A model generated the notes under the pieces. It had not been told where the DNA came from and did no database searches. It worked only from the letters and a program-made list of their open reading frames with translations. A DNA stretch of 64,000 nucleotides from Halichondria panicea (taxonomy: Eukaryota; Porifera; Demospongiae; Suberitida; Halichondriidae), in assembly GCF_963675165.1 (NCBI RefSeq), contig NC_087383.1, forward strand, positions 3,750,979 through 3,814,978, written 5' to 3'. The position numbers and the translations under genes were made by a program. The stretch's first letter is position 1, and each line of letters begins with the position of its first letter. Of this stretch, positions 1-64,000 are shown piece by piece.

Positions 1-956
1 TTTTAAATTAATATCATCAATAGCTATCTCAGCAGTGGAGTCTCTGTGCGACTACAAGCTTGTTTAGCACCACATCTAGCATGGATACGAATTGACTGTT
101 AATTATTTTATAACATTTACGTCATGTTTTACAATACCGTTCTGAGGTTTCTTGGTGATAAAGTGCTGTGCACAAAGATTTGAACTTTGTGGTCACTGTG
201 TTGTGTAGGAATAATTGTACTTGTACACTTATATAGGAAATATGTTTATTAACATGTGAACCTAACCATTTATTGCATTAACTGTGTTAGCTTGGAACAC
301 AGTCGGAATGTTGCTACAATAACCTACATGTGCGTGTAAGAGTGAATGTGTGCGTGGTCACGTAGCTGCTTTCAATCCTACCAATTTGAACACTAAGAGA
401 AGGGTGCATTCATTGTAGTCTTTCATTAGCTGTGGGTTCACGGGATCCTGTGTGGGAGTGTACTGACCTTTCTGGCAGATCCTGATGATACCCTCTTTGT
501 TCTGGGAGAACTCTGGACTAGTGGATGTTTGTCAGCATGAATTGGTGCCAAATGTACATGTAGACAGAGGCTCGTGGTGTATCTGTTGCTGCTCTTGAAC
601 AGTTAGGTGGAATGTGTATTGGGTATTATAGCATTTATGTAATCCTTCTCCCTGTGACATGCCGGGTACATGTAGTTCTCTACTGTGTTGTTCCCTAAAT
701 CTATACTACACATGGTACATGTACCTTGTGTGGAATTAATTACACAATTACACCCTCCCTGACTCTCTTGTATATATAGTACAGGTTTATATGGTGGTGT
801 GTTTATCATCACCACTTAAGCAGTTTCCTGTTACTGTTCTCTTGATTGTCTCTACTAGTCTGTTAGTAGTGTCTGCTGGTCCATAGTCTCCCAAAGGCCT
901 CTCAATGGAACCCTTCAATTGTTAACCCATGTGGGAAGACTGGCTGTGTTATAGTA

Positions 957-1006
957 GTCTGTCTGTCTGTCTGTCGGCTGTCTGTCTGTCTGTCTGTCTG
1001 AGTCTG
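957..1006. repeat. TCTG/GTCT tetranucleotide microsatellite
   Basis: About eleven near-perfect copies of the GTCT unit, interrupted once by CGGC. It is a simple repeat in noncoding sequence. Confidence 0.9.
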
Positions 1007-1437
1007 CCCAAGTGCTGCATAGGCATTAGCTTTAGATTTCCACATAAAAGCTGTGCTGTCCAATAAAAGCACTAACAAACACTGGACTTACAGCTACCTA
1101 CCTACCTACATGTATGCGCTAGGCACTTTTTTTCACATTTTCATGCGAATACTCCAGACTTCTTACTGAGTCTATTGTGACCGTAGTCCCATTGCATGAC
1201 CTACCACCGCAATAATACCGTTCTCAGAGCCTTGATTGCCACCGCTTTGGTTGAAGTTCACTAAATTCTATAAATCTTGTACTGCAATTACAACTATAGT
1301 CTACAAACACGCTTCTAGCGGAGGGTTTAACACTGCACATGTAGTTTTCTAGTACATTTTAATATAACCCCATTGAACCCACTAGGACCTGTTGTACATG
1401 TATGATAAGCAGGTATACATGTACATACGTTTTAGTA

Positions 1438-1604
1438 CCGTATAGCGCCAAATTTCCCCTTTTCGCAGGCTACTTAACATTTCAAGGATTTTGTTTTCAA
1501 GGATAGTCCCCTGTACACTACCGGAAGTATACAGTGATCAATTCTAATTTGAGGTGCATAATTTCAAGGTTCAAGTCAGCTCGTGAAAATTTAGCGCTAT
1601 ATGG
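1438..1604. mobile_element. Degenerate MITE, family A (CCGTATAGCGC ends)
   Basis: The left end reads CCGTATAGCGCCAAATTT after a TA. The right end is a diverged reverse complement (AAATTTAGCGCTATATGG). The same end sequence bounds the much better preserved copy at 27272-27465, so I assign it to the same family. It has no coding capacity. The length (about 167 bp) and TA context are consistent with a non-autonomous DNA transposon. Confidence 0.55.
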
Positions 1605-2749
1605 TGTTTTGGGTAGAGCATTTTGGGTGTAATAACTGTGGCCTGGGGCCTGGAGTGTGTTAGAGTGCATGTACATGTTACATTAAGCCTCTCTGCCAAT
1701 AAAACTGGCAGTCAGTGTGTTACAAAGCATGAGATGTCCAACATTGGTGCTGGTGCAATAGGAGGTTGTTTGGGTAGCACAGTAACTATTGTATGGTGGT
1801 TGGTGGCGTTGGTGGTTGGTGGTCTTATTCCTAATCTGACCACTGTCTTAGGATGTGACTGGGTTCACTACTTATCTGAATGGTTCAGGTGTGATTCTGA
1901 CCACATGTTTTCAGAGCTACTGTGTGTTGTCTCTCACCTGATTCCCTTGAGAGTTTTAGGCATTTTGGTTGATTGATTGTATGCCTGCATGTACCCACTC
2001 TATTGTACACACTGCAATAATTATATATTATTTAATAATTATTAAAAAGCACATGATAGTCATGTATCCATGATGTGTAGGTTTGAGCCACCCTTAGTGC
2101 AGTCTTCCTTAATTAATCTGGTGAATGTCAATCGCTGTATTTCATGCCTTTTGTCTCTCCTCCCTAGCAATTGTAGTGTCGTATTCCACACAAAAGTTAG
2201 ACCCCATCAGAGTTTAATGTCCAACCATAAGCAGCTCATTCAGTCATAACATTGGTTGAAATGTCAGCCATGTGTGAATGTACTAGACATACATGGCAGA
2301 CACGCTACCTTTTCTTAACGATCTAGAAAATTGGTGTTAAATAAAAGTGTGTAGGTTGGCCTGAACCTTTCCTGTGGGTGGAAACGTGTTTTGTAAGTGG
2401 GTAATACATATAATTATTATACATTATACATGTAATCATGGCGATCTCTTTTGTAGCTATGCAACTTTAATGTAACTAAGGATTTGTCAGCCTAAAGTTG
2501 CTATGACTATCGCAACTATCTGTGCAATGTTGATCTGTTGAAAGTGTCATGGAACCCGTGTTCAGGTGCAGATACATGACTTGGACATGTATGCTAGCGT
2601 ACCTATTAATGTGTAGGGTATACTATTTACAGACACTATTCATAAGAAAGAGACAAAGTAACAGTAACCCGTTAATTTTTGTAGTCTATATATTTCTAGT
2701 TACATTACATGTACATGTAGTAGCAAGAGTGCACTGGTAGTACTGTTAA

Positions 2750-3160
2750 CAGTAGACCCTCGCTAATCAGGACCCCTTTAGTCCGAAACCTCGCAAATCC
2801 GGATAAAATGGCAAAATTAAAAAGAGGAGGGGCTGTTAGTAGAATATGCACACTCTAACTTACCTTGCTGAATCAACAATAATTTTATATAACGTGCTCA
2901 ATACCTCGCCCAAAACAATGGGCACTGCAAAGAAAACAAAGAGAGCTCACACGACTTAGAAATGAAGTTGAGATAAAAGGCTATTATAGCTGTTATATAG
3001 CAGCTTCCCTTCACTCATAATACATGTACCAAGTGTCTTCGTATAGTGATATTTATAATCACTTAATGACATCCGTTAATCCGGAAATTTCATGTATTCG
3101 GATGAGGTACGTCTGGTCCCACTCTATTCGAACTCTATTCGAATTAGCGAGGTTTTACTG
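2750..3160. mobile_element. Non-autonomous Tigger/pogo-like element
   Basis: The left end CAGTAGACCCTCGCTAAT is mirrored at the right end by ATTAGCGAGGTTTTACTG followed by TA. CAGT-(R)-CCTCG-type ends with TA target duplications are known from pogo/Tigger elements, and the element at 35533-35831 has closely related ends. The left flank is AA instead of TA, suggesting decay. Internal sequence (about 410 bp) contains more 'cctcgcaaatccgg'/'ccgttaatccgg' motifs but no transposase frame. Confidence 0.65.
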
Positions 3161-3762
3161 TAGCTAGTACAGACAAATACTACACATGGAATCTGGTTAG
3201 TACATTAACGAAATTGACAATTATGCTGTGGGATACATGTAATTTCCTTGGCAGTGTATACTAACTAGTAATTTAATGATGGTTGACCTTTCGGTTGTGT
3301 TTACACCTGATTTGGTTGTCATCATCTGATAGCACCAAAGCTGACCTTTCCTTGGCCTGTAGTGTCCATGGTAACACTCTGTTCCTGTCATTGTATAGAC
3401 CAGCTATTGTTCTATTAATTAATCAGCTTAGTAGCTATGAATTTTTATCATTCACTCACTTTCGTTTGCTCTGATACTCAAACTGTCTGTCTTCCTTCTT
3501 AATTAGTCTAGCTGGGTAATTGTACAATACTGATACATACATAGTGGAACCATGAGACATTATTGTCAGTTTCAGACATGGTGAATTTACTCTACACACT
3601 GTAGGTACGCAGTGTTATACATGTAGAGATGTCTAAATGTCATACCTGTGGTGTTACTGTTGCTCTACACCAGCTTTAATTGTATCTGTAGCTTAAGAGT
3701 GAGTAATGTAGCTCTAATATTGGTTAGGAACGTGATTTGTGTGTTGTTTTTTAACTACCCTC

Positions 3763-3791
3763 TCCACACACACACACACACACACACACAG
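3763..3791 (+). repeat. (CA)n microsatellite abutting a 3' splice site
   Basis: A run of about 14 CA units ends in CACAG and directly precedes the proposed exon at 3792. The same arrangement recurs at three other acceptors of the PDE8-like gene. Confidence 0.85.
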
Positions 3792-6700
3792 GATTGCAAT
3801 TTAGAAGAGGACAATTGTTTCTGCACAATCAACCTGGGATCTTCCATTTATAGGGTATGTACATGTAGTACATGTGTACATGTGCTGCTGGGTTCCATGT
3901 TCAGTGACTACTATAACACAAGACTACATCATGTTTGCATGCTAGGAATCTGACCTGGGCCTCGGACAGTGTTGGGTGCATGTTTATCCGTGGTCTGCTG
4001 TATCGTGTTAATGTCCTACATGTATATGTAAGGTCATACTACAACACAAGACTACATCATGTTTGCATGCTAGGAGTCTGGCCTGGTATGGACCCATTTT
4101 AACAGGGTCACTTTGAATAGTGTTGGGTGCATGTTGATCTCATTATTCCGTGGTCTGCTGTATCGTGTTAATATCCTATACTATGTAAGGTCATACTATA
4201 ACACAAGACTACATCATGTTTGCATGCTAGGAATCTGGCCTCGGTATTGACCCTTTTACCAGGGTTGCTTTGAACAGTTGGGACAGTTGTTTATCTCGTT
4301 ATTCCGTGGTTTGTTGTATCGTGTTAATCTCCTAATAATGAGCTACAATGTAGGTCATACACTACAGTGGATTGCTGTGCACTTGCAACAGAAAATTGCC
4401 AAACAGCAAAACCACCAGATATGAATTTTATTACCAATAGTAATTCTAAGCTCAGCTTGCATTTTTATTACAATTAGCAGAATCTCATTGAACATCTGCT
4501 TATTCCTAAACATATACAGGTATGAGCAAATTGAATCTACAAGCTGGGCCCAGGGGATTAAATCCTAAAAAGGTGCTCAGTCAAACACCTCCATGCGATT
4601 ATATAGATATTCTCAGGGCACTCCTATTAGTCTCACTCATAGATACCTACAGAATGGATACTTTATGATAGCACTCTTGAAAAGCTTAAGTAGACTAGAA
4701 ATGCATGAAATACATTTCAAGAATGCTTGACTGACTATACAGTGTACAAATGTCATGCATGTAAATTACGTTCTTTGGGGGGGAGGGGGCATGCCTAGAG
4801 AGGTTCAATGAGTGTCTGCTGAAAATTGGTTACTTTCAGTTGGCTCTATGCGTTCTACCTGTAATAAAGTAGTACAGTACTCTTGGAAAAGTTCAAGTAA
4901 ACTCCAGAAAACTGATAATGATATTCATAATAATTTATCTGATTGTGGTTTTGCTGTTTGGCAATTCTCTGTTGCAAGTGCACTGCAATCCACTGTAACA
5001 CTAAGTGAGCATTTTTACATCTTACATGTGTGTGTCTATGAATATGATACACATTCCATTTGTGGACCTAGTTGTTTTTGATGTGGTTAGAGGTCCAGCA
5101 TGTGTACATCTGCTACTGGGTCTGGCCTCTCATGTGGTTGCGTATTTAATGGCTTTGGGTTAAACCTTCCCATGACTGCCACCCCATTACTAATTAGTTC
5201 ACCTTCGTTAAACTGCTGTGTGCATTAAGAATATTACATAACGTACCAGGTCAGCTTCTACATGTATAACAAGTCAACCCACCACTGTCTCGTCTTGCTA
5301 CACACACCCATAAAGTTGTCTATATTCCAAGGATAATTCTGCATCGTACATGTATTGCATTACATTAGCATCCACATGCATACATGTACCACACACATAA
5401 CACACACACACAGGTAATCTTGTACTTCAGTGAGGGCAACCCTCTGGGTCCTCTTCTTCAGAAGAGAGTACGAGACATAGACTACACCGTCTCGCTGTTC
5501 CACTCTCAAGAGAGGGTTGTCGAGGAGTGTCTACTCTCACGACACCCTGCCCTTATTGTCATGGATACCGAGCACAAGCCAATCGGTGGGCTCGGATCTG
5601 TTGAACAACTCTCGAGGTAGCATTGCGCACACGTAACATCATGCCTGCATTGTGGTGTACCCATTATGTGTGTGTGTGTGTGTTGTTTCAATGGATTGTT
5701 GTAACTGGTTTGTTATACCTGAAAGTATACGTTACATAAACTCATTATGAATAGGCATGTTTTCAATTGGTGCTTTTTCTATGCTTCAGGACCATTCATT
5801 CTAACAAGCTCCATCACACGGTCAAACTTCTTCCAGTGGTCAAGAGCTACTCTGCCATTCTGAGCACTGGCATACCTTCGGGAGTGTCCAGAGTAAGTCA
5901 CGACATGTAATGCTTGCATGATGCAGCACTAGAGTATATTGATTCGTTTGGTCTGATCAATGCGGACAGGGATTGTTCAGTATTGAATGGTGACTCATGT
6001 ACGAGTAATAATTGCTTGCTTTTAGACTCAGGTACTTTATGTGTTAGCTTCTCTAATAATTATAGGGTGGTATGGTACATGTATTTCCATTATTTTAGCT
6101 TCTAATGACATTGTGTTGTGTGATGGATTAAAAATTGGTGCCCAATTTCTTTTGCAATGTGAGAAGTGTGTGTAATTATACTCCCTCTTGTACGTGAGTA
6201 TTGTTTGCACTCACTATTGGTGTTATGTCTGCAATCAACAGAGGTCAAATATCTGTTTTGAATACTCCAACACGAAGTGCACACGTTCGTGACTAACTAT
6301 TTTGATTTTTAACGACCTTCTTATGCATGTACTACATGTATGTATAGTTTATATTTATAACGGTCTTCTGTTGTCAAAGCAAGGTTATTTTTAAGTTTTA
6401 GACTCTTTTTTCTTATACTACAGTAACTATATGAGTATGCTGTGTAGCTACAGTGCATTGTTAGTGTCAACAGTATGTTTCTCCTTATGTAGCTTATGTA
6501 GCAATCTTCACATACGCACCATGTGCATACATGCAGTGTTTGATTGTGTGATTACAATGAGTGATGTTTTGTACAGGTGCTGTCGGAGGAAGATTGCCGT
6601 GGTGACCAGTTTCTACTGGCTCTCAAGTTATGGGAGAAGAATGAAGCATTGCAGCAGAAAAAATTATTGTGAGCATTTTTAAGTGGGAGCTACATGTACA

Positions 6701-9700
6701 TGCATTGATTTTTATTATGAAAGCCCTTCCTTCCTATTTGAAGTAATTATCGTATATAGCAGGTGATTTAATTTTCATAGGGTCATGTACTGATCATTAC
6801 CAGCTATCCAAGTTAATTTGTATATTATGTGCATTGTACATGTAGGTATAGAAGAATGTACTGTGCATTGACTGATCTTTCTTTCTCTTCCAGGTTAGGG
6901 AATGTGCTATTTGAGGCAGTGGAACAGAGCAGTGACGCTATCCAGATCACTGGACCTGACAGCTGCATCATGGTGAGTCTCAATGACTGCAATATAGAGA
7001 GAAATTCAAGCGAGGGCTTATGTTGTTTTATTTTATGACTGTTTACATGCACCTCTTTGCAGTTTGTCAATCGGGCGTTTGCCGACATCAGCGGCTATTC
7101 CAGAGAAGAGGTGGTAGGCAAACCAGCCATGGACATACTGAGAACAATTGACTCAAAATCTGTGAGTTTTTTATTGTTACAAGTACATGTAGCTATAATA
7201 ATGAAAGCACCGCAGGTGCTGATGCCTCGATGGAGATGCCAAAGCTACATAACATAAAGCTACTAATAGCTGATGAACATTTTTGCAATAATTATTTTGC
7301 TGCATGCAAACTCAAAGAATGGGTAATGATCGACCATGATTGTTGTTAAAAACGATCGATGCCAAAAGTTCAATTCTAAAATTAATGGCTGCCATCAGCA
7401 GAGCCTTGCAGCTCTCATCCTCACTCTTGCAGCTACCAATAGCTAGCGTCCTAGTACAGAGCTAACTACTAAGTAGAGTAGTAACACTCGGTAAACAAGT
7501 TTGGCTACGTGCTCTTCTGAAAAGGCTGCAATGGCATTCCAAGTAAGCAAAACTAGGCATAACTCGAGAACGAAGCATTATTTTGCAAATCCACGAATTA
7601 AAATCCAAGTAAACATGACTAGAAGCCTATAGAAACTCTTACTTGCACTTGATTCATCCTTGAGCAGCTGTAGCGGTCTACACACACACACAGACACACA
7701 AACACACTACCGTATACCTCGCTTGCGCATGCGCACCGAGGCATAAATATATGTACGTGTTTGCTTATACATACTAGGTTCATTGCTTTTCTTTGAATCA
7801 TATGATTTGAACTCTTTGACCTGCATAATAATATTCTACACAATAGCAACCTACGCATAAAGGCTCCCCTTTATGCGTAGGTCACCTCAATTATTACTAC
7901 ATGCAGTCATACATTCTCCCCACTCACAGGATAATGGCCCCAAGTTGGCGGTGAGTCAAAACCAGAGCTGGGACGGAGTGTGTTTGGGCAGAAGAAAGTC
8001 TGGCTCAATTCTCCGACAGCACATTAAGCTCATACCAGTCAAGACCAATGAAGGGTGAGCAATAGGGTCATCGGCTAGGTGTATGCACATAATTATAATG
8101 TATGTGAATGCAGGTATGTGTACATGTAGATTTTATGGAAGTATGGAATGGTGTTTAGAATATATTTCACTGTACTGGGTAGGCTCTTTACAACCTGGCA
8201 TTACATTTTTAGCTGGGAACTGGTGTACTATCGTCTGCTGTAGGTGTAATGTTAACAAAGTAGCGAGTGGAGATTTAATGTTGATGATTTTTCCAGTATA
8301 CATGTACTGCAGTACAGTAAATGTACCTTTTCACCCAGTACACGTTCCCACAGTAGAATGTTTTTTTTGCTTAGTTGCATACTATTCAGCTCTGATTGCC
8401 CCACCCCTCCCCCACATACACACAGGCGTGCCAGTTTCCACATCACCATTCAGAGACTGCTCTCTTATCACGACTCTGACCACTCCAGAATAACCAGCCC
8501 AAGAACCATGCGTACGCTATGCTTGGTTTATCAGTGTAGTGCTATACAGTAGCTATAGTGCTAGTATTTTGGTAAAGGATCACTGTAACATGTACGTCTG
8601 TATGTGTTTGTGTTTTTCAGATGGTGACCGCCTCCATGCATTCAGCACTCGCCAAGCCTCCCTCGGCTCCATTCCCAATTTGGGGTCAAGACTGGAGATA
8701 CCCATCACTAAGGTGTGTTCTGTAGACCTGTATAGAGTACATGTATGTGAAAGGGAGTGTGTTTTGCGCAGTATGGGAATGTGTTGGTTTATTGTTTAGA
8801 TGTGCAAATGATGAAAATTGTAAATTAATATTTCATTGAATTTGTCCTCTGTAGGCTGTTCAGGTGCTGTCCATAGCTAGGGACAACACTAGCACTCCAG
8901 TTTATGTCAAAGAAGCCTTGGAACAAGCCATGGTGAGACTCAAATACCGTGCAAAGTAATTTTCTGTTTTGTTACATTGAGGCTTTCACTAATGAACATT
9001 GTCCCCCTACCATTCTGTAGGAGATCTTGTGCAGTGCTGAGTTGTTTTCACCAGTGTCTGGGGGCAGGGGCAACTCTCAGAAGGACATAGTCGCTGGACT
9101 GCTAGTAAGTCACTTACATGTACTTCATGATTGAGCTACCTTAGAGCTACGTACTTCTTTGTGGTCACTTTGTGTCCTCTCTTCTCCATACACGTAGAGT
9201 GGCGGGAGATTCCCTGGGACTGGAAACGACATTACAAGAGGTAGCGAGAACATGTGCTCTCTAATTTCTATAAAATCCTTGTGATTTGAATTGCACATGG
9301 CACAGAGGCTTTATTTACCAAATACATGAATACCTTTTCTCCTATGCAGTGGCCCACCCACACAGTCACCTGGCTAGGAACCCACCCATCACACCACCCC
9401 CTCCAGAGGTAAACAGGTTTAACGACAGTTTCATTAGTGGAGTACCTTGTCCGTCTTATCACTTAATTAAAATGTAGAAGCTGTCTTTATAACTTATTGT
9501 GTTGTTGTTTCAATGGATAGGGAAGCTTGTGTTTCAATGTATGTGTGTGTGTTTGTCTTTCACCGCACTCTCCTAAAGAGATCTCCAATATGCGTCAGAC
9601 AATATTTGAATGTATTTTCCCACCCTCTACATGTACATGTAGGTTGAAGATGCTATTCAGAATCTAGACCGCTGGGAGTTCGATATCATCAATTTGGAGA

Positions 9701-12166
9701 AGCTCTCCTCAAATGAGTGAGTGCATGTGGTAATAAGTAAGTAGGTGATATGTTTTGTTCCGGTTTTCTTAACCAATTTCAATTAAAATGTTGCATATAG
9801 CACGCTTTTTCAATATAAATTGACCCAGGTATGTATTTTTTTGTCTCGTCTTTGTTGGCTTAAAGTACGTACACCTACATGTACACCTGTATAGATGTTT
9901 TTTACTTTACTAACTGTACTGCACTCTAAATGTATCCTTACTTTATTATCCCCTTCCTCCAGGCCTTTGTACTATGTTGGGATAAGGGTGTTCAAGAACT
10001 TCAACGTGTGTGAGATTCTGGAGGTGGAGGAGTCAGTGATGGCTTCTTGGCTGAAGCTCATGGAGTCCCATTATCATAGACAGAATGCCTACCACAACTC
10101 CACACATGCTGCAGACGTGCTTCAGGCTACAGCCTACTTCATCAAGATCCTACAAGACTATCTCGTCTCACAGGGGGTAGGTGCATGTACATGTAGGATT
10201 GGCTGGTGATTGATATTTTGTCTCTACCATACGATGGAAATATTCATTTTTCGGTGGTTATGTACATACTACTAGAGTACACGTAGCTTCAAATCGTCAC
10301 CAGAGTTCCTTTTCAGAACTTATCTAGCTTAGCTGAGCTTGACTCAATCTTTCTCTCCCTCCTCACATGCACTCCAGGACATGCTAGAGAGATTGGAGAT
10401 AGCTGCTCTGCTCATCACAGCAGTCATCCATGACCTGGACCACCCAGGACGCACCAACCCTCACCTCTGCAACACCAAGCACCATCTTGCCACACTATAC
10501 AATGACAGGTACAGCACATGCAGCCAGTAACGAGGAGCACTGCATGTATGTGCTGTAGGAATTAGGGTAGCCTCTGTACAGTATATGGGAGACTGTTAGT
10601 CTATATACATGTATTTATCAGGTTTGCATTCAATACAACGGTAGATAGCTTTGATGTTTGTGGAGTATGAGATTAATCACTTTGCCATTGCTTTGAAAAT
10701 TATTTCACCCCTTAGAAATAGTTTAAACCCACTTTCCACTTTTACACACAAACTGCAGCGCTGTATTAGAGAACCACCACATTGCGCTGAGCTTCAAGAT
10801 AACCGAGCAGTCCAAGGGACTCAACATCTACCAAAACCTGGACAGGTATGTATCGTCTTGTGTGTGTCAGTATACATGTCTATAGTAGCCACTGACTGTT
10901 TGATTTACCTATTCTGTGTGAAATGTTTGTGCAGTGTGACTTATCGCAATCTAAGGAGCTCAATTATTGACCTGGTTCTGGCTACGGATATGGCTAAGCA
11001 CTTTGAACACCTGGCGAAGTTCAACATGTACTCTGTAAGTATCGCAATTTAATTGTAGCAGTTTACTATATATTCAGACCCTCATCAACTATATACATGT
11101 GTACCATCAGATGACTTCACGTACATGTACTCTATTGAAAATTAATGTGTACAAATGTAGTTGCTATTTCAATGGCCGACAAAATAGTGTATAATGTGCC
11201 TCAGAATCTTTTTTAGTGATTAACAGTCACCACCCCCCCCCCCACATACACACACACAGGTGGATGGTGAGACTGGCTCATCAACGAGCCTCACGTCGAA
11301 GGACAACAGTCGTGAGAACAGAATGGCCATGAAGAGAGTCTTGGTCAAATGTGCCGATATCTCCAATCCCTGCCGACCCACTGAGCTGTGTCAGGAATGG
11401 GCCACTAGGATTTCAGAGGAGTACTTCAATCAGGTCAGTGATCCATAATGGTCGTTAGGGTAAACCCTGTACGTTGAGATCGAATGTACATATTGATTGA
11501 TGAGTCGCAAGGCTGTGTATGGCTATTTATGTGTCCATAACTTGAGTTAAAAAATTAAATTGTATTTAGTAGCCTGTCAGATTTAGTAGATCCAAGAACT
11601 GGGACGGCTTATCTATAGTAACATGTACACTATGTTCATAATCGTTGGTCAGTGTATTTTGCGTACTGTTGTATCAATTGAGTGTTTTCCTGTTCCTGTA
11701 TAGACTGATGAAGAGAGACGTAGGAACCTTCCCGTTGTGTTCCCTGACTTTGACAGGAAGACATGCATTTTACCAGTCACTCAGGTACACACTGGAGACA
11801 TACACTCGTGTACAATACATCAGTACCTTAGCACAGTACTCATAACACTGTACCCTACATTCACTATTGCACGTGTGCATGTATATGTATGTAAATACGT
11901 GTGCACTCACAGTAACACCCTGTGAGGCATTTCTTATCCAGACTGTGAATTCAATTTTTCTTCTGTGCAGGTTAAATTTATTGACTTTTTTATTTCTGGA
12001 CTTTTCGACGCTTGGCACAGTAAGTTTGGATAATGAATGTTCTCACTACTTCAGCATTAATGTTACTCATTCAGATTTCTGTCCCATACCGCTGGTGATG
12101 GACTACCTCAAGGCTAATTATGAATTCTGGAACAACAAGTCTCCGTCTAATGAAACGGCAGATTAG
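3792..12166 (+). CDS. PDE8: PDE8-type 3',5'-cyclic nucleotide phosphodiesterase
   Basis: High-affinity cAMP phosphodiesterase of the PDE8 class. I traced 22 phase-consistent exons: 3792-3854 (tentative), 5414-5616, 5790-5892, 6577-6668, 6894-6972, 7063-7161, 7930-8054, 8426-8511, 8621-8712, 8855-8932, 9021-9104, 9198-9240, 9350-9408, 9643-9716, 9963-10176, 10378-10508, 10759-10845, 10935-11034, 11260-11433, 11704-11784, 11971-12019, 12075-12166 (735 codons plus stop). Order: receiver-like N-terminal domain (exons 2-3), PAS domain (exons 5-8, with RRKSG), linker with SMA/ITK-like segment, then the HD-type catalytic domain. Catalytic motifs are intact: [30 protein letters not shown], and the invariant glutamine before KFIDFF. 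The length approaches vertebrate PDE8 (about 830); the initiating exon is missing from my model. Only the 8426-8511 donor (GTACGC) is weak. Confidence 0.9.
3909..4358. repeat. Three-copy tandem repeat, unit about 130-165 bp
   Basis: Three diverged copies (about 3909-4036, 4037-4194, 4195-4358) each carry 'aacacaagactacatcatg', 'ccgtggtctgctgtatcg' (last copy slightly changed) and end near 'aggtcat'. Copy 1 has an internal deletion of about 30 bp. It lies in the proposed second intron of the PDE8-like gene. Confidence 0.85.
4364..4998. mobile_element. Foldback element with about 70 bp inverted ends
   Basis: The sequence from about 4364 to 4430 ('cagtggattgctgtgcactt...') is repeated as its reverse complement at about 4930-4998, with a few mismatches. 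The weaker similarity continues inwards. The interior (about 500 bp) has no recognisable coding sequence. This looks like a foldback or MITE-type insertion in an intron. Confidence 0.55.
7330..7747 (-). repeat. Interspersed repeat, family B (inverse copy of 39054-39440)
   Basis: Read on the minus strand from 7747 it begins 'atgcctcg..gcg', carries a (GT)n run, then 'tctataggcttctag', and ends near 'agagctgcaaggct'. The same order of blocks occurs on the plus strand at 39054-39440, and a truncated start occurs at 58417-58480. No coding sequence is evident. It lies in the 7162-7929 intron of the PDE8-like gene. The family could be a SINE or a DNA transposon derivative; I cannot tell. Confidence 0.65.
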
Positions 12167-13686
12167 CTGGTGCGCAAATATCCCCGTTATGGGGCTGCAT
12201 GGTACAGTAGTTATCTATAATATAAACTTCTACAAGCTATACCCTCGTGCAAAATCTCAATGTGACTGTCAGTACTTGCATATATACAAGTATTCATTTT
12301 TACCTCAGTTTTATCTTTGTACCTTGGCATACATACACACAACACACAGACTCATCACTCACTTACATGTACCCTCCTTTCCCCACACACAGGACTTTCT
12401 GCAATTATGCCAACTCTGTTCACATCTATTGCTATACTCTTATTTTCTGGTTTCACAACAATAACAATACAGCATGTTAGCATTTCACATCAGTTTTGTC
12501 ACTGTACATGTACATACGCGAGACTCTAGAGTTTTATTTTAGTCTGACATAATGTACGAATCGATAGTTTTGTGGTATTATGTACATATTAGTCTAGTTT
12601 TGCTTGACAATGTATTAATCATTATTATTTTTTCATGCACTGCTAATTTATTTTATTTCAAGCAAGTATTGTTCAACGCTTAATGTCTGACAATAATATT
12701 GAGAATTGAGAATTTGACCATGTGACAGTGTAACATACATGTAACTGTTAACTATGTCTCGTCATGTCAAAGCTTATTTAAAGTATAAATACCTCAATGT
12801 AAAGCTGCATGGTTACAAGAATTTATGCTGTAGCACTAAACCAGAAGAGGTCCGACATGCGTGCACGAATCACTACAAATTCAGTGCATTGATGTCATTG
12901 CGGTCACATGATAATTCCAGGCCAAATACACAGGCACTTGTAGTGATTCGTGCACGCATGTCAGACCTCCTCTGGCACTAAACCGTGGCCGTTCTGAGGA
13001 TCAATTAAATATACAGTCTACATGTATCCCATAAATAATATCCATGATTGAATTATAATACTTGGGCACATCCGAGTTTGATTATACTGATTACCGGCCT
13101 TTTCTTTAACGTCAGTAAAACGACCTTTAAAAATGTTTCAATCCTGCATGATAATAATTAAGTCCATGGTTCAGTTGAAAGCTCCTCTCCACTCGTACTC
13201 CTGGGGTGACAGTTTCGAATCGAAGTTTGGTGTGCGCCGGCCATGCATCTTGAGACATCCCATCAGTAAGTAACCTGCACACATGCACTGCATCATGTGT
13301 ACTGTACTGATCGAGGCCACACAATGAAATATTAATTTATAGCTATACATATAGCCATGTGCACCACCTTTAATATAGGATACCGGTATAGACCTATAGG
13401 AAGAACTAGTGGCTGAGCTCAGAGTAGATCTACGTAGTGTATAATTTATAATAATTATAATGCCTCAGACGTACATGCACAATTAAATTCCTCAGCATGC
13501 AATTTCTCGACTCGCTGATGTTCCTGCACTTCCACTTCAAGTGCCCATGCCACAAATGTTGCAACATTCACATAAAAAGTTTTTGTACCTGTTTCTACAG
13601 GCTCATAATTAGCTGATTCAGCAGAAGCCACATGAACGGAAGGTCTGGCCACGCCCAACTACACAGTGTTTTTCTTGAGTGTGAGA
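12167..13686. other. Spacer between PDE8-like and F-box genes
   Basis: The 3' flank of the PDE8-like gene and the 5' flank of the F-box gene. It contains one strong foldback (12841-12975, listed separately). Two minus-strand open frames (13127-13324 and 13455-13658) have no recognisable domain; the second starts 28 bp from the F-box start codon and could be promoter sequence. Confidence 0.5.
12841..12975. repeat. Inverted repeat, 38 bp arms, 59 bp loop
   Basis: Arm 12841-12878 is the reverse complement of 12938-12975 with two mismatches. The core 'gacatgcgtgcacgaatcac' is perfect. Such arms would form a stable hairpin and resemble a small MITE or foldback. Confidence 0.85.
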
Positions 13687-14697
13687 ATGGCTTCACCAGC
13701 AGTGGTACCAGGCTACAACAAGCAGCTATCCACTGGCTCTGAGCTGAACTTCTCTCCAGATGACCCAGTTCCCTCCCTACCCTATGAAGTGGTGGCTGAC
13801 ATATTCCAGTACGTGCCCCCAGTACAGATCATCACTGTGTGCAGGCTTGTTAGCAAGACATGGAAGAGCTTTATTGACGACCCTCAGTTCTGGCAGTTTG
13901 GACTCAGAAAATGTCAGAATTTCACTCCAAAGCTAATTGACATCCCGTCTCAAAATATTGATTGGCCGAAGTTGTACCTAAACACTGCATGTGGCCCCAA
14001 CTTAATTAGGAATTCTGTTTCTGGTGAATTTTCTCTTGAACCTCCATGGACGATTTCGTATAGCTCATGGAAGAAGTTTAGCAATAAGTACGGCCTAAGC
14101 AAAGTGGCAGTACGTAAACGTCAACGACACTCTTCTAGCTCTAGTAGCGAGAGTGAAGACGATGAATCTGATGAGTCTGATGCGGACGACGACCAACTAT
14201 CCAGTTGGGGTGGAGGTAATAAATGGAGCATTCAGTCAGGATGTATAAAGCCAGAGCATCTACACTATGAGCAGATAGTCAAAGAGAATGGCAACAGTGC
14301 TAAGAATTATGTTACGTCGTACGAATGGTGCTGTCGACAACAAGTTATCGAATTATCTCATCATGGTTTTTCCGACTCTGTCATGGACACTGTTCAGCCC
14401 TTGATCTCGGTCTCGGAATGGTACTGTGCAAGATTTGATTGCGGCTCCATTTTTTGTATTCGTGTTGAGCTTCTGAGCTCAGAAAAGAAAGTGATTGTCT
14501 TGTACGAGGACTCGGTAGAGACTGATCAATGGCAGGGTGGAGAGCTGGGCTGGAGGAGGGTGGAGCATGAGTTTAAAGACTATGGGTCAGGAGTGCGATT
14601 TGTACGATTTAGTGACGGAGGAAAAGATACCCAGTGGTGGGCTGGTCACTATGGCAGCAAAATGGCGGGTGCTAGACTGATAGTTAGCTTGAAGTAA
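13687..14697 (+). CDS. F-box protein with FBA domain (FBXO2/6/44-like)
   Basis: Probable substrate receptor of an SCF (SKP1-CUL1-F-box) ubiquitin ligase. It is a single-exon gene of 336 residues. I chose the first true ATG (MASPAV). The F-box lies at about residues 25-70 (LPYEVVADIFQYV ... VCRLVSKTWKSFI). A serine/acidic low-complexity insert (about 147-172) separates it from the C-terminal F-box-associated domain (about 195-336). The FBA hallmarks are visible: SYEWCCRQQVIEL, WYCARFDCGS, and DTQWWAGHYG near the end. In vertebrate FBXO2/FBXO6 the last motif reads TQYWAGWYG and its aromatic pair binds N-glycans; here the pair is WW, so glycan recognition is plausible but not shown. Recognition of misfolded glycoproteins (ERAD) is an inference from the family. 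Confidence 0.9.
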   Translation: MASPAVVPGYNKQLSTGSELNFSPDDPVPSLPYEVVADIFQYVPPVQIITVCRLVSKTWKSFIDDPQFWQFGLRKCQNFTPKLIDIPSQNIDWPKLYLNTACGPNLIRNSVSGEFSLEPPWTISYSSWKKFSNKYGLSKVAVRKRQRHSSSSSSESEDDESDESDADDDQLSSWGGGNKWSIQSGCIKPEHLHYEQIVKENGNSAKNYVTSYEWCCRQQVIELSHHGFSDSVMDTVQPLISVSEWYCARFDCGSIFCIRVELLSSEKKVIVLYEDSVETDQWQGGELGWRRVEHEFKDYGSGVRFVRFSDGGKDTQWWAGHYGSKMAGARLIVSLK

Positions 14698-16497
14698 AGT
14701 CAGTTAGCATTATAATTGCTAGAGTGTGAATTTAACTATCTTTGAAGTTATCATAATTATGTAACAGCAGCTATAGTGCTGCATGTGTAGCCTAACATGA
14801 ATGTGTATATCAAACTTTAATTTACATATAAATTAATTTATTGCGAGTTATTCAACTCTTGAGCAACTGATGATATAGTCCTGTAAACATGCAGTAACAT
14901 GCACAGTCTGTTGAAACAATCTAAATCTGTTCAACATAGGATTTCTGAGACCTATAATATATAGGCTGAAGGATCCATATATATAATCGTATTATGAAGT
15001 CGGAACTATATATATCCTTTGATAACATGCATGACTGCATATATATATATAGGAGAAGGATATGGTGCATGGATATTCATACCACAACTTTCACAGCTGG
15101 TTGGACTATAACAATAACATTTCACTGTTATAGACTCGATATCAGACTGTCATTGACGTTGTCAATGTGGCAATCCACATTGACGACGTCTACAACATCC
15201 ATGCAGTAAAATAGTCGGATCCGAAATGGTTATACCTGTTATTGACAGTCAGTGTCAGAAGTAGCTGCCTTTGAATTCTGCAGCCAAATTTGGGTTCCGC
15301 AGCTGCATAATCATGTACAGTGTGCTGGACTTATATGAAAATTTTCCATCTGTGTAATAAGCATGCATGCAATCATTATAAAACAGGTTAGCATTCAGTC
15401 AGCATGCAGAGACTGAAATTTTCTTGATGTGTACATAGATACGACAGTATGCATATAATTTATATAGACGAATTACTCCCAGTCTTAAGATGATATACCA
15501 GCCGGGTTAATTGAGTTTGGGCGATGGATGCGGAAGTGTTGTAATGTAAGTAGCATTTTCTTGGGAAGTGGTGCATGCCATGGTGTAACTGCATGACATT
15601 TATGTGTCTATAGTGGTAGAAGTGGTGGTATAGTAGTGCAAGTTTGCTTTAGGGCATACTCATGCAGGCACCTCTAGAGGAGTTGACTTTGGGACTAAAG
15701 CTGCATGGTGATCGCTAGAGCATGCATGACATGTGTATACAGAAAAAACACTTAAAACAAACGAGTTTATAAATTACATGTAGCTGCTCGCTTTTGTTAT
15801 TTGTGAGATTTCTATTTTCTTATAAGTTGTGAATATGACAATGTGTGGAATATACCTCTCAGTGAGTATACACATTTTGTGCGTCCAGCAGTAAAAGCGA
15901 AAACTCGGCCTGGGATCGAGGCTAGCTTTGAGCAGTCATATTGATTCCAACTGTCTCGTAACCCGGTCGACACAATGCATGCCTGCAGTTTTGTGGAATC
16001 ATATACTCTTCAATGAGAGCTAGTGCAATAATCCTGTACTATAAACTACTAAACTGAAGCGGCACAATCTTCTTCTCAAGTTTCGAGTCGAAATACGCGA
16101 ACTTCACTAACCCTAATTATTTAGTGCTACATGTTAGGAGCTAGTCTGAGTGTAGGACCAGGAGCTGCAAATCCCTCACTTGCATGCAAATTGTAGGAAA
16201 GAGGGTGTAACTATTATCATGCTCACATTCCAGAGACTGACCAAGAACTGATCAGGCGTTGCGTTCAAGCGTTTGTATAAATGCATGTGTCTATTATATA
16301 ATCTCAAGAGTTCTTGGTAATCTATATAGATCTAACAACCCAAACTGGGCCTAGGGAGCAGGTACCGTAAGCCAATCTTATTGTTGTGAGACTCAGCTCT
16401 AGCTAATCAGTTAAAATGTGCTAGATAGATAATTATGATCTACACACAGGCTCATTTATATACATTTGAATTAATCTTGCAGACAAAAACTGAAGTC
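14698..16497. other. Spacer with a CABIT remnant and a 5'UTR acceptor
   Basis: Mostly AT-rich noncoding sequence. It contains the CABIT pseudogene fragment at 15175-15340. Just before the downstream gene, a pyrimidine-rich tract ending in TTGCAG (16481-16482) suggests that the first coding exon is preceded by an intron in the 5'UTR; the upstream noncoding exon was not located. Confidence 0.5.
15175..15340 (+). pseudogene. CABIT-domain pseudogene fragment
   Basis: Matches the CABIT coding sequence of the neighbouring gene at about 16820-16985, including 'gtctacaacatcca', 'cctttgaattctgcagccaa' (one-base difference) and 'acagtgtgct'. Reading frame is broken by stops (a TAG after the 'gcagtaaaa' block and another after 'cagaag'). 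No start, no other exons and no SAM exon follow before the intact gene, so it is a dead partial copy. Confidence 0.8.
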
Positions 16498-19158
16498 ATG
16501 AGTGCCAGCCCTAGAGAACCACCTACTGTCAAGCCAAAAGTGTCTCGAAAACCAGCACCAGATCTAGACCAGGTCTACTATGATACAATGAAAGAACCCA
16601 TTAAAATTTCCAAGCTCACTCCACAGAACGTTAATGCCACTGAAACTCTAACGCGTTTGAAGAATCCTGAGACAGTAAATCGTTCATTACCATCTGATTT
16701 TCCTAACGAAGACGAAAATTTTAGTTTAACGGAGCTAGTCGATAAGTACTCTCACTTACTTCCATTGCGAGTGAAAGCAGTTTCTGGATTTATGGCCGAA
16801 AATGAAGGTGATCCAACAATTTACGTAGATGATGTCTACAACATCCACGCTGTAAAACAATCTGAAGTGGTAACGATTGTTGACAGTAGACGTCAGAAGT
16901 ATAAGCTACCATTGAATTCTGCAGCCAAGTTTGGGCTTGTTGGTGGTTCAACAGAGACCTACAGTGTGCTCGACTTACACAGAGCAGAACTTCTCCCTCC
17001 TGTTATTGTTGCCATGAACATACCTTTTAAAGAGAAACACATCAAAGAAAATGAGATTCTAATCCCAATGATGAAAACAAAGCTAAGTACAGTGATTAAG
17101 GCGTTTAGTGTTACTGAACTTAGAGAAAAAATCCTTCCCTCGCCCAAAGAAGAATGTGATATTCTTTTTTCTACAGATCCAAACCTCTCAAAGCTTTACC
17201 TTTCTGAAGTCATCACGCATGTTTCTCACTTACTTCCGTGTTCAGCTCGACTTTTTATATCACAAGAAGCAGCTAAGCTTCCAAAGCACCTTACTTCAAA
17301 GCAGGTTACTATACAACAAAAATGCACTGAAACTTCCCTCATAATTAGTCTTCACAAGAAGAAAACGAAGAACGAAGAAAAGGTGTACATTGATATACCT
17401 GTTTCTATTGACATTGATGTTCGTGTTCTTAGACCCCAAACGTCCGAAGAAGGTTATGCCGCACTGTATCAAGATTCTAATGCTCTCATTACCGAGTATG
17501 ATCCAACAAAGCTTCAGGCATGTGTTAATGCAAACGATGATGATACATACATCACACAAGCGCAGCTATTCAAAGCTCTTCGTCAAGGATATGAGACGGC
17601 TGGAACAAAGATCAAGACGTCCGGAGTAGAACACATCTATGAGCCTCTAGGTCAAACAAGGGAAGCTCCTAGTATGTACCAAGGGATCATGTTTCCTACG
17701 AGTGTACACAATCAGGTGATTAGTAAGACGTGTGTATACCATATAACGTGCAAAGATTGAAGGCGTGACTTGTATAAGCTTTTACCTAAGCTATCATAAC
17801 ACATTTTGACAACAATAAAAGATTGCATGTGCATATGTGTGCGTTTACATTTATGAACGGAATGTATATACAGTCAGAATAAAAGTAACCGTTGTTATAA
17901 GTGTTGATCACTAAGTTCTTTGGATCATGTGGTAGTTACAATACAAAGACCCTTCAAATCCTTGCTATGTCAGACAAACTGCTACAAAGCTACAGCAATG
18001 AATGTTAGTAGCCTTGCTTTATTTTATATCTTTATGCAGGTAGTACCTGCACCTACCCTGCGAACACCTTCGGTTTCAATGTATGAAGAGGTTAAGCCAT
18101 TCCTTGAGATTGAGACCCCTCCACGAAAGTTTTCATCTCAGCCTCCACCACCTGCCGGAATGCTTCCAGCCCCTGTATTATACCCTCGGGGTAAAGCACC
18201 ACCAAGTATACAGAGGCGCATGCCTCCAGTACCGATGTCCAAATCAATGACCTCTTCCCCTACGGACGTGCCGTCTTCCCAGGGCAAAACTCCAACTATT
18301 CCCCCCAAGGCCGCCCGTGCTCACAACAAAGCTCAACCGTCTACAGCCATTTATGATAAAGTACCCAAGAAGCCGATCAGTTTAGCTCCTGCAATTCAAC
18401 CAAGAAAGACTACAATATCCACGTCATCTTCTCCCGATCCAACACAGTCAGCTCAGTCCAAGTCGGACACTACTGCACCTTTGAAATCTTCAGTATGGCA
18501 ACCTACATCATCAACCCCTCCAAGAGTAGAATCCCTAACACCTTTGAAGAAGCCTCAACCAACGGGTTCACATCCTTCCAATGGTATAGGTACTTCAGTG
18601 AGCAATAATGGTGACAGCATTAAGGAGGATAAAAATAACTATGGGACAGCACTACTTTCTATCAATGAAAGCCTACGACTCCTGGTCGGTAAAATGGAGA
18701 AGATGGAACTGAAGCAAACACAGTTTGAGCAAAACCTTTCGCAGTTGAAGAATCAAGCTACAGGCGACAGCAAAAGAGAGTTACCTTTGGAATTATGTTC
18801 CATGACTCAACAAGATGTAAGTTTCATTGGCGCATGATTAAGTCACCATTGCGGCCAACTAATTATTGTGCTTCGATGTTCATGTATATATGCATTCTTC
18901 ATTTCAGAGAATAATAAACAGCTCTGGCCAATAATGAATTCATTTTCTTATCTACTATAATTATAGGTGCAGAAGCTGTTGGATGGCATGGGCATGCCTC
19001 AATACAAAGAGGCCTTCTCAAAAGAGTGGGTGGATGGTGAGGTATTCAAAGAGCTGGATGACGAGACACTGGAGGAATTGGGAGTGACCTCCAAACTGCA
19101 CAGACTCAAACTAAGGAATGTTATTACTGGGATTCATCCCTTGGAAAAGTTTTTGTGA
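16498..19158 (+). CDS. CABIT-SAM adaptor protein A (GAREM/THEMIS-like)
   Basis: Likely cytoplasmic signalling adaptor. Exons 16498-17715, 18040-18816 and 18967-19158, all in phase 0, encode 728 residues. I chose the ATG of MSASPRE because an intron acceptor lies just upstream (16482). Residues about 75-350 form a CABIT-type all-beta module (blocks LLPLRVKAVSGF, KLPLNSAAKFGLVG, LLPCSARLF). Exon 2 is proline-rich with SH3-type motifs (IPPKAARA, SQPPPPAG) and tyrosine motifs (MYEEVKP, IYDKVP), then a coiled coil (LLVGKMEKMELKQ). Exon 3 is a SAM domain (GMPQYKEAFSKEWVDG, LEELGVTSKLHRLKL). CABIT + Pro-rich + SAM is the GAREM layout, where GRB2 binds and ERK signalling is tuned; that function is inferred. 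Paralogue of the gene at 29185-31494. Confidence 0.85.
17814..17819 (+). promoter_or_regulatory. Possible intronic polyadenylation signal
   Basis: AATAAA lies 54 bp after the in-frame stop (17758-17760) reached if the first exon of CABIT-SAM gene A is read through its donor. Use of this site would give a CABIT-only protein without the proline-rich and SAM parts. Confidence 0.35.
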
Positions 19159-20168
19159 ACTATGTATGGAGTTTGTGATAGTTATTAGCTTTGTGATAGT
19201 TATTAGCTACGTGTACTTTCGAATGTTTTTTATGTGTTGTTTTTGCTAACAAAAATCGCATTCATTAGAGAGTCCTATTATAGTGTTGGTATTTCTAAAG
19301 CCCCATTACACGAGGCCTAATATTAAAATGGGTCAGACCACCATTTATGCAAACAGTGCATATAGGGCTGCATGATAGCAGAGGTACGACAGGGGTGGTG
19401 CAGCTCAGCAATAATTAGCAAGCAATTAGCCTCTGATTGATCGGCACTTATACGTGGGATAATTATTGTTCAACAGAGACTTTATAATTGCTGAGCTGCA
19501 CCACATCTGTCATACCTCTCTGGGCTGATAGGAAGCTACTCCAGGCCAGCTAATAGGAATTAAGCTAGTTTCGTTCCCAGGCCGATTTTTTTCAGGTTGG
19601 AAAAATATATACACCCATGAAGAGTTCTTCAATTTTGAGGCAAAAAACAGCCTTGGACCGAGGCTAATATAGGAAGCTACAGGTCAGGCTTACTCACTAA
19701 AAACATCCGCAAACTTAATTGTAAACTCCTCAGAATTAGCGCTTTGTGTTTACTCACAGATAAACTACTTTTGACCGAAGTTCCTGAGGTGCATGGGTTG
19801 GCTATATAATCCAGGCCTGTTTTACATGAACGCAAATTGGTTTAAGAAATCCGAATTAAAGGCTTCGTATAATAGAACAATAAGCTTCTGTCAATGAATT
19901 CAACACTATCTGCCAGTGTGATCATTAGTATGATTTTCCCTAGCACTTATATATTTCTGGCATTTAAGATTTACGAAGAATACTGTTATTTCTAGAATAT
20001 TGGTGTGAAATTACTTTAACACTATAAATTAAGCACGCTTTAATTAAGCATGCTTAAATGCTTTAATTAAGCATGCTTTCCCTTGTGTAACTAAGTACCT
20101 GCATGCTTCTTAGAATAATAATAATTATGTGCACATATATAATTATAGTTACTAGCTAATCTATCAGT
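19159..20168. other. Spacer with foldback and start of duplicated block
   Basis: No gene seen. It contains a 19 bp direct duplication right after the CABIT-SAM A stop (about 19170-19207), a foldback whose arms are 19381-19416 and 19484-19518, and repeated 'ctttaattaagcatgctt' units near 20036-20080. From about 19861 onwards the sequence resembles the segment starting near 28947 ('tcaatgaattcaacact', 'cagtgtgatcatta'), marking the left edge of the duplicated CABIT-ligand block. Confidence 0.6.
19381..19518. repeat. Inverted repeat, arms about 35 bp
   Basis: The arm starting 'gaggtacgacaggggtggtg' at 19381 is matched by the reverse complement of the arm ending 'catacctc' at 19518 with a few mismatches ('gtgcagctcagcaat' perfect). 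Probably a small foldback element. Confidence 0.7.
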
Positions 20169-21530
20169 ATGAGTTCCTCAGCTAAGCCACAGGCACGACA
20201 AAGTGTCCAGTACAAAAAAAGACAGCCACCGAAAGTTAAACTGATCAAGCATCAGACGCTACCTCAAGCTCAAGCCACGAACAAAAACTGTCAGACAGCG
20301 CATTATGATATGGGAACACTATCCCCTAAGACCTAGTTTCACAGTACTCCAATTTGATATTGCCATGCCGGAAATATTGAATATGAGCCCAACATCAAAG
20401 CTGGCGATTCTCTGGTCATTCATTGCATTAAACAATCCCAAGTTGTAAAGATCATTGACCAGACTGATGAAGCATACAACATTCCGTTTTACTCAGCGGC
20501 TAAATTTGGCATCATTGGAAGTCCCCATGTATGGTTATCACCTACTACTGTTGCCTGCCTTGGAAAGTGTGGGAACCGAAGAGACGCTATAGCATATACA
20601 TATCTTTCAAGCAATTCTACTTACGATTTTCATTGCTATATCATTATCAATATAATTATTTTGCCTGCCTTGGAAACTGTGAGAAGAAACGCTATCTTTC
20701 AAGCAATTTGAAGTGCTAATTTTTAAAGATATAATACTGTATACAAAAGGGTTTCAGGAGGATTCAAGTGATTTGAGCTTACCTTCAGTATGACAGAAGA
20801 CCATGAATCGAACTTCATCTCGAAAGAATGATTGTGATGCTTTTTTGTCAGTTGACCATCACGATCAGGTGTGCAGCTGTATCCTTCCGAAATTTTGAAT
20901 ACACCTCACATAATTATGCTAGATATACCATGTCAAGCCCGACTATATTAATTTTGTTCCGAAATAATGTACAGCTCCTTGCTTGAAGATTTCACTGTTT
21001 AAACATAATTTTATACCCAAGCGCTTCTCCTGCTGTATAATATTATAGATCTAGCACTGGAGAGCTCATTGTAAAAACTCGTAGAATGGCGAATCCTTAG
21101 GTCCATGCATGCCGGTATCTATATATAGACTCTACCTGGCTTTGAGGCAACTTCTGCTACCAGTGACTATACCAAAACAAGGAGAGTCTCAGAGCATCAG
21201 CTCTGTATATTAAGACTATTGCTAAACATGCCAATTAAATTTTGTTCCTAGGTATCAGCATGCAATGCAGTGTCATGCACTTATTGCTGTAATTTGCGTG
21301 AAAAGTCATAGATACTATAATTATTATAAATCTAGTATCTATGGTGTGAGAGTGCCCCAAATACGTATACACTTTTATTACTGTCATGATTACTCTGATG
21401 GACATAATCTTCTGGAAACGTTGGGTATGCCCTCAACACAGAGATGCCTTTTCAATGGTATGGGTGGATGGTGAGGTACATTTCAATATACCTCAATGAA
21501 TTAAGAGGCACTCAAGAACTGGGAGTAAAC
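20169..21530 (+). pseudogene. Decayed copy of CABIT-SAM gene B
   Basis: Begins with ATG and the same N-terminus as the intact gene at 29185 (MSSSAKPQ ... LIKHQTLPQA), but a deletion and frameshift bring a stop at about 20334. Recognisable CABIT blocks follow out of frame ('catacaacattccgttttac', 'taaatttggcatcattgga' near 20474-20520), then a remnant of the second half near 20840-20900. The proline-rich exon is missing. A SAM-exon remnant lies at about 21410-21530 (TTGGGTATGCCCTCAACACAG; GTGGATGGTGAGGT). It sits next to the tail exon of the chimeric cadherin exactly as the intact gene B sits next to the Notch-ligand-like gene. Confidence 0.85.
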
Positions 21531-21703
21531 AATTAGGTTATTCTCAATACAACACGCAACCACAATCGCTCATTGTTTGTGTGTTTTCTATATATCTATC
21601 AATGGACAACTTAATTGTATGACACAGTACGGATATAGAAAGCATGCATGCATGACTGTTGTAGCAAATAATTATATTATACTGAGATCGTACAACGCTA
21701 ATT

Positions 21704-24700
21704 TTAAAATTTGGTTTCATCACATATTTCATCGTAAATGTATTGATAGATGTATTCCCCCTCGTCATTAGAGTTTTCTCTTACACTCAGCGTTGTACTG
21801 AAAGGGGTTGATGGTAGTGGCATATCAACAGCACTAATGTTTCTTTGTTCGAAAATGGTATCTGGTGTAGAAGTAGGATACATTTTCTCCACTGATCGAC
21901 CTGTATTTATAATCAGACAGAAGGATATAAAATTCCACAGCAACGTTTTGCTAGAGTAAATTGATAAGTCAGTGCTTATATAGAAAGGTATGTAATTTCC
22001 AAAAAAATTTTAACTCATCTTTACCAATCAATTTGCTAGTTACCTATTATCTGCCGTGATGTTCTCTTCCTCAAGATAGCACAGTTGATTATAAGCAGAA
22101 TGACAATACAGCCACTCACAAGCAGTAGACCTCCTCCAATGCCAGCAATGAGGGGAATCAGAGGCTCCGATACTGAATGAATACGTAATTGTAACGACCC
22201 AGATCAGTACGTACGTTAATTTGTTTCCAATTACCTGGATTGTCTGGGTCTGTTGGTATGGTTGTAGTAGGAGGCTCAGTATTACACGTGCTCACATTAC
22301 TGTTGCAAACACACTCGGCAGAAGGTGATTGCTCATCTACAGTTCTGGCCTCGCAGTGAGTACCCTCAGTACACTCAACGTTTGCACAGACGTCTTGCAT
22401 TAGTTTTACTTCACAGTTTTGACCGGAAAACCCTGATTCACAAACACAAGTATATATATTTGTGCCGTTCAAACAGAACCCTTGGCCACTGCAGTTTACA
22501 GATCCACAGTAATTTGGATCTGTATCCAGTACTTCAATGAGTACACGGGCAGCATCAAACCGAATAGGGCTACCAGCATCAGCACATTCTATGAATAGAA
22601 TTATATCATCAAATTGTCTTGTTGCCACGTCTCCTATCACAAAAATGTTGCCAGTGTTTATGTTGATGTCAAATAAATCGCTTGCATCGGATATGGAATA
22701 GCTTATCATAGCATTGGCTCCGAGATCGAAATCAGTGCAGGAGACATTTCCAATAATGGTTCCAAAAGTTTCATTTCCATTCAGAGGCCCATAGGTGTAC
22801 GTATCGGAAACAAATATTGGCTCATTGTCATTCTGATCCAGTATAGTGATGTTTACAAGATGAGATGACATTCGCCTATTCAAAATGTCCGCTGATTGGT
22901 CGGTGATGCGAATTTGGAAACTGTAAAAGTCAAACTCCTCCCTATCTAGTGTACCATTCACAAGAATTTGGCCTGAGGCTGTTACAGTAAAATCATCATC
23001 TAAAATGTCTCCGATAACTTCAAACACCACCACTCCATCCAGTCCATTATCATCATCAAAAAACTGCAACTGTATCACCTCACTTCTACGTACAGCATTT
23101 TCCTCAATTTCAAATGGTCCTGATGCAAAAGTCGGTGTGAACTCGTTAACAGGAGACACGAATACAGTAACCAATGTTGTCGCTTGTAGATTATGTATAT
23201 CAGTACAAGCTGCAGTTAGTATGTGGGCAGGGCTCATTTCATAGTCCAATGTCATTCCAGGAGAGAGTGTAATCACTCCAGTTTCCATATTGACAACGAA
23301 AATCCCACCATCATTCCCATCGAGTATACTGTATATCACATCATCATTGTTGTCAATATCGCTGCAGACAAGCTCAACAACAAAGGTGCCACTTTCTTGA
23401 TTCTCAAAGAGCGTTGAGCTGTATGGTGTGTTCTCGAATACTGGTGGAGCTGCGACAGCATCATCTACGGAGACCAACAGCTGGGCTGCTGAACTGAGTG
23501 GTTCAACACTGAGATCAGTAGCAACAACTTGATAGAAGTAGGAAGGAACAATGTCAAAATTAAGAGGAGCAGCTACAAAAACACACCCAGTGTCCTCTTG
23601 GATTCCAAAGGAGCCTTGGTTATTCTGTGGGGACACTAGAATTAGGGAGTAACTGATGGTACCATCTAAAGTGTCTGCTCTGTCCACATCAGTAGCCATT
23701 ATACAGTCTACAATGGTACCTAATGTAGCATTTTCCAGCACACGAAAACTGTAACTTGAAGGTGAGAAAATCGGTGCGTGTTCATTAGCAATCACTGAAT
23801 TGATGGCTAGACTGACTGTTGTAGATATTGGTGGCTGCCCACGATCAGAGCATGTGATATCCAGTACGATACTGCTAATCACTCGGGCTATCGTCCTGAC
23901 TACACCATCCTCGGTTATGATAAAATTATCAAAGAGACTTGTACTAGACAAGGAAAAGTTTGTTAATCCATTCAACCCATCATCAGCGTCTGTACATACA
24001 AAGACTGCTACATCCACATTGCTGCTGTTAGATTCAATTATGGTGATGATTGGTGGATTCTCTGGAGATATAATCGGGCTATTATCATTCACATCTCTGA
24101 TGAATATGTTGACAAGAGCACTGTCAGATCTCTCTGGACCAATCACAATACGATTTTCTGTAACTACTACTACCATACGATATTCACTAATTATTTCTCG
24201 ATCAAGGGGTGCACCAAGCGTAAGATCACCAGTGGTTGGTTCGATAAAGAAGAAACCAGGAGAGCTTTCGTTTTCAAGCCTATAGTTTAGTTGGTCTGAG
24301 TCAATGTCCACAGCTTCAATAGTGGCTACTATAGTACCTGTTGCCGTGTCTTCTGACAAAAAGATATTGATTGTCGTGTTTGTTATCATTGGAGGATTCG
24401 AATCATCTCTAAAGACAGTTACAAAGATGGTGGCATCATCGAAGAATGTTGGTACACCTAGATCGTCACACCTAAGAGCGAGTGTGTACGATTCCGTTGA
24501 TATGCCTTCTGGGAGGGTTAGCGCTCTATTTACGGTTATCTCACCTGTAATTAGATCAATACTGAACGCATCATCAGTGTTGCCTTCTGATATAGAAAAC
24601 CTAACTTCTCCATTAGCACCACTATCAGGATCACTACAGCTCAAATCTGCAATAGTTTCTCCGAATATAACAAGCTCACTGAGTTGTATTAAATGACTAG

Positions 24701-26777
24701 TTCCGTCAGCAAAAGATGGACGATTTGTATTTCCTTCGGTAATTTGAAGAACGACCAAAACATCATCAGTAAATTCAGAGTCAGTAACAAAGGCTGTGAA
24801 GCTTACGCTTGTCTCTGTTATGTTTAGTACAGAGTTAAAAAGTAGTAGTTCGCCAAGTGTATTGATGTCAACAAAACTGTTCGTTTGCAAGCTGTATGTA
24901 ATATCACCACCAAGGCCAACATCTATATCAGTTGCAGATATCCTTCCAATTACATATCGATTAGCAGGAGTGGTGCGAGATACGTTAAAAAAGTAGCTCC
25001 TCTGATCAAAGACAGGGAAATTATCGTTTTCTGGCACAATGTCTATCGTTACTATTGCTAAGTCCTCACGTCCATTATTATCATAGCAACGAATCTCAAA
25101 ACCATAATTCGTGGCTACCTCATAATCGAGCACACCTTGGAGTTGAATTTCACCTGTGCGAGTATCAATGTGAAACAAATCCGTGATTGTTGAAGAAGTG
25201 GTAACAATTTCAACGTGGTCCATGCCCAACTCTCCCCTTCCCCTGTCCACATCAGTACAGGACACATCGCTAGCACTCAGTATCACACTTCCAGTTAGGT
25301 AGGATTCAGGAAACATTCGCGTGTATCGATCTTCAGCAATAATCGGGTCAAACTCATTAACGGAAAGCACAAAAATTCGGAAATCAAAGTTATCGCACTG
25401 ATCACTGGGTGGAAACTCATCACAACCAACAATTGAAACAGCAAAGCGTCTGTACAATCCAGCAATCAAAGTAATACCATCCACATCATTATCCAAATTT
25501 TCTGTGAATGACAAATCACCTGATACCAAGTCAAGCAAGAAAGCTTCACTGTCTCCAGAATCGGGAATACTGTCATCCAATGTATACGTTATACTTCCAT
25601 CAGCACCAGCATCTGTATCTGTAAATAAAAACTTGTTACTAACTTCAGTTAAACTTGAGTTTCCTGTTGCTATAACAACACCTACGGTGACCGTTTCCGA
25701 AATTGCAACTGTACTTAGTCTTTGTACAATCACAGGCACTTGTTCATTTACTGGTAAAATTGCCACATCAACGCTTACAGTGCTGGATTGATTGCTCTCT
25801 GAGTTATCGTAACATGTGACCATGAAGGAATATGATGTTTGTGTCTCATAGTCAAGGTCAGCATTGACAGAGAAAGAGCCAGAAGCTTCGTCCAAGATAA
25901 GAGGACTGATACTACCAGTGCCTACTAGAGAGTAAGTTATTTAACTGGAGGCTGTGTCTGGATCAATGCATCTAGTCACTAGAAATCCTGCCGAAGGTCT
26001 TGGATAGTCTATACCAGCGACAATATTGTCGAGTACGGTTTCGTGTACAGCTGCATCGTATGTACCCAACTCGAAAGCCGGAGCAGTGTCATCGATATCT
26101 TCTACAGAAATTGTTACTCGTAGGTTTCTACCAACACCTTGATCAAAGGTGTTTGCTGCTCGTACAAGAAAATCAAACACAGTATTTTGCTCATAATCTA
26201 AAGCAGACTGCGAAGTGATCTCTCCAGTTTCTGAGTCGATGGCAAAAATACTAAACACCTCAGGGTCCAATGACTCAAAAGAATATTCAATCACTCCAAG
26301 GTTACCTCGATCTTCATCTGTAGCGTTCACAATTGTGATCAAGAAATTTAGCGGAAAATCTTCGCTAAGCGAGAGCTCGATTGCAGCATGAAGAAATTGT
26401 GGACTGAACTCATTTTCATAGATACGCGTCACTCTGAAGAAAGCTGAGGTTGAATCTGTACTATCACTTACGTCAAAACACTCGACGAAAGAGGAGAATG
26501 TACCAGTGGATATATTTAATGAATCAATGTTGAGCGCTACACCACCATTAGTTTCGCTTAAAGTAAGAAAGTTCACGTTGTCAGGGTTTAGAAATCGGTA
26601 GTTGACAATTCCACTAAAAGAGCAAAGAAGTGTGGCAATTGTATGACCCGTTGGTAAGTTTTGGTTGAATGTAATGTCGTAGTTGCTGCTGTTAAATTGT
26701 GGTGATGGTTGAGCAAGTAAACCTGTACAAAGCAAGTTAGTAAAAAGTGTGCAAGTAAAACCCTTCTACTGAACCAT
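21704..26777 (-). pseudogene. Chimeric cadherin-EGF-TM locus with two nonsense codons
   Basis: The large exon (26777-22235) repeats the start of the giant cadherin: EC repeats 1-8, then an in-frame jump to EC 21-25, then at about 22530 it continues with an EGF-type segment (NCSGQGFC ... CESGFSGQNC) that matches the Notch-ligand-like gene at 32350-32965. Two further exons with intact GT-AG borders encode the TM segment (22172-22044, GIGGGLLLVSGCIVILLI) and a 65-residue tail (21900-21704). The only ATG for the signal peptide is followed by TAG (26768-26766; GAG in the intact gene), and a second stop TAA lies at 25943-25941 (CAA in the intact gene). Between that stop and the TM exon the frame is open for about 1,235 codons. 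Most likely a very recent pseudogene; readthrough, sequencing error or an unseen alternative start are the alternatives. Confidence 0.85.
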
Positions 26778-27271
26778 TCGAATGATAATGGACACTTTTA
26801 TAGCCCAAATTAGTGTTTAACGTTCAAACTAATGGTCACTGTAACTGCTCTCGAAGTATCTTTATTCGGATGCACATTTGAATTACTTTTATGCCTTTGA
26901 CTCACATATACATACGTCTATCGCTTATCTGTAATTAAAACTACCCTTTAATAGATGAAGTACGTGTCAACTACGGGGTACCTGGCAAAATTAGCGTCAG
27001 AAATAGACAGACCGTCAGCGGTACTCCTTGCAACCAGTTCATACTTGGATTGCACTTGACCTAAAACAGTACAGCAGAGGTGGATTTTCATGTACAATCA
27101 TGGTTTTTGATACAAACGGCATCTCATACCCCTTGCACATTGCTAGGCCTCAATTGTCTTTTGTGTATGCACACTCACCATGTAAGAGGGGGGTCTCAAT
27201 GGACCTAGCTAGACAGCTGTCTTGGCAGAAGCTTTGGGTGGTTTGCACTTGGTTTTTATCTACTATTATTA

Positions 27272-27465
27272 CCGTATAGCGCGAAATTTTCGAGGGGCTT
27301 AATTTTCGCGGATTTCGTGGGTTGGAATTCTACACGAAAATTAAGTCCACCAAAAGTGTTGGTTAATATCCGGTAAGCAGTCATTCCGCGAACATTGTGC
27401 AACGAAATGGCTTTTAGAGGCCAATCCACGAAATATAAGTGCCTCGAAAATTTCGCGCTATACGG
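27272..27465. mobile_element. MITE, family A, well preserved
   Basis: 194 bp, flanked by TA on both sides (27270-27271 and 27466-27467). The ends CCGTATAGCGCGAAATTTTC and its reverse complement at the right end are near perfect over about 25 bp. No coding capacity. The corresponding position in the other copy of the duplication (about 40.9 kb) lacks it, so it probably inserted after the duplication. Confidence 0.85.
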
Positions 27466-27714
27466 TATGTCAAAGCAGCTTTAGGTGCATGCAAGGGATT
27501 ATGTAAGAAGATATCATTTCACACAAAAGTCCATGAATAGCATTAGTGCAAGCTAGATCTATACCACTGTAGAAGAGGAGAGACAAAACAAAACATTATG
27601 CACTGTCAGTGAAGCATTAAGTTAATATCATATCATAAGGGTTGCATATAATTATAGTCTACAACAAACAGTTTTGTTCTTCTGAGTCACTGTCATTGAT
27701 AGCAGCTATCCCAG

Positions 27715-27772
27715 GATGAGCTCATAGAGGATGACCAGGATGTTTACGACCAGCAAAGCCAAAGGTACTTCA
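27715..27772 (-). pseudogene. Orphan copy of IER3IP1 last exon
   Basis: On the minus strand an acceptor-like CCTGAAG is followed by sequence encoding VPLALLVVNILVILYELILG and a stop. This equals the third exon of the intact IER3IP1 gene (40557-40612) apart from a few substitutions and a three-base insertion. Exons 1 and 2 are absent nearby, so it cannot make the protein. It marks the outer end of the inverted duplication. Confidence 0.85.
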
Positions 27773-28450
27773 GGGGAAAGAGAAATACAGTACACACAAT
27801 GCCCCTGGGACAACTCTCAATATATACGGTACTCTGCAGGGAAAAGAAAAGAACAATAAACACAATGCCTATGGGATAACTCTCAACACACAGTGTATAC
27901 ATGGCGCTTCGATTCCCTTTTCTCAGGGGAAAAAGTGAGTGGTTTCCAGCCTAGCAAATTCACCGTGCAAATGAAGAGAGTGTGTGTCCTTTTTATAAGA
28001 ACTTCTCTATTGTATATAGTATACGTATATAATCACCATGCAAATGACTTTAGTAAGAGCTAGAGTTTTGACACTGATCACCTATTTGGAATCCACATTT
28101 TCAGCTGAGATATTCCTGTAGAATTACTGTATAACATCATCATCATGCGGTTTGAGGGAATAGTTAGTGAGTTAAATTTTTTGCCAAAATCCTAAAAGAA
28201 ACCTTACAGTGTATTTGACTTTATTTCAACAAAGAATCCATTCTTCTATAGCCTCCTTCACAGGTCGATTGGAGGCTACCATTCTCGAATTTAAATCCAC
28301 TCTACATCATATATAGTGATCGTTAAGATGAGATTGCTTGCGGCTGTATATCTCAAAGCATGATATTCGAGCAGAAGAAGGTGATTATTATAATTATATG
28401 CACATATGAGAATGTCAATCTGTATTACACCTCTCCTCTACATCACTCAC

Positions 28451-28525
28451 TCTAGTGCATCTTTGTGATCACTGCCATGGACACTGCGGCCTAGACGAAC
28501 AAGTCCAGATAACGTTGTGAAAAAA
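28451..28525 (-). other. Possible isolated exon, unknown
   Basis: On the minus strand a CAAAACAG acceptor precedes a 75-base open segment (FFTTLSGLVRLGRSVHGSDHK and further residues) that ends at a GTGAGT donor. I do not recognise the peptide and found no partner exons. It may be a relic of a gene dragged in by one of the duplications, or chance. Confidence 0.2.
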
Positions 28526-28721
28526 CTGTTTTGATTTGAAACACCTTCTTCTATACCGTTTTGTACCTTTTTTTTACCTGCTGCCAACAACGTAGTAAGT
28601 AGAGAATAGTTTTCTCTTAGAAGCGTATACCTCCCGCAGTGCAGTACCAGTGTCCAAATCAATGATGGGTTTCTTTGGAGGTTGTTATTCTTTCCTTTTC
28701 TCCCTGTCCTTTCGTCTTTTG

Positions 28722-28930
28722 CAGACAAAAAACTCACCAAATATTCTCCCCAAAAGCCTGCCATCCGTGATCACAACAAGCTTAACTACCGTCTACAGTT
28801 GTTTTGTTGATAAAGTACTCAAGAAGCCAATCAGTTTAGCTCCTGCAGTTCAACCGATGAAGACTACAAAATCCACGTCATCTTCTCCCAATCCAACACA
28901 GTCAGCTCAGTTCGTATCGATTTGTTTGGA
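28722..28930 (+). pseudogene. Fragment of CABIT-SAM proline-rich exon
   Basis: Resembles exon 2 of CABIT-SAM gene A at about 18280-18470: the block encoding KKPISLAPA and the serine-rich block TSSSPNPTQSAQ are both recognisable. The frame is open in part only, and neither CABIT nor SAM sequence is attached, so it is a fragment. It ends close to the point (about 28947) where the second duplicated block begins. Confidence 0.75.
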
Positions 28931-29184
28931 CACTCCACCTTAATTTGCTTCGGTATATAAGCTTGAAGTTCTATCAATGAATTCAACACTGTATCTGTCA
29001 GTGTGATCATTATAGATCTAGTATGATTTTCCCTATAAGATTACTGGTATCAATTACACATTTTAAGCACATTGCATGCTTTCCCTTGTGTAACTAAGTA
29101 TGGTATGTGCACACCTTGTGTAACTAAGTACACGGTATGCTATTTGCACATAGCTATTAGCTAAAGCCTGATCTAGCTATCAAC

Positions 29185-31494
29185 ATGAGTTCTTCAGCTA
29201 AGCCACAAAGTGTTCGGTACAATAGACAGCCACCAAATGTTCAAAAAAAAACAGAATTGATCAAGCATCAGACACTACCTCAAGCCAAGCCTCGAACAAA
29301 GGTAGGGATTTCTAATCGACTGTCAACCACCAGGATTATGGAACACACTAATCTCAAAGACTTAGCTGCACAGTACTCCAATTTAATGCCGTTTTCTGTG
29401 AGTGTAATTGCCGGAAATATTGAATATGAGCCAAACATAAAAGCTGGCGATTCTCTGGTCGTTCATGGCCTTAAGCAATCCCAAGTTGTAAAGATCATTG
29501 ACCAGACTGATGAAGCATACAACATTCCGTTTTACTCAGCGGCTAAATTTGGCATCATTGGAAATTTGGATTCTGAAGAGTATATGAGTACCTGTTCTGC
29601 TTCCGAGATGATGGAATCCCCACGGTTACCACCTATTGTTGCCTGCCTTGGAAACTATGTGGGAAGAGACGCTAGCATGTCTTTTAAGCAATTTGAAGTG
29701 CTACTTTTGAAAGATATTGTACACAAGAGCTTCAGGAGGATTCGAGTGATTCGAGCCTACAGTATAACAGACCACGAATCGAAATTTATTTCGAAAGATT
29801 GTGATGCTTTTTTCTCAGTTGACCCATCTGGTGTGCAGCTGTATCCTTCTGAAATTCTTGAGTATGCCTCACATCTTCTACCATGTCGAGCCCGACCCTT
29901 TGTTCCGAAGGAATACAACTCCTTGCTTGAAGATTTCACAGCAAGTGTGGTTGTTATTGAAGGACAGAGCTCAGAAACGTCTTTGCTTACTTGTAGAATA
30001 GATCGTTTAACTAAAACCAAAGAGTATCTAGATATCTCCACAGAGATTAACATCATAGTTACTCTAAGTACTCACGAAGTCAGCACCACTAAAGAAGATG
30101 TTGATCAAACGAATTATAAAAAACTTTCGAGGCATAGAGATGACTTGTCCGGCTGTATGCTAAGAATGGTTCGAAAAGGACATGAAATCGAAGGAGTAAA
30201 GATCACGACACCGAAGCTATCGGAGCCCAGTCAAGATGAAGATAAAAGTTCAAATTCATCTGAAACAGATGCATATGATGATGTTATTATAAGTCCAAGT
30301 CAGGATGAAGACGTGTACGATCTTGTATGGCAAGATATTGAAACAACAGACTCAGTAAGTTTTTTAACAGTGAATCTTTATTGCCAGCCTGTAATGTTTG
30401 TCGTACGTAGAGATTTTAGAATGCACCCTTTAAGTGATACTAATCGTTTATATGTACACATCTAATCATACCTAATCAATTTTTCTAATCAATTTTCAAC
30501 ATCAAACACTCAGAATGAAACTCAAAAGAAACCTACCGATATTGATCAACCCACCTCACACAACATAACACATTCAGTGTTTAAACGAGGTAGAATACCC
30601 AGCGCTCCCCCTGCTGTAGCAGTTAAGAGCTCAATTGTAAAACAATATCATAGTCGAAACTCGTGGACTGGTGATGAATCCCCACTATCTGTACCTGCTT
30701 TGAGATGGCCAAGGAAACCTCCACCAGTACCTAAGAGAAGAGAGAGCAGCTCTTTTATTCAACCAACTATTAAAGATGCCGGAAACTCGAAAGACGAGCC
30801 AGGAGATACTGTACTGAAATCTATTCAGAATACACCATCATGGAAGATAGACACCGGAAACTCGAAAGACGAGCCATCAAGAGAGACTGCATTACTGTCT
30901 ATTCAGAATACGAAGACAGATGCCGGAAACTCGAAAGACAAGCCATCAGGAGAGACTGTACTGAAGTCTATTCAAAATACACTAAGCTTGCTGGTTGGAA
31001 AGATGGAAAGACTGGATGCAAATCAAACTATTTTTGAGCAAAGACTTGACAAACTGGAGGCAAGCAGACAAAGCACTGGAAAAAGAAGTATTGCCTCAAT
31101 GAAACAAGTGGAAGTGAGTTGCCGTGTTTCGTGCCGAAACTATACCATGGCATATTAAGTAGAGCCGTGCCAATTAAATGATGGCTCCTGAGGTATCAGC
31201 ATGCATGCAGTGTTACATTAATTTGTTATGCACTAAATTTGTAAGTGTGCATGAGAATACTCAAATACGTATTATCAGGAGCACGTGATGATTACTTTTA
31301 TTTCTCTGATTGACTAGATTCAAGATCTTTTGGAGAAGTTGGGTATGCCTCAATACAGAGATGCCTTTTCAAAGGAATGGGTGGATGGTGAGGTGTTTCA
31401 AGACCTCGATGAAGAGGCACTCAAGGAACTGGGAGTGGAGTCACGATTAGATAGAATCAAACTGCTTAAAGTAATTTCCAATGGTCATTATTAG
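29185..31494 (+). CDS. CABIT-SAM adaptor protein B (GAREM/THEMIS-like)
   Basis: Paralogue of the gene at 16498. Exons 29185-30354, 30514-31113 and 31318-31494 (all phase 0) encode 648 residues from ATG (MSSSAKP). The CABIT-like module covers about residues 50-310 (blocks LMPFSVSVIAGN, NIPFYSAAKFGIIG, LLPCRARPFVP). An acidic/serine linker (PSQDEDKSSNSSETDAYDD) and tyrosines follow. Exon 2 has a strong SH3-ligand motif (RKPPPVPKRR), three tandem copies of a unit built on NSKDEPS..T.L.SIQNT, then a coiled coil (LLVGKMERLDANQ). Exon 3 is a SAM domain (GMPQYRDAFSKEWVDGE). It is convergent with the Notch-ligand-like gene, 232 bp apart. Role as a scaffold for SH3/SH2 proteins is inferred from the family. 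Confidence 0.85.
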
Positions 31495-31726
31495 AGTTCC
31501 ACATGTTGGACAGCAACTTTAGCAACACAAACTCATGGAGAACCACATGTATATAATTGTATTCATTTTGTGTGTGTTTTTCTAAGAGATCTACATTAAT
31601 ATCAAAGGAAAAGTGAAATTCATCTTGTAATGCGCATGTACAGTATATATATATAATTATGTCTACAGTTTGGATGGAAGGAATGCATGACTGTATAGCG
31701 AATATACGTGAGATCGTACATCACAA

Positions 31727-34232
31727 TCAGATAGTGTGAAGATTATTTTGTTTGGTATCATCAGATACAACATCGTAAATGTATTGATAGACGTATTCCC
31801 CCTCGTCATTAGAGTCCTCTCCTACACTCAGCGTTGTACTGAAAGGGGTTGATGGTAGCGGCATACTAACAGCACTAATGTTTCTTTCATTCTTTCCTTT
31901 GAAAATGGTATCTGGTGTAGGAGACATTTTCCCCACTGATCGACCTGCATGTGATCATAAAGAATCTACAATGTATAGTGATTCAGAAGTAGATCTATAT
32001 ATATAATTATAGCTGATGTTTTGCATGCTTTGTGCTGATTACTCAAATTTATTATTTTTTTCCTATAATTATGTTCAAATTATATAGTCAATAATATTTA
32101 TTAATTGCTGGTTACCTATTGTCTGTGGTGATGCTCTCTTCCTCAAGACAGCACAAATGGTTATGAGCAGAATGACAATACAGACACTCACAAGCAGTAG
32201 ACCTCCACCAATCCCAGCAATGAGAGGAATCAGAGGATCCAACACTGAATAGGGGTTGGAATCAACTACATAATTAATTATAAAAAATTACATATATCAT
32301 TCTAATTGTAAGGACACAGATATTTCAGTACTTTAATTTAAATTTCTACCTGGATTGTCTGGATCTGTTGGTATGGTTGTAGTAGGAGGCTCAGTATTAC
32401 ACATGCTCACATTACTGTTGCAAACACACTCGGCAGAAGGTGATTGCTCATCTACAGTTCTGGCCTCACAGTGAGTACCCTCAGTACACTCAACGTTTGC
32501 ACAGACGTCTTGCATTAGTTTTACTTCACAGTTTTGACCGGAAAACCCTGATTCACAAATACAAGTGTAGTTATTGGTACCGTCCAAACAGGAGCCTTGG
32601 CCACTGCAGTTTACTGCTCCACAGTCATCGATATTGAGTTGACAACTATCTCCATTGTAGCCAGAATTGCATTCACATACACTATTCACACATACCCCAT
32701 TTCCAGCACATTCTAGGCCACCAAACATGCTACAGGACTGAGATTGGATCATTTCCCCACAGGAAGGACCGCGAAAGTTTTCGCTGCAAACTACACGAAA
32801 AGTAAATCCAAGTTGGGCGATATTTTCTCTCCCAATGAGAAGTTTTTGAAAGTTTTGTCCAACTTGATAACTAGGTGCGGATAGGCGTTTAACAAATATA
32901 TCAACCAGAGGGTCTTCAGAAGAATGTGCATCACTGTCATGGGCTCGGATCAAAAGCTGTGCACCCTACAAAAATGTTATCGTGGAGGATCAGTGCAAAG
33001 CTGTTAAACAGAACACATGCTCATGTCTATGTAATTCTCTATGTCAGACATGGTATATATATGCAACCGTTTTAATGTACTCACCGCACTTCATGTAGTG
33101 AAAAGCTACCCACACAATAAAACGTACACCCTATGTATTACTTATTGCCCAGCATGCACGAGTACAATATTTGGCATGTTGCATGAGGGCGCCTGCAATA
33201 ACTAACTTGTTAATGCCTAATGACGTCAAACTCTTCTGGTTTTCTGGGCCTATAAAACTGAATAGACATTGTGTTTGCTGATTTTGAATTCCATAATAAA
33301 TTCTTAGGTTTTCTTCCCACAACTATTTAAAAGGGACCAATTGAGTTATTGGGTGGGAGGATGGCCAACCGGGGCATTATCATCCACATACTGCATTTAC
33401 ACACAGTGCAACATGCCATATATATATATAATTATATTGCACTTGCATTATAATTATGCTATAATTATTGCAGCTAGTGCAATATATGGTTGCTATGACA
33501 ATGTAGTGATGCAACATGCTATTGATCTGCCCACTCACTGGGCAACAAACACGTATAACTGCATAGCAGGTTACTTTTGTATGGTGTGTAAATGTTCGTA
33601 GAGCATCATACAAAAATTAAACTACGAAATTTGCAATACGTTCAATGTCACATATCCTGAGCTGTATACAAATTCAAAGAAATATTTAATTGGGCACTTC
33701 ATACGAACATTTGCATCTACGAAAATTACCAGCTATACAGTACTTACGAAGTGAAGCGTTTATTGTGCATGCAGCAATTGTTTTATTAACTTACATCCCA
33801 ATATCGTGAGATTCCATTCAATCTCAATGGGTTTCCAACTTCAAGAAACGTGGCAAGGTTAAAGTTAATAGCCCTGTCATCCACATTTGTACCAGTTACC
33901 ACGAACCTGTCCCCCACACATTGTTCAGGTAAACCAAGTGGTACAAGACAAATACGAAAGTACGTATCACAGCGATTAGCTCCAGTACAAGTGCCTTTCT
34001 CACTGATTTGATCGCAGCAGCCTAGAGGCTCACTAGTTGAACTGCTACTGCGACAGGTACTGCAGTGACCACTAGGATTGTTGTATGACTGGAATTGCAT
34101 CAATATGTGGTAGTCACACTTACTGGTAGTCACCTGAAATTGTAAATACATTATAGCTATAATTATAGCTAGATTTACAGTATGCAAACTCACCATTGAA
34201 AATATCATAATCAGTAAACAGTAAAGCTTCAT
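31727..34232 (-). CDS. Notch-ligand-like membrane protein (MNNL-EGF-TM)
   Basis: Five exons: 34232-34194, 34133-33795, 32965-32350, 32244-32116, 31944-31727, in consistent phase, 446 residues. Signal peptide MKLYCLLIMIFSM, then an MNNL-type N-terminal region as in Delta/Jagged (MQFQSYNNPSGHC ... CDTYFRICL), a beta-rich part ending in GFTFRVVCSENFRGPSC, about three EGF-like segments (CAGNGVCVNSVCECNSG; NCSGQGSC ... CICESGFSGQNC), a Thr/Pro stalk, a TM segment (GIGGGLLLVSVCIVILLI) and a 72-residue tail with EYVYQYIYD. The DSL region seems reduced to its start. A juxtacrine ligand role is likely but unproven; a divergent EGF receptor-like protein is the alternative. Its last three exons are duplicated in the chimera at 21704-22530. 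Confidence 0.75.
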
Positions 34233-34692
34233 GATTGCACAATAATAATTAATGTAGCGTCTTAGCATATTTAAGATAGATCTACTTTTGACACAGCTAA
34301 TTTAAATATATTATAGGTGCAGTGCATGAAACCTGCTCTGACTTAACCGCAATAGAAGCACCCCACCAACGACTGCATGAATCCCCATAACCAAAGGATG
34401 TTGCTGTTTACTCATGCATGTAGTAGTGCATGATCTCATATCTTACATATGCTGCTGCTATTGTGTGGGTGTTAGTCATCAGGCACCCACACACTTATCA
34501 CCCACACGTATCATGCACACACATACCACATGTATCATGCATTCCAGGACCTTACTTGAAATACATGTCATGATTCCTAATTTAATTTGTGAGGTAATAT
34601 ATTATGAAAACAAACACTTGTACGTAGATGGAACACACTTAAATACATTAATCATGCAGTATACAGTCAGTGAGTGTAACGTATAAAGTGCA
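34233..34692. other. Spacer between ligand-like gene and PMF1
   Basis: The promoter side of the Notch-ligand-like gene and the 3' side of PMF1, both transcribed leftwards. It contains CACACA/'cacccacac' runs. No further gene seen. Confidence 0.5.
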
Positions 34693-37600
34693 CTAAGAAA
34701 GAGCGTTCACAAAGTCACCTAGTTCAAGTGCTAGACTCTGTATATCCAGTTCTAGTGTTTTTAGAGTGTTTTGTCGTTCACTGAGTACCTTTTGAAGCCC
34801 ATCCGAGATTGAGTGCACCTACACATAATAAGAATAATAAGCACAAGAAATTACACTTTGAGAGGCATGACAATGGGTTGTATAATATCCTCCCACGTAC
34901 AAACATAATTACCTAATATGAGCATCAGAAATTGACTAAAGCCAGCACAATGTTCTTGAAACCTTACTCTGAGGGAATTATTAAGATATCTGCATAGGGT
35001 TTTGTAGACATGTTGGCAGCTACATGTACTGGATTTCCCCTACAAAATACTTTGTTGTGTTCAGCTACATGGAGGGGAAATCCCTATAAAATACTTTAAG
35101 TCACCAAGACATGCGCCACTCATTGTGACTCTGTTTACTTTCCACCCTCTCACGTAATATGAATAATACTTGTCATCAAGACATGCCGGCTACATGGAGG
35201 GGAGATCCCTACAAAATACTTTTCTGTCGCCAAGACATGCACCACTGTGACTTTATACCCTCCCACACATGAAGACATACATGTACAGTTACCCTACACC
35301 TAAAAACTTTATGCTTATAGGTACACCACACTGTACCACTGAGTGATTGTAAGAGACTGGAACATTGTGTGTGTTGATCATTTTGTATTTGTTAAGTAGA
35401 TGTATTGATTTTTGTGACGTGATGCCAGCTATAAGCCTGGTTTTTGTGAGGAAGCTCATGGAGAACTGAACGCTGTGTGTCTATGTATCTTGTGTGTTGT
35501 TTCGATTTATCTTGTTATTAAAACTCAAGCTACAGTAGAACCTCGATTATCCGGCCCTCCATTATCCGGAACCTCGATTATCCGGCTTGGCAGTTTTCTT
35601 GTTATCAGATCAGAAAATGGGCGTGTCCCTCAAACGCGCATGCGCGTTGCAGCTGTTACCATGGAGACATGCCTGCTTATCTTCTGCGCATGCGCAGACA
35701 ACCATGTGGCACTGCTGTTTATCAATAAAGTGGGTGGATCAAGGCGTGGTTTATCTATTCGATTATCCGGCATATTCACTTATCCGGCCTGCTTCTGGAA
35801 CCAAGGTGTCCGGATAATCGAGGTTCTACTGTACTATGAATAGCTAGTCCTATCTAGAGTGTTGTATCCGCTCGGTGACAGTGTTAAACTACTCATTGAT
35901 GACCAGTTCCTGAAAACTCCTGGTGTTGGAAAGTATGACTCGATCATCTTAGTACATACATAGCCGACGTTCAAAACATTTTGTTTCTAATAGAGTACAC
36001 AGTCATGGAAACAGTGCATCACCTGTTTTGACTCCTCCTGAAAGCGTGGGATGACCTCCTGTCTCACTACCACCCCCTCTGCCTCAACACAGTCAGCCCC
36101 GGGGGTCCCAGACGGCCTCCTAGGGACATCAATATACTTAATACATGTATGTCTACACACTCCCATACAATGTAGGAGAATGGATTTGGTTTGAGAAAGA
36201 GAGGAGGACCACATGCACACTGAACAGCATATCATAATGCATAGTGTAATAGCATTGTTAAGAGTGCAATTATGTGGGAGTAATAGCACGAGTAACAAGT
36301 AATGGTAAGGCCTTAATTGCACGAGACGTAATACTTTATGCATTAGAAAATAAATTGATGGCTGCAACATTATCATGATTATGTAAGGGGGTGCCATTAA
36401 TTTATCCCTTACATGTAAGTATAAAGGCTTACACTACACAGCTATCCAAAAGACTGACACTGCTTATTTAGCATGAAACATGCACCCGACTACCTCACCA
36501 TGCCAACTCGTCTGAATCGCTCTCGTCCCAAAGTTTGTCCAACTCAGTCAGCTTCTCCTTCACTGTGAACTCTTCTAGCACACTTACAAACTTTGCCTGC
36601 AAAATAAATCGCACAAATGGTGGCTAGGCAACAGTAATGCTACGTATATGTATATCTTGCACAAAGTATACAGTCATGTGTTACACACATTAGAAATTGC
36701 TAGACATGACATTACATCTCCAGGAGGTAGGAGTTCCTTAAATAGATGTATGGAGATTCAGTGGTATGTAAATGTACAGTATCGTGAACATAAAAGTAGA
36801 GCAAACCCTCGGCTGTTGACATGATTTAAAATATAGAAACCAGAAGAGTGTTATACAATAAATGCAGTAGCTGGCTAAGCAGCAAGTAACAGGAGAAATC
36901 CAAAGTACACTAGGCTGAAACTGATACATGAGACATGCACTGTGGACTAAATGTAGGATCACAGTAAAGCCAGCAAAAAAATCCTGGAATCTTAAAAATA
37001 TGGCTCCCGATATGTTCTGGGGCTAGGACGTAAGGCAAAGCAACAACCACAATCATAATTCTAACTTTCTACTTTAGGGACCCTTTTCCATTGATCCTGA
37101 TAAAGGATCCCCGCAATTCGTACCTCAAATAAAGGTCGCGTGTAGCTAGCCAGCCATGATGCAGCCATTAACTATTAAAACGATGTGTGAAGGCTATCCA
37201 TGCTGTAAACTCAGCGCTGTGAGAGTAGACTTAGATATTACAAACAAATAAACAGACAAACCAAACGACTACTACATGTATAACCCGCTGGCCGCGGCAC
37301 GGCCTCGGGTTAATCAATTAATACACTAAGGAGATCAGCAAACACAAGTACTCACTGAATGTAAATGGCGCTATATTGTTACTGTACATGTAACCACACC
37401 TCTAATGCAGTGTGTACGCTCAGGTTGACTTGGTCCCAACACTTTGTAGCCACTCTAAGAATATCGCCATGGAAATGCTTGGACAGACTCTCACCACTGT
37501 AGGGGTAGAAACCAATACACAAGTTAGATACAGGTAATTTCTACAGTACATATTTGTTCAAGAGGCTGACTCTAGTAATTATAGTGCAACCCCACTTTAC

Positions 37601-38373
37601 GACATCCCTGAGAACGACCATCCGGTATATAACGGTCAAAATTTAAGGTCTGGATTGCACCCACGTGTACTTATTGCACGTAGATATGACCCCTGAAGAA
37701 CAGCTACCTCACTAATCTGTACAACGACCAGCTTTCTGCTCCCTGAACAGCGTTTTCAATAAAAAAGACTGCCAGCCACACGATGGATTAGCAGCCGAGA
37801 TATACATTATTGATCTAGCTTCTGCAGTATTTTCAAAGTTTGTAATACCTAGAGAAGCATTAATTAGTACAGTCATAAGGTTCGCTAGAATAATGAGACG
37901 TACGTGCGGATGATAAATCAAACCTCTCTGTAACGGCCAAAAGCTTGTTCTTCAATGATGTTCAGGTTCCACTGTAAACTTTGCCACACAAATAGAGCGG
38001 TGAAAATTTTCAATTGACGCACAATTAGATAATGAGACTGTTCTGTTTCAGTGGCTCTCCGATTAGGGTGGCGCATTTATTATATTTTTACGATGTAATG
38101 TAGGAGCTTTGCAAGTAGATCTAAGACTATGTGGCAATCCCCTCCATGTCCCCCCCACACACACACATACCTGTACACAGTTTTATGCTGTTGCATGAGC
38201 TGCTCCAGCATTCGCACACTCTCACATTGTCCTGGAGTATCTCCTGCTGACATTGATCTGTCTCTGGTCTCAGCAACTGTGCTAGTCTCTACATCTACCT
38301 GCTTGATTGTTTCTACCTCATCCATGATAACCGAATGGTCACCGTTAGTCATAACAACAGTCTGTTCTTCCAT
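34693..38373 (-). CDS. PMF1: PMF1/NNF1, MIS12 kinetochore complex subunit
   Basis: Subunit of the MIS12 complex, which links centromeric chromatin to the KNL1-NDC80 microtubule-binding machinery. Five exons, 38373-38171, 37496-37400, 36596-36499, 36119-36023 and 34818-34693, join in phase to 206 residues, the same as human PMF1 (205). The best landmark is the exon junction encoding DELAW/RPSGTPG, matching AWRPSGIP of vertebrate PMF1. The central part is helical (LSKHFHGDILRVATKCW; EFTVKEKLTELDKLWDE) and the last exon is a predicted coiled coil (LSERQNTLKTLELDI). The N-terminal exon is poorly conserved and serine/threonine-rich. It starts 148 bp from the IER3IP1 start on the opposite strand. 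Confidence 0.85.
34819..36022. other. PMF1 last intron with repeats
   Basis: Contains a degenerate two-copy tandem repeat (about 35062-35153 and 35187-35266, unit 'ggctacatggaggggagatccct...aagacatgc', with a partial third copy from 35019) and the Tigger-like element at 35533-35831. No gene on the plus strand recognised. Confidence 0.6.
35533..35831. mobile_element. Non-autonomous Tigger/pogo-like MITE
   Basis: 299 bp with near-perfect inverted ends CAGTAGAACCTCGATTATCC and flanking TA dinucleotides (35531-35532 and 35832-35833). The ends are typical of pogo/Tigger elements. Additional 'gattatccgg' motifs repeat inside both ends. Internal open frames are shadows without transposase motifs. 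Confidence 0.9.
37582..37977. mobile_element. Possible degenerate pogo-like element
   Basis: The left end 'gtgcaaccccactttacgac' and the right end, whose reverse complement starts 'cagtggaacctga', are weakly related and both are flanked by TA. Inner blocks with 'aacggtca' and 'taacggcc' support an old inverted-repeat element. It lies in the first intron of PMF1. Confidence 0.35.
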
Positions 38374-38521
38374 GTCAGCACAGAAGATTTAGAATCCATG
38401 CACCTTTGAAATTGATTTTGTGACTCCTGAACTTTTGACCCTATGAACTTTCTTGATGTAACATTGAATAGCTTTTGTTTAATTAGAATGGAAAACCCCA
38501 CGTGGAGACAACGTATAAACA
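38374..38521. promoter_or_regulatory. Short bidirectional promoter, PMF1 / IER3IP1
   Basis: The start codons of PMF1 (minus strand) and IER3IP1 (plus strand) are separated by only 148 bp, so 5'UTRs and promoter elements of both genes must share this segment or lie inside the transcribed parts. No TATA box is obvious. Confidence 0.6.
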
Positions 38522-40612
38522 ATGGTGTTTACCTTGGGAACACTCTTTGAGGCAGCTCTTTTACTGATCAACTCCATAGCCATTCTCAATGAGGAGAGAT
38601 TCCTCAAGAAAGGTAACTTTTATGCTAATTAAGATCATAGACATAGGCCAAGGGACTGCCCCAAAGCAAACTTATCGCTATGGATTGGTTTGAAAAATAA
38701 ATTCTTTTTTGTCTGTTGAGTTACACAGCACCGAATGTAAGATTACAGATCAAGTAGGCGTGACAAGTGGTTAGAGTTAGGTTAGGGCGTTTCCGTATCC
38801 GGTCGTTATCTGATATGATCATCTGTTGCAATACTTTACAGTTGGCTGGGGTAGAGACTACAGGAACGAGGGCTTCGTGGATCAAGGTGGCGTCAAGTTC
38901 CAGTTAGTCAACCTCATCACGTCAGTACAGACATTGCTAAGAGGTAAGGAACATTAGGATCCCTCTCGTTAATAGGGACTCTTTGTAACTGTTTACAAAC
39001 CACCTCCGACTAAAAATACCAACAGTACAGTGAAACACTCAATTGGTATAATTATGCCTCGAGGCGTAGCCGCACGAGGGATACAGTAAAGCTTGTGTGT
39101 GTGTGTGTGTGTGTGTGTGTGTCTGTCTGTCTGTCTGTTCCAGCTGTAACTGCTCAACGGTTGCAATGCGACGGATACCAACAGTTCTATAGGCTTATAG
39201 CCACGTTCTCTTGGATTTTGATTCGTAGATTAGCAAACTAAAGCTTCTTTCTCAAGTTATGGCTAGTTTGACTCAAAGTGAAGGCTGCAGTCTCTTCAGA
39301 ATTTGTCATAGCATCATCTGTTTGCATAAACTTTCTGTTCAACTTATGAGTTAGCCTTGCACTAAAGCGCTAGCTTTTTGTTAGTTACAAGAGTCAGGAA
39401 AGAGCTGCAAAGCCTATTGCTGGCCTCCTGCAAAAGTAGCCCTTGTGTACTCTGACCTCATTGCTGATCCACCTCCTTTTCATTGCTAGGAAATGCAAAA
39501 TACTGCACAACTTCAACTTCTACATTGTAGATCTACATGCTTCTATAAATCCTTGAAGATCATTCATTAAGCTATCAGATAAACTTCTGTTCCTATTAAG
39601 CTCCTCTTCTATAATGACTGGAATTCGTGTCAAAAATTGCAATCACAATAATTATTTTATATACAGCATAATCATTATACAAAGCTTACCTCTCTGAGCG
39701 AAAGCATAACATGGCAAGAGGCATTAGCACAGCGCAGCTTGCAGTACTCGTAAGTAAGTAATTGAGCTTCAGGTACATGACATTTTCATGTACTATGTCT
39801 ATTTTGTAGGCCTTGTGGCAGGCAGCTCAGCTGTTAGCTTATTTCTGTACACAACAAGCAGGTAATAATGCAATGATGTAATCCCAGAGCACCAAGCTGA
39901 CAGTTCCTTTTGTTGGTTGTGCTGGTACCTACAACGTGTGCATAGCTCCAACACAGTGCGCACAGTGATTTTGCACTACCCTTGCCGCCTATGTGGACTA
40001 TGAATGTTTAGATGTGGTCAGAGTCGCTGTATTTTGTGTGGGCAGTAGTTGGCTGTCAATAGTGCTCTAATTTTGGTCTTGGAATGTTCCGTGAATAAAC
40101 AACCTGTATTCATGCTGCTCGCGCTTATTGGCAATTGCTTAAGTTGAGAATACAATGTAGATATTATTATGCTTGCTTTGGCGGTGAATTTTAGGAGTTG
40201 TACGTGCATGATAAATATTGGGGTGAAGCACAAAAAAGCCTATATGCAAAGCTCTCTTGAATTTGCATTAAAAATTTTTGCTTGTTATTTGTTTTCCTGT
40301 TGACTAAACACACCCCCATGTCGTTACCACACCCCACTCACTTATAATTATAATTGTCTGGCGCACCTCAGCAACGTGACCCCCGCCCGCTCTTAGGAAG
40401 CTGAATGCATTTGTCAGTATGATACTATAAGAGAGTGTAAACGCTCCAATTGTGGTCAATTAACAATACGTTCTGCTCTGAACTGTTGTATTGGTGTCAA
40501 CATAATTACTAATGGCTTTTTTATTGTGTTTACTTGTATTTCTCTTTTCCCTGAAGTACCTTTGCTGGTCGTAAACATCCTGGTCATCCTGTATGAGCTC
40601 ATCCTGGGATAG
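38522..40612 (+). CDS. IER3IP1: IER3IP1/YOS1 small ER-Golgi membrane protein
   Basis: Small two-TM protein needed for ER-to-Golgi transport and secretory-cell health. Three exons, 38522-38612, 38842-38943 and 40557-40612, join in phase to 82 residues, exactly the length of human IER3IP1. Conserved landmarks are MVFTLGTLFEAALL and NEERFLK in exon 1, GWGRDYRNEGF and QLVNLITSVQTLLR in exon 2, and VPLLVVNILVIL in exon 3. Intron 2 (1.6 kb) holds a family B repeat. The last exon is also present as an orphan inverted copy at 27715-27772. The divergent partner is PMF1. Confidence 0.92.
39054..39440 (+). repeat. Interspersed repeat, family B
   Basis: Begins 'aattatgcctcgaggcgtag', contains a (GT)14/(CTGT) microsatellite at about 39093-39138, then 'ttctataggcttatag' and 'caagttatggctagtttgac', ending near 'agagctgcaaagcc'. 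The reverse-complement copy is at 7330-7747. No coding sequence. Confidence 0.7.
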
Positions 40613-41436
40613 CTGCTATGAATGACAGTGACTCAGAAGACCACAGAACTATGTTGTAGACTATAATTATATGCAACCCTCATGGCATATTGATATTGGA
40701 CTTTTCAAGGAATCTAATTTTTATTGATAAACTTAATGCTTCAATGAGTGCATAATGTTCCGTTTTATCTCCCCTCTTCTATATGACATTCTGTCTTGCA
40801 CTGATGCTATTCATGTAAACACTCTGATATTCATGGACTTGTTTGTGTGAAATGATATCTTCTTACATAATCCCTTGCATGTGCTAGACCCACCCATTAC
40901 AGCTTGTAGAGTAGAGTTTCTAGCTACAGAAACCTAGCATATACAAGCTACCCAAAAAAGTCCTTCTGTCATAGGTAGGCCAAGACAGTGTCTACAATAT
41001 ATACAGGTCCATTGAGACCCTCCCTCCTTGGTGAGTGTGGTATGACATAATAAGTGAAAACACAATTGAGGCTCTACAAGTGCAGGCATTTAAAACTATG
41101 ATAGTGAATCACAGCACATACATACTGTTACACACATACATTGTTTATAGGTAGAGTGCAATCCAAGTATGAACTGGTTGCAAGGAGTACCGCTGACGGT
41201 CTGTCTATTTGTGACGCTACTTTTGCCAGGTACCCGTAGTTGACACGTACTTCAAAACGTAGTGTTAATTACAGATAAGCATCTAGACGTATGTACGTAA
41301 GTAAAAGAGTCAAAGGCATAATAGTAATACAAGTGTGCATGCATGTATTAACATCCGAATAAACATTGAACGTTTAAAACACTGACTTGGGCTATGTCAA
41401 GTGGCCATTATAATAGAGGAATTTTATTTCGTTCGG
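40613..41436. promoter_or_regulatory. Upstream region of the giant cadherin
   Basis: 824 bp between the IER3IP1 stop and the cadherin start. It must hold the cadherin promoter and the IER3IP1 3' end. It is duplicated in inverse orientation at 26778-27714. Blocks conserved between copies, such as 'gcaaccagttcatacttgg' and 'aggtccattgagaccc' (reverse complement in the other copy), are visible, but so young a duplication does not prove function. No core promoter motif identified. Confidence 0.5.
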
Positions 41437-44400
41437 ATGGTTCAAGAGAAGGGTTCTACTTTTATTGTGTGTACATTTTTTACTAGCTTGCTTTGTACAG
41501 GTTTACTTGCTCAACCATCACCACAATTTAATAGCAACTACAATATTACATTCAACCAAAACTTACCAACGGGTCATACAATTGCCACACTTCTTTGCTC
41601 TTTTAGTGGAGTTGTCAACTACCGATTTCTAAACCCTGACGACGTGAACTTTCTTACTTTAAGCGAAACTAATGGTGGTGTAGCGCTCAACATTGATGCA
41701 TTAAATATATCGACTGGTACATTCTCCTCTTTCGTTGAGTGTTTTGACGTAAGTGATAGTACAGATTCAACCTCAGCAATCTTCAGAGTGACACGTATCG
41801 ATGAAAATGAGTTCAGTCCACGATTTCTTCATGCTGCAATCGAGCTCTCGCTTAGTGAAGATTTTCCGCTAAATACCTTGATCACAATTGTGAACGCTAC
41901 AGATGAAGATCGAGGTAACCTTGGAGTGATTGAATATTCTTTCGAGTCATTGGACCCTGAGGTGTTTAGTATTTTTGCCATCAACTCAGAAACTGGAGAG
42001 ATCACTTCGCAGTCTGCTTTAGATTATGAGCAAAATACTGTGTTTGATTTTCTTGTACGAGCAGCAAACACTTTTGATCAAGGTGTTGGTAGAAACCTAC
42101 GAGTAACAATTTCTGTAGAAGATATTGATGATACTGCTCCGACTTTCGAGTTGGGTACATATGATGTAGCTGTACACGAAACCGTACTCGACAGTATTGT
42201 CGCTGGTATAGACTATCCAAGACCTTCGGCAGGATTTCTAGTGACTAGATGCATTGATCCAGACACAGCCTCCAGTCAAATAACCTACTCTCTAGTAGGC
42301 ACTGGTAGTATCAGTCCTCTTATCTTGGACGAAGCTTCTGGCTCTTTCTCTGTCAATGCTGACCTTGACTATGAGACACAAACATCGTATTCCTTCATGG
42401 TCACATGTTACGATAACTCAGAGAGCAATCAATCCAGCACTGTAAGCGTTGATGTGGCAATCTTACCAGTAAATGAACAAGTGCCTGTGATTGTACAAAG
42501 ACTAAGTACAGTTGTAATTTCGGAAACGGTAACCGTAGGTGTTGTTATAGCAACAGGAAACTCAAGTTTAGCTGAAGTTAGTAACAAGTTTCTATTTACA
42601 GATACAGATGCTGGTGCTGATGGAAGCATAACGTATACATTGGATGATGTTATTCCCGGTTCTGGAGACAGTGAAGCTTTCTTGCTTGACTTGGTATCAG
42701 GTGATTTGTCATTCACAGAAAATTTGGATAATGATGTGGATGGTATTACTTTGATTGCTGGATTGTATAGACGCTTTGCTATTTCGATTGTTGGTTGTGA
42801 TGAATTTCCACCCAGTGATCAGTGCAATAACTTTGATTTCCAAATTTTTGTGCTTTCCGTTAATGAGTTTGACCCGATTATTGCTGAAGAACGATACACG
42901 CGAATGTTTCCTGAATCCTACCTAACTGGAAGTGTGATACTGAGTGCTAGCGATGTGTCCTGTACTGATGCGGACAGGGGAAGGGGAGAGTTGGGCATGG
43001 ACCATGTTGAAATTGTTACCACTTCTTCAACAATCACAGATTTGTTTCACATTGATACTCGCACAGGTGAAATTCAACTCCAAGGTGTGCTTGATTACGA
43101 GGTAGCCACGAATTATGGTTTTGAGATTCGTTGCTATGATAATAATGGACGTGAAGACTTAGCAATAGTAACGATAGACATTGTGCCAGAAAACGATAAT
43201 TTCCCTGTCTTTGATCAGAGGAGCTACTTTTTTAACGTATCTCGCACCACTCCTGCTAATCGATATGTAATTGGAAGGATATCTGCAACTGACATAGATG
43301 TTGGCCTTGGTGGTGATATTACATACAGCTTGCAAACGAACGGTTTTGTTGACATCAATACACTTGGCGAACTACTACTTTTCAACTCTGTACTGAACAT
43401 AACAGAGACAAGCGTAAGCTTCACAGCCTTTGTTACTGACTCTGAATTTACTGATGATGTTTTGGTCGTTCTTCAAATTACTGAAGGAAATACAAATCGT
43501 CCATCTTTTGCTGACGGAACTAGTGATTCAATACAACTCAGTGAGCTTGTTATGTTCGGAGAAACTGTTGCAGATTTGAGCTGTAGTGATCCTGATAGTG
43601 GTGCTAATGGAGAAGTTAGGTTTTCTATATCAGAAGGCAACACTGATGATGCGTTCAGTATTGATCCAATTACAGGTGAGATAACCGTGAATAGAGCGCT
43701 AACCCTCCCAGAAGGCACATCAACGGAATCGTACACACTCGCTCTTAGGTGTGACGATCTAGGTGTACCAACATTCTTCGATGATGCCACCATTTTTGTA
43801 ACTGTCTTTAGAGATGATTCGAATCCTCCAATGATAACAAACACGACAATCAATATTTTTTTGTCGGAAGACACGGCAACAGGTACTATAGTAGCCACTA
43901 TTGAAGCTGTGGACATTGACTCAGACCAACTAAACTATAGGCTTGAAAACGAAAGCTCTCCTGGTTTCTTCTTTATCGAACCAACCACTGGTGATCTTAC
44001 GCTTGGTGCACCCCTTGATCGAGAAATAATTAGTGAATATCGTATGGTAGTAGTAGTTACAGAAAATCGTATTGTGATTGGTCCCGAGAGATCTGACAGT
44101 GCTCTTGTCAACATATTCATCAGAGATGTGAATGACAATAATCCAACATGTACTCGTACTTTGAACAATGCTGATGTTGATGAAACGGCTGGTGTAGGCA
44201 CGCTTATACTTCAGCTGCAATGTAATGATCCTGACTTGAATGAGAATGGGCTTCTCACGTACACACTTGTAGAGGATTTCAATGTTCTGAGTATTGATTC
44301 CGGTACCGGAGTGATAACTCTTGGAAATCTTCTAAACAATACAGAGAGCACCCTTCTCCCCGCAACTGTGATAGTATCAGATTCTGGAATTTTGGAGACT

Positions 44401-47400
44401 CGCCAGATTCAGATCCAAGTAACAGTTTCTATTATTTCTCGAAATAACAACCAACCTACTTTTCAGAATTTGCCTATGACCATAAACGTTAGCGAGGCTC
44501 AATTGTTAGGAGATGTTTTCTTCACTGTTGTTGCAACTGATTCTGATCGTGGAAGCTTTGGACAAATTATATACTCAATTGCTGGAGGAAATGAGAACAC
44601 TTTCAGCATCATATCCAACACTGGTGGGCTATCTTTGGTAGAGAAATTAAACTTCTTTTCTCAGGCTGTATATTCACTCAATATTTCTGCTAGCGATACA
44701 GATTTTGACTCTTACGAGACTCTCACGATCAATGTACTCGATGCTAATGAATACAACCCTGTGTGTGAATCAATTCAGGAAAGTTTCTCACTTGCTGAGA
44801 GTATCGAACCTAACGCCCTTGTGTTTCAACAACTCTCTTGCTCTGATAATGATGAAGGGAGCAACGGTCAAATTGTGTATACTATTGAGTCCGGAAATAT
44901 TGAAAATATATTTGAAATTCAAACTGATGGCACTGTGGCAACTACTGATGTGCTTGATTATGAAGCTGTACAGGAATATAATCTTGACGTCCTGGTTTCT
45001 GATGGAGGCTCTCCGCCACGTTCTACAATGGTTGCGATTCGTGTAACCGTCACAGCGGTGAATGAATTTCCACCAGTCTTCACTCAAGCACTGTATGAAA
45101 TGAACATTGTAGAACATAGCGATATCTCAACATCTGTGCTTCAGGCTATGGCTTCAGATCAAGATTTAGCATCACATCGAGATGGGGAGATAGCCTTTTC
45201 TATCAATGGCCCTGATGCACGTTTCTTCACAATTGCTAGCAGTGGAATTATCCGTATCGCGAGTGCAATAGACCGAGAATTGACAGGTAACTTACTAATA
45301 TTCACTGTTACCGCTACAGACCAGGCAGTCATTCCCCAAAGCAGCTCAGCACTGATAAACATCACAGTAGTAGATCTTGATGATAATTCACCCGTATTCA
45401 CGACTGATCTGTACGTATTCGTAGTGAATACAACAGCCACGACAGGTACTCAAGTAGGATCCACACTTTGTACTGACATAGACGCACCAAGCAATGCTCG
45501 AATTTCATATTCATTCACAGAAGAGGGAGAACACAGCTCATTTTTCGATATCAGACAAAATGGTAGGATCGAACTTATACAAGATGTTCCAATAAACAGC
45601 ATTTTTACTTTCGATATTGTTTGCACAGGACCTAGTCCACTAAATAGATCTGACTCCGCTACTGTCAGTGTGAGAGTGCTACTCAATTCCACAATCACTT
45701 TTCATCCAGACAGTACTTATGATGCGAACATTAATGAAAATTCAGCTTCTGGAACTGAGATACTGGTATTAAATGCTACCGCAAGTACTGGAGCAATTCT
45801 TAAATTTAATCAGATAAATCTTCTTAGCCAGTTTCGGGTTGATGAATCTAGCGGCAGCGTTCAATTGACAGGTGCTCTTGACTTTGAGACCACTGAGTCG
45901 TATAGCTTGAGAGTTGAAGCCACTGACAATGGTGACCCTCCAAACACAAACGAAGCTATTGTCCATGTGACTGTTATCAACCTCAACGATCGAGAACCCA
46001 GAATCACAACGGAACCGACTGAAATAGTGAGAGAAGAAGAGAACAACATCGATGTTGAGACTCTCGATCAGTACCTTTGCTCAGATGGGGATAGTGGAGA
46101 TTTTGGAGATGTGTCGTTTAGGATTGCTGATGGAGATACCAATAATATATTCTCAATAACAGCACCAGGAATGCTACTACTTGTAGGGGATCTTGATTAT
46201 GAGATTGCTACACACTACACTCTGCGAATAGTATGTGAAGACGGAGGAAATCCGCCACTATCGGATGAGATAACAGTTCCGATAAGAATCTTACCAGTGA
46301 ACGATAATCCTCCAATTTTCAACACAGTGCAACCAATTACCGTAGATGAGAACACGCCTATTGGAACCAATGTTGGCTTACCAATAGCAGCAACCGATCA
46401 AGACAGCCCTCCTCACAATACAATCTCCTACTCTATATCACCTACTGACTCGCCCTTCAGCATCTCACCGACAACTGGCCAACTAACGCTTCAAACCTCT
46501 CTCGATTTTGAAGAAGCATCTGAATACATGCTCACCATTCGAGCTGACAATGATGAACGTATCACTACTGCTAATCTTACTATCACTGTTAGCGACGTCA
46601 ATGATAATATTCCCGTATTTTCTCGCTTTCTCTATTTTGGAACAATTCCTGAATCAGCAAATATTGGAGATATGGTCTTTCTCGTTGTTTGTACAGACAG
46701 AGACTCGGGGGCTAATGGTGACATTATGTTCACACTCGTAGGGGACTTTCCATTTCAAATTGAAAGTAATGGAGCTCTTACTGTGGCTGGAACTCTCGAC
46801 CATGAAGCTCAGTCATTATACAGATTTGGAATCACTTGCAGTGATGGTATTTTCTCTGCTTCCGCTGACATAATCGTGATTGTAGTTGATGTGGATGAGC
46901 ACATGCCAGTATTCGTTGCACATGTGTACAATTTCAGTGTCTCTGAAGACGATGGTATCAATACTGAGATAGGAACGGTGGAAGCTATAGATCAAGATGG
47001 ACTTATAGCTGGTGTAGTAATGTATGAGTTTCCAGATACTGACGTACCTTTCGAAGTTAACGTGGACAGTGGTGTTCTAACACTAACGTCCATAATTGAC
47101 TACGAAGAACAGCAGATGTATACTTTCTTCGTAGAAGCGTTTGATGTTGCAAACAATCGAGACACTGCACTTGTTATGGTCGAGATAAACAACGTGAACG
47201 ACAACAATCCTTCTTTTTCTGACAATTTGTATTTCTTTAGCGTTCGAGAATCTTCTCCTCAAAACACACCAGTTGGAATGGTTGAGTGTATGGATGTAGA
47301 TGATCAGACAGAAGGTATTCCTGTGCAGTACTCACTTGGTTTTCAAGACGTTCCGTTTCATATAGATTCCACATCTGGCATGCTAGTTGTCAATGGAGTG

Positions 47401-50400
47401 GTTGATTTCGAAACTACGGCACGCTATATGATTCTAGCATTCTGTAATGACTCTGGTAACATAGAAGTCAGCACTGATATCACTATTGACTTGGAGCCTT
47501 TCAATGACTTTGCTCCAAGTTTTGTAGAGCCGTCCAGTGTTAATGCATCAGAGTTGGAAGTAGCCGAGAATTTGGCGGTGGGAAACACTTTGGCACGTTT
47601 AATTGCTGTTGATGCCGACCAAGGACCGCAAGACCATAGAGCGGTGGTGTTTAGTATAATTGATGGCAATGGTGATAATGTGTTCGTTATTACCAGTAGT
47701 TTATTACGATTGCAATTACCTTTAGATCGAGAGCAAGTATCAGAATATTTACTGGTTCTAAGAGCAGAGAATGTCATTTCACCGGATGATACTAGCAATT
47801 CCATCTCACTCTTTTCAATTGCTACATACAGGATTATAGTAACGGACATCAATGACAACAGCCCGATTATATCTCCGGAAAATCCACCAGTCATCACCCT
47901 AATTGAATCTAACAGCAGCAATGTGGATGTAGCGGTCTTTGTATGTACAGACGCTGATGATGGATTGAATGGATTAACAAACTTTTCCTTGTCTAGCACA
48001 AGTCTCTTTGATAATTTTATCATAACTGAGAATGGTGTAGTCAGGACGATAGCCCGAGTGATTAACAGTATTGTACTGGATATCACATGCTCTGATCGTG
48101 GACAGCCACCAAAATCTACAACAGTCAGTCTAGCCATCAATTCGGTGATCATTAATGAACACGCACCGATTTTCTCATTGTCAAGTTACAGTTTTCGTGT
48201 GCTGGAAAATGCTACATTAGGTACCATTGTAGACTGTGTAATGGCTACTGATATGGACAGAGCAGACACTTTAGATGGTACCATCAGTTACTCCCTAATT
48301 CTAGTGTCCCCACAGAATAACCAAGGCTCCTTTGGAATCCAAGAGGACACTGGGTGTGTTTTTGTAGCTGCTCCTCTTAATTTTGACATTGTTCCTTCCT
48401 ACTTCTATCAAGTTGTTGCTACTGATCTCAGTGTTGAACCACTCAGTTCAACAGCCCAGCTATTGGTCTCCATAGATGATGCTGTCGCAGCTCCACCAGT
48501 ATTCGAGAATATACCATACAGCTCAACGCTTTTTGAGAATCAAGAAAGTGGCACCTTTGTTGTTGAGCTTGTCTGCAGTGATATTGACGACAATGATGAT
48601 GTGCTATACAGTATACTCGATGGGAATGTTGATGGGATTTTCGTTGTCAATATGGAAACTGGAGTGATTACACTCTCTCCTGGAATGACATTGGACTATG
48701 AAATGAGCCCTACCCACATACTAACTGCAGCTTGTACTGATATACATAATCTACAAGCGACAACATTTGTTAATGTTATCGTGTCTCCTGTTAACGAGTT
48801 CACACCGACTTTTGCATCAGGACCATTTGAAATTGAGGAAAATGCTGTACGTAGAAGTGAGGTGATACAGTTGCAGTTTTTTGATGATGATAATGGACTG
48901 GATGGAGTGGTGGTGTTTGAAGTTATCGGAGACATTTTAGATGATGATTTTACTGTAACAGCCTCAGGCCAAATTCTTGTGAATGGTACACTGGATAGGG
49001 AGGAGTTCGACTTTTACAGTTTCCAAGTTCGCATCACCGACCAATCAGCGGACCTTTTGAATAGACGAATGTCATCACATCTTGTAAACATCACTATACT
49101 GGATCAGAATGACAATAAGCCAATATTTGCTTTCGATACGTACACCTATGGGCCTCTGAATGGAAATGAAACCGTTGGAACCATTGTTGGAAACGTCTCC
49201 TGCACTGATTTTGATCTCGGAGCCAATGCTATGATAAGTTATTCAATATCCGATGCAAGCGATTTATTTGACGTTAACGTAAACACTGGCAACATTTTTG
49301 TGATAGGAAACCTGGCAACAAGACAATTTGATGACATAATCCTATTCATAGACTGTGCTGATGCTGGTAATCCTATTCGGTCTGATGCTGCCCGTGCACT
49401 CATTGAAATACAGGAAGTCAATCGTAATGCCCCAGAATTCCTCAACAGCTCTTATTTGGTTCAAGTGCCTGAGGATACACAGTTACTGAATGAAGTGATC
49501 CTAACTGTACAAGCTGTGGATTCAGATGATGGTGTGAATGGAGAAGTAAGGTACTCATTAGTTGATAGTGTCGATACAACATTCTTCATAAATGAAGACA
49601 CAGGTGATATATCTATTCTCAGATCTCTGGATGTTGAGACTAGAGCATTGTATGTGCTGACTGTAGTTGCAAGAGATGGTGCTATTGATAGTAATACTCA
49701 GTTGATGTCCAAAGTGAATGTTACTATTGAAGTGACGGGTGTGAACGAGTTCACTCCAGTCTGCTTTGATCCGATTTACGTTACAATCATCAATCATACG
49801 ACTATTGGACCAATCATAGATTTTCGATGTACTGATGGTGACATTGGTATGGATGGTGCTCTGTCATACACAATATGGAGTGGAAATGATAACGGCTTAT
49901 TCAATGTCAGTGAAGATGGATCTTTCATTGTGACTACTTTCATATTACCAGACCCAAATTTCGAGCAATTTGTGCTTCAGATATCTGTGACAGACATGGG
50001 AATGCCATCACTTCAAATCACAATTGAAGCTATCTTGATATACTCCTTCGATAATCTGGACACTCCGACATTCGAATCGCAACTTTACTCTTTCAATGTG
50101 TCTGAGAGTTCAATGGTAGGCACAATAATTGGTCGTGTGGTAGCATCAGATTCTGATCCTGGATTGCAAGGGCAAGTTGTCTACTCCGTAACTGGTGTAG
50201 GGAGTTTTGAAGTAGACCCTGTAAGTGGAGAACTGTTTATTCGTCGACCTCTCGACTGGGAGAGTACACCCACCCACACTTTCACAGTCATGGCTGAAGA
50301 TAGCGACCCTTTAGCTCCTCTTAGGGGTGTGACCACCGTGACAATTAATGTTATCAACGAGAACGATAATATACCCCAATGTGAGAGTATGTTCTATACT

Positions 50401-53400
50401 GTGGAGATATTTAGCAATGCGACTATTGATGAGACAGTGGTGTTATTGAATTGTGAAGATGCTGATCAAACACCTATACAGTTTGAACTCTCGAGTGGAC
50501 AAAAATCTCCATTTGGAGTAGACCCCATCACAGGGAGAGTGTATATTGCTGCCCCTGTCACACCTTCTACTGTTACTGCACTGGATGTAAATGTGATTGG
50601 GAATGGTGGAGAGTTCACACAAATAACTATTAGTATTCAAGTGATATTCATCAATACTCAGCCCCCTGTGTTCGTCGAACGTCAGTTCTCCATCTCCATA
50701 CCAGAAAGTACACCACTCCTCACAGTGATTGGATATATTTCTGCCACAGACCCAGACAGTCATCAAGCTGATCTCATTTACTTCATAGAAGACCCTTTGC
50801 CTCCTAGCGAACTATATATTAACCCCACCAATGGTGGAATTATACTAACCAGCCCCCTTGACTTTGAAACAACAGCACAATACTCGTACAATGTATTTGT
50901 TATGGACGCAGGTAGTTTTGACGAGTCATATCAGCTAGTGGACATGGCAACTCTCACTGTTAATGTAACAAACACCAACGACAACTCTCCCATCCTTGAC
51001 AGTGGTGGTGTGTATGGAGTAACTGTCATGGAGACCACCTCAATAGGAGCAAGTCTTGTGAATATAAGTTGTACCGATGACGACGCCTCACCCTTTTCCT
51101 CCCCTCAAGTCTCCGCTAATCTCACTGCTACTCCATTCAGACTAGTACCATTAGAAGATCTCTACAGCATTGAGGTTTCACAGCAACTATCTGGTCCTTC
51201 ATCTTTCATTTTCGATATACTCTGCACTGACAACGGAAATATATCATCTGAGGGTCAAGTCTATATATTTGTGCCTGAGCCATTGGCGCCAGTTTTCACA
51301 GAACCACGCTATGACTGGATACTTAGTGAAACTGGAGAAACAGGAGAGCAATACAGTAACATACAGGCATCTAGTAATGATGGTTCAGCAATCACGTATT
51401 CAATTACTGATGGCAATGATAACAACATATTCTATATCGAGCCTGACACTGGTGTCATCATTCTTGTTATAAGTCTCGACTTTGAGATGCAGACCAGCCA
51501 TGGTTTAGTTGTGAGGGCAGTTGACGGCAGTGGAAGGCAATCAAGTGTTTTACTTCTAGTGACGATTGTGGACGAAAATGATGAAGTACCACTAACTCCG
51601 CCTTCTGCCCTGCTCTCAGTTAGGCAAAATGCTCCAGTTGGATTTCCGATTGGTGTCCTACAATGCACAGACCTGGACTCGATAGCGAACACAACATTCA
51701 GTTTTGATCCACCCAACACTCTATTTAGCGTTGATAACTTGGGTATTGTGAGACTAGAAGGTGCGCTAACAGATACTCCAGTATATTCACTACCCGTGCT
51801 ATGTTTCGATATAACTCGCCCTGAGGACGTCTCTATGGGAATTATTACCATTGAAGTGGAGTTTGTTAATGTCTATCCACCAATCTTCGGATTCGATTCT
51901 TACATATTCTCTATACCGGAAGATGCTCCTCCTCTATCCTTTGTTGGTCAGATTTCGGCAACTGATAGAGATGTGGGTAGCTTTGGTGAGATTGCATACA
52001 TGATTTTTGACGGCAATCCAGATCAGTTTTTCATCGATGCTATCACAGGTCGTATTGGCGTTCTTACCTCAGTCGATCGTGAGACGATAGACACGTACGT
52101 TCTTAATATTGCAGCTATTGATGGAGGGGTGGCTGCCCTTCCTGGGACCAGATTGAACGAAACAACTCTAGTGACTATCAGAATAGCGGATATTAATGAT
52201 AACCATCCTATTCCACAGCAATTTACATACATTCAGTCCATTTCGACGAATCACACACTACTTTCGCCTGTACTCACAGTCACATGCACAGATGCAGATC
52301 TGTTGGATAACGGTGTCATTGATTACTCCTTAGAACAAGACGGTCAAAATTTTGTAATACAGAGTAATGGTACTGTTCTGCTTGCAAGAGAGCAGACAAC
52401 ACAAGCAGTTCACAATTTTCAAGTAGTGTGTACAGATCGTGGTGTCAATAGACTTTCGTCCTCAGCTCAAGTTACGGTGACCGTTGACATTGCGTCTCTT
52501 ATTGCACCTGTCTTTGATCTGCAAGAATATAACATATCTATCGATGAAGATGTCGCCATTCACACTTCAATTCTGCAAGTGAATGCTGTCCCAAGCAATC
52601 CTGACATTGAAGTGGTCTATTCTATTGTTGGCGGGAACGAGGGAGGTGTCTTTACTGTTGATCCTCTGTTCGGCAACATTTTAGTGATAGATGAGCTAGA
52701 TGCTGCATTTCAACAAGAGTATGTGTTAACTGTGAGTGCTACAATTGCAGGCAGAGCAAGCATCTCTTCTCTTGTCAGCGTGTTTATAACTGTCACTGAC
52801 TTGAATGATAACATCCCCCAGTTTTCCAGCCCATTCTACTCTGGAAACGTCACTGAAGGAGCAAGCATTTCCACTCCCATTGTACAGCTAATGTGTACAG
52901 ACTCCGATCTAAATACAGACATCAGCTACTCGATACTATACTCGCTAAACATCTTCAATATCACAGATGAAGGTTTGATTTACGTGAACAGTGTTATTGA
53001 TTTTGAGAAGAATACTTCTCACGCATTTGAAGTGACTTGTACTGACGGAGGCAGTTCCCCTCACACAGTAAGGACGTCTGTTAGAATTAATGTTGATCCA
53101 GTCAATGAGTTTGTCCCGACGTTCTCACAAGCAATTTTCAACTTCACTGCGTCTGAGAACAGTTTTGGAGCGCAAATTGGTATTCTCGAAGCAATTGATG
53201 ACGATACTGGATTCCATGGTGATGTGAGGTACTTTTTGCAAGACCCTGGTAACAATTCGGTGGTATTAATAAATTCGTTGACTGGAGAGCTAATTGTGGC
53301 AAATAATCTTGACTATGAGGTGCAAAGAGAGTGGGATCTCAGCGTAATAGCTGTTGATGGAGGTGGTCTGGAGTCACACGCCATAGTCCACATCGAGGTA

Positions 53401-56400
53401 CTCAACTTGAATGACGTTATTCCTGTAATGTCTCCAATAGCAACAATCGCTACTATCAATTTTGACAGCCCGATGGGCCAACCTATTCAGTCATACACTT
53501 GTATCGATGGAGATGGCAGTGAAACATCCTTGTCTATAAACAGTGGGAACAGTCTCGGTCTTTTTGAACTGAACTCAGACAATGTTTTAGTCTGGGCAGG
53601 ACAAGGCAACAGCTTGGATGCAAATGCAGTTATCTCACTGAACCTGCTATGTACTGATAGTGAACTATCCAGCCAGCGTGCAACTGGTCATATAGCAATT
53701 AGGATACAAGTCACTGATGCTCAACCACCTGTATTCTCCCAGTCTGTCTTTCAGAGAAACATTTCAGAAAATGCTGAAGTTGGTACAGTCGTACTCACTG
53801 TGTTTGCTACTAGTGAGAGTATGAACACTTCTTTTTCTTTCTTCAATTTGCCAGCAGGTTTCCCATTTGAAATAGATTCCAAAACCGGGGAGGTGTCTCT
53901 GACGTCTTCACTCAATCGTGAGGCTGAGTCGCTGTACACATTCTTTGTAGGTGCTAGCGATGTGGTTACTTCTGGAGTAGGTGTTGTGTTGGTAGAGATA
54001 CGAGTGGAGGACTCAAATGATAACGAACCGACAATATTCCTATCTCAAGGAACGATAACCCTCCGTGAAGATACCAGCATAAACATGGAATTCTTCAGGC
54101 TGATGTGTACTGATAGGGACTCAGGGATAAATGGAGAGATAACATTCAACATCACAAGTGAACACAGCGATACTTTTACTGTATCTAGAATTAACTCACA
54201 AATTGCTGCACTTTCGCTGCAAAGAAATCTTGACTTTGAAACACAGACGCAGTACACTTTAGAAATAGAATGCAGAGATGGCGGTTCTCCATCCTTAGCA
54301 GATTCTGCAACACTTGTTATAGTTGTCAGTGGTGTGAATGAATTCAGTCCAACGTTTTCAGAGCCTGGCTATTTCTTCCAGATCAATGAAACTTCTTTGC
54401 CTGGCAGTCTGGTTGGCACCGTGATAACTAGTGATTCAGATGCCGGTGAAGATGGTGTATTTGTGTACCAGATTGAACCAACACAACAGTCTTCATACTT
54501 CACAATAAATAGGATTGGAGAAATTTACACTACCAGCTTACCACTCAATTCTAGTGTGACATCGCAGTTGTCATTTTTTGTTAGCGCAATTGATACTGGC
54601 AATTATGAGGATACTGTCCTTGTGACGGTTCAGGTGGTGGACGTGAACACACCTCCAATACTTTCAGACTTTGGAACATACTTTGTCACTCTTACCACAA
54701 ACCAAACAATACCTGAGATTATCCTGGAAGTGTTCTGTTATGATATTGACACCACCTACAATGCAGATTTAACTTTAGAGATTCTGAATCGACCAGAAGG
54801 GGTTGCCGTTGAAACAATTACACAATCAGGACGTGTTACAGCTACTTTCACATTGGCCTCATTCTTACCAGCTGGCACGTACGACATCTTTATTACATGC
54901 TCTGATAACGGAACCGAAGCTTTGTCAGTGACTTCTATAGCGACCATTCAGGTTCAAGGAGCCAACACACCCCCTACATTCCATCACGGTTCAATTTCTG
55001 TGAGTATACTAGAAAATGCAATTGAAGGTATTCTCCTCACCGCTGTTAATGCAACGGACACTGAGGGTAACGTCACTTATGCTATTACTGGCGGAACTGG
55101 AAGAGGGGCATTTACAATTGATTCTCAAACTGGTGAAATCCGTCTCTTACTCGCTCTAAATCATGAACTTACCTCTAATTATTTTCTGGCTGTGAATGCT
55201 TTCGACAATTCGATTGTCAATCCTTTATCAGCTCGAATAAATATCAATATTGATGTAATCAACGTCAATGATGAGTATCCAGTAATCATGCCACAAGGAA
55301 TCGAGAATATCGTTATCAATGAAGATCAACAATTGGCCACTCCTATTCAAACCTACACATGTGTTGATCCAGACGGAAGTAGCAATGTAAGATTCAGCTT
55401 TTCTCCAGACAATTCCCCATTCACTTTGACTCAAAACGGTGAAATTGTGCTGCACAACCCTGTTGATTTTGAAATCCAAGACAGCTACACATTGGAAATT
55501 ACATGCACCGACACAGAAATCCGGCTTGGTTCAGGTGTGACATTGTCCTCCTCTGTAACACTTATAGTAGTGGTTGTCCCTGTCAATTCTCATGCCCCCG
55601 TATTTCAACCACCATTCGAGTTATTCACACCAGAAGACACTGCACCTGGTATTGTAATTGGACGACTAATAGCTACAGATAGGGACTTGAGGGGACAAGT
55701 AACCTTCTCATCAGACTCACGTACTGATCTGTTTCTCGTTGAGAGTCAAACTGGGAATGTAGTGCTGGTCGGTACGCTTGACTTTGAGTCTGTGAACAGA
55801 CAGTATACTTTGATCGTTGAAGCAAGTGATAACGATGAGACGTTTGGTGTTACGGGTAAGACTGCTACTGCTAGTATCACCGTGTCTGTAACTGATATAA
55901 ACGATAATTCACCTGTATGCCAACCTTTCATCAGTCTTCAGTTACCAACCGGAGATTACTCTCTCACCTCCTTCGCTCAGCTATCTTGCACTGATGAAGA
56001 CTCCGGTAATAATTCTTTACTTGTGTATACTATTCAAGCACCAGTACAAAGTGATGATGAGGTTTTCATTATTGAGAACACTGGTGAATTGTTCTTGAGA
56101 GGTTCTTTCAATACACCAGGAGCTGTTGTATTTACTGTACTTGTCCGAGATTCTGGTGCTGTTTCTCAGTCGACACAAACAACAGTTGCACTTTTGTTTC
56201 AATCTAATATTACCAACGCAATACGATTTAACCCAAGTCAGTTCAATGTTACTATATCTGAAAGCATTGACATTGGCACGTTGATATTCAGTGGTGTTCT
56301 GATTCGTGATGCACTGGTTAATCCAACATCGAATGAAGTAACTTTTGGTCTAGAACTAAGTGTTGATAACGAGGGTGCCTTTGTGATAGATCCCACCACC

Positions 56401-59400
56401 GGAGACGTTACTCTTATTGACAACAGGAACTTAGACTACGAATCAAACAAGAAACAGTTTACCGTCATTTTAAATGCAATAGTGAATGCAGCTACTGTCA
56501 ACTCTGCCATTCTTCTAGTATCACTAGAAGACTTTAATGACAACAAACCAGTGTTTAGCCAAACTGTGTACACAGCGGAAATACTTGAAAATCAACCTGC
56601 AGGCATTTCTCTCCTCCAAGTAATGGCAACTGACATCGATTCAGGAATGAATAGTATTATCCGATACTCTACTACCAGTTCTGATTTCACGGTAGACTTA
56701 ATTAGTGGTGAAGTAACCTCCCTAGTGTCATTTGATCGTGAAACAAACGAACGATACTCAATCATTGTCAAAGCTATGGATCTGGGCTCACCACGTCTCA
56801 ATTCCACCGCACTGATAACTATTGTGATTCTTGATGAAAATGATCAACCTCCAGTCTTCAGATCATCACTTTATATTATTGATATTGACAACCTGACACC
56901 TCCTATTCAAAATATCCTAACTCTTGAAGTCACGGACAATGATGCCAACAGTTCTCTTCGTTACGAGCTACTAACGACTGATTCAGAGATACATGATCTG
57001 TTTGTTGTGGATGTATTGGATGGTATAGTGCGAAGAGGTTCAAGTGAATTTTCGGCAGATCACAGAGACAGATACAATTTCACTGTTGAAGTTAGCGATG
57101 GAATATTTGAGGACACCACCACTGTCATTGTGTATGTGGCATCTGTTACAACTGACACTGTTGTCTTTGCCGAAAATGTAGAAGGCCTTCGTTATAATGT
57201 GAGAGAATTTCTCATTCTTCAAGACTTCCAAACTTCAAGCCCATCTTACGAAATTGTCGGAGGTGACGTGTTTGATGAATTCTCTGTTTTGTTGAATGGA
57301 ATGGTGTTAGTTAATGATATACTCGACAGAGAGAGAATACCTGAATATGTTTTGACCATTCATATTACGGATAATACTACGCAAGTGAATGTGAATGTAT
57401 ACCTTACAGTAATTGTGAAAGATGCCAATGACAATACACCTACTTTCCCTATTGATCAATTCACATTCACGCTACCTGAAGGAACGTACCAAGATGACCA
57501 TAGTATTGGATTTATCACAGCTACTGATCTAGATGAACCTGGCACGAATGCAGCCACCATTGTATTCAGCATTGTTGGAAGCTTAATTGGAACCGCAGAT
57601 GAATATTCAATTCGATCTCAAACTGGAGAATTGTTTGTGAAAGAAGGTTCTACTTTAGACTATGAAAGATTCCAGAATATTACTCTTGTGGTCCGAGCCC
57701 GTGATTTGGGTGAGCCAAGTGCTAAAGTTAATTCAGTAATCGTGGTCCTGTTTTTGACTGATATCAATGACAACGATCCTGAGTTTGTCCCAGTCGATGT
57801 GGTGGAATACATCGTCCTTCTCGGGAAGGAAGACGTACTTTCTAACACACGTATAAACATTATTGTAGCCATACTGCCCAAGAACATTCAAAGTAAGGCA
57901 AACAGATTTGCATTCACTGATCCCGACACTTCAAGCAATGTCACTGCATCGTTGATCAATACTTCAAAAAACAATTATTTCAGACTCGAGCAAAATTTCG
58001 CGGAAAATACAGCGATTCTGTTATCCAATGAGAAGATATCAGCCGCAGAAACAAATGATGTCATATCCCTACAGATAGCACTATCAGATGAGCCAAACGA
58101 ACAAAATCCTATCATCAGAAACATAACCGTGTATTTCACCGACACTGTCCCTGTAACTCCTAGTATTGGACCACTGACTCCGACTGTCCCATTCTTTCAG
58201 TCTGAAATTGGGATTGCTGTGATTGTTGTGATTTGCATGCTCATCCTTGCTCTGCTTTCAATCTTCCTTTGTATGTGTTGCTATTGCTACTTGAGATTGA
58301 GAAGAGAGAAAGACCCACTCAGAAATGTGTAAGTTATGCTCACATGTGCATGGTGTAGATAGCTTTTGCATTCGATATAATTATTATGAGTGGCCATGGT
58401 GTTGATCAAGTCAATTATGCCTCAGGCGTAGGATTAGGGGGTAAAACTGATTGTGTGTGTGTGTAGTGTGTGTCCGTCTGTTTTTGTATGCAGGCCCTAT
58501 TCTGGTTTTTGCTGCTCTAAGTATTATTACTAGCGGATTCTTGTGTTACAGCTAGTGGTGCATTATTGTTTATGACAATATAGATCTATAATTACGTCAT
58601 GCTATCAAATAGATACGTCTACTCATTTACTGCAGGGATCGTATGATCACAGTAGCACAAAGACTGAACACTGAGACAGACAGGAAAGGGAAAAAGTCTT
58701 ATGGCCGCCCCATGAACTACTTTGGCTACTCCGATCTTGATCCTTTGGACTTTCCGGAATATTCTACACGTAAGTTTCAACACTAAAGAAACATGCTGCT
58801 CTATCTTATAATGTGTTTTTTATAATGTGTGACATTCATTCTTGTTTCGGAATTCTTTCTGCGCAGAAGACCCAGACACTAACTTGCTGTATTCACCGAA
58901 TATCAATGGAGAATTTGAATCCTCGTTCATGGTGAGTGCATACAATCATGTGATACAATTAAGCTATATTAAATATAAAACATGGGCTACTAAAATGCTT
59001 CGAGACAATTATTTTGGCAGCACTATAAGATTATTCCAGAGTTTTTTGTCAATTGTGCCCGTTTCCACCTATGCAAAGTCTCTTCTAGAACAAGTATGTA
59101 GATATATAACATATGCATACAAATATTACTTTCTGTACTGCTTTTCTACTTACTCCTTAGGGTGAGGACTATGATACAGAAATGGCAGACTTGGTGGATC
59201 AGTTTGATCCTTCTACTGACACATCCGTCCTCTCGTCCTTTCCTATGGAGGACACAAACAGCGACACCAGTCGTGGGTACATGATGGGCCCGGTGTTAAA
59301 AGCCATGCTGGAAGAGTGGGACAAGGGAGATGAAATGCTCGTCAAAAGTAAGAAGAAAAGGAGAAAAACGAAAGAAAAACAACCTGTAAGCCAGAAAGAA

Positions 59401-59418
59401 GACGAATTTTTGTACTAG
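41437..59418 (+). CDS. Giant transmembrane cadherin, about 53 EC repeats
   Basis: Type I membrane adhesion protein of about 5,782 residues. Exons: 41437-58328, 58636-58769, 58867-58931, 59161-59418; the first, 16.9 kb long, encodes the signal peptide (MVQEKGSTFIVCTFF, cleavage near LAQPSPQ), all EC repeats and the TM helix (about 5590-5618, IAVIVVICMLILALLSIFL). I counted 53 repeat-end linkers of the type D.NDN.P or VNEF.P, with LDYE/LDRE and D.D.G..G motifs between, so calcium binding is likely in most repeats. No EGF, laminin-G or GPCR part is present, which separates it from FAT and Flamingo; the repeat-only layout recalls Dachsous. The tail (about 165 residues: NYFGYSDLDPLDF, MMGPVLKAMLEEWDKG, then a KKKRRKTKEK run) shows no catenin-binding motif that I recognise. 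The GTAAGT donor overlaps the stop reached by read-through (58330-58332). Confidence 0.93.
58330..58635 (+). other. First intron of the cadherin tail
   Basis: 306 bp. Holds a truncated start of a family B repeat (about 58417-58480, 'attatgcctcaggcgtagg' followed by a GT run). If the intron is retained, translation stops at once after KDPLRNV, giving a tail-less membrane form. Confidence 0.6.
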
Positions 59419-59754
59419 ATCTATAAGCCTACTATGAACCATTCATTACTCGAAGTAAAATTATTATTTTCCCGTTTATTTTGTATTTATACTGATTGTG
59501 TTTATTATTACACATGCAGAGCCAAATCTACAATCTTGTACATTTTGGTTAGTCATTACTCTAGATGCCAAATTAAAGGAGAAAGACAATAATATAAGTA
59601 TGTCTATAGTGTAGTACAGAAAGTCATATTTGCATGCATATGTTATATCTACATACTTCTTAGAAGAGACTTTTGGTTTGCAGGCTGGAACAACAAAATA
59701 CTCTAATTACAACATATCAATAAATTATACCGAGAAAAGCATACAGTACAAATA
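59419..59754. other. Shared 3' region of convergent genes
   Basis: The cadherin (plus) and the multi-pass protein gene (minus) converge, 336 bp between stop codons. A plus-strand AATAAA lies at 59719-59724 and a minus-strand AATAAA (TTTATT at 59475-59480), so the two 3'UTRs probably overlap on opposite strands. Confidence 0.55.
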
Positions 59755-62700
59755 TTAGTTGTCAGATTCATCTACTTGTTGAAGTTCTATGAGCTCAAAC
59801 TCATCAGGATTGTCTTTCTTGATGGAAGTTGAACTTCTACGATTTCTATATACCGAGTTATGATTGATTTCTGAACTTGATCTTGGCTTTACACTTATCT
59901 TGTGTTTTGTTAGCGTAGGTCGGTTCGGAAGAGTATTAGTTGGCAGAGAAGTTTTGACATTGTAATCCTCTCTTCGACGGCGACTGAAAATTGCCCGAAC
60001 AAGTTCAGATAGAGGTATTTGTTGACCACTGAGTTCGACAGAGAAACTAGCAGCAGTGTTGTCTTCAGCTCTGTAATAGTAGCCTCTGTATTGGTTGTCA
60101 TTGTGCTGTTCCTCAAGCACCATCTTCTGGCGTGTACAGTATCGATTCCTGCAGGAAAGGAAGGCATACAGGCAGGCAAGGTAATATAAAATAATTTATC
60201 CAAGGATTTAATGAGGTTATGGTAATTCATGATTTTATAAGGAAACGAGGTGTCTTACCTTAGAAGCACAACTCCACTGACAGCTGCTATAGAGATGAAG
60301 GTAACCAGGGGAATGTAATAGAAGGGTGCGAGTACAAAAGAGACAAAGCTGGTGGCCTGTATTCCTCCATCCAAGCACTGGTTGTCAGTTCCAGGGCCCT
60401 CGAATACAAAGAAAATTGTTGTGTATCTAAGATCCACATCTACATTACGCATTTCTAGTAACACCAACACATTGACTGCTAAAACTGCTTCCATGACATT
60501 AGCAAAGACACTCTTGTAAGGCTGAAGAAATAGGCATAGTCCAATGGACATCATCAGAGAGAAGATCAGCGGAAACTGCGGAGGATATAGTAGAAAATGA
60601 TCACGATTGGGACATCCATTGTCTATAGCTTACATGCAATAGCTATAATTACTATTCGCCCATACATACTGTATCACAAGCAATATTTTAGAGGCTTATG
60701 GTCATGCATACAGCTACAAATTCAAGCATAATTATATACATGCACACATTATTTATGCATAGCTGGTATGCTGTGAGCTAGACAATGGACGTACAAAACA
60801 ATTGACAATATGATCATTGGTATGCATGTATGCCGTCATTGCATGACACATTACAGCGTACATAGTTTCCTGGAAATGCAGCCACCATCACAACAACCAT
60901 CAGTCTTCGTATAAGTTCAATCGCTCCCCACCACCGGCATATACTCTTGAAGGTAGCTGTCATCGGTCTAATAGCATTTGCCAGCCAGTACGGCTTCTGT
61001 GTATCACATTTAAACATAAGATTTGTTTATATACAGTCAATTTTCGAGGACCAAATTTTGTGGATTGCTCAAAATAACGATTTTGAGGATAACGCCTTAC
61101 CTATGAGTCCAAATTACAAGGCGCATAATTTTATATGGATATATCCCTTATGCTATATCGAGAGTAATTTTAAGGTTCAGGTCAATTCATGAAAACAACT
61201 GTGTCTTTAAAATTTGGTGCTATTATATAACTAAATGCAAAATGCAAAATGCATTATTAATGATGGTTTATTATAATATTATATACCTGTAAGAAACCAA
61301 TGGTGTACAGAGGAATGATGAGTATAATCAGAGTACAGAACAGTAGTACCAGAATAGACATCACTGCCAGAGCAGAATGCGCTCCCTCAAAACAAGTCAC
61401 ATCTCCATTTACGTACCACCGCTGCAAAAAGTTTGCAGTCACATGTAAAGTTATATTAAGTGTTAAATCTTGGGTCTACGTGCATAATTTACTCTGAAAA
61501 ACGAGGATACACTTACTGGCTCAATGACTCCATCCTTCCCGGCCAGTCGAGGACAGTCAAGTACAGAGACACACGTGTGAACAAGATGAGTGAACTGGAA
61601 CAGGATAACCCACCAAAGACCAGGCCAAGCCTTCTTATGTAACTTGTAGTAGCAATTTCTAAAAATAAAATTTATACTGTGCGTACATATTTTCAATATC
61701 AAACTATTGATGCACAATCTTTATGAGCACACAGTAACATGTTTAAAGTGTCGCAGAATGCTATGTGTCTGATGTTGATTACCTGATTAAGAGGACCACA
61801 ATGGAAACTGCTACAGAGATCAAAAATGACACAAACTTTACGAAGTATATGCCAATCGCTGGAATTTGTGGCCCCAGACAAAAGTCGTAAGCAAAATAAA
61901 AGCTGAGAGCACTGCTCACAAAGTAAACCTGCAATAAGAGATATCACTTCATACCATTACTTTTAAAGGGTAAGCTAATTCGATAGTAGCAAAAGTAACT
62001 TACATATGGACGGAAAACTTCAAATGTTGAAGGAAAATGGAAAGTCATATATGGAACCACCTGTACAAAATGAGCGATAAATGGACCATCGAGAACCTTC
62101 TACAATTGTGACCCTTCGTGGCAATAATTATTTGTATCAGTCTAATCTCCCTGCTCTCAAAAGTGCATTAATATTGCTTGCCTGTAGGTAGAATAGAGTG
62201 GGGTATAGCCAGGCAGAAGGAGATTCTTTGAGGGACAACAGCACTGCTATCACAATAGTGTCTGCTATCACTGAATTGAAGGAAAAATAGTAACGTATAC
62301 TGGTACTAAGAATATGTACATATAAAATTATACATCCATACATGCACACAAGTGAAATGCACCAATACAGCAGTTATTATACTAGGGGTCACCTAAGGCT
62401 ACAATGTAGAGCATATTTTCGTAACCGCATGTGTCACAAGTATTCAAGAGAGCTGTAAATCCATCACTCTCATTCTTGCAACTTCCGCAAAGTATACCTG
62501 CACACAGACAGAAGCGAAACATAGGAGTAAACATTCCATTCAAAGTATGATACAAGTTGGAGAAGTGAATATACCGTATAGCAGGTAATTTTTGGGGGAC
62601 AAAATATTCGTGGATAATATTTTCGTGGTTGCTGCTTGCACTGCAGGTAAAAGTAGACAAGGTCGCTTCATTTGTGGGTAAAATATTCGTGATCAGACCT

Positions 62701-64000
62701 TCAACCACGAAAACCACAAATATTTTGCCCCCACAAAACTACCCTCTATATACATGTTATGGTAGCTAATGACACTTGAATGTAGCTTGACAGTCTCAAT
62801 TTTCCGATTACATTTTTTAAATAGCTTACCTTTTCTCTTACAATGACACTGCTGATCAGGATACGTGGAGTTGAATTTGTATTTGCACTCCACAGTCTTG
62901 TTAGCTATCACACTCAAACACTGACAATAATAATGAGGACATTGGTGTACCACTAGCTTATCTTTGGCGCTGTCCTCATTAGACTCACTAGCCCATAGTC
63001 CGTTCTGCACATGCATGACGGAAATAACAGAGTACATAATAGCTAGACAATAGACTATCAACAGTAATTATCGATAATGTTCGGTGAAGCCTGTAAATAA
63101 GAACACTTTGAGGTCTACAGTCACATGCAGCGACTGTATCATTTCATTCTAAATTGGAGGTTAATTAATTCTCAAACAGGGATAATTATTTGATTCAATT
63201 ATCAAGATCACCTTTAGTATTATTGTTTCTCCTTCACATTTTAGTATGTTCTCATTATTGTTTTCATTGCAGTCACAATAGTAGAATGACTTGTTACTCT
63301 CCTTTTCAGTAATCTGGATGCCCTTCTCTTTCTCAATAAGATGGAACCCCACCGGACAGGATTTTGGAATCAAGGTGACTTGGAGAGGAGCCACTGCCTG
63401 CATGCATAGAAAGTAATATCTTTGTGATCCTCTAAAATGCACGCACATTTTGGCATTGTGTGTATGTGACACAGGAGCTAGCTTGTAAAGATTGTATCTA
63501 TATCAACCTTACATCTGCTATGATTGTGTTGATAGTTATATTGGTAGCACCGTACTCCTTAACATCTTCTTCAGTAGAGGCAGTCGTGTAGTATTTTGTT
63601 GTGATACTCTCAAAATGTATTGCATCAGGAGCAGCTGCTGATGGACTGAATAGGATATCACCCTGTGTAATGAAGCACATTCAAAATCCAGCATTATAGA
63701 GTGCACTCATGTGTTATGATAATTTATGTCACAGAGCAATACTAATATATGAAGCAATACACCGAATCGCAATATCCGCCTAGCTTTTGTAAACTGACAT
63801 CATACAAATGAGAGGCTTCAGATATTGGCTGTCCAAGCTGATCAATTCCAGTAATGTTCAGTGAGAATTTCTGGCCCGGGTAAGCAGTTATCTGCATGCA
63901 GAGACATTTGAGGTGAGAACCAACAATTTTTAACTCACTGTCTTATTGCCACTGTTGACTATTCTTTCTGCTCGTGTTTGAACGTGCCACTTTGAATTGT
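59755..64000 (-). CDS. Cys-rich multi-pass membrane protein (partial, N-terminus off window)
   Basis: Fourteen phase-consistent exons from the right edge: 64000-63939, 63891-63799, 63662-63513, 63397-63212, 63004-62830, 62497-62393, 62270-62182, 62060-62004, 61928-61783, 61658-61517, 61421-61287, 60996-60862, 60575-60259, 60148-59755. The N-terminal part shown is extracellular and Cys-rich (AYPGQKFSLNITG; YYCQCLSVIANKTVEC; GILCGSCKNESDG ... CDTCG). It is followed by about eight hydrophobic segments with marks such as VPYMTFHFPSTFEVFRPY, SFYFAYDFCLGP, CRWWGAIELIRRLMVVV, then a basic cytoplasmic tail (FSRRRRED). This layout is familiar to me from large uncharacterised families in sponges and some other invertebrates and protists; no function is established. 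One intron (after 62182) has a GC donor. A signalling or channel-like role is only a guess. Confidence 0.8.
62574..62756. mobile_element. MITE related to family A, in an intron
   Basis: Left end 'ccgtatagcaggtaatttt' after TA; the right end is its diverged reverse complement ('...aaaactaccctctatatac'). The blocks 'gggggacaaaatattcgtgg' and 'accacaaatattttgccccc' are mirror images. About 180 bp, noncoding, in the 62498-62829 intron. Confidence 0.7.

Follow-up and report, generated by a model that had tools for sequence, protein, structure and literature searches.

The minus-strand locus at 21704-27042 of the 64,000-nucleotide stretch of Halichondria panicea DNA analysed here (the window) is, judging from its sequence, a real fusion between a copy of a giant cadherin gene and a copy of the EGF, transmembrane (TM) and tail exons of a Notch-ligand-like gene. 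The reading that we favour, with a probability of roughly 0.6, is that of a young chimeric gene, composed of an inverted, shortened cadherin copy and an EGF-TM-tail copy, which carries a very recent null allele. Domain shuffling is thought to be the source of many animal adhesion and signalling proteins, but such events are mostly too ancient to be seen; in this case, the two donors, the two junctions and the reading frame can all be read within ~37 kb. The features of the locus and its donors are as follows.

27260-27475, unstranded: MITE-like insertion with inverted ends, upstream of exon 1
26982-27042, minus strand: predicted exon 1, signal peptide by eye (MNWLQGVPLTVCLFLTLILPG), donor CCAG/GTACCC, GT-AG
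22235-26722, minus strand: predicted exon 2, ~13 cadherin repeats and the EGF region, interrupted by one TAA
24080-26722, minus strand: cadherin block 1, inverted copy of 41501-44140
25941-25943, minus strand: in-frame TAA, codon 281
24080-24089, minus strand: internal deletion junction, parental 44140 joined to 47851-47860
22525-24089, minus strand: cadherin block 2, inverted copy of 47851-49415
22514-22524, minus strand: fusion junction, 11 nt between the ends of both copy alignments
22235-22513, minus strand: EGF segment, copy of 32350-32628, six-cysteine EGF spacing
22044-22172, minus strand: TM exon, copy of 32116-32244, hydrophobic segment by eye
21704-21900, minus strand: cytoplasmic tail exon, copy of 31727-31944, ending in YIYQYIYDEICDETKF and a stop
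41169-58332, plus strand: donor 1, giant cadherin of 5,630 aa, predicted exons 41169-41229 and 41501-58332
31727-34232, minus strand: donor 2, Notch-ligand-like gene of 446 aa, five predicted exons (34194-34232, 33795-34133, 32350-32965, 32116-32244, 31727-31944)

The cadherin part of the chimera is 94-97% identical to the 5' end of the giant gene in inverted orientation: one match runs over 1,565 nt at 95.5% and another over 3,029 alignment columns at 94.3%, and a sequence match of this kind cannot be chance. The first-pass annotation, which had noticed cadherin repeats of the giant's kind, was thus right on this point, as it was in placing an in-frame switch from cadherin to EGF at about 22530: the passage lies at ~22.53 kb and reads LIEVLDTDPNYCGSVNC. 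The 11 nt of the junction, clearly assignable to neither parent, sit between a cadherin domain, matched over profile positions 8-93 of 93, and an EGF domain, matched over positions 1-31 of 32. All three introns are GT-AG, including those of the last exons, whose splice sites had been described as intact. The exons beyond the junction do match those of the neighbouring ligand gene, as had been claimed; however, they are a separate copy, and the neighbour retains its own EGF, TM and tail exons (31727-32628). Since the segments trace to two parents and introns are retained, the locus qualifies as a chimeric gene formed by DNA duplication.

The ATG at 26777, initially taken as the start, was rejected: its fourth codon is TAG and it falls in a predicted intron. 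Exon 26982-27042, which is conserved in the parent (59 of 61 nt identical to 41169-41229, the flanks around it being more diverged) and joins in frame to the acceptor before 26722, probably provides the better start. We also dropped the TAG as a second disabling mutation, the upstream conserved exon yielding a signal peptide and an in-frame splice. From this exon, the full frame, ignoring the TAA, spans 1,623 residues, and an intact product would have ~1,620.

Tandem PF00028 domains in exon 2 (9 stretches past the stop, E=9.1e-104, and 1 ahead of it) and calcium-type motifs in and between repeats (DVNDN, DQNDN, PENDN and LDRE/LDYE, not present in every repeat) place the chimera in the cadherin superfamily. 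The figure of ~13 repeats is a count of linker motifs, from which 1 of the 13 matches was removed because it fell within a repeat and to which the end of the last repeat was added. The EGF matches score under the Pfam curated cut-offs. Neither MNNL nor DSL, the domains of a DSL Notch ligand, was matched in exon 2. Donor 2 likewise had no PF01414 or MNNL match and hence no DSL domain over the Pfam cut-off; however, its protein matched DLL4 in a phmmer search (E 4.7e-9, query 67-289), so that it would be a Delta-like protein with a diverged DSL region. Because the Notch-binding modules were not transferred, the chimera is, from its domain content, no Notch ligand; it combines an adhesion ectodomain with a stalk, TM segment and tail that are new to it.

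Could the fusion be an assembly artefact, with misjoined cadherin and ligand haplotigs? We consider this highly improbable: of the 4,185 coding nt aligned between chimera and giant, 137 differ, as do 50 of the 594 nt aligned with the ligand gene, and the 5' flank and intron of the chimera have private indels. Both donors are also still present in the same window, and the chimera and the giant differ at 65 of 1,396 aligned residues, compared with 47 of 4,213 between the giant and its relative P0026 outside the duplication. By block, 73 of 2,679 nt differ in block 1 (893 codon pairs, running from ATG 26777, in the predicted intron, to 24096) and 70 of 1,563 nt in the gapless block 2. All length differences between the chimera coding sequence and the donors are multiples of three. 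The tail departs from that of the donor at its C-terminus and, internally, in two in-frame length differences, neither copy being assigned as the origin.

The closest database relatives of the giant, P0026-P0028, have 5,621-5,643 residues, and the shortened copy is therefore the derived one. The deletion, of 3,720 bp or 1,240 codons, is in frame and lies within a conserved DVNDN linker; both it and the TAA at 25941-25943 had escaped the first reading of the sequence. The chimera probably arose when the 3' end of the ligand gene was tandemly copied along with part of the adjacent CABIT-like gene, and an inverted copy was likely made of the giant cadherin's 5' end together with the flank upstream of it; the two copies would then have met in a domain linker. 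The partial CABIT-like copy adjoining the chimera is degraded, and the MITE-like insertion was not seen in the aligned flank of the donor. The motif AATAAA occurs 71 times against a mean of 60.75, about its chance frequency.

A genome-wide DNA search with 21600-23000 returned 4 matches, at only the chimera locus and the two donors. When the genome was searched with the TM-tail protein, the only match outside the window was at 28% (E 0.23). With the junction protein as query, 150 of 358 candidates were scored, and the matches outside the locus that extended well across the junction were weak, with 28-36% identity. In a protein database search that covers proteins of 0.55-1.75 times the query length, a range that short fragments would escape, 25 of 2,429 candidates matched at E<=0.001 and none of them was close to the fusion; identities reached 34% for cadherin-type matches and 35% for a crumbs-like EGF match. 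No cadherin fused to a Delta-like tail is named in the literature titles and abstract openings examined. The fusion had been presented as a fresh recombination of adhesion and ligand modules in an early animal lineage. Freshness is supported by the presence of the donors in the same window and the derived state of the shortened copy, but the frame carries a TAA and the ligand gene contributed no more than its EGF, TM and tail. Moreover, we infer that the event took place recently within a single lineage and is not a glimpse of early animal evolution.

The TAA occupies a site that encodes glutamine in the giant and in all 4 aligned relatives (P0026, P0027, P0028 and P0035). It interrupts the reading frame of the chimera, and translation would likely stop there, after residue 280 of 1,623 and within the third of the ~13 repeats. 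In a simulation of neutral evolution, 2.2 stops were expected at half of dS, with P(at most 1)=0.36; the values were P=0.67 at a quarter of dS and 0.06 at all of dS. The stop count by itself does not reject neutrality.

The cadherin frame looks selectively maintained. The pairwise dN/dS between chimera and giant was 0.376 over 1,394 codon pairs, borderline when set against 0.5 (LR 2.56 for both blocks, 4.12 for block 1 and 0.04 for block 2). A model with a neutral chimera and the giant at 0.2 was worse than one with a common dN/dS (LR 6.75, nominal p=0.009, assuming equal branch times and with models that are not strictly nested). Over ~4.2 kb of cadherin coding sequence, the chimera has no indel that can be attributed to it; the sole difference, of 3 bp, is placed in the giant, since the residue is present in P0026. 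By contrast, intron 1 and the main 5'-flank alignment had 26 gap openings in 528 aligned bases (229 + 299; a short third alignment of 38 columns with 2 gaps and unalignable flank were excluded). In the EGF exon, dN/dS was 0.27, below 1 (LR 5.18) and indistinguishable from 0.5 (LR 1.21). The TM and tail exons had a dN/dS of 0.89, indistinguishable from 1 (LR 0.09), and suggest no clear constraint.

It is possible, although we regard it as unlikely, that the locus encodes a functional chimeric receptor, the TAA being an error, a minor allele or spliced out, and intact alleles yielding a cadherin-EGF-TM protein of the full length. The otherwise intact signal-peptide exon, splice sites, frame, TM segment and tail speak for it, as do the signs of selection and the indel pattern within the cadherin part. 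However, the TAA is present in the assembled copy, the protein database search gave no close relative among its 25 matches at E<=0.001, the MITE-like insertion lies upstream of exon 1, and the TM and tail are those without clear constraint.

Conversely, the locus might have been a pseudogene since birth, never fully translated, with its coding similarity to the giant kept by gene conversion. Such conversion could mimic the evidence of constraint in the cadherin part, and the coding sequence is indeed less diverged than the intron and flank. The giant and P0026 differ at 22 of 517 residues in block 2 (Fisher p=1.9e-6 against the unduplicated part) and at 16 of 878 in block 1 (p=0.09); the block 2 excess, together with conflicting site patterns, hints at exchange between the copies. 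The nonsense codon, the degraded CABIT-like neighbour and the TM-tail dN/dS would fit as well. We find this doubtful, given the lack of any chimera-assigned indel in the cadherin coding sequence, the poorer fit of the chimera-neutral model at equal branch times, and the low dN/dS of the EGF exon, which comes from the other donor. A relative-rate test with P0026 as outgroup (47 vs 18, p=0.0003) and a branch split of dN/dS were set aside, since the site patterns do not place P0026 outside the chimera-giant pair. With P0027 as outgroup, the excess of chimera changes was not significant (23 vs 15 in the giant, p=0.19), and sites at which P0027 and P0028 agree gave 12 vs 7 (p=0.25).

On the favoured reading, the product before the stop would likely have been a single-pass receptor with ~13 cadherin repeats, which would bind via its cadherin ectodomain and be anchored and signal via the tyrosine-rich tail of the ligand gene (GEYIYQYIYDE), without Notch-binding N-terminal domains. 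With the stop, the predicted product is a secreted fragment composed of the signal peptide and ~2.5 repeats, or no protein at all should the mRNA be degraded. Tentatively, and at rather long odds, a natural swap of adhesion and signalling modules may be segregating, with intact receptor alleles kept by selection beside null alleles; if so, one could observe in a living population how a new kind of cell-recognition receptor is born. Whether the new gene is kept, polymorphic or lost can be tested with ordinary resequencing and RNA data.

Among known systems, the giant Fat4-like cadherins (P0026-P0028 and the Amphimedon 'protocadherin Fat 4-like' P0091, 30% identical) share the signal peptide and repeats with the chimera, the ectodomain of which is a copy from this family; unlike them, it is without 1,240 internal-repeat residues and everything past the junction, and ends in the EGF-TM-tail of another gene. 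In the atypical cadherins Fat and CELSR, cadherin repeats are followed by EGF and then by a transmembrane segment. The end of P0002 reads repeats, then EGFs, and the chimera also runs from repeats to EGF to TM; however, its extracellular exon had no laminin G match in the Pfam scan (E<=0.1), it has one predicted TM exon, and its EGF derives from the ligand-like gene rather than by inheritance from Fat or CELSR. The Hedgling proteins of choanoflagellates, sponges and cnidarians likewise combine cadherin repeats with a signalling-protein module and, according to PMC4054682, are conserved across these groups, whereas the fusion described here is seen in one genome only. Finally, compared with Delta-type Notch ligands, the chimera owes its membrane-proximal EGF, TM segment and tail to a Delta-like gene, the N-terminal and DSL-like regions of which it never received.

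The predicted minus-strand gene at 21704-27042 (the chimera) joins cadherin repeats in frame to an EGF-TM-tail segment. The cadherin part corresponds to the giant cadherin at 41169-58332 (+; 5,630 aa; hereafter the giant), and the EGF-TM-tail part to the neighbouring Notch-ligand-like gene at 31727-34232 (-; the ligand gene), as follows.

26722-24080, minus strand: cadherin block 1, an inverted repeat of 41501-44140 (+)
24089-22525, minus strand: cadherin block 2, an inverted repeat of 47851-49415 (+)
22513-22235, 22172-22044 and 21900-21704, minus strand: ligand-gene exon copies in the chimera, matching the neighbour's exons

Portions of the giant's upstream flank were copied as well, reaching ~27.8 kb. 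Between blocks 1 and 2, the chimera lacks 3,720 bp of the giant, exactly 1,240 codons, and the deletion join sits in the conserved DVNDN linker common to both sides. Because the database proteins nearest the giant (P0026-P0028) have 5,621-5,643 residues and P0026 keeps the 1,240 residues missing from the chimera, the short cadherin form is derived. The named relatives ranking below P0026-P0028 include an Amphimedon protein (30% identity, 5,831 aa), a Nematostella protein with a higher bit score than the Amphimedon one (28% identity, 7,285 aa) and vertebrate Fat4. The host is probably a demosponge. In its genome (131 Mb in 39 contigs, with the window on contig C7), contigs C16, C3 and C9 carry several more open frames for giant cadherins, ~3,500-7,948 codons long without a stop.

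The ATG proposed as the start of the chimera in the first-pass annotation is unsuitable, its fourth codon being TAG. A 61-bp segment at 26982-27042, identical at 59 of 61 positions to the giant's 41169-41229, encodes a signal-peptide-like sequence with an in-frame splice to the next exon; across the three gene models, each of the eight introns has GT-AG borders. The predicted chimera protein comprises 1,623 residues and one interrupted codon (1,624 positions in total): codon 281 is TAA (25941-25943), where the giant and its relatives P0026, P0027, P0028 and P0035 all have Q, and the predicted product terminates within the third cadherin repeat. The fusion noted earlier is a genuine chimeric gene, but its assembled copy is interrupted. 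Upstream of exon 1 lies a MITE-like element of ~200 bp with inverted ends (27260-27475), which has at least 112 genome matches (40 of 1,568 candidates scored) and was not seen in the giant's aligned flank.

At the junction, eleven bases (22514-22524) clearly assignable to neither donor separate the two copy alignments. Before the junction, the last cadherin domain spans positions 8-93 of its 93-position profile; the EGF that follows, scoring under the Pfam cut-offs, spans positions 1-31 of 32 and has all six expected cysteines. In a genome search (150 of 358 candidates scored), the hits outside the chimera locus that extended well past both sides of the junction were weak (28-36% identity), and a search of the protein database found no long open frame resembling the chimera. 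The same database does contain a 98% relative of the giant, from a 1.7-Mb contig, which argues weakly against the fusion being present in that source.

The predicted 446-residue protein of the ligand gene has a signal peptide and TM (recognized by eye), an N-terminal region, EGFs and a tail. Pfam gave EGF-type and related matches only, but phmmer aligned residues 67-289 with DLL4 (E 4.7e-9), and we therefore describe it as a Delta-like gene whose DSL region has diverged. A search with its exon (3 proteins found among 17 candidates) gave P0146 (98% identity) and P0147 (79%) as near relatives; in the exon alignment, five residues of the first EGF are private to the chimera and one, further on, to the ligand gene. 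The N-terminal part of the ligand gene has 68 genome matches at E<=0.001, mostly to the N-terminal exon and many of them clustered (C6, C12, C14 and C15), a pattern suggestive of Delta-like gene expansion in this lineage. A separate PF01414 search of the genome returned 26 DSL matches.

Parts of 18286-20995 are similar to 28729-29939: the tandem duplication that produced the EGF-TM-tail copy appears to have copied part of the gene adjoining the ligand gene as well. In the open frame at 16429-17760 the CABIT match is only below threshold (E 0.031), and Pfam found none in that at 29161-30465; 'CABIT-like' as a label for the genes beside the ligand exons is thus only a lead. The regions 16429-18837 and 29161-31158, one with the sub-threshold match, are related open-frame regions; part of the second recurs, in degraded form, at 18286-20995. 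An ordinary gene with F-box and FBA domains (PF04300, E=2.1e-43) occupies 13636-14697.

Over 1,394 codon pairs, the cadherin part of the chimera and the giant gave a dN/dS of 0.376 (dS 0.063). A model in which the chimera is neutral and the giant is at 0.2 gave a poorer fit than one with a common dN/dS (LR 6.75, nominal p=0.009; p=0.034 and p=0.002 with the giant at 0.1 and 0.3, respectively), in a test that assumes equal branch times and compares models not strictly nested; against a simple 0.5 the result is borderline (LR 2.56 overall). The only cadherin coding indel is a single 3-bp difference; as P0026 has the chimera's state, the change is placed in the giant. Among noncoding alignments, intron 1 shows 14 gap openings over 229 aligned bases and the main 5'-flank alignment 12 over 299, and even a tenth of this rate would predict ~10 coding indels along a single neutral branch.

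The EGF-TM-tail part has diverged more than the cadherin part (dS 0.133), with dN/dS of 0.27 in the EGF exon and 0.89 in the TM and tail, where the tail showed no sign of constraint. This higher dS, together with the tail's altered C-terminus and two in-frame length differences inside it between chimera and ligand gene, points to an older duplication or faster evolution of this part.

Gene conversion with the giant is a caveat on the selection evidence. Block 2 of the duplication is enriched in residues that differ between the giant and P0026 (22/517, versus 47/4,213 outside the duplication), whereas block 1 (16/878) shows no significant excess. The differences in block 2 cluster at 48847-49398 (giant residues 2470-2653), within the duplicated block close to its 3' end, possibly a mark of exchange between the copies. 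Site patterns conflict among the chimera, the giant and P0026: sites polarized with P0027 group the giant with P0026 (6), the chimera with the giant (5) or the chimera with P0026 (2). Thus, the duplication either dates from about the time of the P0026 split or has been mixed by conversion.

We infer a rearrangement in which the 5' end of the cadherin gene, copied and inverted, came to lie upstream of a ligand-gene 3' end that had been duplicated before. If fully translated, the product would be a cadherin-type adhesion receptor on a foreign stalk and tail, the latter with YQYI-type tyrosine motifs in its sequence. A role as a canonical Notch ligand is unlikely, since the transfer left out the receptor-binding part. 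Intact chimera alleles, if present, would allow gene birth through domain swapping to be observed. The chimera belongs to two known kinds, namely, chimeric genes formed by duplication and cadherin-EGF-TM proteins.
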